Part shown: positions 1 through 64,000 of the stretch, piece by piece
Numbering within the stretch: the stretch's first letter is position 1
Layout of the letters: each line of letters starts with the position of its first letter
Source of the DNA: Streptomyces sp. NP160
GTDB lineage: Bacteria; Actinomycetota; Actinomycetes; Actinomycetales; Quadrisphaeraceae
Reading direction: 5' to 3'
DNA: 64,000 bases
Assembly: GCF_006335115.1 (NCBI RefSeq)
Contig: NZ_VDMJ01000050.1
Location: 1-64,000 of the forward strand
The notes under the pieces: model-generated
The model's input: the letters and a program-made list of their open reading frames with translations, nothing else
What the model was told of the DNA's origin: nothing
Databases searched by the model: none
Position numbers and translations under genes: made by a program

Positions 1-1
1 A

Positions 2-778
2 CCCACCACCGCCCCACCGGCCGCAGGCGCCACCGCGTCACCTGGCGCCTCCTCCCCACCCGCGGGCACCTCCGACTGCGCCAGCGTCCCCTCGCCCACC
101 AGCACACCGGCACCTTCTCCGGCGGAACCGGCGCCCAGCGCCGGGGCGGACGGTGCACCGCCATCCAGCACGCCCCTCGCGACGAGCGCGGGCTCACCGC
201 TGCCGTCCTCGGACGCGACGCCGTCGACCACCCCCGCCATGCCGTCGACGACGACGTGCACGGCGACCACCGCGCCGAGCGCACCGCCCACTGCTGCTCC
301 CCCTGCACCAGCCACACCGGCTCCGCCCACCCCGACCCCGACGGTCTCCGCCTCGCCGGTGACCAGAGCGAGACCCGTCCTGGCACAGCCCGCTGTGAAG
401 AGGCACAGCACGGAGCCCCGGACCGCGAGCGCTCCACGCGGGGTCTCGGTCGCGACGGTCGTCGCTTCCCTCGGCGCCGCACGTGCCGACGAGGCGGTGG
501 CCCTGCCGGTGCCGACGGCCACGCTGCTCGTGGCCACCGACCCCGCGCTCACCGCACCGGCGCCCGATGAGTCCCTTCTACTGGGGGCGGCCCCCGTCCC
601 CGCCTCCACGGGAACGGCCGCGGGGGCGCCCGTCACCCAAGTCGACGCCGAGCCCGTGAGCTGGCTGGACGACCTGGGCACCTACGGCATGCCGCTCCTG
701 GTGGGAGGCGCGCTGCTGCTGGCGCTCACCGGCTCCTCCTCTCTGCGGCGCTGGGTGGACCGCCGCCGGTCGTCCTGA
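2..778 (+). CDS. Pro/Ser/Thr-rich surface protein with C-terminal membrane anchor (5' partial)
   Basis: The frame is open from the first bases of the window, so the N-terminus and any signal peptide lie outside; 258 residues are visible. The first part is low-complexity and rich in Pro, Thr, Ser and Ala, like a cell-wall-spanning stalk. The end holds a hydrophobic segment (MPLLVGGALLLALTG) followed by the basic tail RRWVDRRRSS. No LPXTG sortase motif precedes the membrane segment. It is the first of four tandem genes with this plan. The function is unknown; a surface or wall-associated role is inferred from composition only. Confidence 0.75.
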   Translation, partial: PTTAPPAAGATASPGASSPPAGTSDCASVPSPTSTPAPSPAEPAPSAGADGAPPSSTPLATSAGSPLPSSDATPSTTPAMPSTTTCTATTAPSAPPTAAPPAPATPAPPTPTPTVSASPVTRARPVLAQPAVKRHSTEPRTASAPRGVSVATVVASLGAARADEAVALPVPTATLLVATDPALTAPAPDESLLLGAAPVPASTGTAAGAPVTQVDAEPVSWLDDLGTYGMPLLVGGALLLALTGSSSLRRWVDRRRSS

Positions 779-932
779 CGCGTCCTGGTCCCACGGCCCA
801 CGGCGTGTCGCGTGCGCCCGTCCGCGCTACACCTGAGACAGTCAGTGGTTTTGCCCGCACGCAGCGCCACGGGCGTGCAGAGTGGCGCCGGTGCGCCCAG
901 CGGGGTCGCGCCGGACGTCGAGAGGACCGTTC

Positions 933-2225
933 ATGCTGCGCCACCCCGAGAGCCCCACCGCTCCGGACGACGCCGCCCCCACCCCCCGCAGGGGAGCGCT
1001 GCGCGCCGCGGGAGTGCTGGGCCTCGTGGGGGTGAGCGTGGTGGCCGCCCCGGTCACGGCGATGGCCTCGACGGACACGGGCGAGCCGGCAGCGCACGCC
1101 TCCGCCGACCCGACCGAGCTCACCGAGGCGGCGGACAGCAGCGTCGGGACCCCCTCCCCCGAGGAGTCGGTGAGCGGGACCGACAGGGGTCCCGCGGGCT
1201 CGCGCGGCGCGCACCGCGCTGAGGGATCCCCCGACGACGCCGCTCAGGACGACGCGGCGCCCCAGCGCGAGAAGACCGAGCCGGTCGTCGAGCAGACCGA
1301 GCCCGAGGAGTCGGAGGACTCGGCCGGGTCGGGCGAGTCCCAGGCCGACGACCAGCATCACGAGGACGCCGACGACCAAGCCGACGACCAAGCCGACGAC
1401 CAAGCCGACGACCAAGCCGACGACCAAGCCGACGACCAAGCCGACGACCAAGCCGACGACCAAGCCGACGACGCTTCCGACGGCGGCGACTGCGCGCCGG
1501 AACCGACGGCGCCCGACGACGGCGGGGCGACCGAGCATCCGGACGCGCCGACGACCGAGCCGGTCGAGTCCTGGTCCCCCGACGAGGACCACCACGACGA
1601 TGACGGCGACAGCCCCGCCGAGCAGCCGGCCGAGCAGCCCGCCGAGCAGCTGGCAGCTCCGCAGCCCGTCGTCGCGGGTCCGGCCGTCGCTGCTGTCGCC
1701 GCACCCGCCGTCATCGCCGCACCCGCCGTCGTGGCGGTGGCGGAGTCGGCGCCGGTGGCGCTGGCCACTCCCGCCGTCGTCGTCGAGCAGGCTCCCGCGG
1801 CCGCACCCGCTGCGGAGCCGAAGGCCAGCGGCCGCCGCGCGGCGGCCGCTGAGCCCGACCGCGCCGGGACCTCCGAGCGGACCACCCCCGCCAAGCACCG
1901 CGCCCAGGGGCCGGTGGCGCCGGTGGCGGACCTGCTGCCGGCAAGCCCGGCGGAGACCGGCGCCATCGCCAGCGGCAGCGGCTCGTACGTGCAGGGCGCT
2001 CCCGTGGCGGACGCCGCTCCCGCCCCCGACGGGGGCATCGGCACGCGCCTGGGCGCCGTGGTCGTCGCCGGCGGCACCACGGTCCTCGGCACCGCGCCCG
2101 CCAGCGACGAGGAGCCGGGCGGCGGCTCCGAGTCGTGGCTGCTCCCCATGAGCATCGGGCTCGGACTCGTCGCGGCCGTGGGCGGCGCGGAGGGCCTGCT
2201 GCGCAAGCGCCGCGCGCGCACCTGA
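933..2225 (+). CDS. Acidic repeat-containing surface protein, signal peptide and C-terminal TM
   Basis: The 430-residue product is not a recognised family. The ATG at 933 was chosen because AGAGGA lies just upstream and an Arg-rich signal peptide (hydrophobic core AAGVLGLVGVSVVAA, ending near AMA) follows about 20 residues in. Next comes a strongly acidic stretch with eight DDQA repeats (about residues 145-177), then Ala/Val/Pro-rich sequence. The C-terminus has one membrane segment (SWLLPMSIGLGLVAAVGG) and a basic tail. It has no LPXTG motif. It sits about 150 bp on each side from similar genes, suggesting a duplicated family of exported, membrane-tethered stalk proteins. Confidence 0.8.
   Translation: MLRHPESPTAPDDAAPTPRRGALRAAGVLGLVGVSVVAAPVTAMASTDTGEPAAHASADPTELTEAADSSVGTPSPEESVSGTDRGPAGSRGAHRAEGSPDDAAQDDAAPQREKTEPVVEQTEPEESEDSAGSGESQADDQHHEDADDQADDQADDQADDQADDQADDQADDQADDQADDASDGGDCAPEPTAPDDGGATEHPDAPTTEPVESWSPDEDHHDDDGDSPAEQPAEQPAEQLAAPQPVVAGPAVAAVAAPAVIAAPAVVAVAESAPVALATPAVVVEQAPAAAPAAEPKASGRRAAAAEPDRAGTSERTTPAKHRAQGPVAPVADLLPASPAETGAIASGSGSYVQGAPVADAAPAPDGGIGTRLGAVVVAGGTTVLGTAPASDEEPGGGSESWLLPMSIGLGLVAAVGGAEGLLRKRRART
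1368..1463 (+). repeat. 8 tandem copies of a 12-bp coding repeat
   Basis: The unit gccgacgaccaa occurs eight times in a row with no base change seen and is followed by a ninth degenerate copy. It encodes (ADDQ)n in the acidic part of the surface protein starting at 933. Perfect in-frame repeats of this kind can change copy number by slippage without breaking the frame. Confidence 0.95.
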
Positions 2226-2375
2226 GGGTCCTGACCATGGGACCCGGCTTCACGAACCGGGAGATCTCGGGCATCCTGTGCCCGCACCACCCCCCTGTGG
2301 CGCCCCTCCGACGCGGGTCTGCGTCGACGGACCCCGCTTGGAGCCCGCTGTGCGCTGCTGCCCTGGAGACCGCCG

Positions 2376-3659
2376 GTGAGCGCGGCGACGCGGGGAGCCC
2401 GCGCGCTCGGCGTCCTCGGCCTCACCGGTCTCGGGGTCATCGCACTCCCCGCCATGGCCCAGGCGGACGAGGTGCCGGCAGCTGTCGCGTCCCAGACCCC
2501 CGGCACCCCCAGCACCCTCGACAGCGTCACCACCCAGGAGCCGGCGTCGGAGAGCACGACGACGACGGCGGCCACGTCGAGCAGTGCTGACGCTCCGAGC
2601 AGCGGTGCGTCGTCGGGCGCCGCGGCCACGATGAGGGCGCCCACCGGCACCGGGACGTCGAGCCCGAGCGCCGACGCGACCACGGGCCCGGAGCTGACGC
2701 CCTCCGCGGGAGCGCCCACGACGCCTGCGGCGCAGTCGCCGTCCCCCGCGGCGAGCACCCCCACCGTCGAGCCGTCCTCCCCTGCGCCGACCTCGCCCGC
2801 GCCGACCTCCCCCGAGCCCGTCCCGTCCAGCGGGGGCATCCAGGGGGCAGTCGCCCCCGGCAGCGGCTCGCCCTCCTCGCCGAGCGGCGGCACGAGCACC
2901 GCACCTTCCTCGCCGAGCGGCGGCACGAACAGCGCGCCCTCGCCGAGCTCCGGGGACCCCTCACTGGCACCCAGCACCTCACCGGCGCCCAGCGCCCCCA
3001 GCTCCACGCCCGGGCAGGGAGCCGTCTACGGGCCCCCGTCGACCACTCCGCCGCCGCTGTCGTCGTCGTCATCGGCGTCCCAGCCGCGGTGGACGTCCCG
3101 TGGGGACGAATCGTCGAGCATCTTCGACACGCTCTCCACCACCTCGCCGGCAGGAACACCGTCGGGCACGCCGTCGGCCACGGGCGGGCTCGGTGCGGCG
3201 TCGTCGCCGCCGTCGTCGTCGCCGTCGTCCACCCCGGGGGTGATCGGCACGGCTTCGGGGCGCCACGTCGACAGCACGACCCACGTCGACGCCCTCCGCT
3301 CCGGCGCCGAGCTGCAGCAGGGCAGCGCCCGCCACCGCGCCACCGGTCCCGTCGACCTGGTGCAGCTGCTCTCGAGCTCGGTCGACGGCGGCGGGTCGGC
3401 GCCCGTGGGCGACCAGCAGCGCCAGCTGCTCGCCGGCACCTCCCTCGGCGCGATCGCCCCGGCGGGTGGCGCCGGATCGTCGCTGCTCACCACCGCCGCG
3501 GCGTCCCAGCGGACGACCCCCGGGTCTCCGGACACCCTGCTGCTGCTCACCACAGCGGGCGCCGCGATCGCCCTCGCGGGCACGGCGTTGGAGACGGCGC
3601 GGCGCCAGCGGGTGCGCGCCGCCGTGGCGCGCGGGCACGGCCGGCGCGCGCTGCGCTGA
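2376..3659 (+). CDS. Ser/Pro/Thr-rich surface protein, signal peptide and C-terminal TM
   Basis: The 427-residue product starts at GTG 2376, with GGAG about seven bases upstream. A signal peptide (core ALGVLGLTGLGVIALPAMA) precedes a long Ser/Pro/Thr/Gly-rich region with short imperfect repeats such as SSPSGGT. The last 60 residues carry a hydrophobic segment (TLLLLTTAGAAIALAG) and a long basic tail rich in Arg. No enzymatic motif or LPXTG signal is visible. Order and architecture match its neighbours on both sides. Role unknown; probably displayed on or spanning the cell wall. Confidence 0.8.
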   Translation: MSAATRGARALGVLGLTGLGVIALPAMAQADEVPAAVASQTPGTPSTLDSVTTQEPASESTTTTAATSSSADAPSSGASSGAAATMRAPTGTGTSSPSADATTGPELTPSAGAPTTPAAQSPSPAASTPTVEPSSPAPTSPAPTSPEPVPSSGGIQGAVAPGSGSPSSPSGGTSTAPSSPSGGTNSAPSPSSGDPSLAPSTSPAPSAPSSTPGQGAVYGPPSTTPPPLSSSSSASQPRWTSRGDESSSIFDTLSTTSPAGTPSGTPSATGGLGAASSPPSSSPSSTPGVIGTASGRHVDSTTHVDALRSGAELQQGSARHRATGPVDLVQLLSSSVDGGGSAPVGDQQRQLLAGTSLGAIAPAGGAGSSLLTTAAASQRTTPGSPDTLLLLTTAGAAIALAGTALETARRQRVRAAVARGHGRRALR

Positions 3660-3844
3660 CGGTGCCGCCACAGGCCGCCACGCTGCGTCGACGGCTGGTC
3701 ACAAGCAGTCTGCAAGGTGGTGCGAGGAGGGTCACGGCAGCGTCACGGCGCGCCGCCAGGGCTTCTCCCGGTGGCTCTGCCCAGCGCACGATGGAGCCGT
3801 CGCGCGTCCCCCTCGGGCCGCGGCGCCAGGAGAGGGGAGCGGCC

Positions 3845-4729
3845 GTGGAGGCCCAGCAGCAGTCCGGACAGACCGTCCGCCCGTCGGCGACCCGCGCGCG
3901 GTCCGTAGGGGTGGGGGTCCTCGTGACGGCCGCCGTGCTCCTCGCGCCGGCCACCGCCTCCGCGGCGACCTCCGCCGAGGGCACCGGGTCCGGCTCCTCC
4001 TCGACCACCGCCGCAGCGGGCTCCGGCGCCGTCGATGACAGCGGCTCCGACAGCGGCTCCGACAGTGGCTCGAGCGCCGGCAGCGGTGGCGGCTCCGGCG
4101 CGGGCACCACGATGCCCGCGCCCGTCACCACCCCGCCCGCCACGACTCCCACGCCCGCCCCCCCGGTGACGACCCCTCCTGTGACGCCCCCTCCGGTCAC
4201 CACGCCGACGCCGGACCCGAGCACCACGCCCCCGGTGACCACGCCCACGCCGGACCCGACCACCCCCACGGCCCCGCCGACCACGGCTCCGCCCGTCACC
4301 ACCGCTCCACCCGTCACCACGGCTCCGCCAAGCAGCGCTGCTCCGCTGCCGGCGACGACCACCCCGCCCACCGCTCCGCGGGCCACCCGGGCGCCGAGCA
4401 CCGCTCCGCGCGCGGAGACGTCGCCGTCGCTGGCCTCGCTGCTGCCGTCGGCCGACCCGTCCACGCTGACCGTGGTGCCGCTGGCCGACACCGTGACGGT
4501 CGACCAGCTCGGCGCCAGCGGCCAGCTGGTGCAGGCGGCCCCGGTGCTGCCGGAGGTCGCCGACGTGGCCGCGGGCCCGACGGCGCTGGGCCCGGTCGAC
4601 GCGCAGTCCGCCCGGACGACCGTGCAGGACGTGGCGGGGATCCTCGCGCCGCTGCTCGTGGGTGGAGCCCTGCTGGCCGGGGTGCTCGGCCTGTCGGCGC
4701 AGGAGCGCCGCCGGCGCCGCGCGCGCTGA
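3845..4729 (+). CDS. Thr/Pro-rich surface protein, signal peptide and C-terminal TM
   Basis: The 294-residue product is the fourth of the tandem family. GTG 3845 is preferred over the in-frame ATG 3791 because a purine-rich ribosome site (AGGAGAGGGGAG) ends five bases before it and because the signal peptide (core VGVGVLVTAAVLLAPATASA) is then correctly placed. Residues 60-190 are Thr/Pro repeats of the type TTPPVTTPTPDP. A C-terminal segment (AGILAPLLVGGALLAGVLGL) ends in QERRRRRAR. The LVGGALL motif in this segment is also seen in the first family member. It converges with the gene ending at 4733, leaving only 3 bp between them. Confidence 0.8.
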   Translation: MEAQQQSGQTVRPSATRARSVGVGVLVTAAVLLAPATASAATSAEGTGSGSSSTTAAAGSGAVDDSGSDSGSDSGSSAGSGGGSGAGTTMPAPVTTPPATTPTPAPPVTTPPVTPPPVTTPTPDPSTTPPVTTPTPDPTTPTAPPTTAPPVTTAPPVTTAPPSSAAPLPATTTPPTAPRATRAPSTAPRAETSPSLASLLPSADPSTLTVVPLADTVTVDQLGASGQLVQAAPVLPEVADVAAGPTALGPVDAQSARTTVQDVAGILAPLLVGGALLAGVLGLSAQERRRRRAR

Positions 4730-4732
4730 CGC

Positions 4733-5602
4733 TCAGAGGCGGTCGCGGCTCGAGGTGCTCGACCGCCGTGTGAGCCGCGGCCCCACCAGCTCGATCGCCG
4801 GCGGCTCCTCCGGGTGGGCCAGCCGGCGGAAGACCGCCTCGACGGCGCGGCGCGACACGTCCTCCGGCTCCTGCGAGGTGTTGGTCAGCGGTGGCGACAG
4901 CCGCGCGGCCACCGCGTCGGGGCACTGCGCCACCACGTCGAGGTGCACTCCAGGCACGAGCCCGCGGTCGCGCAGCGCCGCCAGCACGCCGGTGAGGGCC
5001 TCGGGGTGGGGCAGGACGAGCCCGGGCAGGACGCCGTCGTCGTCCTCCTGCGACAGGACGACGTCGAGGGCGGCGTCCACGGAGCCGCGGTCCAGCTCCA
5101 CCGGCGGCAGCACCTGCAGCGGCAGCCCGCGCCGGGCCGCCTCGGCGACCGCGCCCCGCTCGAAGCGCTCGATGTAGCCGATGCCTCGGTCGACCAGGGC
5201 CTGCGGGTGTCCGAACAGGGCCACCGACCTGCAGCCGCAGCCCGCGAGCTCCGCCACCGCCAGCGCCCCGCCGGCGGTGAAGTCGACGTCCACGCAGCTC
5301 ACGCCGCGGGGGTCACCCGGCAGGCCGATGAGCACGACGGGCACGTCGAGGGAGCGCGCGACCGGCAGCCGCGCGTCGTCCTCCTCGACCTCCATGAGGA
5401 CCACCGCGTGGACGAGACCGCGGTCGCAGATGCGGCGCAGGTCCTCCGGTCCGTCGGCGGAGGTGACGAGCAGCAGGTCGTGGTCGTGCTCGCGGACGCC
5501 GCGGGCGACGGCGTCGATGAACGGGAGCATGCCCGCGTTGTCCGACGCGGGGTCGAACGGCACCACCAGGCCGACCACGGGCGTCCTCGACGCGGAACTC
5601 AT
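4733..5602 (-). CDS. LacI-type ligand-binding domain protein lacking the HTH
   Basis: The 289 residues match the sugar-binding (periplasmic-binding-like) core of LacI/GalR regulators from its first strand (VVGLVVPFDP) to the C-terminus. It is plainly a paralogue of the full-length LacI at 11055-12107: both share blocks such as VREHDHDLLLVT, SLDVPV and PPLTN or TPLTN. The N-terminal helix-turn-helix is absent. GGAGGTG precedes ATG 5602 and only 145 bp separate it from the upstream gene, too little to hide an HTH domain. There is no signal peptide, so it should be cytoplasmic. It is last in the sugar operon and could act as a ligand sink or a heteromeric partner of LacI; this is inference. Confidence 0.85.
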   Translation of the reverse strand: MSSASRTPVVGLVVPFDPASDNAGMLPFIDAVARGVREHDHDLLLVTSADGPEDLRRICDRGLVHAVVLMEVEEDDARLPVARSLDVPVVLIGLPGDPRGVSCVDVDFTAGGALAVAELAGCGCRSVALFGHPQALVDRGIGYIERFERGAVAEAARRGLPLQVLPPVELDRGSVDAALDVVLSQEDDDGVLPGLVLPHPEALTGVLAALRDRGLVPGVHLDVVAQCPDAVAARLSPPLTNTSQEPEDVSRRAVEAVFRRLAHPEEPPAIELVGPRLTRRSSTSSRDRL

Positions 5603-5747
5603 CGGCGCACCTCCCCGTGGCCCCCACAAGGAGGACAACACTACGAGGAGTGCGCCCTGACCTGGGACGATCAAGGGAGCTGCGGGCGCGGACCGTGCAC
5701 AGCTCCCTCGACCGTCGCGGGTGGACGGCGAGGCCGGGTGGAGCGGG

Positions 5748-6869
5748 TCAGCCGCCCAGGGCGGTCCGGACCGACGTCCACGAGCGCAGCTGCTCGCGCA
5801 CGTCGTCGCGGCGCTCCTCGGCCACGGCCTGCTCGTGGGCGCGGGTGAGCACGTCGTCCAGGGCCACGCGGGCCCCGGACGCCGCTGACTCCACTGCGGC
5901 CTCGACCATCGCCAGGCTGAGCACGTTCTCGTGCACCTCGCCCTGCGGCGTGGTGTCCGCGCGCAGCGCGTCGACGAACACCGCCAACGCGCCCGCGATG
6001 CCGTCGTGCGGGAGCCGTGCGCCCGGCTCAGGCACGGCGCCGCCGGCGTCGGCGATGTCGACCGTCGGCTCGTGGTCGCCGTCCCACAGGGCGCTGCCCT
6101 TCTCTCCGCCCGCGCGCCAGGCGCCGTTCCACGACGTCTCGGCGCCCGGTGCGCACCAGGAGCCGTTGAAGACGTAGCGGGCGCCGCCGGCGAACTCGAA
6201 CACCGCGGTGGCGGAGGCGTCTCCGGCGTACCAGCTCCAGGAGGGGTTCCACTCCTCGCAGGTCACCGAGACGGGCTCGGCGCCGAGCAGGAAGCGGGCC
6301 ATGTCGAACTGGTGGATGGCCATGTCGACCAGCAGCGGGTGCGCCATCTCGTCGCGGAACCCGCCGAAGTGCGGGGCCTTGAAGAAGTCGGTCTGCAGCA
6401 GGCCGACGGCGCCGAGGCCGCGCAGCAGGTCGCGGTAGGCCCACAGCTGCGGGTTCCACCGGCGCGACTGGCTGACCATGAACAGCTGGTCGGTCACCTC
6501 GGCGGCCGCCACCAGCGACAGCGACTGCGCGAGTGTGGCCGCGCACGGCTTCTCACCGAGCACCGGGAGCCCCGCGAACAGCGCCGCGGTGGTCACCGGG
6601 TGGTGCGCGCCGGGCACGGTGATGTCGAGGACGGCGGTGGCACCGGTCTGCGAGGCGAGGGCCACCGCGTCGGTGCCCACCGCCACGTCGGGGTGCCCGC
6701 GCTCGGCGAGCTGGCGCCGCGCAGCGTCGAGGTCGAGGTCGACCAGGCCGACCAGCTCGACGTCGGGCGACTCCGCGACCACCGACAGCCACGCGCCGCC
6801 CATGGCGCCCGCCCCGACCTGGACGACCTTCAGGGCGTCGACGCGCCCGGTGGACCCCTCGCCGATCAC
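5748..6869 (-). CDS. Gfo/Idh/MocA-family NAD(P)-dependent sugar dehydrogenase (ThuB-like)
   Basis: The 373-residue protein begins at GTG 6869, overlapping the ThuA-like stop by 4 bp (GTGA). It has a Rossmann fold start ([11 protein letters not shown]) and, about 90-100 residues in, the GEKP motif typical of Gfo/Idh/MocA oxidoreductases, followed by a substrate domain with [12 protein letters not shown]. Family members oxidise or reduce sugars or inositols using NAD(P). Its place after two permeases and a ThuA-like gene matches thuAB loci, where ThuB acts on trehalose-type disaccharides via keto-sugars. The exact substrate cannot be read from the sequence. Confidence 0.88.
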
Positions 6870-7753
6870 GAGCCCACCCTCGCAGACGGGTCGAGCGCGC
6901 CGGTGTAGTCGAAGCCGCGGTAGAAGTCCTCGGTGTCGTGGCGCAGGAGGACCGGGTGCTCGCGGCGGGCGCGCAGCGTGACGGCCCACTCCACCGCGTT
7001 CGCGATGACCTTGCGCACGCCCGGGTGGAAGTACGTCGGGTAGTCCTGGTCCCCGGGGCGGAAGTAGAAGATCTTCCCGTGGCCGCGCCGGTAGGTGATG
7101 CCCGAGCGGAACACCTCCCCGCCGGAGAAGGTGGACAGGAACACCAGCTCGTCGGGGGCGGGCACGTCGAAGAACTCGCCGTACATCTCGTCCTCGTCGA
7201 TGACCATCGGGTGCGGGATCCCCTGCGCGATCGGGTGCGTGGGGTCGACGGTCCACACGAGCTCGCGGTCGTGCTCGGAGCGCCACCGCAGCGTGCACGT
7301 GGTGCCCATGAGCTTGGTGAAGATCTTCGACCAGTGGCCGGAGTGCAGCACGATCAGGCCCATGCCCTCGAGCACGTGGCGGTGCACGCGCTCGACCACC
7401 TCGTCGGCGACCTGGTCGTGGGCGGCGTGGCCCCACCAGGTGAGGACGTCGGTCTCGCGCAGCACCTCCTCGGAGAGGCCGTGCTCGGCGTCGGCGTCGA
7501 GGGTGGCGGTGCGGACCACGGCCCGCTCCCCCAGGTGCGCCTCGATCCCCTCGGCCACGGCGCCGTGCATGCCGGTGGGGTAGCGCTCGGCCACCTCCGG
7601 CTCGTTGCGCTCGTGGACGTTCTCGCCCCACACGGTGACGCGGATGGGGCGGCCGGTGGCGGCCACGCTGGTGTCGGTGCCGCGGTCGGGGCCGGTCACC
7701 GCGAAGCGGCGGCCGCCCTCCTCGCCGTGGTCACCGGTGGTCATGTCTGTCAT
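6866..7753 (-). CDS. ThuA-like protein (trehalose utilisation family)
   Basis: The 295-residue product has an Asp/Glu-rich N-terminal extension and then the ThuA fold, seen in [37 protein letters not shown] and the end block [17 protein letters not shown]. ThuA proteins have a class I glutamine-amidotransferase-like fold and take part in disaccharide (trehalose, maltitol) catabolism alongside a Gfo/Idh dehydrogenase. ATG 7753 is chosen, with GGGAG upstream; ATG 7744 is an alternative. The stop overlaps the next start (GTGA), so the two are probably translationally coupled. Confidence 0.88.
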
Positions 7754-7776
7754 GGGGGTGGTGCTCCCTGTGGTGG

Positions 7777-8643
7777 TCACTTGACGGCTCCCCCGGTGAC
7801 GCCAGCGGCGACGTACCGCTGGGCCACGAGGAGCAGGACGATGGCGGGCAGCGACGACAGCACGGCGGTGGCCATGATCGGCGACCAGTCGCTGACGTAC
7901 GTGCCGATGTACTGGTAGAGGCCCAGGGTGACCGGGCGCACGTCCTCCGTGGTCGTCAGGGTCAGGGCGAACAGGAAGTCGCCCCAGGCGAAGAGGAACG
8001 TGAACAGCCCGGCGGTGATGAGGGCGTTGCGGCTCATGGGCAGCACGATCGAGACGAAGGCGCGCAGCTGGCCGGCGCCGTCCACCCGCGCGGCCTCGAT
8101 GACCGAGCTCGGGATCGAGTCCATGAACGCCTTCATGACGATGATCGCGAACGGCACGCCCGCGGTGGAGTCGGCGAGGATGAGGCCCGGGACCGAGTTG
8201 AGCAGACCCAGGTCGCTGAACGCGCTGTACAGGGCGTTGGCCACCACGATGCCGGGGATCATCTGGGTGATGAGGACGGCGAAGAGCACCCAGTTCACCC
8301 AGCGCCAGCGGAACTGCGCCAGCGCGTAGGCGGCCGGCGCCGCGATGACGAGGCTGACCACCACGGCACCCAGGCTCACCACCAGCGAGGTCACGAGGTT
8401 GCGGCCCTGGTCGTCGAAGGCCTGCACGTACCCGTCGAGGCTGGGCGCCTCGGGGAACCACGGGGTGGCGACCGCGCCGCCGCCGGACTGCAGCGAGACG
8501 TTGACCATCCAGTACAGCGGGAACAGCATCACCGCGAGGATGAGCACGCCGGCCGCGGTGGCGAGCCAGCGGTGCGCCGCGGGCCTGGCGTTCTGCGGCG
8601 CCTGGTCCGCAGCGGCGGTGGTGGGCACGGGCACGGCGCTCAC
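7777..8643 (-). CDS. Carbohydrate ABC transporter permease (MalG/ThuG type)
   Basis: The 288-residue membrane protein begins at GTG 8643, overlapping the previous permease stop by 4 bp. It opens with a hydrophobic helix ([17 protein letters not shown]) and holds the binding-protein-dependent transport signature around [20 protein letters not shown], the EAA loop that docks the ATPase. Several further helices follow. It forms the inner-membrane channel together with the permease at 8640-9653. MalG-like proteins of this size normally have six helices. Confidence 0.92.
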
Positions 8644-9653
8644 TCGTCGACCGCCTTCCGGTTGAGCCGCAGGTAGACGACGGCGAACAGCAGCGACAGC
8701 AGCACGAGCACGTTGCCGAGCGCGGCGCCCTGGCCGAAGTCGAACTCCTTGAACGACGTGAAGTAGCTGTAGGTGGCCAGGGTCTGGGTGCTGTTGGCAG
8801 GGCCGCCGCTGGTCAGCCCGAGGATGATGTCGAGCACCTTCAGCGTGTAGACCACGCCGAGCACGAGGACCACCGTCACCACGGGACGCAGCAGCGGCCA
8901 GGTGATGTGGCGGAACGCGCGCCAGCCGGTGGCCCCGTCGAGCGCGCCGGCCTCGTAGAGCTCCTCGGGGATCTCCTGCAGGCCGCCGTACAGGATGGTC
9001 GCGTTGAAGGGGATGCCCAGCCAGATGTTCACGCCGATGACGGCGATGAGCGCCAGGGACGTGCTGGTCAGCCAGGCCGGGTTGCCGTCCACGAAGGGCA
9101 GCGCGCCGAGGAACCTGTTGAGCGCCCCGTAGTCGGTGTCGAGGATCCACCGCCACACCGCCGCGGAGGCGATGAGCGGCACCAGCCACGGCAGCAGCAG
9201 CAGGGCGCGCAGCACGTTGTTGAGGGGGAACGAGCGCCGGAAGAACACCGCGATGGCCAGGCCGAGGACGAACTGGCCGAGGATCGACCCGCCCGTGAAC
9301 AGGACCGTGTTGAGCAGCGCCTTGGAGAACAGCGCGGAGCTGATGACCTCGGTGTAGTTGTCCAGGCCGACCCAGGGCGCCTCCCCGGTGAAGAAGGTCT
9401 TGGTCGTGTACTCCTGGAAGCCCATCATCACGTTCTTGACGACGGGGTACCCGAAGAACAGGACGAGGTAGACCAGGGCCGGGGCGAGGAAGGCCAGCTC
9501 GGCGAGCCTCGCCCGGGTGCGTGCGGAGCTCGACCCCGGGGAGCGGCGGCGTGACGTCTGCCCGCCTCCCCGGGACGGCGGCTGCGCGCCGCCGTCCCGG
9601 GAGAGCCGGCCGTCAGCGCCGCTCGCGGGGGCGAGCGAGCTCGGACTGCTCAT
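8640..9653 (-). CDS. Carbohydrate ABC transporter permease (MalF/UgpA/ThuF type)
   Basis: The 337-residue membrane protein has a charged, Ser/Gly/Arg-rich cytoplasmic N-terminus of about 50 residues, then the first helix ([20 protein letters not shown]). The EAA loop reads [20 protein letters not shown], the ATPase contact site of this family. ATG 9653 lies 12 bp after the binding-protein stop. No alternative start follows before the first helix. A strong hairpin (9569-9601) lies inside the first 30 codons. No ATP-binding subunit is encoded in the operon. Confidence 0.9.
9569..9601 (-). other. 13-bp perfect stem-loop inside the start of the first permease gene
   Basis: The arms 9569-9581 and 9589-9601 are exact inverted repeats of 13 bp (cccgggacggcgg and complement) around a 7-base loop. 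The hairpin lies about 65-100 nt downstream of the binding-protein stop codon, within codons about 18-28 of the permease. Such structures often protect the upstream binding-protein mRNA or reduce expression of the permease; that function is inferred. Confidence 0.7.
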
Positions 9654-9664
9654 GGACCGCCCCG

Positions 9665-10912
9665 TCAGCCGTTCTGCGCGTCGGCCAGGGCCTGCTCGGG
9701 CGTCTTGCCGCCCACGATGGCCTCCTGCATGGCGGTGTAGATCTTGGTGGCGGCGTCGGGCCACTGGTCACCCAGCTCGCCGGTGCGGGCGCGCAGGTCC
9801 GGCACCAGGTCCGCGAAGCCCTTGACGGCCGGGTTGGTGGCCCCGTACTCCTCGGCGATCGCCGTCTTGGTCGGCACCGTGTTGTTCTTCTCCGCCAGCA
9901 GCTTCTGGTTGTCGTCGGAGTTGATGCACTTGACGATCTCGGCGGCCTTGGCCTGCTTGTCGGGGTTGCCGGTCTCGGGGACGGTCCAGGTCTCGCCGCC
10001 CAGCGGGGAGACGGTGGGCTCGCCGGCCTGAGGGGCGGGGATCGGCACCACGCCGTAGTCGACGCCCGACTCGGCGAGGCTGGGGAACTGCCAGGGGCCG
10101 TTGACCATCATCGCGGCGTTGCCCGCCTTGAACTGGTCGTTGACGTCGGCCTGGGTCCAGTTCACGGCGGACTGCGAGATGGAGCCGGCCTTGAACATGT
10201 CGACCCACAGCTGCAGGGCCTGGGCGGCCTCGGGGGTGTTGATGTCCTTCTCGTCACCACCGGCCGACCAGAAGAAGGGCAGGAACTGCCAGGTCCCCTC
10301 GTAGGTGTTGATGGCCGACAGCGCCAGGCCGTACTTGCCGTCCTTGGTGAGCGCGGCGGACGCCGTCTTGAGCTCGTCCCAGGTGGTGGGGGGCTGGACG
10401 CCCGCGTCGGCGAGCATCTGCTTGTTGTAGAAGAGTGCGATGGAGTTGGTGACCGGCTGCAGGCCGTAGAGCGTGCCGTCGTAGGTGCTCGCCTGGACGA
10501 TCCCCTCGGCGTAGCCGTCGGTGGAGACGTCCCACTGGGACAGGTCGGCCAGCGCGCCGGAGGAGGCGATCTGCTGCAGGTCGGGGTTGTCCAGCATGAG
10601 GACGTCGGGCATGGTCTTCGACTGCGCCTGCTGGAGCACCTTGGCGATGAGGTCGGCGCCCGGGATGTGGACGATGTTGAGCTCGACGCCCGCGGTCTGC
10701 GCGCACGCCTTGTAGACGCCCTCCCAGACGGTCTTGCCCGGGTCGTCGTTGTAGTAGTCCTGGATGGTCAGGGTGCCGGCGTCGCCGCCGCTGCTCCCCT
10801 GGCTGCCGCCGCCGGAGCCGCCGCCGCAGGCGGCCAGGGTGAAGGGCAGGAGCACCGCTGCGCCTGCCGCCAGCGCGGTGGTGAGAACACGACGTCGAGC
10901 CATGGTGGTCAT
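9665..10912 (-). CDS. Sugar ABC transporter substrate-binding lipoprotein
   Basis: The 415-residue protein has a lipoprotein signal peptide: an Arg-rich start, hydrophobic core and lipobox LAAC near residue 27, followed by a flexible GGGSGGGSQGSSGG linker. The rest fits family 1 extracellular solute-binding proteins (MalE/ThuE-like), for example LFYNKQMLADAGVQPPTTWDEL and VNGPWQFP. It is expected to be anchored on the outer face of the membrane and to deliver a sugar or oligosaccharide to the two permeases. ATG 10912 has GAGGAACGG upstream. A LacI-type operator lies about 90 bp upstream. Confidence 0.93.
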   Translation of the reverse strand: MTTMARRRVLTTALAAGAAVLLPFTLAACGGGSGGGSQGSSGGDAGTLTIQDYYNDDPGKTVWEGVYKACAQTAGVELNIVHIPGADLIAKVLQQAQSKTMPDVLMLDNPDLQQIASSGALADLSQWDVSTDGYAEGIVQASTYDGTLYGLQPVTNSIALFYNKQMLADAGVQPPTTWDELKTASAALTKDGKYGLALSAINTYEGTWQFLPFFWSAGGDEKDINTPEAAQALQLWVDMFKAGSISQSAVNWTQADVNDQFKAGNAAMMVNGPWQFPSLAESGVDYGVVPIPAPQAGEPTVSPLGGETWTVPETGNPDKQAKAAEIVKCINSDDNQKLLAEKNNTVPTKTAIAEEYGATNPAVKGFADLVPDLRARTGELGDQWPDAATKIYTAMQEAIVGGKTPEQALADAQNG

Positions 10913-11001
10913 CCGTTCCTCCCCGCATCGTCGCGGGGTTCTCCAGTGGCTGGTGTCCAGCCGTTGCTGACAGTGCGTAGACCCTGGTGTGCTCAAGGTC
11001 A

Positions 11002-11015
11002 TCGATACGTATCGA
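11002..11015. promoter_or_regulatory. LacI-type operator before the sugar-binding protein gene
   Basis: The 14-base sequence tcgatacgtatcga is a perfect palindrome with the central CG step typical of LacI-family operators. It lies between the lacI stop and the binding-protein start. A near-identical copy lies before lacI itself, which supports its role as that regulator's binding site. Confidence 0.8.
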
Positions 11016-11054
11016 CGAAGCATGTGCTCGAGCGGGGCCTCCTCCCCGCGGGGT

Positions 11055-12107
11055 TCAGGCCGTCTGCTGCAGTGCGGCGCGGGCCGGGGTGCTCGCCCGG
11101 CGCGTGAGCCGGGGCTGGACCAGCTCGACGCCCGGCGCTGCGCCGTCGGCGGCGAGCGAGTCCGGGTCGAGCAGGCGGAAGAGCGTCTCCACCGCGCGCC
11201 GCGACACGTCGCGGGGCTCCAGGGAGACGTTGGTCAGGGGGGTGGTGAACTCCTCCGCGCCGGCGTCGGTGCTCATCGCCACCACGGCGATGTGCTCCCC
11301 CGGCACCAGGCCGCGGTCGGCCAGGGCGCGCAGCACGGCGGCGACGCCCTCGGTGTGCGGCAGCACCAGGCCCGGCAGCTCGCCGTCCTCCTCCTCCACC
11401 GAGAGGACCTCGTCGAGCGCGGCGTCGATGGAAGCCCGGTCCAGCTCCACCGGCGAGATCGTCGTCAGCGGCAGACCGCGACGCGCCGCCTCGCGCTCGA
11501 CGCCCTCGTGGAAGCGGATGACGTAGTTGATGCCGCGGTCGATCTCGGCCGCGGAGTACCCGAGCACCGCCACGGTCCGGCAGCCGGACTCGGCCAGCTC
11601 GGCGACCGCCATGGCTCCCGCGGCGTCGAAGTCGAGGTCCACGCAGGGCAGGCCGGCCGGGTCGTCCGGCACGCCGATGAGGATCACGGGCACGTCGAGG
11701 GAGGCGGCCACGGGGATGCGCTCGTCGCGCGCCTCGACCTCCATGACCACGAGGGCGTCGACGATGCGGCGCCCGGCCACCCGCACCAGGCCCTGCGCGC
11801 CCTCGTCGTTGGTGACGAGCAGCAGGTCGTGGTCGTGCTCGCGCACGCTGCGGGCGATGGTCTCGATGAAGGGCAGCAGGCCCGAGTGGTCGGAGGTGAC
11901 GCCGAACGGCGCCACCAGGCCGATCACCTGGGTGCGCTGGCTGGCCAGGGCGCGCGCGCCGGCGTTCGGCTGGAAGGTCAGCTCGGCGATTGCGCCCTCG
12001 ACGCGCTTGCGCGTCTCCGGGGAGATCGGGCGCTTGCCGGACAGGACGTAGGAGACGGTGCTCTGGGAGACGCCGGCGAGCTTCGCCACGTCACGGCTGG
12101 TGGGCAC
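11055..12107 (-). CDS. LacI-family transcriptional regulator of the sugar operon
   Basis: The 350-residue protein has an N-terminal helix-turn-helix (SRDVAKLAGVSQSTVSYVLS, residues 4-23), the hinge region (NAGARALASQRT) and a LacI ligand-binding domain. GTG 12107 is chosen over the in-frame ATG 12140 because AAGGAGGTG ends five bases before it. The first gene of the operon in the reading direction, it is followed by the binding protein. Palindromic sites before both genes suggest autoregulation and control of the transporter, normally relieved by a sugar. The effector is unknown. Confidence 0.93.
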   Translation of the reverse strand: MPTSRDVAKLAGVSQSTVSYVLSGKRPISPETRKRVEGAIAELTFQPNAGARALASQRTQVIGLVAPFGVTSDHSGLLPFIETIARSVREHDHDLLLVTNDEGAQGLVRVAGRRIVDALVVMEVEARDERIPVAASLDVPVILIGVPDDPAGLPCVDLDFDAAGAMAVAELAESGCRTVAVLGYSAAEIDRGINYVIRFHEGVEREAARRGLPLTTISPVELDRASIDAALDEVLSVEEEDGELPGLVLPHTEGVAAVLRALADRGLVPGEHIAVVAMSTDAGAEEFTTPLTNVSLEPRDVSRRAVETLFRLLDPDSLAADGAAPGVELVQPRLTRRASTPARAALQQTA

Positions 12108-12145
12108 CAGAGCACCTCCTTCGCTGCTCGCGTCCGCCATCGTCG

Positions 12146-12159
12146 TCGATACGGATCGA
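12146..12159. promoter_or_regulatory. Second LacI-type operator, before lacI
   Basis: The sequence tcgatacggatcga differs by one base from the perfect palindrome at 11002-11015. It ends about 39 bp upstream of the lacI GTG start, where a bound repressor would block transcription. This indicates autoregulation. Confidence 0.75.
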
Positions 12160-12246
12160 TGGCGAGGAAGTTAGGCGGAGGAGGCCACTCCTGGCAAGCC
12201 CCCGTGACGCACCTGTGACATTCCGCGACCGCAGCGCCCCCGGGGA

Positions 12247-12771
12247 TCACCAGCCCCAGGTGCCGGGGCCACCCTTGAACGGGCCGACCACGTCGGCGGT
12301 GATCCAGCCGGCGTAGAAGCCGCCCTCCTGGGGTCGCGCCACCTCGCCGTCCACCGAGCACACCAGCCGGCCCGGGCGCAGCGACAGCATCCCCGCGATC
12401 GCCTCGAACCCCCGCGACGGCGTCTCGTAGCTCCAGGCCTCCGCCTCGAGCACGTCGCCGGACGGGGTGACGACGTCCCAGTAGGTGGCGCGGCCCTTGA
12501 ACTCGCACGTGGTCTGCGCGGCGCGGCTGGGTCGCAGGCGCGCGGCGTCCACGGCGGCCCGGGGCAGGTACCACGTGGGCGGGTGGCTGGTCTCCAGCAC
12601 GCGCACGGCGCCGGTGGTCTCGGCGAGCGCTCCCCCGCCGTCGTCGTCGAAGAAGGCCACCACCACCCGCTTCGAGGACGGGGCGACCGCCGGCGGGCGG
12701 GGGTAGTCCCAGACCGACTCCTGGTCGGGACGAGCCGGGAGCGGGACCGGCTTCACGGGGTGCGGGCTCAC
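12247..12771 (-). CDS. DUF427 domain protein
   Basis: The 174-residue product ends with the motif GPFKGGPGTWGW and contains CEFKGRATYWDV, both characteristic of the DUF427 family found in many actinobacteria. The family has a small beta-fold and no established biochemical role. GTG 12771 is the most likely start because the conserved sequence begins soon after; the ribosome site is weak. It is a single gene on the minus strand, apparently independent of the lacI unit. Confidence 0.8.
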   Translation of the reverse strand: MSPHPVKPVPLPARPDQESVWDYPRPPAVAPSSKRVVVAFFDDDGGGALAETTGAVRVLETSHPPTWYLPRAAVDAARLRPSRAAQTTCEFKGRATYWDVVTPSGDVLEAEAWSYETPSRGFEAIAGMLSLRPGRLVCSVDGEVARPQEGGFYAGWITADVVGPFKGGPGTWGW

Positions 12772-12860
12772 CCCCGCATGGTGCGACGGCGGCCCGCGGT
12801 CCGCGAGCAGACGACGCTGTCTGCGCGCGGGCCGCGGGCCGCCGGCGGAGCGGGGGGAGG

Positions 12861-13073
12861 TCAGGCAGCGGCGAGCACGGCGCGCAGCGCGCGCACCGGG
12901 CGGGGCGCCGCGGAGGCCTCGGGGTGCTCGGCGAGGACCTCGTCGAGCACCTCCATGAGGGCGGGGCGGGCGGGGGCGGCCGCGGACGTCCGCGACTCCC
13001 AGACACCCACCGCCACCACTCCGACGACACCGACGACGACGAGGGCCAGCAGCGCGACGGCGAGGAGGATCAC
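12861..13073 (-). CDS. Small single-pass membrane protein, hypothetical
   Basis: The 70-residue product starts at GTG 13073 with a strongly hydrophobic N-terminal helix (LLAVALLALVVVGVVGVVAV), followed by a short Ala/Pro-rich cytoplasmic or external tail with LMEVLDEVLAEHPEA. No family is recognised and no clear ribosome site is seen. The typical membrane-helix composition supports a real gene, but the evidence is moderate. Confidence 0.5.
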   Translation of the reverse strand: MILLAVALLALVVVGVVGVVAVGVWESRTSAAAPARPALMEVLDEVLAEHPEASAAPRPVRALRAVLAAA

Positions 13074-13204
13074 GCACTGATGGTCGGCGTGCGCGAGCCC
13101 GCTGCGGAACGGCCCGCGGCGTGTCGCGAGCGTGTCGTGTCCACACCGTGACCCGCCGTGTCCTGACCGTTATCTGCGCAGGTCAGCGCACGGTTCTGCG
13201 ATCT

Positions 13205-13242
13205 CTGCAAGCGCTGCCCCGATCGGCGCAAGGCGCTTGCAG
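13205..13242. promoter_or_regulatory. 10-bp inverted repeat upstream of the metallopeptidase gene
   Basis: Arms ctgcaagcgc (13205-13214) and gcgcttgcag (13233-13242) are perfect inverted repeats separated by 18 bases; a third copy of tgcaagcg follows at 13250. The element lies about 100-130 bp before the start at 13337 and could be a regulator site or an mRNA stem. Confidence 0.5.
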
Positions 13243-13336
13243 GTCGGGTGCAAGCGGCCCCCGGCAGGTTCTTCCCGTCAGCCAGACGACCCCGTGGAAG
13301 AGCCACCGGGGCCCTGTGAGGAAGGACCTCCCCACC

Positions 13337-14062
13337 ATGTCCGCCACCGCCACCCGCACCCACCGCCGGACCGCCCGCCGCGGGCTCGCGACGGCACTCG
13401 CCGCCGCCGGCGCGGTGGTCGCCGCCGCCGTCCCGGCCTCGGCGACGCCGACCGCCGAGGACGTCAGCCCGGAGCAGGAGCTCACCGACGCGATCGTGGT
13501 GGTGGACCAGTACTGGGCCGACAACTACGAGTGGTACTTCGGTGAGGAGTACGTCGCACCGCTCGTCTACACCGGCTCCGAGGGCGTGCAGGGCATGTAC
13601 ACCTCCGGCGTCGACAGCTACCTGTGCGCCGGCGAGGAGGCCCTGACGCCGTCCAACGCGCTGCACTGCGGCGAGCCCGTCGGTGAGGACTGGGTCGCGG
13701 TGAGCGACGACCTCCTCTACGCCGGCACCGACCAGATCGGTGACGCCTTCGTCTACATGGTCGTGGCCCACGAGTGGGCGCACGGCATCCAGCAGCGCCA
13801 GCCCGGCTGGACCGCCCCCTGGACCGAGCTGCAGGCGGACTGCCTCGCCGGCGCCACCCTCGCCGAGGCCACCGAGCAGGGCCTGCTCACCTGGGACGAG
13901 GGCGACGAGGAGGAGCTCGCGGCCGGCCTGGAGGCCGTCGCCGACGAGACCGGCTGGACGGACACCACCTCGCACGGCAGCGCCCAGGAGCGCATCGACT
14001 TCTTCCAGCACGGCGTCGACGACGGCGTGGAGGGCTGCCTCTACGACGGCGTGCAGCCGTGA
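13337..14062 (+). CDS. Secreted neutral zinc metallopeptidase
   Basis: The 241-residue protein has an Arg-rich signal peptide ending about residue 37 (VPASA). The zinc motif HEWAH is at residues 145-149, and ELQADCLAGA follows about 25 residues on, the usual third-ligand segment of putative neutral zinc metallopeptidases (YpfJ-type). Four Cys residues are present in the mature part. It should be exported and act on proteins or peptides outside the membrane; substrate unknown. ATG 13337 has GAGGAAGGA upstream. Confidence 0.88.
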   Translation: MSATATRTHRRTARRGLATALAAAGAVVAAAVPASATPTAEDVSPEQELTDAIVVVDQYWADNYEWYFGEEYVAPLVYTGSEGVQGMYTSGVDSYLCAGEEALTPSNALHCGEPVGEDWVAVSDDLLYAGTDQIGDAFVYMVVAHEWAHGIQQRQPGWTAPWTELQADCLAGATLAEATEQGLLTWDEGDEEELAAGLEAVADETGWTDTTSHGSAQERIDFFQHGVDDGVEGCLYDGVQP

Positions 14063-14124
14063 CACCCGCCTGACCCCGACTCCACGCCCTCGCCCGCAGC
14101 CCGCTCGACACCCCAGGAGAAGCC

Positions 14125-14529
14125 ATGCCCCCCGTCCAGGCCGTCACGTCCGCCCTCCGCCAGTACGCCGTCTTCAGCGGCCGGGCCACCCGGTCCGAGC
14201 TGTGGTGGTTCTTCGGCGCCTACTTCGCGGCGGCGGTCGTCGCCTCCGTGGTCGACTCGGTGCTCTTCGTCGGGGTGCTGGGCGTCCCGGTGACGCCGCT
14301 GACCCTCCTGGTCATCGCGGCGTCGGTCGTGCCGATGCTCTCGGTGACCGTCCGGCGCCTGCACGACTCGGGGCGCTCCGGCACGTACTACTTCATGGGC
14401 TTCATCCCGCTGGCCGGGCCGGTGCTGCTGCTCATCGCCCTGTGCGCGCCGTCCAACCCCCTGCCGAACCCCTATGGTGCTCCGCGACGGGGGGTGGTCG
14501 CTGACCTCGCCCTCCACCACGGTTTCTAG
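14125..14529 (+). CDS. DUF805 family membrane protein
   Basis: The 134-residue protein shows the DUF805 pattern: an N-terminal YAVFSGRATRSELWWF motif, several hydrophobic helices and the RRLHDSGRSG motif. DUF805 proteins are small inner-membrane proteins of unknown role, often near stress or transport genes. It begins 62 bp after the metallopeptidase, with AGGAGAAGCC just before the ATG, and may be cotranscribed with it. Confidence 0.9.
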   Translation: MPPVQAVTSALRQYAVFSGRATRSELWWFFGAYFAAAVVASVVDSVLFVGVLGVPVTPLTLLVIAASVVPMLSVTVRRLHDSGRSGTYYFMGFIPLAGPVLLLIALCAPSNPLPNPYGAPRRGVVADLALHHGF

Positions 14530-14549
14530 AAGGGCTGGCCCTGCTCCTA

Positions 14550-14601
14550 GCGGGTGGTTCGTGGACGGTCCCCTGGCGGAGATCTTCTGCGAACCACCCG
14601 C
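14550..14601. promoter_or_regulatory. 12-bp perfect inverted repeat upstream of ugd
   Basis: Arms gcgggtggttcg (14550-14561) and cgaaccacccgc (14590-14601) are exact complements 28 bp apart, ending 36 bp before the ugd start codon. It could be a two-site operator or the stem of a leader structure controlling the first gene of the polysaccharide region. Confidence 0.6.
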
Positions 14602-14637
14602 GGCGGCGATGCTGTCCACGTCAGAGAGGTGCTACCC

Positions 14638-16023
14638 GTGACCAACACACCACCGTCCGCAGCGTCGACCACCAGTCCGCTCCCCCACTCGCCCGGCGGC
14701 GACGTCGTCAAGGTGGGTGTGGTCGGGCTCGGCTACCTCGGAGCCGTCCACGCCGCGTGCATGGCCGAGCTCGGGCACGAGGTCGTCGGCTTCGACATCG
14801 ACGAGCGCAAGCTCGCCGCCCTGCAGCAGGGACGCGCGCCGTTCTTCGAGCCCGGCCTGCCCGAGCTGCTGGCGCGCGTGACCGGCGGCGAGGCCGACGG
14901 GTCGATCACCTTCACCACCGACGTCGCGGACCTCAAGAGCTGCGAGGTCGTCTTCGTCTGCGTGGGGACGCCCCAGCGCAAGGGCGAGCTGGCTGCTGAC
15001 ACGACGTACGTGCAGGCCGCCTTCGAGTCGCTCGCGGACGTCATGGCCGGACCGGCGCTCCTGGTCGGCAAGTCCACGGTGCCGGTCGGCACTGCCGCGC
15101 GACTGGCGGACGTGCTGGCCGACCGCGCCCCCGACCTGGAACTGGCGTGGAACCCGGAGTTCCTCCGTGAGGGCCACGCCGTCACGGACACCCTCACGCC
15201 CGACCGCTTCGTCCTGGGGGTGCTCAGCGAGCGCGCCGAGAGCCAGCTGCGCCGCGTGTACGCCCGCCCGATCGCTGCCGGCACCCCCGTGCTCGTCGCC
15301 GACTACGCCACCGCTGAGCTGGTGAAGACCGCGGCCAACGCCTTCCTGGCCACCAAGATCTCCTTCATCAACGCCATGGCCGAGGTCTGCGAGGCCGCCG
15401 GCGGAGACGTCAAGGTCCTGGCCGACGCCATCGGCCACGACGACCGCATCGGCCGCAAGTTCCTCAACGCCGGCGTCGGCTTCGGCGGCGGCTGCCTGCC
15501 CAAGGACATCCGCGCCTTCATGGCCCGCGCCGGAGAGCTCGGGGCCGACCAGGCCCTGACCTTCCTGCGCGAGGTCGACAGCATCAACATGCGCCGCCGC
15601 GCCAAGGTGGTCGACCTGGCCCGCGAGGCCTGCGGCGGCTCCTTCATCGGCCGCAAGATCGCCGTGCTGGGTGCCGCGTTCAAGCCCCACAGCGACGACG
15701 TGCGCGACTCCCCCGCCATCTCCATCGCCGCCCAGGCCCGCCTGCAGGGCGCCGACGTCGTGGTCACCGACCCCGAGGCCGTCGCCAACGCCCAGCGCCT
15801 GTGGGGCGACCTCACCTACACCGAGGACACCGACGAGGCCCTGCGCGGCGCCGACGTCGTGCTGCTGCTCACCGAGTGGCCCCAGTACGTCGGCCTCGAC
15901 CCCACCCACGTGGCGTCCCTGACCCGCGGGCGCCAGGTCATCGACGGCCGCAACGTGCTCGACGCCGCTCCCTGGCGCGCGGCGGGCTTCACCTACCGCG
16001 CGCTCGGGCGCCCCAACGCCTGA
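14638..16023 (+). CDS. ugd: UDP-glucose 6-dehydrogenase (UDP-sugar dehydrogenase)
   Basis: The 461-residue enzyme has an NAD-binding motif GLGYLG at residues 30-35, the central helix region ELVKTAANAFLATKISFINA, and the catalytic cysteine in GFGGGCLPKD (Cys286). These mark the UDP-glucose/GDP-mannose dehydrogenase family. The four-electron oxidation of UDP-glucose to UDP-glucuronate feeds acidic exopolysaccharides. GTG 14638 is preferred because GAGAGGTGC lies just upstream and the Rossmann motif follows 30 residues in. It precedes a glycosyltransferase by 30 bp in what looks like a short operon. Another UDP-sugar substrate is possible. Confidence 0.9.
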   Translation: MTNTPPSAASTTSPLPHSPGGDVVKVGVVGLGYLGAVHAACMAELGHEVVGFDIDERKLAALQQGRAPFFEPGLPELLARVTGGEADGSITFTTDVADLKSCEVVFVCVGTPQRKGELAADTTYVQAAFESLADVMAGPALLVGKSTVPVGTAARLADVLADRAPDLELAWNPEFLREGHAVTDTLTPDRFVLGVLSERAESQLRRVYARPIAAGTPVLVADYATAELVKTAANAFLATKISFINAMAEVCEAAGGDVKVLADAIGHDDRIGRKFLNAGVGFGGGCLPKDIRAFMARAGELGADQALTFLREVDSINMRRRAKVVDLAREACGGSFIGRKIAVLGAAFKPHSDDVRDSPAISIAAQARLQGADVVVTDPEAVANAQRLWGDLTYTEDTDEALRGADVVLLLTEWPQYVGLDPTHVASLTRGRQVIDGRNVLDAAPWRAAGFTYRALGRPNA

Positions 16024-16053
16024 CCGCAGGCCAGAACGACGACCGGGGGACAC

Positions 16054-17061
16054 GTGGACGAGGCGCGCCGACACATCCTGCCGAGGGGGCAGCGCAACCT
16101 CTTCGTGGCGAGCACGGGAGGCCACCTCACCCAGGCCCACCTCATCGCGTCGCTGATCTCGGCCAGGGGGGACTCCCACTGGGTCACCTTCAGCAACGCG
16201 CAGAGCCGCAGCCTCCTGGCGCACACCGAGCCGACGTTCCTCCCGTACGTCGGTCCGCGAGGAGGGTGGGCCCTCCTGCGGTCCCTGCCGCAGATCTTCG
16301 CAGCGGTCACCCACACCCGGTGGGACGCCGTCATCTCCACCGGCGCCGCGATCGCCGTCCCCGCCCTGGTGTTCGCCGTGCTCACCGGCAGGCGCGCCTA
16401 CTACGTCGAGAGCATCTCCCGCTTCGACGGGCCGTCGCTCAGCGGGCGCATCCTGCGCCGGGTGCCGGGGGTGCAGGTGCTGACCCAGCACTCGCGCTGG
16501 TCCGACGAGTCGTGGTTGTACGACGTCTGCGTCCTCGACGCCTACGGGTCTCCCGCACGGGTCGGAGCCGGTGACGCCCCCAGCGGAGCCAGGGGCGGCG
16601 CGGTTCGCGACGCCGAGGACGTGCTCGAGGTGTTCGTGACCCTCGGCACCATACGGCCGTACCGGTTCGACGCCCTGGTCGACAGCGTGCTCAGCGCCAC
16701 GGCCGGCCGTCCGTGCAGGATCACCTGGCAGCTCGGCTGCACGACCCGGGAGGGGCTGCCCGGTGACGTGCGGGCAGAGATGTCCGGGGCGGACTTCGAC
16801 GCGGCCATCGCCAGCGCCGACCTTGTCATCAGCCACGCCGGCGTCGCGACGGCGCTCAAGCTGGCCGAGTCGGGGACGCCCTTCGTGCTGGTGCCGCGCC
16901 GGGCTCAGCGCGCCGAGCACGTCGACGACCACCAGCAGCAGATCGCGGACGACCTCGCGCGACGCCGCCTGTGCACGGCCGTGGAGGCACCGGACCTGAC
17001 CTGGGAGCTGCTGCTGGACGCGCACGCCCTCAACAGCGGCGACCTGGGCTCGGTCGCCTGA
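16054..17061 (+). CDS. Fused Alg14/Alg13-type (PssD/PssE-like) glycosyltransferase
   Basis: The 335-residue protein joins two halves that are often separate. Residues 14-160 resemble Alg14/PssD membrane-associated subunits (FVASTGGHLTQAHLIASL, VISTGAAIAVP, YYVESISR). Residues 190-320 resemble the Alg13/PssE or GT28 C-terminal catalytic part (FVTLGTIRPYRFDALVD, ISHAGVATALKLAESG, PRRAQRAEHVDDHQQQ). In bacterial loci such pairs add the second sugar, often glucuronate, to a lipid-linked primer; the adjacent UDP-glucose dehydrogenase agrees with a UDP-glucuronate donor. The donor is an inference. GTG 16054 has GGGGGA upstream. Confidence 0.85.
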   Translation: MDEARRHILPRGQRNLFVASTGGHLTQAHLIASLISARGDSHWVTFSNAQSRSLLAHTEPTFLPYVGPRGGWALLRSLPQIFAAVTHTRWDAVISTGAAIAVPALVFAVLTGRRAYYVESISRFDGPSLSGRILRRVPGVQVLTQHSRWSDESWLYDVCVLDAYGSPARVGAGDAPSGARGGAVRDAEDVLEVFVTLGTIRPYRFDALVDSVLSATAGRPCRITWQLGCTTREGLPGDVRAEMSGADFDAAIASADLVISHAGVATALKLAESGTPFVLVPRRAQRAEHVDDHQQQIADDLARRRLCTAVEAPDLTWELLLDAHALNSGDLGSVA

Positions 17062-17079
17062 CGCGGTCCGCCGGGCGCG

Positions 17080-18765
17080 TCAGGTGTAGACGCGGACCCA
17101 GTCCACGTAGAGGTCGGTGGTCTGGCCCGTCGCCGCGAGGTCGACGGGCCAGCCACCGCCGGTGGCGAGGTCGAGCATGAAGAAGAACGGCTCGTCGGTG
17201 TGCGACAGCTCGCCCAGGCTCGCCACCTTCCGGCCGTCGATGTAGAACTCCGCGCTGCCGTCCAGCACGCGCACGCCGTAGGTGTGCCACTCGGCGGCCC
17301 AGTCGAGCGGGTAGCCCTGGCACGCCTTCTGACCGCCCTTGCTCGGGCCCCAGCTGTGGGTGGTGTGGCAGGCGGCGCCGGTGTCGTGCCCGTACAGCTC
17401 CACGGCGTCGACCTCGGCGGCGGTGCCGTCGGCCCGACCGGTGCCGCTGGAGCTGTTCAGCATCCAGAACGCCGGCCACGAGCCGGGCCCGGGCGCACCG
17501 AGCATCCGCGCCTCGAAGTACCCGTGCTGCGCGCTGAAGCCGGACCCGCCCCAGCGCTGCGAGGACAGGATGCCGGCAGCGTGCGCCTGCCCCCACGTCT
17601 GCTTCGGCGCGAGCACCCCGATCGGCTGCGCCCGCACCTGCAGGTACCCCCCGGGCAGGGTGGCCAGCGTGCCGGCGCCCCAGGCGGGGTCGGCGAAGAG
17701 CGCGTCGCCGAACTGCGACCCGCCCCACGGCTCGGGCTTCACTGCGGCGTACCGGGTGCCCCAGCCGCTCTCGCTGATCGACAGCGGGGCGTCGAAGTCG
17801 TCCGCGTACTGCAGGGTCATGCCACCCGGCGGGCTGGAGCCGGCCGGCGCCGACGGGGTGGAGGCCGGTGACCCGCCGGCGCGGAACAGCTGGGCGTAGA
17901 GCGGGTCGAGGTCGGCACCCGCCGTCGTCGTCCCCGTGATCTTCACGGCGAAGGGGCCCTGGGGCAGCCGCCGCACGTCGGCGGTGAGCACCGCCCGGCC
18001 GGAGGCGTCGGCGGTGGCCGTGGCCGCGCGGCGCAGCGGCAGGTCGAGGGCCGAGCTGCTCGGGACGGACAGCCACGCCGTGAGCTCGCTGCCGGCGGGG
18101 GCGTTGACGACGACGGTGGCCGCAGCGTCCACGCCCGAGCCGGGCGTGGGGCACGCCAGGCTGAGGCGGCCCGTGAGCGGCGGCGCGACGGCGCTCGTCG
18201 TCGTGGTGGTGGCGCAGTCGGCACGGGGCGGGACGGCGGAGTAGGTGGGCGAGCCCGCGGGAGCCGCCCACTGCGGCGGGGTGGCGCCGGCGTCGTAGGC
18301 GGTGAGCTCGCGCAGGGCCACGGGTGCGGTGCCGATCTGACGGCGCACCTCCAGACGCACCCAGGTGGTGGAGCGCGGGGTGAAGGCGACGGTGGTGGGC
18401 ATCCCGGCACCGGCGGCGATGCCGGGGACGCTGACGGTGGAGCCGTCGGAGAAGCGCAGCGTGCCGTAGAGGGCGGCGGCCGTGGACTGCGCCGGGTCGA
18501 ACGCGTCCGCGGTGGAGCCGAACACCTGCACGCTGGCGACGCGACGGGCGCCCGAGAAGGTCAGCTGCACCCACGGGGCGGCGTCCCCGCTGCTCGCTGA
18601 CCACTCGGCGCCCAGCTGGCCGGCCCCCGGAGCCCCGTCGGACAGGGCGCCGGCCTGGCCGCTGGACGCCGTCGCGGTGGTGGTCGGGACGGCCGCCTGC
18701 GCTCCGGCGAGCGGGGTCACCAGCGCCGCGGCGGCCAGCACCGCCGTGAGCGCAGACCTCCGCAT
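17080..18765 (-). CDS. Secreted GH16 family glycoside hydrolase
   Basis: The 561-residue protein has a signal peptide (LTAVLAAAALVTPLAGAQA), an N-terminal galactose-binding-like module (about 30-165), a short Cys-bounded Ig-like region and a C-terminal GH16 domain (about 310-561). The GH16 catalytic motif is present as EVDAVE, with flanking GSWPAFWML and VDWVRVYT. GH16 enzymes cleave beta-1,3/1,4-glucans or galactans with retention. Its place inside an exopolysaccharide locus suggests trimming or degradation of the cell's own polymer. The related enzyme at 27168-29267 has the same core but a membrane anchor. Confidence 0.9.
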   Translation of the reverse strand: MRRSALTAVLAAAALVTPLAGAQAAVPTTTATASSGQAGALSDGAPGAGQLGAEWSASSGDAAPWVQLTFSGARRVASVQVFGSTADAFDPAQSTAAALYGTLRFSDGSTVSVPGIAAGAGMPTTVAFTPRSTTWVRLEVRRQIGTAPVALRELTAYDAGATPPQWAAPAGSPTYSAVPPRADCATTTTTSAVAPPLTGRLSLACPTPGSGVDAAATVVVNAPAGSELTAWLSVPSSSALDLPLRRAATATADASGRAVLTADVRRLPQGPFAVKITGTTTAGADLDPLYAQLFRAGGSPASTPSAPAGSSPPGGMTLQYADDFDAPLSISESGWGTRYAAVKPEPWGGSQFGDALFADPAWGAGTLATLPGGYLQVRAQPIGVLAPKQTWGQAHAAGILSSQRWGGSGFSAQHGYFEARMLGAPGPGSWPAFWMLNSSSGTGRADGTAAEVDAVELYGHDTGAACHTTHSWGPSKGGQKACQGYPLDWAAEWHTYGVRVLDGSAEFYIDGRKVASLGELSHTDEPFFFMLDLATGGGWPVDLAATGQTTDLYVDWVRVYT

Positions 18766-18918
18766 GCTCCGAGGCTCGCAGCCGGTGGAGCCCGATCGCG
18801 GGAGGCGGCGTCCCGGCGCGTCGCCCTCCCGAGGCGCAGCCGAGCGCCCGGCTGCTGTTCCCGAGGCCCTCCGAACGGCAACGAGGCGCTCGGTCGCGGG
18901 ACGGAGCGGGGTGGGGCG

Positions 18919-20112
18919 TCAGCCGAGCTTCGTCAGGCCGCGCTTGAGCTGGCGGGCGGCCTGCGCGATGCGCTGCTCGTTCTCGATCATCGCGAAGCGC
19001 ACGTAGTCGTCGCCCTGGGGCCCGAAGCCCACGCCCGGCGAGACCGCCACGTCGCACTCGTTGACGATGAGCTTGGCGAACTCGATCGACCTCAGCTCCG
19101 CGTACGGCTCGGGGATGCGCGCCCAGGCGAACATCGTCCCCTTCGGCTTCTCCAGCGGCCAGCCCGCCCGCTCCAGCCCCTCCACCAGCGCGTTGCGCCG
19201 CGACTCGTACACCGAGGAGGTCCACTGCGGGTACTCGAGCTCCTCGTTGAGCGTCACCGTGGCCGCGATCTGGATCGGCTGGAACGTGCCGTAGTCGAGG
19301 TAGCTCTTGAGCTTGGCGAGGGCCGCCACCACCTCGCGGTTGCCCACGAGGAACGCCACGCGCCAGCCGGCCATCGAGTACGACTTCGTCATCGAGTACA
19401 GCTCGACGGCCACCTCCTTGGCGCCCTCGCACTCGAGGATCGACGGCGGCTTCCAGCCGTCGAAGGTGGTGTCGGCGTAGGCGAAGTCGTGCACGAGCAC
19501 CACGTCGCGCTCGCGGGCCCAGTCGACCAGGCGCTGCAGGTCCGCCTTGGACGCGACCGCCGTGGTCGGGTTGTGCGGGAACGACAGGACGACGACGCGG
19601 GGCTTGGGCCAGCCGTACTCCCACGCCTCCATGACGTTCTCGACGTAGTCGTGCGCGACGCCGTTCGCGGCCTTCGGCCCGATCGGCACCTGGCGCACGT
19701 CGGCTCCGGCGAAGTACGGCCCCCAGATGTGGATCGGGTAGGACGGCGACGGCACGAGCGCTGCGTCTCCCGCCTGGAGCAGCACCCACATGAGGTGGGA
19801 GAAGCCCTCCTTGGCGCCGATGGTGTTGATGACCTCGGTGTCCGGGTCGAGGTGGACCCCGAAGCGCCGCTGGTAGAGCCCGGCCACGGCCTCGCGCAGC
19901 TTGGGCAGTCCGCGCGAGGAGGAGTAGCGGTGGTTGCGGGAGTTGTGCGCGGCCTCGGCCAGCTTCTCCACGGCGGTGGCCGGGGAGGGCAGGTCGGGGT
20001 TGCCGAACCCCAGGTCGACCACGTCGCGCCCGGCCCGTCGCGCCTGCTGCTTGAGCCCGTCGATGATGGTGAAGACGTACGGGGGCAGGCCCTGGATGCG
20101 CCGGAACTCCAT
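18919..20112 (-). CDS. Class I/II PLP-dependent aminotransferase (AlaC-like)
   Basis: The 397-residue enzyme follows the aspartate-aminotransferase fold: VVDLGFGNPDLPSP near the N-terminus, the NPTTAV loop, and the PLP-binding lysine in SMTKSYSMAGWR. Overall it resembles alanine-forming transaminase AlaC and related LL-diaminopimelate-type aminotransferases. The reaction would interconvert an amino acid, likely alanine, and a 2-oxo acid in the cytoplasm. It lies between polysaccharide genes but has no obvious link to them. It starts 67 bp after the upstream glycosyltransferase stop. Confidence 0.88.
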   Translation of the reverse strand: MEFRRIQGLPPYVFTIIDGLKQQARRAGRDVVDLGFGNPDLPSPATAVEKLAEAAHNSRNHRYSSSRGLPKLREAVAGLYQRRFGVHLDPDTEVINTIGAKEGFSHLMWVLLQAGDAALVPSPSYPIHIWGPYFAGADVRQVPIGPKAANGVAHDYVENVMEAWEYGWPKPRVVVLSFPHNPTTAVASKADLQRLVDWARERDVVLVHDFAYADTTFDGWKPPSILECEGAKEVAVELYSMTKSYSMAGWRVAFLVGNREVVAALAKLKSYLDYGTFQPIQIAATVTLNEELEYPQWTSSVYESRRNALVEGLERAGWPLEKPKGTMFAWARIPEPYAELRSIEFAKLIVNECDVAVSPGVGFGPQGDDYVRFAMIENEQRIAQAARQLKRGLTKLG

Positions 20113-20179
20113 GGCCGATCACCCTACGTCCGCGGCGCGGCGCGCGAGCGGGCCAAGCCGGCGACGAAGGCGGGGGACG

Positions 20180-21064
20180 TCACAGCTGCAGGATCCGCTC
20201 AGGCGTGAACCGCCCGCGCAGGACGTCGAGCGCTGCGAGCGCGTTGCCGCGCAGGCGCTGGCGGCGCCACGCGGCCTCCGGGCCGCCCAGGGACAGCACG
20301 GCGTTCTTCACCACGCGCCGGCCGATCTCGTCAGCGGCCAGCGGCAGCGGGAAGCTTCCCTTGCGCACGAACCAGGACGGGTTCATGACCTGGGAGTACC
20401 CGAGCCGGACGTGCGCCGTGCGCCCACCGGACTTGACCCCGCGGTGCACGATGACGCACTGCGGTGCGGTCACCAGCCGTCCCTGCTTGAGGAGCCGCCG
20501 GGCGAGGTCGTGGTCCTCGAGCCACGAGTACAGGGGCAGCCGCTCGTCGAAGCGCTCGGCGGTGGCGCCGACGCGGTAGCCGAACCCGCAGCCGTACAGC
20601 GTCTTGCGGTCCGCCACCGGCTGGCCGCCCGCGGGGTCGGGGTCCCGGGCGGACTCCGCGAGCGCCCGCAGCGCGTCGTCCACCGTCACAGCGGGGCCGA
20701 CGGCCCCGTCGAGGAGCACCCGGGCGCTGAGCGCGAGGACGCTGGGGTCGGACTCGAAGACCGCGAGCGCGTTCTCGACGAAGTCGGCGCGGACGCGCGA
20801 GTCGTCGTCGAAGAAGAGGACGACGTCGACGCCGGGCACCGCGCGCATGCCCGCGTTGCGCTGCGCGGCGACGCCCGAGGCGCGGGTGACCAGCACCCCG
20901 TCCGGCACGCCACCGGTGGGCAGGCTGCGCTCGTCGGGGACGCTCAGCACCACGTGGTCGGGCGCCACGGTCTGGGCCGCGAGGTCGGCGAGGACGTCAC
21001 CGACGACGTCGGGCCGGCCGGCCGTGGCGATGACCACGGCGACCTGCAGGCGAGGCTCCGTCAC
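20180..21064 (-). CDS. Family 2 glycosyltransferase
   Basis: The 294-residue protein begins with a GT-A nucleotide-binding core (VAVVIATAGRPDVVGDVL) and has the metal-binding acidic motif in VVLFFDDDSR, followed by an acceptor region with YSWLEDHDLARRL. No membrane helix is seen, so it is cytoplasmic or peripherally membrane-bound. It transfers a sugar from a nucleotide donor to a growing glycan; donor and acceptor unknown. It starts 3 bp after the preceding transferase stop and so belongs to the same operon (polymerase, GT2, GT2). Confidence 0.88.
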   Translation of the reverse strand: MTEPRLQVAVVIATAGRPDVVGDVLADLAAQTVAPDHVVLSVPDERSLPTGGVPDGVLVTRASGVAAQRNAGMRAVPGVDVVLFFDDDSRVRADFVENALAVFESDPSVLALSARVLLDGAVGPAVTVDDALRALAESARDPDPAGGQPVADRKTLYGCGFGYRVGATAERFDERLPLYSWLEDHDLARRLLKQGRLVTAPQCVIVHRGVKSGGRTAHVRLGYSQVMNPSWFVRKGSFPLPLAADEIGRRVVKNAVLSLGGPEAAWRRQRLRGNALAALDVLRGRFTPERILQL

Positions 21065-21067
21065 CGG

Positions 21068-22132
21068 TCAGGCCTCCCGCGCCGCGACCGTCGCGAGCGC
21101 CGCCAGGCCGCTCGCCCCGAGGGCGTCCTGGACGAGCGCTCGCACACCGAGCCCTCCGTCGCGGTACGGGCGGTAGGCGCCCGCCCCCAGCAGGCCCGCA
21201 GCCGCCCGGAGCCGGTCGCGCCCCTCTGCGGCGTGCAGGTCCGCCCGCGCGGCGTAGTGGTCGGCGAGCCGCTGCCAGCGGCTCGACGCCCGGTCGAGCA
21301 CGTCGCGCTCGGCCACGGCCCCGCGCGCCAGCAGGTCTGCGCGCCCACGGCACACGTCGGCCAGGAAGGCGGCCCGCTCTCCGGCAGAGGCCGCGCTGGC
21401 GGCGTAGTGCCGTGCCCGGTCGCGCAGGTCCTCGAGGCGCCCGGCGGCGCCGCCGGTGGAGCCGGTCGAGCCGTAGAGCTGGCGGCCGTGCTGCCGGTAG
21501 GCCGCCAGCCGCTCGGCGACCGTGACGGTGGTGCCCAGGCTGGAGGCCAGGAACCAGACCCAGCGGTCGTGCGACAGGGGCCGGTCAGGCGAGTGCGTGT
21601 CGGGGCCGCGCTGATCGCGGGGCGCCACGTCGAGCAGCCACCGCTCGAAGAGGAGCGTGAAGCCGAAGTACTTCTGCCAGGGGTCCCCGGTCAGCCGCGC
21701 CGCGGGTCGCGTGCGGGTGATGCCCTGGTCGTCGTCGCCGGTGTGGCGGCCTGCGTCGTCGACCAGCCGCACGGCGTGCGCCGCCGCGACTGCGCCGTGC
21801 TCCACCAGCGCCGCGCGCATGCGCTCCAGCTTGGTCGGGTGCCAGACGTCGTCCTGGTCGCAGAAGGCCACGAAGCGCGCCCGCGTGCGCTCCGCTCCCG
21901 TGAGGAAGTTGTCGGCGAAGCCGAGCCGGCCCCCGGAGCTGGTCCAGCGCACCGGGACGGGGCTCCCGGCGGCGACTCGCTCGACCTCGGAGCGGGTGGC
22001 GTCGGTGGAGCCGTCGTCGCTGACCAGCACCTCCGCGGGGGGCAGGGTCTGGGCGAGCACGCTCGCGAGCTGCTCGGCGACGTGCCGCTCACCGTCGTAG
22101 GTGCCGATGACCACGGCGACGTCGCTGCTCAC
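21068..22132 (-). CDS. Family 2 glycosyltransferase
   Basis: The 354-residue protein has a GT2 start (VAVVIGTYDGERHVAEQLAS), the VSDDGSTDATR motif and the acidic motif FCDQDDVWHP. These match rhamnosyl- or similar transferases of surface polysaccharide loci. GTG 22132 overlaps the stop of the polymerase-like gene by 4 bp, giving translational coupling. The C-terminal 130 residues are Ala/Arg-rich and helical, without clear membrane helices. Confidence 0.88.
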   Translation of the reverse strand: MSSDVAVVIGTYDGERHVAEQLASVLAQTLPPAEVLVSDDGSTDATRSEVERVAAGSPVPVRWTSSGGRLGFADNFLTGAERTRARFVAFCDQDDVWHPTKLERMRAALVEHGAVAAAHAVRLVDDAGRHTGDDDQGITRTRPAARLTGDPWQKYFGFTLLFERWLLDVAPRDQRGPDTHSPDRPLSHDRWVWFLASSLGTTVTVAERLAAYRQHGRQLYGSTGSTGGAAGRLEDLRDRARHYAASAASAGERAAFLADVCRGRADLLARGAVAERDVLDRASSRWQRLADHYAARADLHAAEGRDRLRAAAGLLGAGAYRPYRDGGLGVRALVQDALGASGLAALATVAAREA

Positions 22133-23529
22133 GCGCCGTCCCCGCGGGCGTGCCGGGGCAGCCGCTTGGGAGGCGGCGGCCCGACGGGGACCATCGGCTG
22201 CAGCGCCCTGACGACCTCGCCCTCGCGCACCTGCAGCCGCCCGTCCCGCAGCACCGCGGCGGCCAGCGTGCCCGTGACCAGCCACAGCAGGCCGGTCGAG
22301 TCGGACAGGTCGGGCCCGTTGTAGACCTTGCCGAGGAACATCGCGACGGCCACCCACAGCACCGGCCGGACCGACGGGATGCGCAGGGCGGGCCGCACGA
22401 CGGCCACGACGAAGGCCACGAACAGCACCAGCCCGAGCACGCCGGTCTGGCTGACGAGTGCCGCCAGGAGCGAGGAGGGGCGGTTGGAGCCGAGCCCCAC
22501 GCCGATGCCCAGCGTCTGCGCCGCCAGGGCGAAGGAGAAGGTGTCGGCGCCGGAGCGGTCCTCGTAGGAGGAGGAGCCCAGCTTGTCGCTGAGCGTCTGG
22601 GTCAGCAGGTCCATGAGCTGCGGCAGCACGAACACCAGCGCCGCCCCGACGGCGGCGATGGCCAGCCACGTCGTCGACTGCAGGTGGACGCGCCGCACGG
22701 TCAGGCCCAGCAGGCCGACGAGCACGGCGACCACGAGCATCACGACCCCGGAGACGATGAACGACGTCGACGTGGACGCCAGTCCGATCCAGAGCGCGGC
22801 CCCGGCCAGCGCGAGGGCCCCCAGCCGCTTCCACCCGGTGCTGCGCGGCAGGCTGGCGACGGCGAAGACCAGCGCCGGGATGGCGATGCCCGCCACCGCT
22901 GACGGCTCGGGCATGATCCCGCGGAACCTGACCACCCCGCCCTCGGCGCTGTCGATGAAGCGGAAGGCCGGGGAGTTGTCGAAGAACCCCTCCGGGAAGG
23001 GCAGGCCCGCGTCCCGGTGGAGCAGGGCCCAGACGTTGAGGGCCATCGCCACCGCCAGCCCGAGGCCGACCGCGCTGTTGCCGGTGGCGGGGCTGCGCGC
23101 CACGATCGCGAACACCGCGACACCGATCCACAGGTACGTGAGCTGGGCGATGTTCGACGTCGTCAGCAGCCCTGCAGCGCCCAGGGGCGTCTGCTGGCCG
23201 GTGGCGTCCAGCACGGGCGTCCCCGCGAAGACGATGCCCCCGAGGGCCGTGATCATCGTGGTCCACAACCCGAACAGCAGCAGCGGCGTCATGCCGGGGA
23301 CGGGCGCGTCGTGGCGGCGGAAGCCGTGGCGCTGGGCCGCCCCCGCCACGGTGAGGGCGACGGCCGCGATCGCCGCGGCGTAGAACGTCGGCACCACGAT
23401 CCGGTCGCTCAGAGCGAAGGCGATGCCGGCCGCGGTGGCGCCGGCCAGCGACAGCGCCCGCGGCCACCCCAGCCGGGTCAGCGCGCCGAGGGTCACGAGG
23501 AGCGCGGTGGTCAGTGTCAGGGTCGTCAC
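22129..23529 (-). CDS. O-antigen polymerase/ligase-like membrane protein (Wzy candidate 1)
   Basis: The 466-residue product is almost wholly hydrophobic, with about ten or more predicted helices and one longer extracytoplasmic loop with GLPFPEGFFDNSPAF before the segment GIMPEPSAVAGIAIPA. This pattern fits polysaccharide polymerases, whose sequences are poorly conserved. GTG 23529 is chosen because GAGAGGGGTG precedes it. It heads an operon with two GT2 genes. The flippase-like gene at 24679-25932 would complete a Wzx/Wzy pathway. The assignment rests on topology and context. Confidence 0.75.
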   Translation of the reverse strand: MTTLTLTTALLVTLGALTRLGWPRALSLAGATAAGIAFALSDRIVVPTFYAAAIAAVALTVAGAAQRHGFRRHDAPVPGMTPLLLFGLWTTMITALGGIVFAGTPVLDATGQQTPLGAAGLLTTSNIAQLTYLWIGVAVFAIVARSPATGNSAVGLGLAVAMALNVWALLHRDAGLPFPEGFFDNSPAFRFIDSAEGGVVRFRGIMPEPSAVAGIAIPALVFAVASLPRSTGWKRLGALALAGAALWIGLASTSTSFIVSGVVMLVVAVLVGLLGLTVRRVHLQSTTWLAIAAVGAALVFVLPQLMDLLTQTLSDKLGSSSYEDRSGADTFSFALAAQTLGIGVGLGSNRPSSLLAALVSQTGVLGLVLFVAFVVAVVRPALRIPSVRPVLWVAVAMFLGKVYNGPDLSDSTGLLWLVTGTLAAAVLRDGRLQVREGEVVRALQPMVPVGPPPPKRLPRHARGDGA

Positions 23530-23632
23530 GGGCACCCCTCTCGGCGCGGTTCCGGCGGACGGCGTGGCCACCCTAGGACGTCAGGCGGTCACCCACGGGC
23601 GCGCCGGCCACCCCGTGGCACCATCGCGCCCC

Positions 23633-24718
23633 ATGCGACGGCTGCGCATCGCGCACGTGACCAACGCGATGGCGCTGGACGGCACCGGGGTGACCAACGC
23701 GGCCGTCGACCTGGCGCTGGAGCAGCGGGCGGCCGGCCACCAGGTCGCCGTGCTGTGCCGCTGGGCCGACGAGCCCATGCGCGCGCTGCTGGACGGGGCC
23801 GGCGTGCTGCTCGTCGAGGGCGTCGAGGCGGCCCGGCCGTCGGACCTGCAGCGTGCGGTGCGCGCGGCCGCGCCGGTGCTGCGCCGCGCCGACGTCGTCC
23901 ACGTCCACACCGTGCGAGCCACGGCGGTGGCCCTGCTCGCCGCACCGGCGCGGTTCGCCACCCGCAGCGTCAGCACGCTGCACAACCCCTACCAGCGGTC
24001 CGCGCCGCTGATGTGGACGACGCGGCGGGTGGTGAGCATCAGCGCCGCCGACCGCGACCTCGTCGCACGCCGGACCCGGGGCCTGCGGCGACCGGCCGTG
24101 GTGCTCAACGGCACGGTGGGCAGCCGGCGGCTGCCCCCCGCCGACGCCCTGCAGCCGGTGGACCTGGGCCCGCACGCCGTCGTCTACGTCGGGGCTCTGT
24201 ACGCCCGCAAGGGCGTCGACGTCCTCCTGCGCGCCATGGTGCGGGTGCGCCGCGAGCTGCCCTCGGCGCGGCTGCACCTGGTCGGCAACCGCGACAACCC
24301 GCAGCTGGAGCAGCTCGCCGACGACCTCGGCCTGGGCGAGGGCGCCGTCTTCGAGGGCTTCAGCCCCGACCCTCGTCGCTACATGAAGGGCGCAGCCGTC
24401 GTGGTGCTGCCCTCGCGCGCGGAGGGCTTCGGGCTGGTGCTCGTCGAGGCCCGTTCCACCGGGGTGCCGGTGGTGGCGACGCGGGTCGGCGGCATCCCCG
24501 AAGCGCTGGACGGCGGCAGGGCCGGGCTGCTGGTCGACCCCGAGGACGACGTCGACCTGGCCCGCGCCCTGCTGTCCGTGCTCACGGACGAGGCGCTCGC
24601 CGTCCGGCTCAGGCTGGCTGCGCTCGAGGGGCTGGAGCGCGCTCACGTGGCCCGTGCGGCGCGCGAGTACGCCGAGGTCTACGCCTCGCTGCCAGGGCTC
24701 TCGGCCGTCGGACCGTGA
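23633..24718 (+). CDS. Family 4 glycosyltransferase
   Basis: The 361-residue GT-B protein begins RIAHVTNAMALDGTGVTNAA and contains the GT4 donor-binding features YVGALYARKGVDVLL and the EX7E motif within AEGFGLVLVEARSTGVPVVA. Members retain anomeric configuration and use nucleotide sugars such as GDP-mannose or UDP-sugars. It is transcribed alone, divergently from the polymerase-like gene (103 bp between starts), and its 3' end overlaps the convergent flippase gene by 40 bp. Confidence 0.9.
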   Translation: MRRLRIAHVTNAMALDGTGVTNAAVDLALEQRAAGHQVAVLCRWADEPMRALLDGAGVLLVEGVEAARPSDLQRAVRAAAPVLRRADVVHVHTVRATAVALLAAPARFATRSVSTLHNPYQRSAPLMWTTRRVVSISAADRDLVARRTRGLRRPAVVLNGTVGSRRLPPADALQPVDLGPHAVVYVGALYARKGVDVLLRAMVRVRRELPSARLHLVGNRDNPQLEQLADDLGLGEGAVFEGFSPDPRRYMKGAAVVVLPSRAEGFGLVLVEARSTGVPVVATRVGGIPEALDGGRAGLLVDPEDDVDLARALLSVLTDEALAVRLRLAALEGLERAHVARAAREYAEVYASLPGLSAVGP

Positions 24719-25932
24719 CGGGCGGGGCCCTCGAGTGCGGTGCGGCGCAGGACGGCCCACGCCTGGTAGCCCGTCACAGCCACCTCGCTGAGCGCGAAGC
24801 CGGCCGCCACGCCGGTGGTGCCCCAGACCGCCCCGGCGCCCACCATGCCGACCAGCCCGACCACGGCACCGACCAGCGTGCTGGTGAAGACGGTGCCCGT
24901 GGCCCCCAGCGGGACCAGCACGAGCCGTCCCAGGGCGGTGTTGAGGCTGACCGCCAGGAAGGCGACCCCCACGAGCACGCTCACCGCCCGGTCCGCGGCG
25001 AGCTCCTCGGTGAACAGCAGGCCGGAGAGCCAGGGCCCGAGCAGCGAGAAGCCCACCAGGCCCGCCGCGCCGAGCGCCGCGTGCAGCGCGAGCCCGGCGC
25101 GCATCCGCCGCGTGGTCCGCTCCCCCGGCAGCACGGGCCTCTCGGCCACCCAGCCCTGCAGGGCGCTGGTGAGCGCCTGCACGGCCGTCAGGCTCAGCCG
25201 GTAGAGCCGGTCCGCCGAGCCGAACGAGGCCAGGAGCCCCACGTCGCTGACCACCACGCCGGCCACGAGCAGGGGCGTCTGGCTGTAGGAGCCGCCGACG
25301 GCCACGGTCCCGCTCGCAGCGCGGGTGCGCCAGACCTCGGCCCAGGCGCGCACGGCCAGCACCTGGCGCGCCCGCACCCCGACCACCCGCCGTCCGTAGG
25401 CCCAGGTCCCGGCGGCGGTGGCCAGCGCCAGCAGCGCGGGGTAGGTCCACAGCTGCTGGGTGGTCAGCACCAGGACGGCGCTCAGCCCGATCGCGACCAG
25501 GCGGGGGAGGATCTCGAAGACGGCGATGGCCGACGGCCGCCCGATCCCGATGGAGAACCAGGACGGCGAGAGGGCCCCGACCACCATGGCCGTCGACATG
25601 GCGGCGGCCGTCCACCGGTGCCCCTCCTCGCTGAGCGCGGCGGCGACCAGCGCGCACACGGGCATCGCGACGGCCACCACGACGCCCCGCGAGGCGAGGC
25701 TGCGCGCGTACACCTCCCGGCGCTGCGCGGCGTCAGCCCTGGCGACCGCGACCGGACCCACCAGCCCCCACCCCAGACCGGCCACCACGGCCCCCAGGCC
25801 GCCGGCGGACTGGCCCAGGAGGACGGCCGCCCACCCCTCCTGGCCACCCACCCGCGCCAGCAGCGGCAGCAGCAGGAAGGGCGCGAGCAGCGACAGCAGC
25901 GGCAGCCCGGCGAAGCCCGCCATCCGCCGCAC
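24679..25932 (-). CDS. Polysaccharide flippase-like membrane protein (Wzx candidate 1)
   Basis: The 417-residue product consists of about twelve hydrophobic segments, as in the MOP/Wzx exporters that flip lipid-linked repeat units. Features such as LSPSWFSIGIGRP and VGVAFLAVSLNTALGRLVLVPLG resemble this group. GTG 25932 is used; ATG 25923 is an alternative. It lies 29 bp after the putative transferase gene at 25962-27050 and probably shares its transcript. The last 13 codons overlap the end of the convergent GT4 gene. Confidence 0.78.
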   Translation of the reverse strand: MRRMAGFAGLPLLSLLAPFLLLPLLARVGGQEGWAAVLLGQSAGGLGAVVAGLGWGLVGPVAVARADAAQRREVYARSLASRGVVVAVAMPVCALVAAALSEEGHRWTAAAMSTAMVVGALSPSWFSIGIGRPSAIAVFEILPRLVAIGLSAVLVLTTQQLWTYPALLALATAAGTWAYGRRVVGVRARQVLAVRAWAEVWRTRAASGTVAVGGSYSQTPLLVAGVVVSDVGLLASFGSADRLYRLSLTAVQALTSALQGWVAERPVLPGERTTRRMRAGLALHAALGAAGLVGFSLLGPWLSGLLFTEELAADRAVSVLVGVAFLAVSLNTALGRLVLVPLGATGTVFTSTLVGAVVGLVGMVGAGAVWGTTGVAAGFALSEVAVTGYQAWAVLRRTALEGPARHGPTAESPGSEA

Positions 25933-25961
25933 GAGGGTGGCGTGTCCCCCGGGGGCGGTGC

Positions 25962-27050
25962 TCAGAGCGCGTCGAGGCGGTGCTCGACCAGCGCCTCGCG
26001 GACCTCGCGGGTGAAGCGCCGCTCCTCGTCGCGGATGACCGCGCGGTAGGGGTCCTGCATCGCCCGCGCCTCTGCCGGCGCCGCGAGCACGCGGCGCAGC
26101 ACGCGGGCCGCGTTGCCGACGAAGTCGCCCTCGGGAGAGACCTTGTGCTCCCAGGGCAGCGGCACGTCGGCGTGGAAGGCTCCCGAGCCGCGGCGCGCGA
26201 CCACCGTGACGGCTCCGCACAGGGCGGCCTCGCGGGGCATGCGGTCCTTGCCGGGGTGGTAGCCGAGGTCGAGGTAGACCAGGCTGCGGCGCAGCTCGGC
26301 GACCAGCTGCTCGCGGGTCATGCCCTCCAGGGCGACGAACTCCACCTCCGGCACCCTCAGCCTCAGCGCCTCGACGGCCTCGCGGGCCTTGGCGGGGTTG
26401 TAGGTGACGGTGCTGCGGCCGCCCGGCGGGTCGGTGTCGTCGAGGCCGTCCAGCGGGGTCCAGTCACCGACCACCGTGGCCAGCACGTCGGCGCGGGCGT
26501 ACAGGTAGGCGCGGGCGTACTCGGACTGCGCGAGGTGCCTGACCGTGGCCAGCTGGCGGTAGTCGCCGCGCAGGTGCAGGGCGGCGTGCCGCGCCGCGGC
26601 CTTCGCGCGCCAGCGCAGCGACGGCTCGACCAGCCGGCCGTCGGGCGACCACAGGTCGTGGCGGCGGCGGTGCTCGCGCCACGGCGTGGCCATGTCGATG
26701 CTGAGCCACCAGCAGTAGGTCTGGGCGTGCCGGTAGCGCGCCAGCTGCCGCAGCGCCTTCTCCGGGGCGATGACCACCGACCCGGGGACGTCGGCGACCC
26801 GGGCCGCCTCCGGTGCGTCGTAGTGCCCGTAGGCCGGGTGGCGGGGGACGTCCTCGGTGCCGGGCTCGGGCACCAGGCTGGCGTCAGCGCCCAGGCCGCG
26901 CAGGGTGTGGACGAGCTGGTGGAGCGCCTCGGGGCCTCCGGAGCGGAAGCCGCGGGGGTACAGGACGTGGAAGACCTCACCGGAGGTGGAGGCCGCTGAC
27001 CGCGCCTGGTGCTGGTGCGCGGCGGCTGGCTGGCTGGTGGGACGGGCCAT
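25962..27050 (-). CDS. Putative GT-B fold glycosyltransferase, family uncertain
   Basis: The 362-residue protein is not a confident member of a named GT family. It starts like GT-B transferases (VFHVLYPRGFRSGGPEALHQL) and ends with YLDLGYHPGKDRMPREAALCG, which resembles the donor-site helix region. A central segment is rich in Trp, Arg and His (YCWWLSIDMATPWREHRRRH). ATG 27050 is preceded by GAGGAGCC. It is divergently transcribed from the anchored GH16 gene, with 117 bp between the starts, and is followed by the flippase. A sugar-transfer role in the same pathway is inferred. Confidence 0.65.
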   Translation of the reverse strand: MARPTSQPAAAHQHQARSAASTSGEVFHVLYPRGFRSGGPEALHQLVHTLRGLGADASLVPEPGTEDVPRHPAYGHYDAPEAARVADVPGSVVIAPEKALRQLARYRHAQTYCWWLSIDMATPWREHRRRHDLWSPDGRLVEPSLRWRAKAAARHAALHLRGDYRQLATVRHLAQSEYARAYLYARADVLATVVGDWTPLDGLDDTDPPGGRSTVTYNPAKAREAVEALRLRVPEVEFVALEGMTREQLVAELRRSLVYLDLGYHPGKDRMPREAALCGAVTVVARRGSGAFHADVPLPWEHKVSPEGDFVGNAARVLRRVLAAPAEARAMQDPYRAVIRDEERRFTREVREALVEHRLDAL

Positions 27051-27167
27051 GGCTCCTCGTCGTCAGGTCCGAGGCGGACGCGCCCGCGTGAGGCTATCCC
27101 AGCCCCGGACGGCCGGGGCGGGGTCTCGACCGTCCGCACGCCCGGAGAGCGGTGCGAGGATCGCGCG

Positions 27168-29267
27168 GTGGTTCCCCCCACCCCCCGCCGGCCCCGTGCG
27201 TCCCGCCGGCGCCGGCGTCGCCGCGACCTGATCGGGCTCCTGGCCGTCGTGGTGGTCGGTCTGCTGGTGGTGGCGCTGGTGGTCCACGAGCGTCGCGGGG
27301 CCTCGACGGCGGAGGGCGTCACCGCGTCGTCGACCGCTCCCGGCTTCAGCGCTGCAGCCCTGCTCGACGGTGACGGCGCGGACCCCGTGTGGCGCAGCGA
27401 CGGGAGCACCACGGGCACGTCGCTGACGCTCGCCTTCGGGGCGGCGACCACCGTCGACCGGCTGGTCCTGACCACCCCTGACTCCGCGGACCGCATGACC
27501 CAGGGGCACCTGCTCTTCAGCGACGGCTCGGCGCTCCTGGTGACGCCCGGGATCGGCGAGACGACGGTGACCTTCACCCCGCGCACGGTCGAGCAGGCCG
27601 TGCTCACGGTCGACGCCGTGGCCGACGACGCCTCGGCCGTGGAGCTGGCGGGTCTGCGCGTGGACGCCGGAGGGCACGACGCCGCAGGCGCCGCCCCGAG
27701 GGGCGACGTGGCCGGCGACGCGACCGTGACGGCGTCGAGCACCGGCTCCGGTGACGCGGCCGCCCTGGTGGGCCTCAGCGACGACCAGCTCGGTGACGCC
27801 CGGGGCTGGGCCTCCGCCACGGGTGACGCCGAGCCCTCCGTCACCCTCACCTGGCAGCGGCCGCTGGAGCTCTCCAGCGTGCGCCTGTACGGGCCGGCCG
27901 GCACCGGTGGCGGCTCCCGCGAGGGACGGCTGGAGTTCTCCGACGGCTCGCAGGTGCCCTTCGCCGCGGTGCTCGACGCGGGTGACGCACCCACCACCGT
28001 CGCCTTCATGCCCCGGGTCGCGGACTCGGTGCGCGTGGTGCTCGAGGCGGCCGACGAGGGCGACTCCCCCGGGCTGCGGGGGGTGCAGGTGCGCGCCCGC
28101 GGGTCGGCGCCCCCCACGGTCGCGGGTGAGACCGAGCAGGCAGGGACCAGCGGCTCTGCAGCGAGCAGCTCCCCGGCGCCCGCCGCCTGCGACGCCAGCA
28201 CGCCGGTCGGCGACGTGCCCACCCAGGCGTCCCAGCGCCGGCTGGTCTGCCCGGCGCCGGGGACCTCCGGCGGGGCCCGGCCGACGGTGGTCGTCGCCGC
28301 TCCCCCGGGCACCGAGCTCACCGCCACGTCCAGCACCGCGGCCACCACGGCCGCCGGGGAGCGCGAGGAGCCCGTCGTGGCCACGGCCACGAGCGACGCC
28401 TCCGGCAGGGCCGTGCTGGAGGTGCAGCAGCCCCTGCCGGCGGGTCCGGTCAACCTGCGCGTCGACGGCGCGGGAGACCCGCTGTGGGTGCAGCTGGTGG
28501 TGGCGGGCTCGACCGCGCCCGGACCGGCCTCGTTCGCGCCTCCCGGCCTGTCCCTCGTCTACGAGGACGACTTCGACGCCCCCCTCTCGCTGAGCGAGAC
28601 CGGACGGGACTCCCGCTACACCGCGCAGCGGCCGACGGCGAAGGGCGGTGAGGGCTACGGCGAGGCCGCCTTCGGCGAGGAGGCGCTGCAGGCGGACACG
28701 GCCCAGACCGGCGACGGGCTGCTGCACCTGCGCACCGAGGACGCCGCCGGCGGCGCGGTCGGCGCCATGCTGTCCAGCGCCACCTACGGCGGGGCGGGCT
28801 TCTCGGCCCAGTACGCCTACTTCGAGACGCGGGCGCTGGGCGCTCCCGGGCTCGGCACCTGGCCGGCCTTCTGGATGCTCACCACGCCCGCCCTGGCCGA
28901 GGAGGGCCGCGACAACGCCGAGGTCGACGCCTTCGAGATGTACGGCCACGACACCACCGGGCTGTGCAACTCCACCCACGACTACCGCGGCGGCCAGAAC
29001 GCGGACAAGCAGATCGACTGCAACCCGATGGCCTCCGGGGACGACTGGGCGATGCAGTGGCACACCTACGGGGCGCGCGTGCTGCCCGACGTCGTCGTCT
29101 TCACCACCGACGGCGTCGAGACCGCGCGCATCCCGCGCCCGGAGGCCGGGGACGAGCCCTTCTTCTTCATGCTGACCCTCGCCCGCGGCGGCGGCTGGCC
29201 GGTGGACCTGTCCGGCACCGGCGACGTGGCCGACATGTACGTGGACTGGGTCCGCGTCTACACGTGA
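27168..29267 (+). CDS. Membrane-anchored GH16 glycoside hydrolase
   Basis: The 699-residue protein begins with an Arg-rich cytoplasmic stretch and a single N-terminal helix (LIGLLAVVVVGLLVVALVV) without a clear cleavage site, so it is probably a type II membrane protein. Two galactose-binding-like modules follow, each with a FSDGS motif (about 45-170 and 185-320), then a Ser/Pro/Ala linker, an Ig-like region and GH16 (about 450-699). The catalytic motif is EVDAFE; GLGTWPAFWML and VDWVRVYT match the secreted paralogue at 17080. The anchor would hold the enzyme at the outer membrane face where the polymer emerges. GTG 27168 has GAGGA upstream. Confidence 0.88.
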   Translation: MVPPTPRRPRASRRRRRRRDLIGLLAVVVVGLLVVALVVHERRGASTAEGVTASSTAPGFSAAALLDGDGADPVWRSDGSTTGTSLTLAFGAATTVDRLVLTTPDSADRMTQGHLLFSDGSALLVTPGIGETTVTFTPRTVEQAVLTVDAVADDASAVELAGLRVDAGGHDAAGAAPRGDVAGDATVTASSTGSGDAAALVGLSDDQLGDARGWASATGDAEPSVTLTWQRPLELSSVRLYGPAGTGGGSREGRLEFSDGSQVPFAAVLDAGDAPTTVAFMPRVADSVRVVLEAADEGDSPGLRGVQVRARGSAPPTVAGETEQAGTSGSAASSSPAPAACDASTPVGDVPTQASQRRLVCPAPGTSGGARPTVVVAAPPGTELTATSSTAATTAAGEREEPVVATATSDASGRAVLEVQQPLPAGPVNLRVDGAGDPLWVQLVVAGSTAPGPASFAPPGLSLVYEDDFDAPLSLSETGRDSRYTAQRPTAKGGEGYGEAAFGEEALQADTAQTGDGLLHLRTEDAAGGAVGAMLSSATYGGAGFSAQYAYFETRALGAPGLGTWPAFWMLTTPALAEEGRDNAEVDAFEMYGHDTTGLCNSTHDYRGGQNADKQIDCNPMASGDDWAMQWHTYGARVLPDVVVFTTDGVETARIPRPEAGDEPFFFMLTLARGGGWPVDLSGTGDVADMYVDWVRVYT

Positions 29268-29297
29268 GCCCACCCCGACGGGCTACCGTCGCTGCTC

Positions 29298-30677
29298 GTG
29301 ACCCTCCAGGACTTCCTGCGCGAGCTGAGGCACAGCTGGTGGATCGTCGCGCTCGGCGTCGCGCTGGGGGGGCTGCTGGGAGCGGTGCTGGCCACCTCCC
29401 AGACCCCGACCTACCAGTCCTCCGCGTCGCTGTTCGTGACGACGGCGGGGGCGGGGGCCTCGGACGCCCGGGCGGCGGACAACTCCTTCGTGCAGTCCCG
29501 CGTCACGACCTACGCCAGCCTGGGCACCCAGTCCTCGGTCCTCGAGCAGGCAGCGGCATCGCTCGACGGGGTCAGCGTCGAGCAGCTCCGCAGGGAGGTC
29601 ACCTCCTCGGCCAGGGAGGGCCAGAACCTCATCGACGTCAGCGCCTCAGCGGACTCCGCGGACCAGGCGGCGGCCGAGGCCAACGCTGTGGCGCAGGCGC
29701 TCGCCACCACCGTCAACCAGCTCGAGGCGCCGTCCGGGTCGGCGGCGGGCACGGAGTCCGAGGTGGTGCTGCGCGTCACCCAGGAGGCGACCGCGCCGGC
29801 AGAGCCGGTCTCCCCCAACGTGCCCAGGACCGTGCTGGTCACCCTGCTCGTGGGGCTCGCCGCGGGGATCGGGGTCATGGTGCTCGCGGCTGCGGCCAGC
29901 GGGCGGCTGCGCGGCCCGCGCGACGTCGCGAGCATCACCGGCATCGTGCCCACGTCGGTGCCGGAGGCGCGGGGCGAGCGGCAGCGCGAGGCCTACCGCG
30001 CGCTGCGCTCGGCGCTGCGCCACAGCCTCGGGGCTCGCGGCTCGGTGGCCATCGCGCCGGTGCAGCCGGGCACCAGCGGGCGCGAGCTGGCCGAGGAGCT
30101 GGCCCAGGCGCTCGGGGAGGTGGGCAGCACCTCGCTGCTGATCGACGCCGACTTCCGCTCCGACCGGGGCCGCGGGCGCCGCAAGGACACCGGTCAGGCC
30201 AACCCCTCCCGCGGCCTCGCCCAGGTGCTGGCTGGGGAGGAGGCGCTCGACCAGGTGGTGACCGCCGGCGGACACCCCAACACCTGGCTGCTGCCCGCCG
30301 GGACGTTCGTGGAGTCGTCGGCGCAGCTGCTCAGCAGCGACAACATGACGCGGATCCTCGAGCACGTCACGCGCGACTTCGACTACGTCCTGGTCCTCGC
30401 CCCGCCGATGCTGCAGCGCTCGGAGGCCGCGGTGCTGGCGGCGCAGGCCCACGCGACGGTGCTGCGCATGGACGCCCGCGCGGTGCGACGCCCTGACCTG
30501 CTCTTCGCCCTGGAGAGCCTGCACGCGGTCGGCGTCACCTCAATCAACCTCGTGCTCGAGGGCGTCTCCAAGCTGGACATGCAGCCAGCGCGGGTGCGCT
30601 ACACGGCCCAGGTCACCCCCGACGCCCTGCTGCTCCCGCGCTACGGCGGCGCCCCGGTCGACGCCGACCAGCGCTGA
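29298..30677 (+). CDS. Wzz-type chain-length regulator fused to a degenerate BY-kinase domain
   Basis: The 459-residue protein has a Wzz domain: a first helix (WWIVALGVALGGLLGAVLA), an external loop and a second helix near residues 178-200 (TVLVTLLVGLAAGIGVMVLAA) with the usual preceding Pro. The cytoplasmic half resembles BY-kinases: REAYRALRSALRHSLG and a Walker A'-like LLIDADFR are clear. The Walker A position reads APVQPGTSGRE without the GKT/GKS lysine, the Walker B region is VLVLAPP, and there is no C-terminal tyrosine cluster. It may set chain length without kinase activity. It starts 30 bp after the anchored GH16 gene and ends in a TGATG overlap. Confidence 0.85.
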   Translation: MTLQDFLRELRHSWWIVALGVALGGLLGAVLATSQTPTYQSSASLFVTTAGAGASDARAADNSFVQSRVTTYASLGTQSSVLEQAAASLDGVSVEQLRREVTSSAREGQNLIDVSASADSADQAAAEANAVAQALATTVNQLEAPSGSAAGTESEVVLRVTQEATAPAEPVSPNVPRTVLVTLLVGLAAGIGVMVLAAAASGRLRGPRDVASITGIVPTSVPEARGERQREAYRALRSALRHSLGARGSVAIAPVQPGTSGRELAEELAQALGEVGSTSLLIDADFRSDRGRGRRKDTGQANPSRGLAQVLAGEEALDQVVTAGGHPNTWLLPAGTFVESSAQLLSSDNMTRILEHVTRDFDYVLVLAPPMLQRSEAAVLAAQAHATVLRMDARAVRRPDLLFALESLHAVGVTSINLVLEGVSKLDMQPARVRYTAQVTPDALLLPRYGGAPVDADQR

Positions 30678-32032
30678 TGGTGGACGACGCGGACGGGAGC
30701 CTCTCGGTGGACGCCGACGTCCTCGTGCTCGGAGCCGGGATCAGCGGCCTCGTGTCCGCGTCGGTGCTGCTGGGTCAGGGAGCCGGCCGCGTCGTCGTCG
30801 TCGACGGCTACCCGCACGTCGGGGGCAACCACCTCGACGCGCACCTGGGCCCGTACACCTTCGACATCGGCAGCCTGGTCTTCCAGGACGACTCCCCGCT
30901 GCTCGCCCACTTCCCCGACCTGCTCCCCCGCTACGTGCCGATCGAGCCGACGTGGGAGCGGCTGAACCCGCAGGGCCGGGTGACGGCCTACCCGTTCTCC
31001 GTCACCGACGACCTGCTCGCGGCAGGTCCGCTCGAGCTGGCCCGGCTGCTCGGGTCGGCGCTGGTGTCCCGGCTGCGCCGCCGCCCGCAGCACACCGCGC
31101 GCGACTTCGCCGAGCACTGGCTGGGGCCGCGGTTCGTGCACCGCTCGGGGCTCGACACGTACATGGAGCGGTTCTGCGGCGTGCCCACCGAGCAGATCGA
31201 CCTCGAGTTCGCGCACAAGCGCATGATGTGGATCCCCAAGAACGCCAGCGCGGGCGAGCTGACCCGCAAGGTCACCGACCTCGTGCGGGCGCGGCTCGGG
31301 CGCCCGCGACCGCAGCCCGCGCCGGAGAACCAGCAGCTGGCGCGCCCGCGTGAAGGCTTCGCCCACCTCTACGAGCCGGCCGTCGCCTCGCTGGAGGCGA
31401 AGGGCACGCGCTTCGTGCTGGGGGCGGAGCTGCAGCGGCTGGAGCGCGACGGCGAGGGCTTCGTGCTGAGCACCAGCGGAGGCGAGGTGAGGGCGTCCCG
31501 GGTGGTCTCGACGGTGCCCGTCGACGTCGCGCTGGACCTGTGCGGCCTGCGCGAGGCGGGCGAGGAGCCGCTGCCCGTGGTGCGCCTGGTCAGCCTCTAC
31601 TACAGCTTCTCGGGGCGACGCGGCCACGACGCCCCGGTGCTCTACAACTTCTCCCACGAGGGCACGTGGAAGCGCCTGACCACGTACTCCGACTTCTACG
31701 GCCCGGCCGAGGGGCGGGAGTTCCTCGGGGTGGAGGTGGTCTCCAGCCGCGGCGGCCAGAGCGTGGAGGACGCGGCGGCGGACTTCCGGCGCCACACCGC
31801 GGCCAACGGGCTGTTCGAGGGCGACCTGCGCCTGGAGGGCAGCCACGTGCTCGACCACGCCTACCCCATCTACACCCGGGGCAGCGCCGCTCGCGCCCGA
31901 GCGGCGATGGCGCGCCTGGAGGCGTGGGGCGTGGAGTCGCTGGGCCGGCAGGGCGCCTTCGAGTACCAGCCGACCGCGCGCCACTCCACCGTGGAGGCGG
32001 AGGCGTTCCTGGCCCGCGACCCGAGCTCGTGA
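30677..32032 (+). CDS. FAD-dependent oxidoreductase (amine-oxidase/UGM-like fold)
   Basis: The 451-residue protein has an FAD-binding dinucleotide motif GAGISG at residues 19-24 and GGNH after the first beta-alpha-beta unit, followed by YTFDIGSLVFQ. The C-terminal GRQGAFEYQPTARHS corresponds to the second FAD contact in protoporphyrinogen-oxidase and UDP-galactopyranose-mutase-like flavoproteins. Such proteins occur in polysaccharide loci, but neither the mutase active site nor a substrate can be confirmed by eye. ATG 30677 overlaps the preceding stop by one base, and its own stop overlaps the next start. Confidence 0.75.
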   Translation: MVDDADGSLSVDADVLVLGAGISGLVSASVLLGQGAGRVVVVDGYPHVGGNHLDAHLGPYTFDIGSLVFQDDSPLLAHFPDLLPRYVPIEPTWERLNPQGRVTAYPFSVTDDLLAAGPLELARLLGSALVSRLRRRPQHTARDFAEHWLGPRFVHRSGLDTYMERFCGVPTEQIDLEFAHKRMMWIPKNASAGELTRKVTDLVRARLGRPRPQPAPENQQLARPREGFAHLYEPAVASLEAKGTRFVLGAELQRLERDGEGFVLSTSGGEVRASRVVSTVPVDVALDLCGLREAGEEPLPVVRLVSLYYSFSGRRGHDAPVLYNFSHEGTWKRLTTYSDFYGPAEGREFLGVEVVSSRGGQSVEDAAADFRRHTAANGLFEGDLRLEGSHVLDHAYPIYTRGSAARARAAMARLEAWGVESLGRQGAFEYQPTARHSTVEAEAFLARDPSS

Positions 32033-33129
32033 CCCGCCGCACCACGTGGCTGCTCATGGCGAGCCACGTCCCCGCCAGCGGTCGGCTCGGCGGCATCGTG
32101 AGGTACACCGTCGAGCTGGCGCGGGCGCTGGCGGAGCGGGACGACGTCGAGGTGCACCTGCTGACCTCGCCGGCCGCCGCCGACCACCTCGCGCCGCTGG
32201 TGGGAGGCACCGGGCGCGTGCACACGACACCGGCCTGGGCGGACCCGGTGCTGCCGGCGTTCGAGCGCTGGCTGCTGGGGAGCCGGCTCGGTGACCGCTT
32301 CGACGTGGTGCAGGGCGTGAAGCACCTGCTGCCCCGGGGCGCGCGGGCCCGCACCGTGCTGACGGTGCACGACATGATCCTCGCCGACCGCCCGCGGGAC
32401 TTCCCGCTGGCCAAGCGCGTGCTGCTGCAGCGGCCGTACGCCGCGTCGATCCGGCAGGCGGACGCGCTGGTCTGCGTCTCGCAGGCCACGCGCGCGGCGC
32501 TGCTGGTGCACCACCCGCAGGTGGTGGGGCGCACGGCCGTGGTGCTGTCGGCCACCAGCCCGCAGCTGCTGGGCGCCGTCCCGGAGCCGGTGGAGGCGCT
32601 GGTGGGCCGGCGCTTCGGCCTGGTGGTGGGTGACTCCTCCCCTCGCAAGAACCTCGCGACGGCGGTCTCCGCGTGGGCGCGCCTCGTGGACGGGCCGGAG
32701 CACGCCGACGCCGCCCTGGCGCTGGTGGGCCCCCCGCCCTGGGGCGAGGAGGCGTACGGCCCCGACCACGCGCGACTGGTGGCGTCGGGGCACCTGGTGC
32801 AGCTGCAGGGCGTCGACGACGCCGCCCTGAAGTGGTGCTACGAGCACGCTGCCGTGGTGCTGGCGCCGAGCCTGGTGGAGGGCTACGGCCTGCCGGCGCA
32901 GGAGGCCCTCGACCTGGGGGCGCCGCTGGTCACCTCGCTCGACCCGGCGCTGGTGGAGGTCAGCGCCGGGGCCGCCACCCACGTGGACGCCCGCGACGTG
33001 GCCGGCTGGGCTGGCGCTGCCGCCGAGCGGCTGGCCGCCGGGGCCGCCCGCCCGCGGCCCGCGCAGCACCCGCGCACGTGGCACGACGTGGCGGACGACA
33101 CGGTGCGGGCGGTGCTCGGCACCCCCTGA
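32029..33129 (+). CDS. Family 4 glycosyltransferase
   Basis: The 366-residue GT-B protein starts at GTG 32029, overlapping the flavoprotein stop (GTGA). It has the N-terminal GGIVRYTVELARAL loop, the hinge region FGLVVGDSSPRKNLATAV and the EX7E-type motif VEGYGLPAQEALDLGAPLV. This is a typical mannosyl- or rhamnosyl-type transferase of exopolysaccharide synthesis; donor unknown. It completes a tight Wzz, flavoprotein, GT4 operon. Confidence 0.9.
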   Translation: MTRRTTWLLMASHVPASGRLGGIVRYTVELARALAERDDVEVHLLTSPAAADHLAPLVGGTGRVHTTPAWADPVLPAFERWLLGSRLGDRFDVVQGVKHLLPRGARARTVLTVHDMILADRPRDFPLAKRVLLQRPYAASIRQADALVCVSQATRAALLVHHPQVVGRTAVVLSATSPQLLGAVPEPVEALVGRRFGLVVGDSSPRKNLATAVSAWARLVDGPEHADAALALVGPPPWGEEAYGPDHARLVASGHLVQLQGVDDAALKWCYEHAAVVLAPSLVEGYGLPAQEALDLGAPLVTSLDPALVEVSAGAATHVDARDVAGWAGAAAERLAAGAARPRPAQHPRTWHDVADDTVRAVLGTP

Positions 33130-33256
33130 TCGCCGATCCGCCGGATCCGCCTCACGCGCCGGGGATGCCCGGTATGGTCCGTTTCGAGCGCTGCGCAGCG
33201 GGCAGCGTCCGTCCGCGAGGACGCTTCCCCGTGCGAGGTGTGCCCTGTCCCGCGAC

Positions 33257-34450
33257 GTGCGCGTGAGCATCGTCCACGAGCGCTTCACCGAGTTCGCGGG
33301 CTCGGAGGCGGTGGTCGAGGCGATGGCCCGCCGCTGGCCGCAGGCGCTGCTGCACGCACCGGTGGCCCGGCGCGGCGTGCTCCCGGGAGACCTCGAGCCG
33401 CGGGTGCGGGCCACCCGGCTGAGCCGCCTGCTGCGCGGCCCGGGCTACGCGCACCTCCTGCCGGCGCTGCCGCTGGCCATGCGCTCGCTGCGGCTGCCCG
33501 ACGCCGACGTCGTCGTCGCCTCCCACCACGCCTTCGCCACGCAGGTGGCCATGACGTCGGCGGCGCCGGTGGTGGCGTACGTCCACTCCCCCGCCCGCTG
33601 GGTGTGGGAGGCGTCGATGCGGCGCGGGGAGGGCACCGGCCTGCTCGGAGGCGGGGGCGTGGGGGCGGCCGGGCTGGCGGCGTTCTCGACGGCGTTCAAG
33701 CCGTTCGACGTGGCGGCCGCGCAGCGGGTGCACACGCTGGTGGCCAACTCCACGTGCGTGGCGGAGCGGATCCGGCGCTGGTGGGGCCGCGAGGCGCAGG
33801 TGGTGGCCCCTCCCGTGAACACCGGCTTCTACGCGCCCGACGCCCGGACGCCCCGGGAGGACTTCTTCCTGCTGGCCGGCCGCCTGGTGCCCTACAAGAG
33901 GCCCGACCTCGCCGTGAAGGCGGCCGCCCGGGCGGGCGTGCGGCTGGTGGTGGCCGGCGAGGGCCGGTTCCTGCGGCAGGTGGAGGGTCTGGCCGGGCCG
34001 CGCACCACGTTCCTGGGGCGGGTGAGCGACGTCGAGCTGCGCGACCTGTTCCGGCGCTGCCGGGCGCTGCTCATGCCCGGCGTGGAGGACTTCGGCATCG
34101 TGCCGGTGGAGGCCATGGCGTGCGGCGCACCTGTCGTCGCCCTCGCCGAGGGCGGTGCGCTGGACACGGTGGTGCCGGGCGTGTCGGGGCAGCTGGTCCC
34201 CGCAGTGCCGCGCGAGCTGGAGGTCGACGCGTGGGCCGAGGCGCTGCTCGCCTTCGACGCCCCGGCCTTCGACCCCGACCGCGTCCGGGCGCACGCCGGG
34301 ACGTTCTCGCGGGCGAGCTTCGCCGACGCGATGGCCGCGGTGGTCGACCGCGTGGCCCACGGCTCGGCGCTCCCCCAACAGGCCGCTTCCCCGTCGATCG
34401 ACCTCAGGGACAGCGCGCCCGCGGCGGCCCGTCACACCTCCTGGTCCTGA
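33257..34450 (+). CDS. Family 4 glycosyltransferase
   Basis: The 397-residue protein begins VRVSIVHERFTEFAGSEAVV and includes YVHSPARWVWEASMRRG, FLLAGRLVPYKRPDLAV, and a late VEDFGIVPVEAMACGAPVVA segment holding the EX7E-type donor site. This is the pattern of GT4 mannosyltransferases. It follows the previous operon after 127 bp and may be part of it. The ribosome site before GTG 33257 is weak, so the exact start is uncertain by several codons. Confidence 0.87.
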   Translation: MRVSIVHERFTEFAGSEAVVEAMARRWPQALLHAPVARRGVLPGDLEPRVRATRLSRLLRGPGYAHLLPALPLAMRSLRLPDADVVVASHHAFATQVAMTSAAPVVAYVHSPARWVWEASMRRGEGTGLLGGGGVGAAGLAAFSTAFKPFDVAAAQRVHTLVANSTCVAERIRRWWGREAQVVAPPVNTGFYAPDARTPREDFFLLAGRLVPYKRPDLAVKAAARAGVRLVVAGEGRFLRQVEGLAGPRTTFLGRVSDVELRDLFRRCRALLMPGVEDFGIVPVEAMACGAPVVALAEGGALDTVVPGVSGQLVPAVPRELEVDAWAEALLAFDAPAFDPDRVRAHAGTFSRASFADAMAAVVDRVAHGSALPQQAASPSIDLRDSAPAAARHTSWS

Positions 34451-34479
34451 GCGCTCGGCCGCAGACCGCGCGGCGCTCT

Positions 34480-34683
34480 TCAGGAGGCCGAGCGCTGGGC
34501 CTGGCGGCTGACCGGCCGGACAGGGAGGCGGACGACGGCGGGCACGAGCGCCCCGCCCTGCTGCAGCCCGCCGGCGGCTCGCTCCCCGTGCTCGGCGCGG
34601 GTGAGGACGCGCCCCACGAGCAGCGCGAAGGCCGAGGCTGCGCCGGTCCAGGCGAGCAGCGAGACCACGATCCAGGTGTCCAC
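34480..34683 (-). CDS. Small single-pass membrane protein (paralogue 1)
   Basis: The 67-residue product begins VDTWIVVSLLAWTGAASAFALLVGRVL, one transmembrane helix, followed by a basic Gln/Arg-rich tail. It closely resembles the starts of the small proteins at 34768-34965 and 37204-37437 (pattern AW then xALLxG). The start is GTG 34683; no good ribosome site is seen. Its function is unknown. Conservation between three copies argues that it is a real gene. Confidence 0.6.
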   Translation of the reverse strand: MDTWIVVSLLAWTGAASAFALLVGRVLTRAEHGERAAGGLQQGGALVPAVVRLPVRPVSRQAQRSAS

Positions 34684-34767
34684 GGGTCATGTCTAGGCGC
34701 TGGGCCCGTGCGCGTCATGAGCCCCGGGTGGGAGCCGGCTGGGAGTCGCTCAGCCCGTGGGCGGAGC

Positions 34768-34965
34768 TCAGGCGGCCTCGCGGCGGGAGCCGTGGGCGGC
34801 CGGAGCGGCAGAGGGCACCGCGTGCAGGTACCTCAGGTCCCGCACCTCACGGTGACCGTGGCGCCAGCGGTCGCTCTTGCCGGAGACGGCCAGGGACCGT
34901 CCCAGCAGCAGCGCCGCGGCGCAGGCGACGACGACCCACGCAGCGACCAGGGCAACGATGACCAT
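34768..34965 (-). CDS. Small single-pass membrane protein (paralogue 2)
   Basis: The 65-residue product starts at ATG 34965, with GTGAGG just upstream. It opens with the helix MVIVALVAAWVVVACAAALL followed by LGRSLAVSGKSDR and a His/Arg-containing tail. It shares the AW...AALLLG core with paralogues 1 and 3. It lies 84 bp upstream of paralogue 1 on the same strand and the pair may be cotranscribed. The function is unknown. Confidence 0.62.
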   Translation of the reverse strand: MVIVALVAAWVVVACAAALLLGRSLAVSGKSDRWRHGHREVRDLRYLHAVPSAAPAAHGSRREAA

Positions 34966-35245
34966 GCCTCACTGTGTACCCACCGATGGTGGTGATCAAC
35001 CGCGCCGCGCCGCCACGATCGCGACACGCCGCACCGGCACCTGGAGCTCTCACCCTGGTGAGCAGGCCCTTCGCGGGGTCTCGGCCGGTTCGCCCCACCT
35101 CGTCCCCCATCGTGCGCGCCCCCGGCGGCCAGGGCACGTCCCACCGCGGGTGACGCGATGCCCCGACACGCCGGCGGCCGCCGTCGCCGGGCCCCTACAG
35201 TCCCCCGGGGTGCGCCGGGCGTGCGCACACGTCTGGAGGCCCCCG

Positions 35246-36118
35246 GTGCTCGGCAGGACCACGACGGCGCTGGCGGCAACGGCCCTCGCGCTCACCACGC
35301 TGCTCGGTGCGGCGCCGTCGGCGCTCGCCGCCAGCGGCTACGAGAAGGGGCCGGACCCGACGCGAGCGTCCGTCGAGGCGAAGGCGGGCCCGTTCGCCGT
35401 CTCCACCAGCACGGTCTCGCGCACCACGGCGAAGACCTTCGGCGGCGGCACGGTCTACTACCCCACCGACGCGAGCATCGGCACGGTCGGCGCGGTGGCC
35501 GTCTCCCCCGGGTACACGGCGCGGCAGTCGAGCGTGGCGTGGCTGGGTCCGCGCATCGCGTCGCAGGGCTTCGTGGTGATCACCATCGACACGCTCAGCG
35601 TGTACGACAAGCCCGCCGCCCGCGGTGACCAGCTGCGCGCGGCGCTGCGCTACCTCACCACCTCCAGCGCGGTGAAGGACCGCATCGACCCGACGCGCCT
35701 GGCGGTGGCCGGCCACTCCATGGGCGGCGGGGGCGCGCTGGAGGCCGTCAAGGACGACCCGTCCCTCAGGGCCGCCGTGCCGCTGACGCCCTGGAACACC
35801 GACACCACGTGGCCGGAGGTCACCACGCCGACGCTCGTCATCGGCGCGCAGAACGACGACGTCGCCCCGCCGTACCGGCACGCGCGGCTCTTCTACGGCT
35901 CAGTCCCGAGCAGCACGCCCAAGGAATACCTGGAGCTGCGCGGAGCCAGCCACTACGCGCCCACCAGCGTCAACAGCACCAACCCGACGGTGGCCAGCTA
36001 CACGATCAGCTGGCTGAAGCGCTTCGTGGACGGCGACACCCGCTACTCGCAGTTCCTCTGCCCCGCCCCGGCGGTGGGGACGACCTTCAACGTCGTCCGG
36101 TCGACCTGCCCGTTCTGA
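35246..36118 (+). CDS. Secreted cutinase/polyester hydrolase (PET-hydrolase-like)
   Basis: The 290-residue enzyme has a signal peptide (ALAATALALTTLLGAAPSALA) and an alpha/beta-hydrolase domain. It strongly resembles Thermobifida-type cutinases and LCC: GYTARQSSVAWLG (oxyanion Tyr), GHSMGGGG with nucleophile Ser158, TPWNTDTTW, acid Asp204 in GAQNDDVAP, and His236 in GASHYAP. The end has the conserved FLCPAP and STCPF cysteines that form a disulfide. Members hydrolyse cutin, triglycerides and polyesters, some including PET. GTG 35246 lies five bases after GGAGG. Its 3' end overlaps the convergent GT2 gene by 32 bp. Activity on PET is not shown by sequence alone. Confidence 0.93.
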   Translation: MLGRTTTALAATALALTTLLGAAPSALAASGYEKGPDPTRASVEAKAGPFAVSTSTVSRTTAKTFGGGTVYYPTDASIGTVGAVAVSPGYTARQSSVAWLGPRIASQGFVVITIDTLSVYDKPAARGDQLRAALRYLTTSSAVKDRIDPTRLAVAGHSMGGGGALEAVKDDPSLRAAVPLTPWNTDTTWPEVTTPTLVIGAQNDDVAPPYRHARLFYGSVPSSTPKEYLELRGASHYAPTSVNSTNPTVASYTISWLKRFVDGDTRYSQFLCPAPAVGTTFNVVRSTCPF

Positions 36119-37133
36119 GTCCCCTCCTGAGCCGGTCGGCGCGGCGCGGCGCGTAGCGGACCCGCAGCAGCGGCGCGAGCCACGGGCTCGGGCAGAGGAG
36201 CACGAGCAGCGACCACGCCGCCACGGCGAGCCTGTCGGCCAGCGGCTCCGGTCCGGGCCACGTGGGTGAGCGCAGCGCGTCCAGCAGCCGCCGCGCCGTC
36301 GAGTCACCGGGCAGCCCCGGCAGGTGCGGCGACCGCCGGGACGCGGCGCAGCGGAACTGCAGCAGCTCCCTGCTACGGAACAGCGGCGCCTCGTCCACCG
36401 TGCCGTCGCCCGACCCGAGGCCCGCGGCGCGCTGCGCGAAGGCCCAGCGGACCCGGGCCCGCTGCACCTCGCGGGCGAAGCGGGTCGGGTCGCGCAGCAG
36501 GGCGCTGTCCTGGGCGTCGTGCTGCCGGTAGCCCACCAGCACGCCGGGCAGGCTCACCACGTCACCGAGCAGCGGTGCGGTGGCCACGCAGGCGGAGTCG
36601 AGGAAGTCCCCCGCCTCGGGGCCGGCCGGCAGGATGCGCTCGAGGTACCAGCGGGCGTAGGCGTTGCCGGAGCCGGGCGGCGTGGGGTACGCCGACGTCG
36701 TCGTGAGCCAGTGGCGCACCGCAGACGGTTCAGGCACGGGCTCGTAGCGCGGGAAGGGCCTGCCGATCCGGCGGCCGGCGGTGTCGAAGCGCTGCATCTG
36801 CAGCTGCACCTTGGTGGTGCGCGGCCCCATGGCCTCGACCACGCGGCGCGCGGCCTGGGGCGGCAGGACGTCGTCGGCGTCGAGGAAGACCACCACGTCA
36901 CCGGTGGACTCGGCGAAGCCGGCGTTGGCGGCGGGGCGCTGGTCGCCGTGGTCGAGCCTCAGGGCGCGGACGCGGTCCGCGTAGCCGGTCACCACGTCCC
37001 AGGAGCCGTCCGTGGAGCCGTTGTCGACGACGACGACCTCCACGTCCGGCCAGTCCAGCGCCAGGGCGCTGTCGACGGCTTCGCCCAGGTAGTGCGCGTA
37101 GTCGTAGTTCGTGATCACCACGCTCACCCGCAC
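36087..37133 (-). CDS. Family 2 glycosyltransferase with C-terminal hydrophobic segment
   Basis: The 348-residue protein has the GT2 start VRVSVVITNYDYAHYLGEAV, VVVDNGSTDGSWDVV and the acidic motif VVFLDADDVLPP. A hydrophobic stretch near the C-terminus (AVAAWSLLVLLCPSPWLAPLL) may tether it to the membrane, followed by an Arg-rich tail. GTG 37133 is chosen because the conserved first strand begins there; the ribosome site is poor. It lies at the right end of the high-GC polysaccharide region. Confidence 0.85.
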   Translation of the reverse strand: MRVSVVITNYDYAHYLGEAVDSALALDWPDVEVVVVDNGSTDGSWDVVTGYADRVRALRLDHGDQRPAANAGFAESTGDVVVFLDADDVLPPQAARRVVEAMGPRTTKVQLQMQRFDTAGRRIGRPFPRYEPVPEPSAVRHWLTTTSAYPTPPGSGNAYARWYLERILPAGPEAGDFLDSACVATAPLLGDVVSLPGVLVGYRQHDAQDSALLRDPTRFAREVQRARVRWAFAQRAAGLGSGDGTVDEAPLFRSRELLQFRCAASRRSPHLPGLPGDSTARRLLDALRSPTWPGPEPLADRLAVAAWSLLVLLCPSPWLAPLLRVRYAPRRADRLRRGLRTGRSTGRR

Positions 37134-37203
37134 GGGGCCACTCAAGCAGCACCCGCGGACGTGCGACTCGGTGGACGCAGGCGCGTCCCCCCGAGGGGGT
37201 GCC

Positions 37204-37437
37204 TCAGGAGGCGACGTGGTCGCGGTGGTGCGACGAGCTTCGGTGAGGGGCGTGGTGACGGTCGTGGTGGTGCCGCGCGGTGGTGATGTCGACCACCGGG
37301 GCGTGCGCGCCCGGCCTCCGGCGGTGCAGCACCCGCTCGCGCCGGTCCGCCCGCACGACCGTGCCCCCGACGAGCAGCGCGAGCGCGGTGGCGACGGGCA
37401 GCCAGGCCACGAGCACAGCGATGAGCCAGATGTCCAC
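37204..37437 (-). CDS. Small single-pass membrane protein with His-rich tail (paralogue 3)
   Basis: The 77-residue product begins VDIWLIAVLVAWLPVATALA and continues LLVGGTVVRADRRERV, nearly the same plan as paralogue 1. The tail is unusual, with about ten His residues in the last 25 (for example HHHDRHHAPHRSSSHHRDH), which could bind metal ions. GTG 37437 has GGAG close by. The function is unknown. Confidence 0.65.
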   Translation of the reverse strand: MDIWLIAVLVAWLPVATALALLVGGTVVRADRRERVLHRRRPGAHAPVVDITTARHHHDRHHAPHRSSSHHRDHVAS

Positions 37438-37514
37438 GGCTCCAGTGGGGGCCCCGTCGTCTGGATCTCCATGGACGCCGCCTGGGAGTGCCCTGGACGC
37501 CGCACAGCCGGCCG

Positions 37515-38384
37515 TCACGCAGGCACCGCCCAGGTCGCGGGCTGACCCTTGGTGTAGTTCTCGGCCTCGACCGCGCCGCCGGCGATCGCCTCGGCAGGCA
37601 GGTCGAAGCAGACCTGGTAGTCGGCGGCGCCGCCCGCCCTCAGGTTGGGCTGCTGGAAGCCCGGCCGGGGGACGGTGGCGGTGCAGCCGGTCCAGGAGTA
37701 GTTGCGGGCGTCGGTGCCCAGGAACGCCATCTGCAGCTCGGCCCAGGGGATGCCCTCCCCGGCGCCGTTGTAGACGACGCTGACGTCAGCGAGGACGTAG
37801 CGGCCCGTGGGCGGCTTGTTGTAGGGGTTGGCCTCGGCGATGGCCGCGTCGGCGCTGGTGTTCACGGCCGTGATGGTCACCGTGTAGTCGCCGACGGTCG
37901 CGCTCTGCCCGTACGCGAGCCCCTCCAGCGCAGCCGCGGGTGCGCTGGAGGACGGCGGAGCAGCCGGTGGCGCCGCGCTCGCGGAGGGCGCGGGCGTCGC
38001 TGACGGCGAGGGAGCCGGCGCGCTCGCTGACGGCGCCGGACGGGCTGGGGGCGCGGACGTGCTCACCAGCCGGTCGCCGAGCTGCACCACGTAGACGACG
38101 TCCACGACGAGCGCCACCACCAGTGCGAGGGCGCTCGCGGCGACGCCCACCGCGGCGCGCCTGCGGCCGCCGTGCAGGCCGCGCCGGCCCAGCACCAGCG
38201 CGAGGACGCCCATCACCACCCCGCCGAGCGCCGCGAGGACGCCGAGCAGGTTCACCAGCGGAACCCAGCACAGGAGCAGCGCGACCACGCCGCACACCAG
38301 CGCCGTCAGGGCCATCCACGTCGAGGGGCGTGGCGGCGGCGCTGCCAGCCCAGGTCGCTCCGCTGTGGTGTTCGCGTCCGACAC
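37515..38384 (-). CDS. DUF4190/DUF4352-type membrane protein
   Basis: The 289-residue protein has an N-terminal Pro-rich stretch, two or three helices (MALTALVCGVVALLLCWVP, LGVLAALGGVVMGVLALVLG) as in DUF4190, a third helix, a Ser/Pro/Ala linker and an external beta-rich domain (about 160-289) like DUF4352, an Ig-like fold found in actinobacterial lipoproteins and surface proteins. The external part contains two Cys residues. GTG 38384 is preferred, with a GGGGGG run upstream; GTG 38405 is possible. The function is unknown. Confidence 0.7.
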   Translation of the reverse strand: MSDANTTAERPGLAAPPPRPSTWMALTALVCGVVALLLCWVPLVNLLGVLAALGGVVMGVLALVLGRRGLHGGRRRAAVGVAASALALVVALVVDVVYVVQLGDRLVSTSAPPARPAPSASAPAPSPSATPAPSASAAPPAAPPSSSAPAAALEGLAYGQSATVGDYTVTITAVNTSADAAIAEANPYNKPPTGRYVLADVSVVYNGAGEGIPWAELQMAFLGTDARNYSWTGCTATVPRPGFQQPNLRAGGAADYQVCFDLPAEAIAGGAVEAENYTKGQPATWAVPA

Positions 38385-38450
38385 GTCGCCCCCCGGCTCC
38401 GGCACGCCGCGCTCGGCAGTGAGCGCGGACAGCAGAACCTAACCCGCTGC

Positions 38451-38744
38451 TCAAGCGGGGACGGCCAGGGCCAGCACCGCCCCTCCGAGCAGGAGCGCGG
38501 GCAGGGCGGCGACGTCGCCGAGCGTGAGCCCGTGCTGGTAGGTGAACTCCACGAGGATCGGCCCCTCCAGAGGGCTGTTGAGCAGCCACCACACCCCGGT
38601 GACGACGACGGCGCTCAGCCCCACCCGCCAGGCGCTGTGCGGCACCGGCGCATGCACCAGCGTCAGCAGGCAGGAGAGGGCCAGCAGGGCGAGGGCGAGC
38701 CCGACGACCCCAGCGACGAGCAGGGGCAGGCGCAGTCCGGGCAT
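38451..38744 (-). CDS. Small membrane protein, hypothetical
   Basis: The 97-residue product has three predicted helices (LLVAGVVGLALALLALSCLL, VGLSAVVVTGVWWLLN and ALPALLLGGAVLALAVPA). No family is recognised. ATG 38744 gives a sensible start at MPGLRLPLL. It lies 44 bp downstream of the polysaccharide deacetylase on the same strand and may be cotranscribed. Confidence 0.6.
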   Translation of the reverse strand: MPGLRLPLLVAGVVGLALALLALSCLLTLVHAPVPHSAWRVGLSAVVVTGVWWLLNSPLEGPILVEFTYQHGLTLGDVAALPALLLGGAVLALAVPA

Positions 38745-38788
38745 CGGGACATCATGCCCAGGCACCCCGGTGCAGAAGGCGTCCGCGG

Positions 38789-39676
38789 TCAGACCTGCGG
38801 CGGCACCAGCGTCCGCGGCGGCAGCCCGAGCGAGCGGACGTGCTCCGCGATGTCCTCCATCGGCGCCAGCCACACGTCGTCCATGCCGAGCACCCGCTCC
38901 AGCAGCCGCTCCAGCTCCAGCGCACGGCCCGGACGCCCCGACAGGAACGGGTGGCAGGTGAGCACCCAGCACCCACCGGCTGCTCGGAGCCCGTCGAGCT
39001 CGGCCTCCCACACCGCCCGGGCCACCGCCGGCGCCTCGATGAGCCCGCTCCCCACCAGGCCGGGCAGGTAGGCGAAGCGCTCCCAGTCGTCCAGGGCCCA
39101 GTGGATGGGGATCTCGACGACGGACGAGGCCGACGACGCAGACGACGACGCAGACGACGACGCGGCCAGCTCGTACGGACTGTCGCCGTCCATGAGGGAG
39201 GAGTCGTAGAGGAAGCCGCGCTCGGCCAGCAGCGAGGCGGTCCGCCACGAGGCGTCCCACATCGGCGCGCGGTACCCGACCGGCCGCACCCCGGCCACCG
39301 CCTCCAGCGCCGCCAGCCCGCGGTCGAGCGCGGTGGCCTCCTCCGCCTCGGTCAGCGCCGACGGCTGCTCGTGCAGGTAGCCGTGGTGGCCGACCTCGTG
39401 GCCGGCGGCCACCACGTCGCGGACCGCACCGGGGTAGCGCTCGGCGGTCCACCCGGGCACGAAGAATATGAAGCGCACGCGGTGGCGCTCCAGCAGGTCG
39501 AGCAGGCGCGGCAGCCCGACCAGCGGCCCGTAGGACTGGTGCGTGATGACGCTCGCGCGGGCGGCCACCTCGGGCTGCTCCCACAGCAGCCCGGACTCGG
39601 CGTCGAGGTCGAACGTGAACGACGCCGCGGCCCGCGCGCCGCCCGGCCACGGCAGCGGTGCCGGCAGGCGGCTCAC
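38789..39676 (-). CDS. Polysaccharide deacetylase family protein (NodB/PuuE type)
   Basis: The 295-residue protein shows the NodB fold: [11 protein letters not shown] (first Asp), [14 protein letters not shown], the zinc-type [12 protein letters not shown] block, [11 protein letters not shown] and a C-terminal [10 protein letters not shown]. It lacks a signal peptide and so is probably cytoplasmic, like PuuE/HpuA-type deacetylases that act on small N-formyl or acetamide substrates. A Ser/Ala-rich insertion near residues 165-180 is unusual. GTG 39676 overlaps the stop of the truncated agmatinase-like gene by 4 bp, which suggests a former amine-catabolism operon. Confidence 0.82.
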
Positions 39677-40233
39677 CGGCGTGCCCCCACCCGCAGGGCC
39701 AGCGCGGTGACCAGCTCGTAGGCGACGTTGGCAGCGGCGACGGCGGTCACCTCGGCGTGGTCGTAGGCCGGGGAGACCTCCACCACGTCGGCGCCGACCA
39801 GGGGCAGGTCGGCGATGCCCCGCAGCACAGCGAGCAGCTCGCGGCTGGTCAGCCCGCCGGCCTCGGGCGTGCCGGTGCCGGGCGCGAAGGCGGGGTCGAG
39901 CATGTCGATGTCCACGGAGACGTAGACGGGGTGCTCCCCCACGCGCTGGCGCACCCTCTCGATGATGCCGCGCACGCCGATGTCGTCGACGTCGCGGGCG
40001 TGGACGGCGGTGAAGCCGAGCGCGGCGTCGTCCAGGAGGTCGGCGCGGTCGAACAGGGAGCCGCGGATGCCCACGTGGGCGGAGCGGTCCTTGACCAGCA
40101 GCCCCTCCTCCGAGGCCCGGCGGAACGGGGTGCCGTGCGTGCAGGGAGCGCCGAAGTAGGTGTCCCAGGTGTCGAGGTGCGCGTCGAGGTGCACCAGCGC
40201 CAAGGGGCCGTGACGGCGGGCCAGCGAAGCCAC
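39673..40233 (-). pseudogene. 5'-truncated agmatinase/ureohydrolase-like gene
   Basis: The 186-residue reading frame matches the C-terminal two thirds of agmatinase-type ureohydrolases: [18 protein letters not shown] holds manganese ligands, THGTPFRRA follows, and [23 protein letters not shown] has the second metal cluster. The N-terminal third, including the GGDHS metal motif, is missing, and no agmatinase-like sequence is found upstream in any frame. The product would lack a metal ligand and be inactive. The break falls at about 40.23 kb, where the lower-GC block begins, so it was probably cut by the event that brought in the island. Confidence 0.82.
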
Positions 40234-40582
40234 ACGGACGATCCGGACGAAGGCGAAGCGAGGCTGGTCGCCGTTCGTGGGTGGGCAGCTTGACCGTCTC
40301 GCGCCAGGCCATGCTGCAATTCACGATGACCGGGAGCAGAGTGCGGACTGCAGCTAGCGGCTGACTAGAGCGCCTGCTACACGAGCAGCTCGGCGCCTAG
40401 GGTGTGCGAGTCGAATCGCCACCCGCTTCGGAGCACCACGCGCTGCACGCGCCTGACAGAACCAGCGACTCAGTTCTAGCCACATTCCATTGTCCGCTTG
40501 GGCCACCTGAACACCAGGACGACGCTCGATATGAGAGACCCTAGGCAGTGCGCAGAAGTCACCATCCGGAGGAGTCACCCCG
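40234..40582. other. Island left boundary, no gene seen
   Basis: Base composition changes across this stretch from the flanking high GC to the mixed composition of the island. No convincing coding frame, insertion sequence, tRNA or direct repeat is visible. A good ribosome site (GGAGGAG) at its right end serves the first island gene. It must also contain that operon's promoter, which cannot be assigned with confidence. Confidence 0.6.
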
Positions 40583-41602
40583 TTGAGAATCCTACTTCCC
40601 GCGAGGATCGTAGAGAGGCATGTCGGTGGAAACACCACCTACTCTCGAGAGCTGAAAACAGGCTTGCTCGCTAGAGGACATGCAGTTGACTCCATTCCAG
40701 CGGGTGGCAATCCGATAACAACCCTGCTGCGCGAGACGTTCGCATCGCAGGCTTCCCAGAGCTCAGAAACGGTCCTTCACTTCACCGCGGACACGGGACC
40801 TCTTCTAAGGTCGCGATCTCCAGCCGTTGTCACCGTTCATGGAGTGGCTAGCCGTTGGATCAACACAGCGAGGAATCGCCGCCAGGAAGCCGCATGGAGA
40901 TTCCGCGTACAGAGGGCGATATCCAGCGTCGACCGAATAATCACCGTCTCGAACTCCAGCGCGGAAGACATACTGGCCACATTCAAGGTGCCCCAGTCAG
41001 ACATCAGCGTCATTCCCCATGGAATATCCCCAGCATTCTTTGAAGCCGGCGCGTCACGCGATACCATGGGCGAAACTAGTGCGCCATTTGCTCTTTACAT
41101 CGGAAATCTCGAACCCCGCAAGAACCTGATTAACCTGATAGAAGCATTCGCAAAGCCTCCAATGGCCTCCATAGGGGCGAGGCTGGTTATCGCGGGTCGA
41201 CCCGCTTGGAACTATGCAGAGATACTGAAAGCGCTCGAAGGGGCCGAGAACATAGAGTACCTCGGATTCATTGACAACTCTACCCGCATGTCTCTCCTAA
41301 AGAAAGCGCGCCTGTTTGTCTTTCCCTCACTGTATGAAGGCTTCGGCTTTCCGGTTCTGGAGGCTCTCGCAGCCGGGTTACCGGTAGCAACCTCGCGCCG
41401 AGGATCGCTCGCGGAAGTGGCCGGCCCGTCATGGGAGCTAAGCGAGTTGAATGCGGATGCCCTAGCGCGGGATCTCAGCCGCGCCTGGCAAGACGAAGAT
41501 TGGCTGACTGAGTGCTCAGTCGCAGGCCCAGAATGGGCTAGGCAGTACAACTGGGAGACGAGTGTCGAGAAGCATGAATCGGTGTACAGGGAGATCATCT
41601 GA
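40583..41602 (+). CDS. Family 4 glycosyltransferase (island)
   Basis: The 339-residue GT-B protein starts at TTG 40583 behind GGAGGAG. It shows VVTVHGVASRWIN, a donor-domain start FALYIGNLEPRKNLINLIEA and the EX7E motif in YEGFGFPVLEALAAGLPVA. This is the typical GT4 plan of O-antigen and capsule loci. Codon use is more AT-rich than in flanking genes. The stop overlaps the next start (TGATG), so it is coupled to the pyruvyl transferase. Confidence 0.9.
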   Translation: MRILLPARIVERHVGGNTTYSRELKTGLLARGHAVDSIPAGGNPITTLLRETFASQASQSSETVLHFTADTGPLLRSRSPAVVTVHGVASRWINTARNRRQEAAWRFRVQRAISSVDRIITVSNSSAEDILATFKVPQSDISVIPHGISPAFFEAGASRDTMGETSAPFALYIGNLEPRKNLINLIEAFAKPPMASIGARLVIAGRPAWNYAEILKALEGAENIEYLGFIDNSTRMSLLKKARLFVFPSLYEGFGFPVLEALAAGLPVATSRRGSLAEVAGPSWELSELNADALARDLSRAWQDEDWLTECSVAGPEWARQYNWETSVEKHESVYREII

Positions 41603-42672
41603 TGAGAGTGTTAGTTCTTCATGCTTACAGCGCCCACAACAAGGGGGACGGCTTGCTGGTGGACGAAACACTACACCTGATCAAGCAGGCGCTTGGTGAG
41701 TCAAATGAGATACATCTAATTGCTTCTGATCCGAGCAGTTTTGCGCATCTCCCGATCGACGGCCTTCACAACTCAAAGCCGAAACACCCCAGAGCTTTGA
41801 TCGACTACGTCCGCCAGCTGTGGATGATGCGAACCTATGACGTCGTCGTCGCGGTAGGAGGGGGCTACCTTCGTGCGGGTAATTGCATCGAGGCCCTCAA
41901 AACGCTAGCCATTCATGGCCCGCAACTCTTGGCCGCAACCGCATCCAGAAGACCAGCCATCTACCTGCCGCAGAGTATCGGCCCCCTACGCGGGCCATCT
42001 GGGCCACTTTTCCGGATGCTTCTCAGAAGGACCAGGAAAGTCTTCCTTCGCGACGATGTATCCGTGCGCGAACTCCATCTCCCGAACACTCAAAGAACGA
42101 ACGACCTGGCCCTCATGGCGCGCCCTTCGAACCATCGCATCGGGCGCCCCCTACACCACAGACCGATCTTGAGTGTTCGCCACATCCGAGGCCGCATCCC
42201 TCTGCCGGTCTTGAGACTGGCAGAAAAGCTTGATCAGTTCGATGGATACGTGCAAAGTTCGACTGGAGGGAACGATGACACGCACGCTATGGCGTCCATC
42301 AGTCCTCTTGAGACCGTCACCATGACGGAGCTACTTGGACCTGAGCCTTCGGAGCGTCGAGTAGTGATTGCCGTCAGACTGCATGCCGCTCTTATGGCGT
42401 TAAATGCTGGACACCTCGTAATCCACCTCGCATATGAAAGAAAGGGATTTGGGGTTTTCGAGGATCTTGGACTTCTGGAGTATGTTCACAAGGTTACAGA
42501 TTTCGATGTCGACCTGGTGCTACACCAAATAATGGCTTTGACTCACAATGCTGACACGCGATCTTCCTACGAACAAGCAGTAGCCGCCGCGAGACAGCAG
42601 GCCATGACTGCACACCAGTCTATTGTCGACGAGCTAGCCCGTGCAGCGGCGACTACGCCCATGGGCGTCTGA
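41602..42672 (+). CDS. Polysaccharide pyruvyl transferase family protein
   Basis: The 356-residue protein has the features of the WcaK/CsaB family: an N-terminal HAYSAHNKGDGLLVDETL, then VVVAVGGGYLR, YLPQSIGPLRG and VIAVRLHAALMALNAGH with the conserved RLHA. These enzymes move pyruvate from phosphoenolpyruvate to a sugar hydroxyl pair to form an acidic ketal on surface polysaccharides, though some relatives have other roles. It is placed second in the island operon. A negatively charged pyruvylated polymer is therefore plausible. Confidence 0.85.
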   Translation: MRVLVLHAYSAHNKGDGLLVDETLHLIKQALGESNEIHLIASDPSSFAHLPIDGLHNSKPKHPRALIDYVRQLWMMRTYDVVVAVGGGYLRAGNCIEALKTLAIHGPQLLAATASRRPAIYLPQSIGPLRGPSGPLFRMLLRRTRKVFLRDDVSVRELHLPNTQRTNDLALMARPSNHRIGRPLHHRPILSVRHIRGRIPLPVLRLAEKLDQFDGYVQSSTGGNDDTHAMASISPLETVTMTELLGPEPSERRVVIAVRLHAALMALNAGHLVIHLAYERKGFGVFEDLGLLEYVHKVTDFDVDLVLHQIMALTHNADTRSSYEQAVAAARQQAMTAHQSIVDELARAAATTPMGV

Positions 42673-42673
42673 C

Positions 42674-43960
42674 ATGAAGACTTTGGCTAGAAAGACTCTC
42701 GCCCACACGCTGCGCCAGAACAACGCAACAGTGCTGGCTTGGTACCTTTCCGCTGGTTTTATTTTCATAGTTGCCAACCTGGCAATCCTCTTGCTTCTGA
42801 GGTTCGTGCCGCCGGAGGACATCCGCCAGGCGACCGGGGGCTTAGCGCCGCCCGATCGAGCATTCCAGCAGCAGCTCTGGTTCTTGTGGGTCGTCGCGGC
42901 CATTGCTTGGCTTTTCTCTCAGAACCTGAAGGCATCGAACGGCCAGAGATCCCCCACTTCAGACTCATATCAGCTGTATCGCGCTGGCATCGCCGTGGCA
43001 GCCATAGGCGTCGCATCCTATCTCGCATGGGCTGGGATCGCTATTACGCGCGGGTACTCGCCCGGACTTCTGTTGTCAGTTTTGCAGGGTAACCCGGCGG
43101 CACTTGCCGCTTCACGAGAATACCTCCGACCGGTCGCTGGAATCACCAGTGTGGTCGCGTTTTCGGTGCCAGGCATCTGTGCGGCTATAGCCTCTCGCCA
43201 ACCCATTAGCCGTTGGGGCCGCTGGCTCATAGCAATAACTCTTGCAGGAGCCGTTGCCAGAACTTTTCTGAATGCCGAGCGACTGGCTCTGGAGGAATTT
43301 ATGCTTCCCGTGCTGGTTGCCATCGCCTTCCGTGACCGGGAGAAGGTAAGCCAGCGCATCCGGTCGGTACTCGTTATAGCTCCGTTTTTTACTGTTCTTT
43401 TGTTCGCTGCAGGAGAAGCGCTACGGCCGAGCTATACATCTCGATCGGGCGAAGTGGGATTTACGAGTTATATATATGACCGACTCCTCGGCTACTACCT
43501 CTCTGCTCAGGTCAACGGGGAACCGTACGCCAGATTGATACCGCATGTTCCAGCTCCAAATTTCACCGCCGACGCAATCTGGAACGCTCCGCTCATCGGC
43601 TCATTTGTGACCCCAGCCTCGACCTTCGGATTTGACTCGCGAGAAAGATTTGCCATCGCCTTGGGTAGGTACTTGAATCCAGAACTAAATACCGTCGCAC
43701 TACTTCCCAGTATATTGGCCGAGTGGGGCATCTGGTTAGCAGTTCCGGTAGTCCTTTTGTGCACTATAGGCCTGACGGTGGCCTCCAAGCGCTGCAGTCC
43801 TGACCACCCGGCCTCTGCGGCCGCATACGGATTCCTCTTGATTGCTGCACTGGAGTCCGCCCGTTACCCGTATCTCGCTCAATCAAGGTTCTGGCTCGCT
43901 ATTTTAGGCTGCCTAATTGTGATCGCAATTTCAAGACGGATCAAGGCAACTGGTGCCTAG
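42674..43960 (+). CDS. Oligosaccharide polymerase-like membrane protein (Wzy candidate 2)
   Basis: The 428-residue product has about ten or eleven hydrophobic helices, beginning VLAWYLSAGFIFIVANLAILLLL, with a large extracytoplasmic loop (about 255-350) containing YARLIPHVPAPNFTADAIW and STFGFDSRERFAIALGRYLN. This topology is usual for O-antigen polymerases (Wzy/EpsG-like), which are little conserved in sequence. It starts 1 bp after the pyruvyl transferase stop. A role in joining repeat units is inferred from topology and neighbours. Confidence 0.75.
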   Translation: MKTLARKTLAHTLRQNNATVLAWYLSAGFIFIVANLAILLLLRFVPPEDIRQATGGLAPPDRAFQQQLWFLWVVAAIAWLFSQNLKASNGQRSPTSDSYQLYRAGIAVAAIGVASYLAWAGIAITRGYSPGLLLSVLQGNPAALAASREYLRPVAGITSVVAFSVPGICAAIASRQPISRWGRWLIAITLAGAVARTFLNAERLALEEFMLPVLVAIAFRDREKVSQRIRSVLVIAPFFTVLLFAAGEALRPSYTSRSGEVGFTSYIYDRLLGYYLSAQVNGEPYARLIPHVPAPNFTADAIWNAPLIGSFVTPASTFGFDSRERFAIALGRYLNPELNTVALLPSILAEWGIWLAVPVVLLCTIGLTVASKRCSPDHPASAAAYGFLLIAALESARYPYLAQSRFWLAILGCLIVIAISRRIKATGA

Positions 43961-45059
43961 CCTGATCAACCGTGCCCTTGGTCACGGTCTCCTCATCGTC
44001 AGCTCTGGCGTTTCGGCAATCCTTCCTTTGGCGCTGCTCAGGTCCATAGACCGCCTCTACGGTGTCGAGATTGGTGCGGCAGCATCAGTGTCGCTGACGG
44101 TCGCCGCCTTTGTCTCGCAGATTGGGGTTGCATATTGGCTGGAGTCTCGAATCCTGGGGCAAACAGCAATTGACTTAGGCATCAGCCCGGTAATTGTCAC
44201 GATAGGCCTTGGTGGATGCGTATTGTGGCCGCTGGGTGCCGCCTCCCCATCCGTTGGGTTGTGGCTTGCCGTACCCGCGCTTGCTGCGCTCGAGGCGACT
44301 AGGGCGATCGGCATCTATAGGGGCAGATCACCCTGGGAGCTAATCGCGACGGTGATCCTCCTCATGCTCTGCATCACGGTCCTCTGCATGCCGCATCAGC
44401 TCATTATCTGGATGGCAACGCCGTTAGCTGTCGCCGTTGTAATTTGTCTTCGCCGCTACTCGAGTCGCGGCGGTTTGATGCCTTCACCCAGGCGAGGGGC
44501 TGGTTGGGTACTGGCTGAGACTGCCTCGACTGGGATCGTGCAACCCCTGGTGAGCGTCGTGATTCTGGGTGCCATGGGAGCGTCTGCAGCACTCGCCTAT
44601 CGCTATCTTCTGAGCCTCATCAATCTGTTCTCTCCATTCCTTGCCGTCATACGAATCCGACTGATGCGCAGCCACTCAGATTTCGAGATTGTCGTGACTG
44701 GAGTGGCGGTGACCTTTATCTCGGGAACGCTTATCATTCCAGAAGTGTTTCATCTGTGGAGTTTCTTCTTTGGGGAAGTTTGGAACGAGGTTGGCATATG
44801 GAGCCTGGCTGTGGCCTGTGTTTGGAAGTTCGCCAGCCTGGTGTCAACAATCCCGTTCGCAAGCCTCCGTAGGCTGGGCCGTGCCCGCGAGGTATTTATT
44901 CTGCGCGTTGTATCGAGCGTCATCTATCTGGGGCTGGCTGCGCTTGCGGCTGGCCTGGGAGGCAGCATTTTCTTGGTGATCGCTGCTTACGCCCTGGCAG
45001 AGGCTGCAACAAGTATCATCTACGGGAGGTTTGCGTGGGTCCAAAAATCGCAGTCGTGA
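43953..45059 (+). CDS. Polysaccharide flippase-like membrane protein (Wzx candidate 2)
   Basis: The 368-residue product has about ten helices and ends with a segment close to TSIIYGRFAWVQKSQS. It resembles oligosaccharide flippases of the MOP superfamily, though it is short for the family (usually 400-480 residues). GTG 43953 overlaps the polymerase gene by 8 bp, and its own end overlaps the following transferase by 25 bp, giving a tightly packed operon. Confidence 0.75.
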   Translation: MPSLINRALGHGLLIVSSGVSAILPLALLRSIDRLYGVEIGAAASVSLTVAAFVSQIGVAYWLESRILGQTAIDLGISPVIVTIGLGGCVLWPLGAASPSVGLWLAVPALAALEATRAIGIYRGRSPWELIATVILLMLCITVLCMPHQLIIWMATPLAVAVVICLRRYSSRGGLMPSPRRGAGWVLAETASTGIVQPLVSVVILGAMGASAALAYRYLLSLINLFSPFLAVIRIRLMRSHSDFEIVVTGVAVTFISGTLIIPEVFHLWSFFFGEVWNEVGIWSLAVACVWKFASLVSTIPFASLRRLGRAREVFILRVVSSVIYLGLAALAAGLGGSIFLVIAAYALAEAATSIIYGRFAWVQKSQS

Positions 45060-45862
45060 CAAGCACGATCGGCAGAGCCGCGGCGTTGAGGACTCTGGTA
45101 GAAACGATACCGCCGGGGGTGACGATTAGCATCGCCTGGCAGGGCCGTGACTCAGCTGATGCATCCTTGCGAGCGCTACTCGATCAACGAGGTGCTTCTG
45201 TAACCCCAAGCTCCGGTGGGGTCAGCCGCGGGCGCAACGAGGCCTTCGCTCAGATTGAGACCGACGTGAGCCACGTAGTATTCCCCAATGATGACACTTA
45301 CTACCCAGCGGACTTTTTTGAGAAGCTGCAGGCTGAATTGGAGAGCCGCCCAACTGACCTTGGATTATTCCCTGTTTTGCACACCAATGGGCCGAATCAA
45401 GAAGTAGTGCCCAGGGCCGGGCTGTCTACATGGGGGGACGCGAAGGGTTCGGTAGTACGTCGAGTTCTACAGACTGCACACGAGCCCGGCATGTTAGCAA
45501 GTCGAAAGTTGTACGAGCGCCTTTCGGGATTCAACGAATCACTCGGTGTCGGTTCGGCCACGCCGTATCAGAGTGGTGAAGGAGCGGACTTCGTCCTCCG
45601 TGCGATAGGCTGCGGCGTCAAAGTCTCTGACCTATCTGGAGTCCTTTACGCTTTGGAATCCCCACAGGAGCGCGACCAAGACTTGCGTCGGAAACGACTT
45701 CGTTATGATGTGGGCACCGCGCACATGCTAGGTATCCACCACCAATCGTCTGGCGTCAAAAGGACGACAGCTCGCTTTCTTGTGGCGAATCTAGTTCGCG
45801 GTCGAAGCCTTCGGGCGACTCTCCGGGTGCTGAGCGCGTTCCGAGCCGGTTGGTCTCGATGA
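45035..45862 (+). CDS. Family 2 glycosyltransferase (island)
   Basis: The 275-residue protein starts at GTG 45035, with GGGAGG upstream inside the flippase gene. It has a GT-A start (KIAVVTSTIGRAAALRTLV), the GGVSRGRNEAF motif, an acidic VVFPNDDTYYPADFFEKL motif and SGEGADFVLRA. It therefore probably transfers a sugar from a nucleotide donor with a divalent metal. The ATGA overlap with the next gene couples translation. Confidence 0.87.
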   Translation: MGPKIAVVTSTIGRAAALRTLVETIPPGVTISIAWQGRDSADASLRALLDQRGASVTPSSGGVSRGRNEAFAQIETDVSHVVFPNDDTYYPADFFEKLQAELESRPTDLGLFPVLHTNGPNQEVVPRAGLSTWGDAKGSVVRRVLQTAHEPGMLASRKLYERLSGFNESLGVGSATPYQSGEGADFVLRAIGCGVKVSDLSGVLYALESPQERDQDLRRKRLRYDVGTAHMLGIHHQSSGVKRTTARFLVANLVRGRSLRATLRVLSAFRAGWSR

Positions 45863-47028
45863 AGATTGCGATTGTTCCTTCAACTCCCTTCTGGGAGGAT
45901 CATTTCGGTCGACTCGCTCTATCTGAGTCCGATCTGGCAGACGGGATCTACCGCGGCACCTGGATTACCAGTTATGCGCGTTCACTGACAGCTTCGGGCC
46001 ACGAGGTGACGCTTCTCGTTCCCTCGCGCGTGCGCGCCTCGCGGGTTGAAGGCGTCCTGATGACAGTGGCCCTCGTGAAAGCCCAACGCTGGGCGGCGAT
46101 TGTCCCTCGACGCTGCTCTCGCGGCCCGCTCCGGGATATTGTCTCGCTGTTATCGTCGTTCTGCCTTTTCGAAGAACTGCGGCGACATGATCTGATTTAC
46201 GTCCAGGAGTATAATACTGGACGTTTTGCCCTCCTCTCTAGAAAGCTTGGACGCCGAAAGCTGCCTCCAATGATTGCGGCACATCACGGCGGCAGCATCG
46301 AACGCACCTACAAGTGGGTGATGGCAGTGGCCGATTACCCAGCCTGTTCACTATTTACGACGCTGACGGAACGTGAACTTCGGTCACTGCACAAACTGAC
46401 TAGTGTCGAAGAGAGAAAAATTCGGTTGCTCAGCAATCCGGTGGATGATCGTTGGTTCAAGCTTGACGGCAGTCCTGATGCGCGGACCATTTTGTGGATG
46501 GGTCGCATGGAGGATCGCGCGAAGAACCTTTCCTTCTTGCTAGATATGGTCGAAAACGTCGTTGCGGGAGGCGTTGAAGTTCGCCTGCTGCTCGCTGGCG
46601 GGGGTGGGGACGCTGATGCAATCCGCGATCGCGTAAACCAGTCTCCCACATTGCGGAAGAGTGTTGAGATGCACGGACGCTTGGACAGTGTTAGTGATCT
46701 TCTGCAAGTGGCCAAAAAGGCCAGCATCTTAGTACTTCCAAGTCGAGTAGAGGGCTTTCCTCTGGTCGTCGCCGAAATGCTCTGCGGCGGGCGCGGACTC
46801 CTTCTCTCCCGTTTGCCATACGTTGATTCTGAACTTCAGGGCCTCGCGGGAGTAAGTGTTTTTGAGCAAGGGGATCTGCCGGGCGCCACTGCGGCGCTGG
46901 AGAGAGCGGTCACTGAGGGACTCAGCCCGGATGAGTCAACCGTACTTTGGGCTCGCGCGCGGTTCTCGCCCGAGAGCTTCCACTCGGATTTGGCGGCAAT
47001 AGTCGTGGAGGCTGCAGCAGTGGACTAG
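45859..47028 (+). CDS. Family 4 glycosyltransferase (island)
   Basis: The 389-residue GT-B protein begins MKIAIVPSTPFWEDHFGR and has a donor-domain start ILWMGRMEDRAKNLSFLLD and the EX7E region VEGFPLVVAEMLCGGRG. ATG 45859 overlaps the previous stop. The N-terminal part is less typical than in other GT4 members. It is the sixth gene of the island; its sugar is unknown. Confidence 0.87.
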   Translation: MKIAIVPSTPFWEDHFGRLALSESDLADGIYRGTWITSYARSLTASGHEVTLLVPSRVRASRVEGVLMTVALVKAQRWAAIVPRRCSRGPLRDIVSLLSSFCLFEELRRHDLIYVQEYNTGRFALLSRKLGRRKLPPMIAAHHGGSIERTYKWVMAVADYPACSLFTTLTERELRSLHKLTSVEERKIRLLSNPVDDRWFKLDGSPDARTILWMGRMEDRAKNLSFLLDMVENVVAGGVEVRLLLAGGGGDADAIRDRVNQSPTLRKSVEMHGRLDSVSDLLQVAKKASILVLPSRVEGFPLVVAEMLCGGRGLLLSRLPYVDSELQGLAGVSVFEQGDLPGATAALERAVTEGLSPDESTVLWARARFSPESFHSDLAAIVVEAAAVD

Positions 47029-47093
47029 AAAGGCAGGAGCTTGTTGGAAGCCCGCCCCTGCGATCCAGTAGCCACGTATACTGAGGGGGATCG

Positions 47094-48224
47094 ATGTCCG
47101 GTAAGTCCAAACTGAGAGACAGGCTGGTTCCACCGGTGAGCACCGACTCCGGCACTAGGCCCATAGAAGGCGAGCGCCCAATCGTGTTGCACGTTGTGGA
47201 GGCCCTCGGTGGCGGAGTGATGGTTGCCCTCAGGGACTACATCGTAAACACACAAGATGCTTACGACCACGTCATCCTGGGGGCGCACCGGGATGGGCAC
47301 GACACCGGTGACCTCGACGAGTTCTCCGTTTTGCGACTGCGCGCCGGCAAGTCTCCACTTGGCATGATTCGTCAGCTACGCCAGGTAGTAGATCAAATGC
47401 AGCCGGACCTTATCCATCTCCATTCATCCTGGGCTGGACTGGTAGGAAGGCTTGCCTTTTTTAAGAGGTCAAACATTCTCTACACGCCACATTGCTATGC
47501 CTTCGAGCGCCTCGACTACCTCAAGCCCGCCAGGGTCGTCTTTTGGATCGTTGAGGCTCTGCTGGCATTTCGCACTCGATGCGTGATAGCCGTGAGTCCA
47601 CGCGAGGCTAATCTCGCGAGAAGTTTGCCCGGTAGTCGCAGTGTCTATTATGTGCCCAATACTGCAATCTTTTCGGAGCCAGATCTAGCAAGAAATGAAA
47701 ACTCGAGAATCACGATCGTGGCGGCTGGGAGAGTGATGCGACAGAAGGGTCCTCGGTGGTATTCCCAGTATGCGCGTCACCTCGCAAATGCTTCAGCAGA
47801 CATATCTCTCCTCTGGCTGGGTGGTGGTGAGCCCGAGTTGGAGTCGGAACTCTCTGCCGCAGGTGTCCAAGTGTCTGGATGGATCTCGCGCGCAGAGTTA
47901 GTCGAACGGCTCTCTACGGCGGACTTATACGTTCACTCCGCGGCTTGGGAAGGCGCGCCTCTTCTCCTTTTAGAAGCCGCGAGTATGGGTGTCCCTGTCA
48001 TCGCCAGGGACATCCCAGCTCTTCGCAGTCTCGGAGTGACACACCTGTTCACCGATCCTGTGGAAGCAGCCACATTCACGGCGAAGGCAATTGAGGCCAA
48101 CTCGATGGTGGGCCTGATCGATGATTCGCATCGGATCACAAAGCGTCATGCACCGGCCAAGCAGCGGGAAGCGTTGCTGGCGGCGTACAAATTTTGCGTC
48201 GATACCACGTCGAAGGACACATGA
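47094..48224 (+). CDS. Family 4 glycosyltransferase (island, last gene)
   Basis: The 376-residue protein begins a typical GT4 fold at IVLHVVEALGGGVMVALRDY, continues with LIHLHSSWAGLVGRLA and TPHCYAFERLDYL, and ends with WEGAPLLLLEAASMGVPVIA holding the donor-binding Glu. This type is close to GT4 proteins annotated in capsule loci. A good ribosome site (GAGGGGGA) precedes ATG 47094. A probable terminator follows within 30 bp. Confidence 0.9.
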   Translation: MSGKSKLRDRLVPPVSTDSGTRPIEGERPIVLHVVEALGGGVMVALRDYIVNTQDAYDHVILGAHRDGHDTGDLDEFSVLRLRAGKSPLGMIRQLRQVVDQMQPDLIHLHSSWAGLVGRLAFFKRSNILYTPHCYAFERLDYLKPARVVFWIVEALLAFRTRCVIAVSPREANLARSLPGSRSVYYVPNTAIFSEPDLARNENSRITIVAAGRVMRQKGPRWYSQYARHLANASADISLLWLGGGEPELESELSAAGVQVSGWISRAELVERLSTADLYVHSAAWEGAPLLLLEAASMGVPVIARDIPALRSLGVTHLFTDPVEAATFTAKAIEANSMVGLIDDSHRITKRHAPAKQREALLAAYKFCVDTTSKDT

Positions 48225-48251
48225 CGCGCAGGTGGAAGTCTGTAGTTGACC

Positions 48252-48286
48252 GCCCTCAAAAGCAGGGGTTGTCCCTCTTTGGGGGC
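48252..48286 (+). terminator. Probable terminator after the island operon
   Basis: An imperfect hairpin pairs gccctcaaaagcagggg with ccctctttgggggc around a ttgt loop, 28 bp after the last island stop codon. There is no clear T-run after it. Confidence 0.55.
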
Positions 48287-48311
48287 ATGCTCAGCCTGAC
48301 GCAGACTTTCG

Positions 48312-48605
48312 ATGTGGCCGCCACCACCTCGGCGACGAACCCCCGGACGAGCGCGACGCCCCGAGCGCGGGCCTCCAGCGCATCGACCGTGCGCCCGGGG
48401 CTGTCGACGTCGTCGGACACCACCACCGCCACCACCGAGCGCCCCTGGGCGGCAGCGGCCCGCATGGCCTCAAGCGCTCCCTCGAGCCGTCCCATCACCA
48501 AGGCCCCCTCGCCTCCGGCGCACCGGCGAGCGCGTTTTCGATCCCCGACATAAGCAGCCGTGCGTCGAGCACTGTCAGCCCCCACGGGGATGGCGTGCCT
48601 CTTAC
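48312..48605 (-). pseudogene. Frameshifted, truncated LuxR-type regulator remnant
   Basis: Two minus-strand frames together match the N-terminal part of the LuxR-type protein at 60155-60757. The first (about 48605-48495) reads LTVLDARLLMSGIENALAG, like VLDDRPLVVLGLHAALAG. The second (about 48500-48312) reads LEGALEAMRAAAAQGRSVV and DDVDSPG, like the intact ALEAVQAAAARGRPVV and DDVDSPG. The frame changes near 48500, and the match stops near 48312, with the whole HTH domain missing. It is thus a broken paralogue cut at the right edge of the low-GC island. Confidence 0.75.
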
Positions 48606-48741
48606 GTCCGGTGGGAGCCTCAAGTTCGTCGGCTCCTCGGCGTCATCGACCTGCTTCACTGGTCCCCGTCGGCCGGCGCCCTCCGCGCCCCGGGCCGGGA
48701 CGGCGCTGAGGCGGTGGAACGCACCGGTTCCAGATTTTCCC

Positions 48742-48767
48742 GCGCAAGGGCAGGGCTGCCCTTGCGC
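48742..48767. terminator. Perfect 11-bp stem-loop, possible terminator
   Basis: Arms gcgcaagggca (48742-48752) and tgcccttgcgc (48757-48767) are exact complements around a 4-base loop, in a non-coding stretch between the regulator remnant and the secreted protein gene. It has four T residues before it on the plus strand only, so direction is uncertain. Confidence 0.5.
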
Positions 48768-48933
48768 CGAGGCCCGGGTGTGCGCGCCGCGGCGTCGCGC
48801 GCGCATGGTGCGGCCTGCTGAGAGCGGCGCCGTGCTCGACCGCCCGCGCTACCAGCCATCCCCCTCGGAGTTGCGGCTGGGGCTGGACCGCCAGACCCCC
48901 GTGCCGCGCGCACCAGGTGGACGTGGCCAGGAT

Positions 48934-48970
48934 GACGGCGGTCGTCCGGGTGCCCCGGACGACCGCCGTC
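48934..48970 (-). terminator. Strong 17-bp hairpin terminator
   Basis: Arms 48934-48950 and 48954-48970 are exact 17-bp complements around a 3-base loop, just downstream of the stop of the minus-strand secreted protein gene at 48990. The stem is very GC-rich; no T-run follows, as is common for actinobacterial terminators. Confidence 0.85.
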
Positions 48971-48989
48971 AATGGTCCTGCAAGCTGCG

Positions 48990-49766
48990 TCACGCGCCGG
49001 AGGAGCCACCCAGCACCACCCGCACGCTCTTGACCCCCGACGTGGTCACGGGCGTCGCGCTGCCACCGGTGCACGCGCCCTTGTCGCCGGCCTGCTTCAC
49101 GTAGGTGCCGCGCTGGGCGTACCCGCCGCTGCCGTCGCTGTCGAAGCTCGGGCGGTTCCAGGTCACCGACGACTGCGGCACCGTGCTGCACGTCTTCTGC
49201 GTGCCGAAGTACTCCGCGAAGTTCTGCGCGCCGGTGATCGCGGTGGCCTCCGGCGCCACCCGCAGGGAGCCGATGAAGGTCTCCTTGCCGGTCTTGCGGT
49301 TCAGCAGCCAGGCGCCCCACCACTGGCCGTCAGCATCGGCGTCGAGCTGCCACACGCGCAGTCGGTAGCTGGTCCCCGTGGTGATCGTGTAGGGCAGGCG
49401 GCAGCTCAGCCCCGATCCCTCCCCGTCGAAGGCGCCGCAGGACGGCCCGGACGCGGCGGTGGCGTTCCACAGCGAGAAGATGGCGGTGTCCCCCGTGGTG
49501 CCGTTGAAGCGGTTGCCGTTGGTCTGCAGGCCCGTGTACCCGCCGTCGGGGGCGGCCGTCCAGTTCCACGCTAGCGCCCAGTACGTGGCCGTCGCGCGCT
49601 TGTTGACGGTCATCACCTGGTCGACGTTGTAGAAGCCGGCGTCCGAGCCGGGCACCGACCAGTGCGTGTAGTAGTAGGCGTTCTGGTGCTGCGCAGCCGC
49701 TGCCGGGGACGCCCCGAGCAGGAGGGCCAGCACGGCCAGGGCGGCGACGGAGGCGCGCTTGATCAC
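48990..49766 (-). CDS. Secreted DUF3472-like protein
   Basis: The 258-residue protein has a signal peptide (VAALAVLALLLGASPAAAA) and a mature region resembling DUF3472: YYYTHWSVPGSDAGFYNVDQ, TYWALAWNW, GYTGLQTNGNRF and TAIFSLWNATAA. Four or more Cys residues may form disulfides. DUF3472 proteins are exported and sometimes joined to carbohydrate-binding modules; activity is unknown. GTG 49766 is preceded by AGGA. It is a single gene with a strong terminator. Confidence 0.75.
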   Translation of the reverse strand: MIKRASVAALAVLALLLGASPAAAAQHQNAYYYTHWSVPGSDAGFYNVDQVMTVNKRATATYWALAWNWTAAPDGGYTGLQTNGNRFNGTTGDTAIFSLWNATAASGPSCGAFDGEGSGLSCRLPYTITTGTSYRLRVWQLDADADGQWWGAWLLNRKTGKETFIGSLRVAPEATAITGAQNFAEYFGTQKTCSTVPQSSVTWNRPSFDSDGSGGYAQRGTYVKQAGDKGACTGGSATPVTTSGVKSVRVVLGGSSGA

Positions 49767-50009
49767 AGCCGGATCCTGGCTACCGGCCGAGCGGTCTTGA
49801 AGTCCCCCCGGGAGGCTCACCGGTGTCAGCCGCGTCCCCTGTTGAGGGTCGTTGACGATCACCACCGGCCACGCCACCCTCGCCTCGAGACCCCGGCACG
49901 AGCCGGTGCGGTCCCGACGCCGGGTGCGAGCTCCCTGGCACCGACCCCGTCGTGCACCCCTTACCCACTCGCCACCGCTCGTCGCGAGCACCTTCCCCCG
50001 AGGGCACCC

Positions 50010-51748
50010 ATGCGCCACTGGCTCCGCTCTGCCCTGGCCACCTCGCTGGCCGCGGCCACCGCCGTGGTCGGACTGGCGGTCGCGCCCGCCACCGCCGCGA
50101 CGAGCACCGCCTCGTCGTCGCCCGCGCTGCACCCCGGGGGTGCGCTCGTGGCCCCGACGAAGCAGGCGCCGCGCCTGCCGACCAACGCCCGGGTGGTGCT
50201 TCCGGAGAGCGTGGACCTGACGTCGTGGGCGATGCCCGTCGCTGACCAGGGTGCGGTCAACTCCTGCGTCGCCTGGGCGATCGGCTACGGCCTGCAGGGC
50301 TGGGAGCCAACCGCGCCGGCCGCGAGCCCAGCAGCTCCGCCCCGATGCACATGTACTCACAGATCCACATCGGCGGCGGCGACTACGGCGCCTACCCCTG
50401 CCAGGGTGCGCAGCTCCTGGTCGACCAGGGCATCGACGCCCAGGCCCACTACACGCACGGGGACTACGACTGGCAGACGCAGCCCACCGCCTCCGAGCGG
50501 ACCGACGCGGAGCTCTTCCAGGCCACCAGCTGGGCCAACCTCTACGACGGCGTGCCCGGCGAGGACGCGGTCACCAGCATCAAGTCGGTGCTGGCCTCCC
50601 AGCACCCCGTGGCCCTGCTCTTCCCCATCTGCCCGGCCTTCGACGCCCTCTCGGCCACGGACGACCGCCTTTCGGCCTCAGAGGTCCGGGGCGCGAGCGA
50701 CCGCGGCAACCACGAGGTCCAGGTGCTCGGCTACGACTCCACCGGCGTGCTCATCCAGAACAGCTGGGGCACGTACTGGGGGAACAAGGGTCGGGCGTGG
50801 CTCGACTGGGACTTCGTCACCCAGTACAGCCTCGGCGCCGTGACGCTGGGCAGCATCGAGCCGCCGGTGACGCAGACCGCCCCGAGCGCCCCCACGTCGG
50901 TGGTCGCCTCCCGCCCAGGCGCGAGCACCGCGACCCTCACCTGGAAGGCGCCTGCCAGCAACGGCGGGTCGGCCATCACCGGGTACAAGGTGAGCCGCAA
51001 CGGCGTGGACGCCTCCGGGAAGGGCGCCTGGTCCACCACGGTATCGGCGACGACGACGTCGTTCACCTTCTCCAACCTCGTCGCCACCTCCGGCTACACG
51101 CTCTCCGTGCGCGCCATCAACGCGATCGGCACGGGCACGGCGGCCTCCGCCACGGTGGCTGCCGCCCCGAGCACCCCGTCTACGGCGACGTCAGTGACCG
51201 GCTCCACCGCGACGAGCACCGCCACCCTGGCCTGGGCGGCTCCGGTCAGTGATGGCGGCTCAGAGGTCACCGGCTACCGCGTCTCCCGCAACGGGACGAG
51301 CGCCAGCGGCAGCGGGGCGTGGTCCACCACCAAGAGCGCCACCACCACGAGCCAGACCTTCACCGACCTCCTGCAGGCCACCACCTACAACCTCTCGGTG
51401 GCCGCGGTGAACGCCAACGGCACCGGCCCGACGACCACCGTGACCGTCACGACGAAGGGCACCAGCGTCCCGCAGTCCGTGAAGGCGACCACCTCCGGGA
51501 CCACCGCGACGCTCACGTGGACTCCCCCGGCGACCACCGCTTCGTCCGTCACGGGGTACTCGGTGGGCCGCAACGGCTACGACAGCAGGGGCAACGGTCC
51601 CTGGTCGACCACCAAGTCCTCCTCCTCGAGGTCGCAGACCTTCACCAACCTCAAGCCCGGCAGCACCTACCGGCTCTCGGTGGCAGCGGTGACGAGCGCG
51701 GGCAAGGGGAACGTGGCCACGGTGACGGTCACCATCCCGAGCTCGTGA
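50010..51748 (+). pseudogene. Papain-like (C1) cysteine protease with three Fn3 domains, frameshifted
   Basis: The first frame (ATG 50010) gives a signal peptide, a propeptide-like start, and DQGAVNSCVAWAIGYG with catalytic Cys86. Near 50304 the frame shifts by a single base: after CTGCAGGGCTGG the bases ga replace a full codon, and in the next frame the protein continues ANRAGREPSSSAPMHMYSQ. That frame carries GNHEVQVLGYD (catalytic His) and QNSWGTYWGNKG (Asn) and three fibronectin type III repeats of about 90 residues, to 51748. Restoring one base would give an exported protease with surface-binding repeats. It may be a true recent pseudogene or a sequence error. Confidence 0.85.
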
Positions 51749-51833
51749 GGCACCGCGGGCCGGAGTCCTGCGGTCGAACCTGATCGGAGGACACCGGCGC
51801 CGCTCCGCTGGGGCGGGTGGCACGATCTCGCCG

Positions 51834-52859
51834 GTGCGACGAGCGACCACGTGGGCCCGCGCCCTCGCCGTCCTCATCGCCGCGTCAGGAGCGGTGCTAT
51901 TCCTGGCGCCGATGCTCGGGTGGGAGCGCTGGCACCTCGTCGCCGCGACGCTGCCGGCGCGCAGCGGACTGACCACCGCCGCCGTCGTCGGCCTGCTCCT
52001 CACCGCCGGGGCCAGCGTGAGACGCAGCTGGCGCGCCCCCGCGATCCCGCTGGCGGCGTCCCTGGCGCTGGTGACCGCCCTGCACGCCCCCGTGGTGATC
52101 GCCCGCGGCACCACCACCGAGCCCGTCGCCGCCCCCGCCCCCGGACAGCTGCGCGTGCTGGAGTGGAACACCAACGGAGCCCTGGTCACCCCCGACGTCG
52201 TGGCCCAGCTCGCCCAGGAGCAGCAGGCCGACGTCGTCGTCCTGCCCCAGCGAGCCCTCAAGGACGGCAACTGGGGATTCCGCCGGGCCTTCAACCGCGC
52301 CGGCTACCCCATGAAGCGCGCCAGCGCCGGGGACTACCGCGCCCAGGTGTCCGTGTGGATGACCGCTGACCTCGCCCCCCACTACCGCTACGCCTACGGA
52401 CCCGACCCCGAGAAGTCGGTCGCCCTGATCCCCGTGCCCGCCGGAGACCCCGACGCCGTCGGGCTGCCCGCCATCCTCGCCCTGCACGCCCCCTGGCCCG
52501 TCGGCTCGACCATGGACGCCTGGCGCCGGGACCTGGACTGGGTCACCGACCTGTGCTCCACCGGCTCCCCCGTGGTGGTGGCCGGAGACTTCAACGCCAG
52601 CATCGACGACTTCGGCGGGGCCACCCTCGGCAACTGCATCGACGCCGCCTGGCAGCGCGACGGCGCCAGCGTGGGCACCTGGTCCACCCGGCTGCCCACG
52701 CTGCTGGCCATGCCCATCGACCACGTGCTGCTCACCCCCAGCGCCGGGGAGGTGGCCAGCTTCACCGTCCTGACGGACCAGGACGGCTCCGGCGCCCGCC
52801 ACCGACCGGTCATGGCCGTCATCACGCTCTCCGCGACGGCGCAGGCCGCCACCGGCTGA
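51834..52859 (+). CDS. Membrane protein with endonuclease/exonuclease/phosphatase (EEP) fold
   Basis: The 341-residue protein has about three N-terminal helices (ALAVLIAASGAVLFLAPMLG and following), then an EEP domain with LRVLEWNTN, VVVAGDFNAS and IDHVLLTP. Two catalytic positions look changed: the metal-binding Glu after DVVVL is replaced (LPQRAL), and the usual SDHRP motif reads ARHRP. Family members hydrolyse phosphodiesters in DNA, RNA or lipids; this one may be altered or inactive. GTG 51834 is used. The domain is probably external. Confidence 0.8.
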   Translation: MRRATTWARALAVLIAASGAVLFLAPMLGWERWHLVAATLPARSGLTTAAVVGLLLTAGASVRRSWRAPAIPLAASLALVTALHAPVVIARGTTTEPVAAPAPGQLRVLEWNTNGALVTPDVVAQLAQEQQADVVVLPQRALKDGNWGFRRAFNRAGYPMKRASAGDYRAQVSVWMTADLAPHYRYAYGPDPEKSVALIPVPAGDPDAVGLPAILALHAPWPVGSTMDAWRRDLDWVTDLCSTGSPVVVAGDFNASIDDFGGATLGNCIDAAWQRDGASVGTWSTRLPTLLAMPIDHVLLTPSAGEVASFTVLTDQDGSGARHRPVMAVITLSATAQAATG

Positions 52860-52918
52860 GCCTTCCTCACCGCACCACGGCTCGGGACGCGATTGGTCGC
52901 GAACCTGTGCGTGCGGAG

Positions 52919-55285
52919 TCAGTGGTGGGTCATCGTCATCGCCGAGGCAGAGCTGCTCGACTTGTTCAGGGCGAACCACAGACCGCCCACGTCTCCCGAG
53001 CGTCGGTCGAGGAGCATCGGCAGTGCCTCGTCGCTCATCGAGCCATCAGCGGTCCTGACACCGCTGCTGTACGTCTCCCAGAAGACGACCGGGTGGCCCC
53101 CCGTGAGCGACTCGCCGTTGACCAGCTCGTACACGGCCGTCGGATCGGTCTCGTCGCGATCGAGGTGTTCACGCACCACGGTCAGGTAGGCCTTCTGCGG
53201 CGACCCGGTGATGGCGGCTGACCTGCCGTCGCTGAACCCCCCGATGGAAGGCCAACGCCAGTGCATGTGGATGCAGTCCGGACACCCGGGACTGACGATC
53301 CCCGGCTTCAGCGGGTCGTAGAGGGGGTTGCTGCCCGGACGGGTCAGGGCACCACCGGACTGGTGATAGTTGTCCCAGGTGGCGCCCCCCGTGGAACCGA
53401 TGGTGGTGGCCCTGTACTCCGTGTCGCCGCCTCGGACGGTCACTGACCCCCCGGTGAGTGAGGGGAAGTCCCTGGTCAGCATCGACTGACCGCCCGCGAC
53501 TCCGTCGGGCTGGAAGTCCAGGCGCTGCACCGTCCTCACCTCGACCTTGAGCCGGTTAGGGTTGGTGATGGACGGGGTCTCCCACCGGAGGGTGGGCCAC
53601 ATCCGCCCGCAGCGGATGGTCCCCGACGGCTCGCAGTAGTCGTTCTCCTGGGAGTCCGCGAAGTGATAGGCCTGGAAGACACGGATCTTGCCGACGCCCG
53701 GAAGGCCACTGATCGTGTAAGCGCCCGACACCATGTGGTCGTCGCAGTACAGCGCCGTCAGGTTGGTGGCCGGCACGCCGTTGGCGGCGCGCCCGTAGGG
53801 CGTCAGCTCCACCTGGTGCGTCGTGACCACCCCGTCGAGGGTGACTCTGACGTCGAACTTGGGAGCCTGCATCGCTCGGATGGCCTTGCGACCGTTGAGG
53901 CTGGCGCCGGTGAGCACCACCCCGTCGTCAGCGCTCACCTTCCACGAGAAGGCCCACTGTCCCGCCACGTTCTTGCTTCCGCTGTAGCAGGGGTCGTTGG
54001 CCCAGTTGATGGCCGGAGACGGTGACGCAGCTGTAGGAGAGGCCGACGGGCTGGGCGACGATGTAGGGCGACTGGCCAGCGCGAGGTAGACGTCGTTGTC
54101 ACCTGCGAGATCCTTCACCGCCGCGATCGTAGGAACCGGGCCCGGGACCGCTCTACCGTCTGCGGTGCAGCCGGTGACGCATCCTCCTGAGCCGTCGCCC
54201 AGGGTGCCCTGGGTGATGTAGCCCCAGGTCTGCAACCGGCCATCGGTCGTCACGGCAGCGCTGTTGAGCCGGTTGGCCGCCACCTTGCTGACCCCGGTGA
54301 GGCGCGAGAGGACAGCGGGCTTGTTCCGATCAGCCTTGGTGCCGTCGCCGAGCTGGCCGAAGTGGTTCCACCCCCAGCTCCAGACCCGGCCCGTGCGGTC
54401 GAGGGCCAAGACGTGCTCTTGTCCCACGGAGACCTGCTGAACGGCGGGCAGGCCCGCAACCACCTTCGGTGTGCTGCGACTCACCGTCGTTCCGTCGCCG
54501 AGCTCACCGTAGGTGTTGATGCCCCACGAGTAGAGGCGGCCGGAGCTGTCGAGAGCCCAGTAGTGGGGGTCTGCGTAGTAACCGTTTCCCACATCGACCT
54601 GGACGATGTCGGACAGCCCGGAGACGCTGGCGATCTTCCAGGCTCCCGTCTCCAGGCGCCCGAAGACCGCTACCGTCCCGTCCTTCCGGAGGGCCAGGTT
54701 GTCCTTCCACGCCAGGGCCTGATCGCCCATGAATCCAGCCATCTGGCGGCCCAGGGCGATCGAGCGCACGTTGGACAGACCGCTGACCTTCGTGGGTGAC
54801 AACATCTTGGCGAGGTCAGCGCCGAAGTTCCCGCCCCACACCCAGACGGTCCCGTCGGACTTCACCGCAGCCTTGAGGGTTCCGTCGGAGTTGATCTGCG
54901 CCACTCCCGTGAGGCCGGGCACCCGAGAGGGAGAGGCAGCAGTCGTCGACGCCGTCGACTGCGTGGTGCCGTCACCTCGTTCTCCGTTGTAGTTGCTCCC
55001 CCAGGCCCAGACCAGTCCTGTCGACGTCAGCCCCGTCGACGAGCCGCTGCCTGTTGAGACGTTGACCAGCTGGGGCAGACCCTCCACCTCAAGGGGCGTT
55101 GTCTGGTCGGAGCCCCTTGGTGACGCGTCGCTCCCCCACACCCACGGGGAGGTGGACGGCTCTGCCGCGACAGCTCCCCCACCTGAGGCGATCAGGACGC
55201 CTGACGTGATGGCTGCGGTGACGCTCGTCGCGACTGCCAGCCACTGGAACAGCCTGCCGCGTCGAGCAGGGTGGGAAGGGGTCAC
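52919..55285 (-). CDS. Secreted RCC1-repeat protein with unknown C-terminal module
   Basis: The 788-residue protein starts at GTG 55285 behind GGAGGACC and has a signal peptide (core LAVATSVTAAITSGVLIA). Residues 45-430 are RCC1/BLIP-II-type repeats (VWAWGSNYNGERGDGT, LYSWGINTYGELGDGT, VWSWGWNHFGQLGDGT), which form a beta-propeller. After a Ser/Pro linker comes a C-terminal region with several Cys residues. It includes TVVREHLDRDET and FWETYSSGVRTADGS, also found in a separate fragment at 58470-58868. Bacterial RCC1 proteins bind partner proteins, and BLIP-II inhibits beta-lactamase; a ligand here is unknown. Confidence 0.88.
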   Translation of the reverse strand: MTPSHPARRGRLFQWLAVATSVTAAITSGVLIASGGGAVAAEPSTSPWVWGSDASPRGSDQTTPLEVEGLPQLVNVSTGSGSSTGLTSTGLVWAWGSNYNGERGDGTTQSTASTTAASPSRVPGLTGVAQINSDGTLKAAVKSDGTVWVWGGNFGADLAKMLSPTKVSGLSNVRSIALGRQMAGFMGDQALAWKDNLALRKDGTVAVFGRLETGAWKIASVSGLSDIVQVDVGNGYYADPHYWALDSSGRLYSWGINTYGELGDGTTVSRSTPKVVAGLPAVQQVSVGQEHVLALDRTGRVWSWGWNHFGQLGDGTKADRNKPAVLSRLTGVSKVAANRLNSAAVTTDGRLQTWGYITQGTLGDGSGGCVTGCTADGRAVPGPVPTIAAVKDLAGDNDVYLALASRPTSSPSPSASPTAASPSPAINWANDPCYSGSKNVAGQWAFSWKVSADDGVVLTGASLNGRKAIRAMQAPKFDVRVTLDGVVTTHQVELTPYGRAANGVPATNLTALYCDDHMVSGAYTISGLPGVGKIRVFQAYHFADSQENDYCEPSGTIRCGRMWPTLRWETPSITNPNRLKVEVRTVQRLDFQPDGVAGGQSMLTRDFPSLTGGSVTVRGGDTEYRATTIGSTGGATWDNYHQSGGALTRPGSNPLYDPLKPGIVSPGCPDCIHMHWRWPSIGGFSDGRSAAITGSPQKAYLTVVREHLDRDETDPTAVYELVNGESLTGGHPVVFWETYSSGVRTADGSMSDEALPMLLDRRSGDVGGLWFALNKSSSSASAMTMTHH

Positions 55286-55537
55286 GGGGTCCTCCGCGTC
55301 CGAGCCGAGCGGGCTGAGCGTGAGGAACGTAGTAGCGCGGTGGGCCTCGAGGAGGAAGACCGAGAAGCGTGTCCCTCGAGGTGGGACCTCATCCCCGGCG
55401 GACCGCCGGTCCACGGCACAGCGCTGATCTCCCGCGACACAGGATCGGTCGCAGGCTCACGGCACCGCCCAGAGGTCAATGCCTGAACCGCCCGTGGGGA
55501 CTGCCCGACGCCGCGGAACCGTGGGAACGTCGTCGCC

Positions 55538-56608
55538 GTGGCCGAACAGCTGACAGCACAGCGGGGAGCGCGGCTGGCGTGGGCGGACGTCGCACGCGGA
55601 GCGGCGATGATCCTCGTCGTCTTCGCCCACGCGCTGCAGCTCATGGGCGTGCACGACTGGAACGCCGGAGCCTTCGACACCGTCAACCGGTACCTCACCG
55701 TGCTGCGCATGCCGCTGTTCTTCCTGGTCTCGGGCATCTTCGCCGCGACCGCCGTCCAGCGGAGCTGGCGTGGGCTGTTCGCCTCCCGGCTCGCGCTGCT
55801 CGTCTACATGTACCTGCTGTGGAGCGTGGTCAGGGCCGTCTGGTTCTCCGTGGTGCCGTGGCCGCTGAGCGAGACCCACCCCGCCGTCGCGCTGCTCCTC
55901 GCGCCGGTGTGGCCGACCACCGGGCTGTGGTTCCTCTACGCCCTCGTGCTGTTCCTGCTCGTGGCCAAGGCCACCGCGCGCTTCCCGGCCTGGGCGCCGC
56001 TGGTGCTGACGGGCCTGGTCTCCGTGGCCGCTGCGTACGACGTCGTCCCCACCGGCGGCAACGGCGTGTGGCGCTCGGTGGCCATGTACGCCTTCTTCTT
56101 CCTCCTCGGTGCGCGGCTGCCGCACGTGTGGAAGGCGCTGGCTGACCGCGCCACGGTGGTCCTGGCCGTGGTGGCCGCCGTGGCCATCCCGCTCAGCCTG
56201 GTCGCGTTCACGCTGCTGCCCGCGGTGCTGCGCGGGGCCGGGCGGATCGGGCTCTCTGCGCTGTGCGTGGCGGCGTGCCTGGTCATCGCAGCCGCGGTCG
56301 CGCGCTGGGGACCGCTGTCACGCCCGCTGCAGTACGTGGGCCAGCGCACCATCGCCGTGTACGTGGTGCACCCGCTCCTGCTGGCGCTGCTGGTGCCGCT
56401 GCTGCCCGCCGGCTCGGTGCCGGCGGTGGCCGCCGTGGTGCTGTTCACCGCGCTGGGTGTGGTCCTGCCGCTGCTGCTGCGCCGAGTGCTGCAGGGGAAG
56501 AGCGGCGTCTTCGACCTGCCGGCGCCTCTGGCCCGGCGACTGGCACCGCACGCCGACCGCAGCCCGCGGCCAGCGGCCAGCGGCCCCGTGAGCGCCTCCG
56601 GCGCCTGA
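55538..56608 (+). CDS. Membrane acyltransferase, family 3 (OafA-like)
   Basis: The 356-residue protein has about ten helices and an N-terminal motif RLAWADVARGAAMILVVFAHAL, containing the conserved His of acyltransferase 3 proteins. These enzymes place acetyl or other acyl groups on polysaccharides or other surface molecules. It lies near the secreted proteins, not inside a polysaccharide operon, but could modify the exopolysaccharide. GTG 55538 starts the conserved region. The C-terminal tail is Pro/Ala-rich. Confidence 0.88.
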   Translation: MAEQLTAQRGARLAWADVARGAAMILVVFAHALQLMGVHDWNAGAFDTVNRYLTVLRMPLFFLVSGIFAATAVQRSWRGLFASRLALLVYMYLLWSVVRAVWFSVVPWPLSETHPAVALLLAPVWPTTGLWFLYALVLFLLVAKATARFPAWAPLVLTGLVSVAAAYDVVPTGGNGVWRSVAMYAFFFLLGARLPHVWKALADRATVVLAVVAAVAIPLSLVAFTLLPAVLRGAGRIGLSALCVAACLVIAAAVARWGPLSRPLQYVGQRTIAVYVVHPLLLALLVPLLPAGSVPAVAAVVLFTALGVVLPLLLRRVLQGKSGVFDLPAPLARRLAPHADRSPRPAASGPVSASGA

Positions 56609-56819
56609 CTGCGGCAGAGCCGCTCCGACCTCTTCGACCGGGTCCCGGTGAGTCCGAACGGATGACGGTGCGGAGCCTGCCTCGGGACCCACGTCGCTGC
56701 CACCAGCGCGCTCTGTCCCCTCCCCCAGTTGTGGTGACGACCCGGCCCTTCTCGTGTCCAGCGGCGCCGTGCGACTTTGCGCTGCCAGACGACGTACTGA
56801 CGAGCGGGGCGGGGTGGAC

Positions 56820-58412
56820 ATGGTGCGGTGGCGCGGAGGGTCTGTCATCGGAAGGCTGACTGCTGTGGCCATGGCGCTGGCCGTTCTCCTCCCGGCGCTC
56901 GTCCTGTCCTCGGCACCCACCGCCTCCGCTGCGGACCCGACCGTGGCCGAGCTGACGATCTACGCCGACGGATCGGCCATCGGTGAAGGGTCAGGCGGCT
57001 TCCGGCGAGGACACGCCTTCCTCTCGGTGGAGAACCTGTCCGGCAGCGCGCTGACCGTGGGGAGGCTGAGCCTCGACCCTGGCAAGACGATCACCCTCGG
57101 CACGTGGGGGAACAAGGACGAGCACCTGGGGCTCTGGTACAACCTCGAGGCCGCCGTGATCTTCCACAAGAGCAACACCTACGCGACGACGTCGATCGAC
57201 ACCTCGCTGCGCCAGAGCCAGATGGCGACCTTCAACAAGACGGTGCTCGCGAGTGACGCCTACTCCAAGAACCTCTTCAGGCTCAACACCTGCGCCTCCT
57301 TCGCCTCTCGGGTGTGGAACAGCGTCGCCCCGAGGAAGCTGCGCGTCGCGCAGACGGCGGTGCCGGTCCTCCTGGCACGCAACCTCGAAGCGCTCGGGGG
57401 CGTCGCCGCCGCGTCGGTCGGCCTGCCGTTCGACCCGGCCCACGTCTGGTACGGCAACGGCACCGCGGCCCCCACGCTGAGCATCGAGTTCAACGCGCCC
57501 CTCGTCGTCACCCCACTCACCGTCACCACCAGCAGCCTCCCCGAAGCGGTCCGTGGCACTGCGTACTCCTCCCAGCTGACCTCCAGCGGTGGCCTCGCGC
57601 CGTACACCTGGCGCCTCACCAAGGGCAGGCTCCCGTCGGACCTGCGCCTCACCAGTGCCGGCCTGATCACCGGCAGGCCCACCGCGACCGGCTCCTTCTC
57701 CCTGACCGTCCGGGTGGCCGACGGGCAGGGCTCGGCGAGCTCTGCTCCGCTCACCCTCGTGGTGGCCGCCGTCGGCGGGCCCGGGTACACGACGGACGTG
57801 GCGTCGCCGCGCGCAGGCGGTGACGTCCAACTGACATCGACGAGGCCCTGTCCAGCGGGGGCCATCGCCTACGGCACGCTCACCAGCGAGCCCGCGGGGG
57901 TCCTGTGGATGGAGGGGACCAGCCAGCTGGAGACGACCCCCGACGGCAGCTGGACCGGAGGCTTCCGCACTGATCGCGCCGCCGGAAGCGTCTACCGGGA
58001 CACACCCGTGATGGAGGCCTTCACGGCCACCTACCGACCCGAGTGCCGCAGCACCTCAGGTGACGTCGTCGCCACGTACCCGCCCGCTGTCTTCAGCTTC
58101 CACGAGGGCGCGTCCGTGACGGTCAGCTACGACGCTGCTGCCACCGTGATGGTCATCAGGCCCAGCGAGCCCTGTCCCGCCTGGGCGGACTTCGTCGCCG
58201 CCGGCGTGAGCACGGCCGGCAGCGACTTCACGCCGGTGGGCACCTGGATGCCCGTCAAGAACGGTGCGTGGAGCGAGATCACCGTCGATGCGTCGAAGCT
58301 GAGGGTCCCCATCGACGGTGTGATCTCGGTCAGCTGCCAGCTCTCGACCAGGCCGTCGCGGACCTTCGCCTACACGGGGTCCGACACCTCGGCGTGGCGA
58401 TCGTCGTTCTGA
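56820..58412 (+). CDS. Secreted protein with He_PIG domain and possible permuted papain-like domain
   Basis: The 530-residue protein has a signal peptide (VAMALAVLLPALVLSSAPTASA). The N-terminal module carries GHAFLSVEN (His65) and NTCASFASRVWNS (Cys158). An early His and later Asn-Cys are reminiscent of circularly permuted NlpC/P60-type domains, but this is a guess. Next is an He_PIG-type Ig domain (YSSQLTSSGGLAPYTWRL, AGLITGRPTATG) and then two Ig-like regions with paired Cys. ATG 56820 or GTG 56814 could be the start. Its role is unknown; wall binding or amidase activity is possible. Confidence 0.7.
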   Translation: MVRWRGGSVIGRLTAVAMALAVLLPALVLSSAPTASAADPTVAELTIYADGSAIGEGSGGFRRGHAFLSVENLSGSALTVGRLSLDPGKTITLGTWGNKDEHLGLWYNLEAAVIFHKSNTYATTSIDTSLRQSQMATFNKTVLASDAYSKNLFRLNTCASFASRVWNSVAPRKLRVAQTAVPVLLARNLEALGGVAAASVGLPFDPAHVWYGNGTAAPTLSIEFNAPLVVTPLTVTTSSLPEAVRGTAYSSQLTSSGGLAPYTWRLTKGRLPSDLRLTSAGLITGRPTATGSFSLTVRVADGQGSASSAPLTLVVAAVGGPGYTTDVASPRAGGDVQLTSTRPCPAGAIAYGTLTSEPAGVLWMEGTSQLETTPDGSWTGGFRTDRAAGSVYRDTPVMEAFTATYRPECRSTSGDVVATYPPAVFSFHEGASVTVSYDAAATVMVIRPSEPCPAWADFVAAGVSTAGSDFTPVGTWMPVKNGAWSEITVDASKLRVPIDGVISVSCQLSTRPSRTFAYTGSDTSAWRSSF

Positions 58413-58469
58413 GCGCCGCCTGCTCACGACGCCGGCCGGCCCGTGCGACCAGAACGGCTCTGACTCACG

Positions 58470-58868
58470 GTGTGGCCACCGACGTCGCGCTGGCTCGTCA
58501 CGGACCGGCGGGCTGCGCGTCCCCTTTGGAGTGGCACCTGGCGCGAGTGGACCGTGCCGCCGCTCCCACCGCGCTACCACGGGAAGCCGACGGTCCTCCC
58601 CGGATCACCGCAGCGAGCCAGCATCACCGTGGTGCGGGAGCACCTCGACCGGGACGAGACGCAGCCGCAGACGGTCGACGCGCTCATCAACGGGGAGTCC
58701 CTCATGGACTGGCATCCCATCGTCTTCTGGAGGACGACGAGCGCGGGGATACGGCAGGCCGACGGCTCCAACCGCGACGCGACCTTCCCGCAGCTGAACG
58801 GCAAGCCAGGTGACCGCGGCTCGCTCTGGTTCTCCCCGGAAGCACCCGACCTGCCCGGCCCGGCCTGA
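58470..58868 (+). pseudogene. Detached C-terminal fragment of the RCC1-type protein
   Basis: About 75 residues of this frame (from GSPQRASITVVREHL to GSLWFSP) closely match the C-terminus of the RCC1-repeat protein at 52919-55285, for example VVREHLDRDET, NGESL and HPIVFW versus HPVVFW. No signal peptide, propeller or ribosome site precedes it, and upstream bases show only faint remains. It is most likely the remnant of a duplicated gene, now on the opposite strand. A short functional protein cannot be excluded. Confidence 0.7.
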
Positions 58869-58935
58869 TCGCTAGCGGAGGGACCACAGGGTGGTACCCG
58901 GCTCCGGGCGGCGCGGCAAGCACTTCCAGCGACCA

Positions 58936-58965
58936 GCGGCCGCCCGGATCGTCCCGGGCGGCCGC
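58936..58965. terminator. 12-bp perfect hairpin between convergent genes
   Basis: Arms gcggccgcccgg (58936-58947) and ccgggcggccgc (58954-58965) pair perfectly around a 6-base loop, 41 bp downstream of the minus-strand HEXXH protein stop and 68 bp after the plus-strand fragment. It could end transcription in both directions. Confidence 0.75.
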
Positions 58966-59006
58966 CGTCGTCGTCGTGGGCAGGCCCCCGCCGTGTGTCC
59001 CGGCGG

Positions 59007-60023
59007 TCAGCGCAGGACGAGCTTCACCGTGTGCGTCGTCGCACCCGAGTAGTACGTGCCGCCGACCGCGCTCAGCGGCATCCAGCCCGAACCGCTGCCG
59101 CGGTTCGTGGTGGTCGCCCGCACCAGGAAGTTGGCGTACCGCACGTCCCAGGCTCCCTTGCCCACCCCCGGCTCGAAGGGGTTGTAGGGCAGCACCAGGT
59201 ACCCCGAGGAGTCGGTCTTGCCCACGAACACCGACTCGGGGCGCACCGAGCGGGAGAACCACTCCACCGGGTAGAGCCGGACCGTCGCCCCCCGGAACGC
59301 CGCCCCGGAGCTGGTCACCACCCGCACCCGGATGGTCCTGGGGAAGGACTGCGAGGCCAGCGCCGGCACCACGTTGCCCTCCCCCGGGCCGGCCCGGTTG
59401 ATGACGCCCGCAGCGAAGGCGTCCCACGTGTGCACGCCGTACGGGTTCTCCATGATGCTGGTCGGCGACGTGAAGCCCTTGGCGTCCACGGGGTTGCTCG
59501 CCGCGTCGACGTCCTGCCCGTAGTTGTCGATGGCCCCCCGCTGGTGGCCGAACTCGTGCACCAGCCCGTCGGTGGCGTAGGGGCCGAAGACGCCGCCCCG
59601 GTCCGTCGGCCAGCTGTGCAGGATCGCCGCCGGCAGGTCCCCGCCGTAGGAGCCGCCGCGCGCTTCCGTCTGGTCCTCCTCGTAGACCACCCGCGTCATC
59701 ACCCCGGGGTGCGGCTGGTGGACGACGTCGGCAGGCACCCCGTCGAAGAAGTTGACCTTGGAGATGGAGAAGTCGATGGTGCCGGCGAGCTTCTGGTCCT
59801 CGTTCATGAACCGCGCGACGTCGCCGAACTGAGTCATGATCTTCGAGAGCATCAGCGTGGGGCCGCCGTGCTTGGCCGCCACCGAGTTGGGCACGTCCAC
59901 CACCACGGTCAGCTTCCACAGGGGCTTCACCGCGAGCGCCGCGGACGGCGCCGCCACCAGGCCCGCGAGGGCCAGCACCACCACGGCCACCTGCGCCGTC
60001 ACCCGGCGTCGAACACCACCCAC
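59007..60023 (-). CDS. Secreted protein with HEXXH zinc motif, putative metallopeptidase
   Basis: The 338-residue protein has a signal peptide (VAVVVLALAGLVAAPSAALA) and a zinc-binding motif HEFGH at residues 156-160, followed by QRGAIDNYGQDVD. The C-terminal third (about 235-330) is beta-rich and resembles a carboxypeptidase-regulatory or Ig-like domain. GTG 60023 is chosen because GAGGAG lies seven bases upstream. It is not a close member of a family I recognise. Metal-dependent activity is inferred from the motif. Confidence 0.75.
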   Translation of the reverse strand: MGGVRRRVTAQVAVVVLALAGLVAAPSAALAVKPLWKLTVVVDVPNSVAAKHGGPTLMLSKIMTQFGDVARFMNEDQKLAGTIDFSISKVNFFDGVPADVVHQPHPGVMTRVVYEEDQTEARGGSYGGDLPAAILHSWPTDRGGVFGPYATDGLVHEFGHQRGAIDNYGQDVDAASNPVDAKGFTSPTSIMENPYGVHTWDAFAAGVINRAGPGEGNVVPALASQSFPRTIRVRVVTSSGAAFRGATVRLYPVEWFSRSVRPESVFVGKTDSSGYLVLPYNPFEPGVGKGAWDVRYANFLVRATTTNRGSGSGWMPLSAVGGTYYSGATTHTVKLVLR

Positions 60024-60154
60024 GTCCAGCTCCTCACCGCGCGCCACCAGCCACGACGGGACGCGTGGAGGATCGAGTGGAGTCTTGCCAGCCCTGCTCC
60101 GCCGCCCAGTCCCACATGAGGTGACACCGGCACCTCCACTGCTCCGCGCCCCGG

Positions 60155-60757
60155 TCACTGGAGGTCCAGCCGCCGGGCCAGGTCGGCCAGCTCCAGGCGG
60201 GTGTCCGTCGGGATGCCGGCGACCTTCGCCTTCTCCCGCATCCGCTTGAGGTAGGTCTTCACCGTCTCCAGCCCCACCCGCAGGCGCCGCGCCACCGACT
60301 TGGCGGGCAGGCCCGTGGCGTACAGCCGGAGCACCTCCCGCTCGCGCGGCGTGAAGAGCGCGCGGAGCCGCTCGAGCTCGTCGAGGCGCTCGGACACCGC
60401 CGCCGCCACGGCCACCTCACCGGCGCGGGCACGGGCGACCACGTGCAGCAGCTCCGCCACGGACCCGCCCGCCAGCGCCACGCCCCGGGCGCCGGCGGCC
60501 AGCGCCGCCGCCACGCCACCGGGACTGTCGACGTCGTCGACCAGCACCACCACGGGACGGCCGCGCGCAGCGGCCGCCTGCACCGCCTCCAGCGCTCGCG
60601 GCGTGCGGCCCACCACCAGCAGCCCATCGGGCCGCACGACCCCGGCGAGGGCGGCGTGCAGCCCCAGCACCACCAGGGGGCGGTCGTCCAGCACCGCCGG
60701 GACGGCGTCCTGCACCGGGTGCGGCTCGCGCGGCCACCGGTCGTCCTCTCGCCTCAC
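60155..60757 (-). CDS. LuxR-type response-regulator-like transcription factor
   Basis: The 200-residue protein ends with a GerE-type HTH (LFTPREREVLRLYATGLPAK followed by VGLETVKTYLKRMREKA). The N-terminal 110 residues are Ala-rich and resemble a receiver domain, but no clear phosphorylation Asp with the usual surroundings is seen, so it may be a pseudo-receiver. GTG 60757 has GAGGAG upstream. A broken relative lies at the edge of the low-GC island (48312-48605). It is divergent from the HTH protein at 61008. Confidence 0.87.
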   Translation of the reverse strand: MRREDDRWPREPHPVQDAVPAVLDDRPLVVLGLHAALAGVVRPDGLLVVGRTPRALEAVQAAAARGRPVVVLVDDVDSPGGVAAALAAGARGVALAGGSVAELLHVVARARAGEVAVAAAVSERLDELERLRALFTPREREVLRLYATGLPAKSVARRLRVGLETVKTYLKRMREKAKVAGIPTDTRLELADLARRLDLQ

Positions 60758-61007
60758 GGCTGCGTCTCCTCGCTCGCGGGGCTCCGGCGGCCGTGGACGC
60801 GCGGACGACCCCTGGGGGTGGGGTCGCCGGAGTCGCCGCGGGCTGCGGGTGGGTGTCGTCCGCGGCCGTCCTCCGGTCCCCACTGAGAGGGACCGGGGCC
60901 GCGCCGTCGTTGCGCGTGCAGGCCGCTGACTTGCACCGTAAGCAGCCGCGGAGTTGATGCGCGCGCCCAGCGGGCACGCAGAATCAACCGATCAACGAGG
61001 AGACCAC

Positions 61008-61991
61008 GTGGTCGGACGGCCCGAGCGCGAGCTGCGCGAGGACGGCACCCCCCTGACGGCCCTGGCCATCGCCCTGAGGGAGCTGCGCCGCAGCGCGGGC
61101 AGCCCCAGCTACCGGGAGATGGGCCAGCGGGTGCACCGCTCCCCCACCACGCTGTCGGAGGCGGCCGGCGGTGAGCGCCACCCCACGTGGGACACCCTCC
61201 ACGCCTACGTCACGGCCTGCGGGGGCGACCCCTCGCCGTGGCGCGACCGGTGGGAGGCGGCCGCTCGCCGTGAGTCGCCGAAGCCCGTCCCACCAGCCGT
61301 CGCGGGGCCCGAGCCCGCGCACGTCCCCGCCCCGGAGATCGCCGACCCCGGTGGGCCGGCGACGACGGCGACGACGGCGACGACGGCGGCACGGCCGCGC
61401 AGGCCCTGGCTGTGGCCGTCGGTGGCAGCGGCGTGCCTGGTGCTCGGGGCGGCAGCGGGGTTCGCGCTGGGCGCGGGGGCGGGCGGCGGCGGGTCGCCGT
61501 CGTCGCTCGCCTCCTCGGCGGCGAGGGGCTCCACCGGAGCGCCCGGGCTGGGGGCGGTGGCACCCGCGCCCACCGAGGCGGCGCCGACGCTGGTGGTGGC
61601 CGACGGCAGCGACCCCCAGGACACCGGCTGCGCCCGCTTGCCCGGCGTGGAGACCCTCGACAACACCGAGGTGCAGCAGGACGGCGTGCCCGTGGGGCTG
61701 GCGCAGCTGAAGTACTCCCCCGGCTGCGGCGCCTCGTGGCCGCGCTTCGAGCCGTTCCCCGGAGCGGAGATCTCCGCGGACACCGTGGTGCACGTCGACA
61801 TCGTCCGGCCCGCGACCAGCGCGGAACCGTTCGCCTTCTCCGCGCCGTACGTGACGGACCAGGCGACGTTCGGCAACCTCGCCCTGAGCACCGGCGACTG
61901 CGTCTACGCCTCGGTGAGCCTGGAGACGGCCGCCGGGCCGACGCCGGCGTCGACCACGCACTGCTTCAGGGGCAAGACCTTCGTGCGGTGA
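61008..61991 (+). CDS. XRE-type HTH membrane protein with external DUF2690 domain
   Basis: The 327-residue protein has an N-terminal HTH (LAIALRELRRSAGSPSYREM to SPTTLSEAAGGER), a Pro/Thr-rich linker, one helix (LWPSVAAACLVLGAAAGFALG) and a C-terminal region with GCARLPGVETLDNTEV typical of DUF2690, holding several Cys. This one-pass plan, with DNA-binding inside and a sensor outside, is common in actinobacteria. GTG 61008 follows GAGGAG. Its target genes are unknown. Confidence 0.83.
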   Translation: MVGRPERELREDGTPLTALAIALRELRRSAGSPSYREMGQRVHRSPTTLSEAAGGERHPTWDTLHAYVTACGGDPSPWRDRWEAAARRESPKPVPPAVAGPEPAHVPAPEIADPGGPATTATTATTAARPRRPWLWPSVAAACLVLGAAAGFALGAGAGGGGSPSSLASSAARGSTGAPGLGAVAPAPTEAAPTLVVADGSDPQDTGCARLPGVETLDNTEVQQDGVPVGLAQLKYSPGCGASWPRFEPFPGAEISADTVVHVDIVRPATSAEPFAFSAPYVTDQATFGNLALSTGDCVYASVSLETAAGPTPASTTHCFRGKTFVR

Positions 61992-62207
61992 CGCGCGGGT
62001 CGTCGACGTCGTGCTGCACGGGGACACGGACGTGGGTCGACAGTCGCTGCGGGGGGACCGCGACCGGGGGTCGACCGCCTTCCTCCGCGTGACCCGCCGT
62101 GGCGCTCTGCTCCGATCGGGTGAACTTCGAGTTGCACCGATCATGGCCCTGTACAGCGGTTCTGCACGGACGTTCGACTGTCAGTGGTGCCCCCTAGCGT
62201 CCTCTTC

Positions 62208-64000
62208 ATGACCTGGACCGGCACCGAGACGCCCCACGACGGCGGCGTCGACGGTGGTGGTGCGGGTGACGGCGCGGCGGGTGGTGGGGGCGGCGCCGCC
62301 TGGCAGGCGGAGCCGCTGCCGCCCGGCGCTCTCGGCGCCGACCTGCGCCCCGCCTCGGAGCGGGAGGACGGCGCGCTGCTCGCCGAGCTGCCCCCGCTGC
62401 CACTGGCGGGTCCGCTCGCCGAGGCGCTCGCCACCGCGCAGGCAGGTGCTGACGCCGCCGCCGACGCCGCCCGGTACCTGGCCTCGATCGGACCCGAGCA
62501 GCGGCTGCAGGCGCTGCAGCAGACCGCCCGCACGCGCGACGTGCTGGACGCCGCCCTGGTGCGCTGCCTGGCGACCTTCACCCCCGAGCAGGTGCGCGCC
62601 CTGGGCGCGACGTCGCTGGTGGACCTGGTGCTCACCCACACCGGCGCCAGCCCGCAGCGCGCCGGCGCCGAGGTCAAGCTGGCCAGCGCGCTGACCGCGC
62701 CGGTGGCGCCGCTGACCGGCGGTGGCTCCGCGAACGGCGACGGGGACCACGACGGCGACGCCCCTGCGTCGGCTGGAGGGCCCGGCGGTCCGATGGCGGG
62801 CACCTCGCAGGTGGGGCTGGGGCGCGTCGGGGCCGTCCACGCCGCAGGGCGTCTGTCCACCGACGTCGCCGCACTGGCCCAGCGCACCGTGGCCGACCTC
62901 CCCGCCCGCATCCGGCGCGAGCACGGTCCCACCGCCGACGCCACCCTGGCCGAGGTGCTGCCCGGTCTCACCCACGCCCAGGCCCGCACGGTCTGCACCA
63001 CGCTGGCGCACCGGCTCGACCCGGACCGCGCCGACCGGGGCTTCGACCCCGACGACATCGACAAGCGCTACCTGACCTACACCGTCCACGAGGACGGCAC
63101 CGTCGAGTTCCGCGGCCGGCTCGACCCGGTGACCGGCGCCGAGTTCAAGGCCGCCATCGACCACCTCTCCAGGCCCGAGCCCACCGTCAGCGCGCCGCTC
63201 GCGCCCGACCAGGACCCGCTGCCAGGGCTCGACGGCTCCGGTGACGACGCTGCAGCGGCCTCGGCCGGCGAGGACGACGTCTCGGGCCGGTCGGCGGGCC
63301 GGTCCGCGAGCCAGCCCGACGGCGGCACGGCGACCGGCGTGCCCGTCCGAGACCAGCGCACGGCACCCCAGCGGCGCGCCGACGCGTTGGCCCGGGTGGT
63401 CCGCGCGGGCCGTGCCAGCGACGAGACGCGCGGTGGGGAGCCCGCCCGCGTCATCGTCACCACCACCGACGCCGCCCTGCGCGGTGAGCCCGGCGCCGAT
63501 CCGGCGCACTGCGAGACCACCGGCCGCGCCCTGAGCACCGCCCAGCTCAGGGTGCTGGCGTGCTCGGGGTCGCTGCAGGCGGTGCGGCTCTCGTGCGAGG
63601 GGGCCGACGCCACCGCGCTGTCGCTCGGCCGGGCCGTGCGCCTGTTCTCCGCGGGACAGCGGCGGGCGATGCTCGCCCGCGACGGCGGCTGCGCGATCCC
63701 GGGGTGCACAGCCCCGCCCGGGTGGCTCGAGGCCCACCACACCCACGAGTGGGCCGCCGGAGGCCCCACCGACGTCTCCCAGGGCGTGCTGCTGTGCACC
63801 CGCCACCACGTGCTGGTGACCATCGGCGTCTGGGCGGTGCGGATGGTGGACGGCGTGCCCCACGTCAGACCCCCACGCACCGTCGACCCCTTGCGACGCT
63901 GGGTGATCAACCCGCGACGCGGCCTGCGGGAGCGCACCGTCGGCGCCGTGCAGCAGGTGCTGCTCGAGCCGCCTGACGGGTGGCGCGACGACCCACCGGA
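62208..64000 (+). CDS. DUF222/HNH endonuclease domain protein (3' partial)
   Basis: The frame starts at ATG 62208 and is still open at the end of the window (597 codons). It has a Gly/Asp-rich start, a long helical DUF222-type region (about residues 70-460) with DPVTGAEFKAAIDHLSRP, and an HNH nuclease core near 495-545 with CAIPGC, LEAHHTHEWAAGGPT and LLCTRHH. Such proteins are abundant in actinobacterial genomes, often in several copies, and may be selfish or defence-related; the role is not settled. Confidence 0.88.
   Translation, partial: MTWTGTETPHDGGVDGGGAGDGAAGGGGGAAWQAEPLPPGALGADLRPASEREDGALLAELPPLPLAGPLAEALATAQAGADAAADAARYLASIGPEQRLQALQQTARTRDVLDAALVRCLATFTPEQVRALGATSLVDLVLTHTGASPQRAGAEVKLASALTAPVAPLTGGGSANGDGDHDGDAPASAGGPGGPMAGTSQVGLGRVGAVHAAGRLSTDVAALAQRTVADLPARIRREHGPTADATLAEVLPGLTHAQARTVCTTLAHRLDPDRADRGFDPDDIDKRYLTYTVHEDGTVEFRGRLDPVTGAEFKAAIDHLSRPEPTVSAPLAPDQDPLPGLDGSGDDAAAASAGEDDVSGRSAGRSASQPDGGTATGVPVRDQRTAPQRRADALARVVRAGRASDETRGGEPARVIVTTTDAALRGEPGADPAHCETTGRALSTAQLRVLACSGSLQAVRLSCEGADATALSLGRAVRLFSAGQRRAMLARDGGCAIPGCTAPPGWLEAHHTHEWAAGGPTDVSQGVLLCTRHHVLVTIGVWAVRMVDGVPHVRPPRTVDPLRRWVINPRRGLRERTVGAVQQVLLEPPDGWRDDPP

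Follow-up and report, generated by a model that had tools for sequence, protein, structure and literature searches.

A low-GC Wzx/Wzy-type polysaccharide cassette of probable horizontal origin in a variable slot of an actinomycete genome

The window analysed here, 64,000 nucleotides from one contig of Streptomyces sp. NP160 (GCF_006335115.1; Quadrisphaeraceae in GTDB), carries a low-GC island of seven sugar-polymer genes that is very probably a horizontally acquired Wzx/Wzy-type cassette. The slot that it occupies is variable and forms the distal end of a large region of resident polysaccharide genes. Its kind is already familiar, a change of coat by cassette exchange, and it is a clear case of this ordinary kind. 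Cassette replacement, well described in enteric bacteria, is thereby shown in a very high-GC actinomycete genus, with short and filled versions of the slot both visible between species. A single anchor, cassettes that differ in content yet resemble one another in composition, and common priming enzymes encoded at a distance also make for a testable system.

Results and Discussion

Composition and gene content of the island

GC3 and gene content outline the island and its genes as follows.

40583-48224, forward strand: island, seven sugar-polymer genes
40583..41602, forward strand: P0001, GT4 glycosyltransferase, first island gene (PF00534, 1.3e-26)
41602..42672, forward strand: P0002, predicted polysaccharide pyruvyl transferase (PF04230, 2.2e-16)
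42641..43960, forward strand: P0003, Wzy-like polymerase, tentative (TIGR04370, 9.6e-4)
43953..45059, forward strand: P0004, Wzx-like flippase, MOP fold (predicted structure)
45035..45862, forward strand: P0005, GT2-like glycosyltransferase (PF00535, 3.9e-4)
45850..47028, forward strand: P0006, GT4 glycosyltransferase (PF13692, 8.2e-16)
47094..48224, forward strand: P0007, GT4 glycosyltransferase, last island gene (PF13692, 1.1e-16)

The lower GC content claimed by the original prediction was confirmed, both of its quoted counts being exact (29 G/C of 60 at 43381-43440 and 42 of 60 at 24181-24240) and both per-gene GC3 and 1-kb windows agreeing with it. None of 934 sixty-base pieces from the flanks holds 29 or fewer G/C (mean 44.5), and the 127 pieces of the island average 34.0. 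GC3 per gene ranges from 0.58 to 0.64 in the island versus 0.85 to 0.99 in 23 resident genes (Mann-Whitney p 1e-6; overall 0.60 versus 0.93), the resident values leaning upward since these genes were picked from ORFs chosen partly by high GC3. GC counts in windows are independent of gene calls: 1-kb windows within the island span 0.544-0.585, and the minimum outside it is 0.672 among 788 overlapping windows from 202 kb of the same 4.77-Mb genome. A composition unlike the genome, one mark of a genomic island, was thus found against the 202 kb sampled, and the composition shifts at about 40450 and again at about 48300. Overlaps of 1-32 bases link the first six ORFs and the seventh begins 65 bases past the sixth, so that the original description as seven overlapping genes fits the first six; the 32-base overlap, that of P0003, rests on its upstream GTG start.

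A low-GC contaminant fused into the contig was considered as well, since the draft assembly does consist of 186 contigs. However, the contig is 92.9 kb long and continues on both sides of the island with genus-specific sequence, and two other genomes have a like low-GC cassette near the same anchor, which makes such an artefact highly improbable.

Profile matches point to several glycosyltransferases in one predicted operon, with three GT4 enzymes over the Pfam cut-off and one GT2-like enzyme, P0005, just below it (20.8 bits, cut-off 23.3 for PF00535). The nearest PDB chains to P0001 by sequence are GT4-type enzymes. P0002 is predicted to be a polysaccharide pyruvyl transferase, as it scores over the curated PF04230 cut-off (61.0 bits, cut-off 25.3), its best stretch spanning profile positions 1-157 of 280. 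It is 42-49% identical to four aligned homologues, and no PDB chain was matched in a sequence search. Two more PF04230 proteins are encoded in this genome, and others occur in three of five genus mates. P0003 is tentatively assigned as the Wzy polymerase: its match to the oligosaccharide repeat unit polymerase family TIGR04370 reaches 18.2 bits, below the cut-off of 40, homologues at 20-25% identity occur in eight loci, and its AlphaFold model (pLDDT 58.7) was too poor to use, a fold search giving no significant match. P0004 found no match in Pfam and NCBIfam profile searches. Its AlphaFold model, built from five sequences (pLDDT 76.9), indicates a Wzx-like flippase of the MOP superfamily, with Foldseek ranking a MATE transporter first (1.2e-5) and WzxE next (1.4e-5), and VIA-align superposing 291 residues on WzxE 9g9p (Z 21.5, rmsd 3.2). 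As MATE and MurJ chains fit almost as well as WzxE, the substrate of P0004 is only presumed.

Several genes of the resident region and of the island's surroundings bear on its function and borders.

14554..16023, forward strand: UDP-glucose/GDP-mannose dehydrogenase, resident (PF03721, 4e-52)
29298..30677, forward strand: Wzz-like chain-length protein, resident (PF02706, 29.8 bits, cut-off 25.5)
38454..38744, reverse strand: anchor A, at the left end of the variable slot; codes for a putative membrane protein of 97 aa (homologue in six of six genus genomes)
38789..40324, reverse strand: polysaccharide deacetylase, resident, between anchor A and island (PF01522, 1.7e-16)
48322..48510, reverse strand: LuxR-type regulator remnant, ends at the right island edge (DNA match to a paralogue)

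The island had been described as holding a full set including pyruvyl transferase, polymerase and flippase. The pyruvyl transferase and a flippase-like protein stand and the polymerase is only Wzy-like, but the set is not full: the island's contig (C133) encodes no initiating phosphoglycosyltransferase of PF02397, and the genes for the Wzz-like protein and the dehydrogenase, the latter with 90-92% identical matches in three genus mates (G001, G002, G003), lie in the resident high-GC part. What did hold of the foreign-block reading is the cassette itself, polysaccharide genes that are foreign in composition and sit in a variable site. The three PF02397 matches of the genome lie on other contigs (two on C119, one on C68), and each of the six genus genomes has two or three such enzymes. 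We therefore say only that the locus works like a Wzx/Wzy-dependent one, with presumed priming from elsewhere in the genome. A chain-length regulator of the Wzz/PCP kind was found outside the island; this Wzz-like protein also matches AAA_31 weakly (PF13614, 26.8 bits, just under the cut-off of 27).

From the protein families we infer a route in which a phosphoglycosyltransferase from another part of the genome would load a sugar phosphate onto undecaprenyl phosphate, the cassette glycosyltransferases would lengthen the lipid-linked unit and P0002 would put on a pyruvate ketal, that is, a negative charge. The Wzx-like protein would then flip the unit, the Wzy-like protein would polymerise the flipped units, and resident Wzz-like and LytR-CpsA-Psr proteins would set the length and fix the polymer to the wall. 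We likewise infer the polymer, its wall attachment and any effect on phages.

A slot filled differently across the genus

At the left end of the slot, anchor A was ruled out as a conserved non-coding element, translation giving the 97-aa gene, whose product matches no Pfam family. The neighbouring deacetylase gene is 87-88% identical in DNA to G001 and G002, the matches ending at 40224 and 40226, and its true start probably lies near 40226. On the right, the LuxR-type remnant ends at 48322, 98 bases past the last island gene. Its DNA matches a paralogue at 60446-60618 (E 1.8e-16); at the protein level it aligns with residues 86-146 of this 242-aa paralogue (tblastn E only 0.12) and lacks the GerE half, with a probable frameshift further upstream. 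A full-length copy of the regulator adjoins the DUF3472 orthologue in G002, and the decay may predate the arrival of the island. Because the slot also contains resident-like genes, the deacetylase and DUF3472, the site is a mosaic rather than a clean insertion. No integrase or transposase was found among the window proteins scanned (a subset of the ORFs) and no tRNA in the window, and repeats at the island edges are just short, imperfect, chance-like pairs. An Rfam search of 38000-52000 at E 0.1 returned nothing.

The same gene order and composition throughout the genus, named by the original prediction as the finding that would speak against it, was not observed: none of the five genus mates has a match to P0002, P0003 or P0005. 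P0001 matches there at 24-40% identity only, as expected of GT4 paralogues, and for P0004, P0006 and P0007 the comparison covered the stretches fetched from these genomes. The distance from anchor A to anchor B, 25.6 kb here, is about 25.6 kb in G001 and about 3.8 kb in G003, where RmlD, RmlC and RmlA-type genes and likely an unscanned rmlB lie between. In G005, which matches the G003 stretch at 90% identity, it is 4.2 kb. The G001 cassette encodes a pyruvyl transferase, GT4, hexapeptide transferase, Wzx, GT2, GT4 and Wzy_C (GC3 0.57). That of G004 encodes GT28, GT4, two hexapeptide transferases, Wzx, Wzy_C, GT4 and GT2 (GC3 0.56, leaving out one hexapeptide gene) and directly follows a LytR-CpsA-Psr gene. 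Both sit near the same left anchor as the island, and the proteins of the three cassettes match one another weakly. By these comparisons the slot is occupied by different cassettes in different species, contig breaks concealing part of it in G002 and G004. Each species being represented by a single genome, the differences are those between species, and no swapping between strains is seen. Presence among close relatives, a second mark of a genomic island, is thus patchy, as judged from three proteins in five mates and from the other slot contents. The original prediction had mentioned neither the low-GC cassettes of the two other species nor the widespread GT4-pyruvyl transferase pair described below.

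Relatives and origin

No donor was found in 396 genomes of the order or in the best 80 of 176 relatives, the best identities being 50-54%. The 176 relatives came from a contig search with a five-homologue alignment; among the best 80 that were kept, identity to P0002 is at most 51% for full-length proteins, while one fragment of 157 residues reaches 54%. With P0002 alone, none of 24 pattern matches from the contig search was confirmed. In a plasmid collection, P0001 matched 565 records, all below 60% identity (at most 35.5% among the matches listed), and P0002 two Burkholderia records only, so no plasmid carrier is seen. Codon usage gives no hint of a donor either, as the island correlates more highly with resident genes (0.82) than the three full cassettes do among themselves (0.71-0.75).

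The GT4-pyruvyl transferase pair is widespread in Actinobacteria: P0001 homologues (37-54% identical) stand directly 5' of a pyruvyl transferase gene in 31 of 86 related loci. Low GC as a typical trait of this module was rejected, its GC lying at most 7 points under the locus median in 32 of 36 loci and at least 8 points lower in four (L031, L064, L072, L087; one of the two genes measured in L031 and L087).

Instead of arriving as a single-donor block, the cassette could be a stepwise mosaic of this common GT4-pyruvyl transferase module and a separate Wzy/GT2 module, a reading we consider possible but less probable. Ten of the 31 pair loci have a Wzy or Wzx match, and 21 have none above 60 bits. 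A further 17 genomes of the order have P0005 matches (23-37% identical), which in several of them lie near a match to P0003; the two neighbour each other in six genomes (G006, G009, G012, G010, G085, G025) whose fetched stretches hold no P0002 match, the contig of G010 being only 3.1 kb long. The protein trees of the two paired genes also put the window in different places, yet neither placement is fully supported. Moreover, G117 has homologues of the pyruvyl transferase, GT4, Wzy and GT2 at one locus, and all seven island genes share the narrow GC3 range given above, so that any joining preceded arrival.

Acquisition is also preferred over a cassette that is old in the genus, was lost elsewhere and kept its low GC by selection, for example through Lsr2 silencing of AT-rich DNA. 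In favour of this improbable alternative, three Lsr2-family matches over the cut-off exist in the genome, and the differing cassettes of three species are nearly equal in GC3 (0.56-0.60). However, it sits badly with the lack of P0002, P0003 and P0005 in all five mates, and homologues of the same modules occur at high GC: 0.74 in Cellulomonas denverensis, and 0.78 for the loci of G006 and G009, two members of the family, that match P0003 and P0005. Such homologues at ordinary high GC indicate that these functions do not need low GC.

The repeated GC3 of the differing cassettes nevertheless raises the question why the AT-rich state persists in this host. Speculatively, a dedicated exchange slot at anchor A might take interchangeable low-GC Wzx/Wzy cassettes primed by distant resident phosphoglycosyltransferases, their low GC being kept since Lsr2-type proteins silence AT-rich cassettes until needed. 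We regard this as improbable; if true, composition would be part of the regulation of coat switching in a 75% GC host.

Comparison with known systems

No literature on this slot was found among the matches listed. According to PMC7305143, cps loci of Enterobacteriales are transferred horizontally, both as complete loci and as component genes. Like the Wzx/Wzy-dependent O-antigen and capsule loci covered there, the island unites glycosyltransferase genes with those of a flippase and a polymerase-like protein in a single cassette at a variable site. It differs in lacking an initiating phosphoglycosyltransferase, in its anchor genes and in its high-GC Gram-positive host, and the comparison here covers one genome per species. 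Pyruvylated cell-wall glycopolymers are known in Actinobacteria such as Promicromonospora and Nocardiopsis, and pyruvate ketals on wall polymers are presented in the same review as a chemotaxonomic marker without known function (PMC6801904). Such polymers are a plausible product class, although the sugars, linkages and genes described for them are unlinked to the island.

Also close to the island are the GT4-GT4-pyruvyl transferase loci of Rhodococcus, Gordonia, Cellulomonas, Arthrobacter, Microbacterium and others, which have the pair in the same order, the pyruvyl transferase at 33-51% identity. Unlike the island's contig, 20 of the 31 pair loci have a phosphoglycosyltransferase within the fetched stretch, as counted by tblastn with one enzyme (that on C68). 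The best counterparts of P0007, the last gene of the island, stand directly 5' of the pair in 24 of the 31 loci and are thus first in the module.

Composition and edges of the island

The seven plus-strand genes filling 40583-48224 encode, in order:

First gene, P0001: GT4 (Pfam/NCBIfam)
Second gene, P0002: pyruvyl transferase, PF04230 (Pfam/NCBIfam)
Third gene, P0003: Wzy-like; no Pfam family, weak match to NCBIfam TIGR04370 (18.2 bits, cut-off 40)
Fourth gene, P0004: Wzx-like; no family in Pfam or NCBIfam
Fifth gene, P0005: GT2-like, below the Pfam cut-off
Sixth gene, P0006: GT4 (Pfam/NCBIfam)
Seventh gene, P0007: GT4 (Pfam/NCBIfam)

TIGR04370 models a repeat-unit polymerase and the structure model of P0003 was unusable, so that the label polymerase derives from this weak match and the place of the gene. 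The AlphaFold model of P0004 (pLDDT 76.9) resembles WzxE (Z 21.5, rmsd 3.2, 291 residues), but also MurJ and MATE transporters, whereby the modelled protein is soundly assigned to flippases of the MOP fold, the assignment not extending to a substrate.

The window covers bases 1-64000 of C133 (92,891 bases), one of 186 contigs in a draft assembly of 4.77 Mb. The island genes have a GC content of 56.8 % and a GC3 of 0.60, compared to 73.4 % and 0.93 in a set of 23 resident genes. We picked the latter from an ORF set favouring high GC3, so this gene comparison leans upward, while the window counts do not: none of 788 1-kb windows outside the island (202 kb of the same genome) falls below 67 % GC. 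The low GC content described in the original prediction was thereby confirmed, and its two example G/C counts (43381-43440 and 24181-24240) were exact on recounting. Both edges are abrupt, with composition shifting at approximately 40450 and 48300. On the left side, DNA similarity to the genus mates G001 and G002 stops at 40224 and 40226, respectively, near the start of a deacetylase gene. The right edge carries a remnant:

48322-48510, minus strand: partial LuxR-type regulator gene

The remnant resembles a paralogue at 60446-60618 on DNA level (E 1.8e-16), and its protein corresponds to residues 86-146 of the 242-aa paralogue (tblastn E only 0.12), whose GerE domain falls in the half missing from the remnant. 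Similarity ends 98 bases past the last island gene, and G002 possesses a full-length copy adjoining its DUF3472 orthologue. The simplest reading is that the incoming block replaced the far half of the regulator gene, although signs of a frameshift farther upstream mean that this gene may already have been decaying before the block arrived. Members of this regulator family recur along the region (window 60155-60883, C133:65414-65948 and copies on G002:C4), some adjoining paralogues of the endonuclease/exonuclease/phosphatase gene (51834, C133:64332), which suggests local duplications that could act as recombination sites. Just 3' of the DUF3472 gene stop, a perfect 18-base inverted repeat with a 3-base loop (48933-48971) is possibly a terminator.

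A variable slot with different cassettes

Comparing parts of the genus genomes by BLAST defined a variable slot bounded by two conserved genes:

38454-38744, minus strand: anchor A (left), gene for a 97-aa putative membrane protein with a homologue in 6/6 genus genomes
C133:64332-65304, just past the window end: anchor B (right), paralogue of the endonuclease/exonuclease/phosphatase-family gene (PF03372) at 51834

Anchor B is 81 % identical to its counterpart in G001 and approximately 75 % to those in G003 and G005. The anchors lie 25.6 kb apart here and about 25.6 kb apart in G001, compared to only ~3.8 kb in G003 and 4.2 kb in G005. These two short slots, 90 % identical to each other, hold RmlD, RmlC and RmlA-type genes of ordinary high GC content and a likely rmlB, the Pfam scan covering the first three genes in G003. 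The window continues from anchor A with the deacetylase gene and the low-GC cassette, G001 with a LytR-CpsA-Psr gene, ~1.7 kb and a low-GC cassette, and G004 with a LytR-CpsA-Psr gene and a low-GC cassette reaching almost to the contig end, so that anchor B is not visible there. In G002 the slot parts are spread over three contigs: C47 carries two low-GC acyltransferase genes, and on C4 a 60–62 % GC stretch with a PF04230 match adjoins the DUF3472 orthologue.

The G001 cassette encodes a pyruvyl transferase, GT4, hexapeptide transferase, Wzx, GT2, GT4 and Wzy_C (GC3 0.57), that of G004 a GT28, GT4, hexapeptide transferase, Wzx, Wzy_C, hexapeptide transferase, GT4 and GT2 (GC3 0.56, computed without the second hexapeptide gene). 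Their best protein matches to each other reach 50 % over 56 residues and 25–27 % over 377–397 residues, and the island matches either cassette at 25–34 % over at most 169 residues; by protein comparison, the three are different cassettes and not versions of one. The resident high-GC gene at 16054 and the gene that opens the G004 cassette share 50 % identity, so the cassette and resident gene pools are not entirely separate. Different cassettes of one slot share a GC3 of 0.56–0.60; the genome has three Lsr2-family matches, for which a role in silencing would be speculative.

Horizontal acquisition, as originally proposed, stands as the best explanation of the island. The uniform composition argues for arrival as a block, albeit one that may have been mosaic in its own right. 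Surface-polysaccharide loci are well known for such exchange (PMC7305143). Going by the gene families, the island could plausibly alter surface type and phage sensitivity, as predicted.

Further features were observed in the slot regions. On G002:C29, the start of the anchor A gene and its upstream region are duplicated as direct repeats with 90 % identity over 267 bases (48973-49237 and 57209-57472), enclosing the deacetylase and neighbouring genes in what looks like a possible exchange unit. Two genes of 60–62 % GC (G002:C4:22241-24666; 7241-9666 of the fetched stretch L038) adjoin the DUF3472 orthologue on the side away from the regulator gene, one overlapping the PF04230 match. The window slot also encodes an 831-aa protein with RCC1-type repeats (52919-55414, minus strand; PF25390, PF00415), which belongs to a family known chiefly from eukaryotes.

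Relatives of the island genes

P0002 was matched at 36–50 % identity in 6 of 395 further genomes of the order; weaker and for the most part partial matches came from 12, and the five genus mates gave none. Of the same 395 genomes, 8 yielded P0003 and 17 yielded P0005, no genus mate being among them, and within the genus the GT4 matches of P0001 reach only 24–40 %. Three of the five mates encode other PF04230 members, and this genome has two further ones.

We further compared 86 loci, namely the best 80 of 176 relatives from a wider genome search and six others. A P0001-type gene directly precedes the pyruvyl transferase gene in 31 of them, and in 24 of these 31 a P0007-like GT4 precedes the pair. 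The GT4–pyruvyl transferase module is thus common in Actinobacteria, and in the island it appears permuted with its P0007-type gene last. Actinobacteria are also known to have pyruvylated wall polymers (PMC6801904). Ten of the 31 loci have a Wzy or Wzx match, and a search with a single enzyme as query located a phosphoglycosyltransferase within the retrieved stretch, in some cases a short one, in 20.

The GC content of the pair ranges from 0.43 (a Pseudomonas) to 0.74 (Cellulomonas denverensis). It lies far below its surroundings in few hosts, such as Kocuria polaris (0.54, the locus reaching 0.72), and at most 7 points below the locus median in 32/36 loci, which means that the module as such is not characterised by low GC. 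Low-GC versions do exist outside the genus, as such pyruvyl transferase genes have 43–46 % GC in Pseudomonas schmalbachii (L064) and G320 (L031), in loci reaching 62–63 % elsewhere. The GT4 tree groups the window with Microbacteriaceae and G084, another genome of the order, without full support, and the pyruvyl transferase tree leaves it unplaced; no donor was identified among the 395 genomes and 86 loci. In the glycosyltransferase tree, G206, also of this order, neighbours Arthrobacter sp. EpRS71, which makes the order probably the one containing Arthrobacter in GTDB. One contig labelled Vibrio cholerae strain 35D (L061) carries an actinobacterial-type GT4–GT4–pyruvyl transferase module in DNA of 50–70 % GC. 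As V. cholerae has a GC content of about 47 %, this is probably a contaminant.

Priming and attachment

The island was initially thought to encode a full set of functions, which is incorrect: no initiating phosphoglycosyltransferase (PF02397) was found on C133, the three of the genome being located on C119 (two) and C68 (one). Each of the six genus genomes has two or three; all three of G001 and all those of G004 share the contig with the cassette, the nearest being ~58 kb and ~62 kb away, respectively. The resident part of the window encodes a Wzz-like protein and a UDP-glucose/GDP-mannose dehydrogenase, while C119 carries, near its two phosphoglycosyltransferases, the best rmlA-type gene of the genome and a LytR-CpsA-Psr homologue. 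A working island would thus receive priming, and probably attachment, from resident genes. The resident polysaccharide genes of the window are adjoined by a gene for a PET hydrolase-like protein (34877-36118; PF12740, 366 bits) with a 90 % identical match in G002 over 261 residues.
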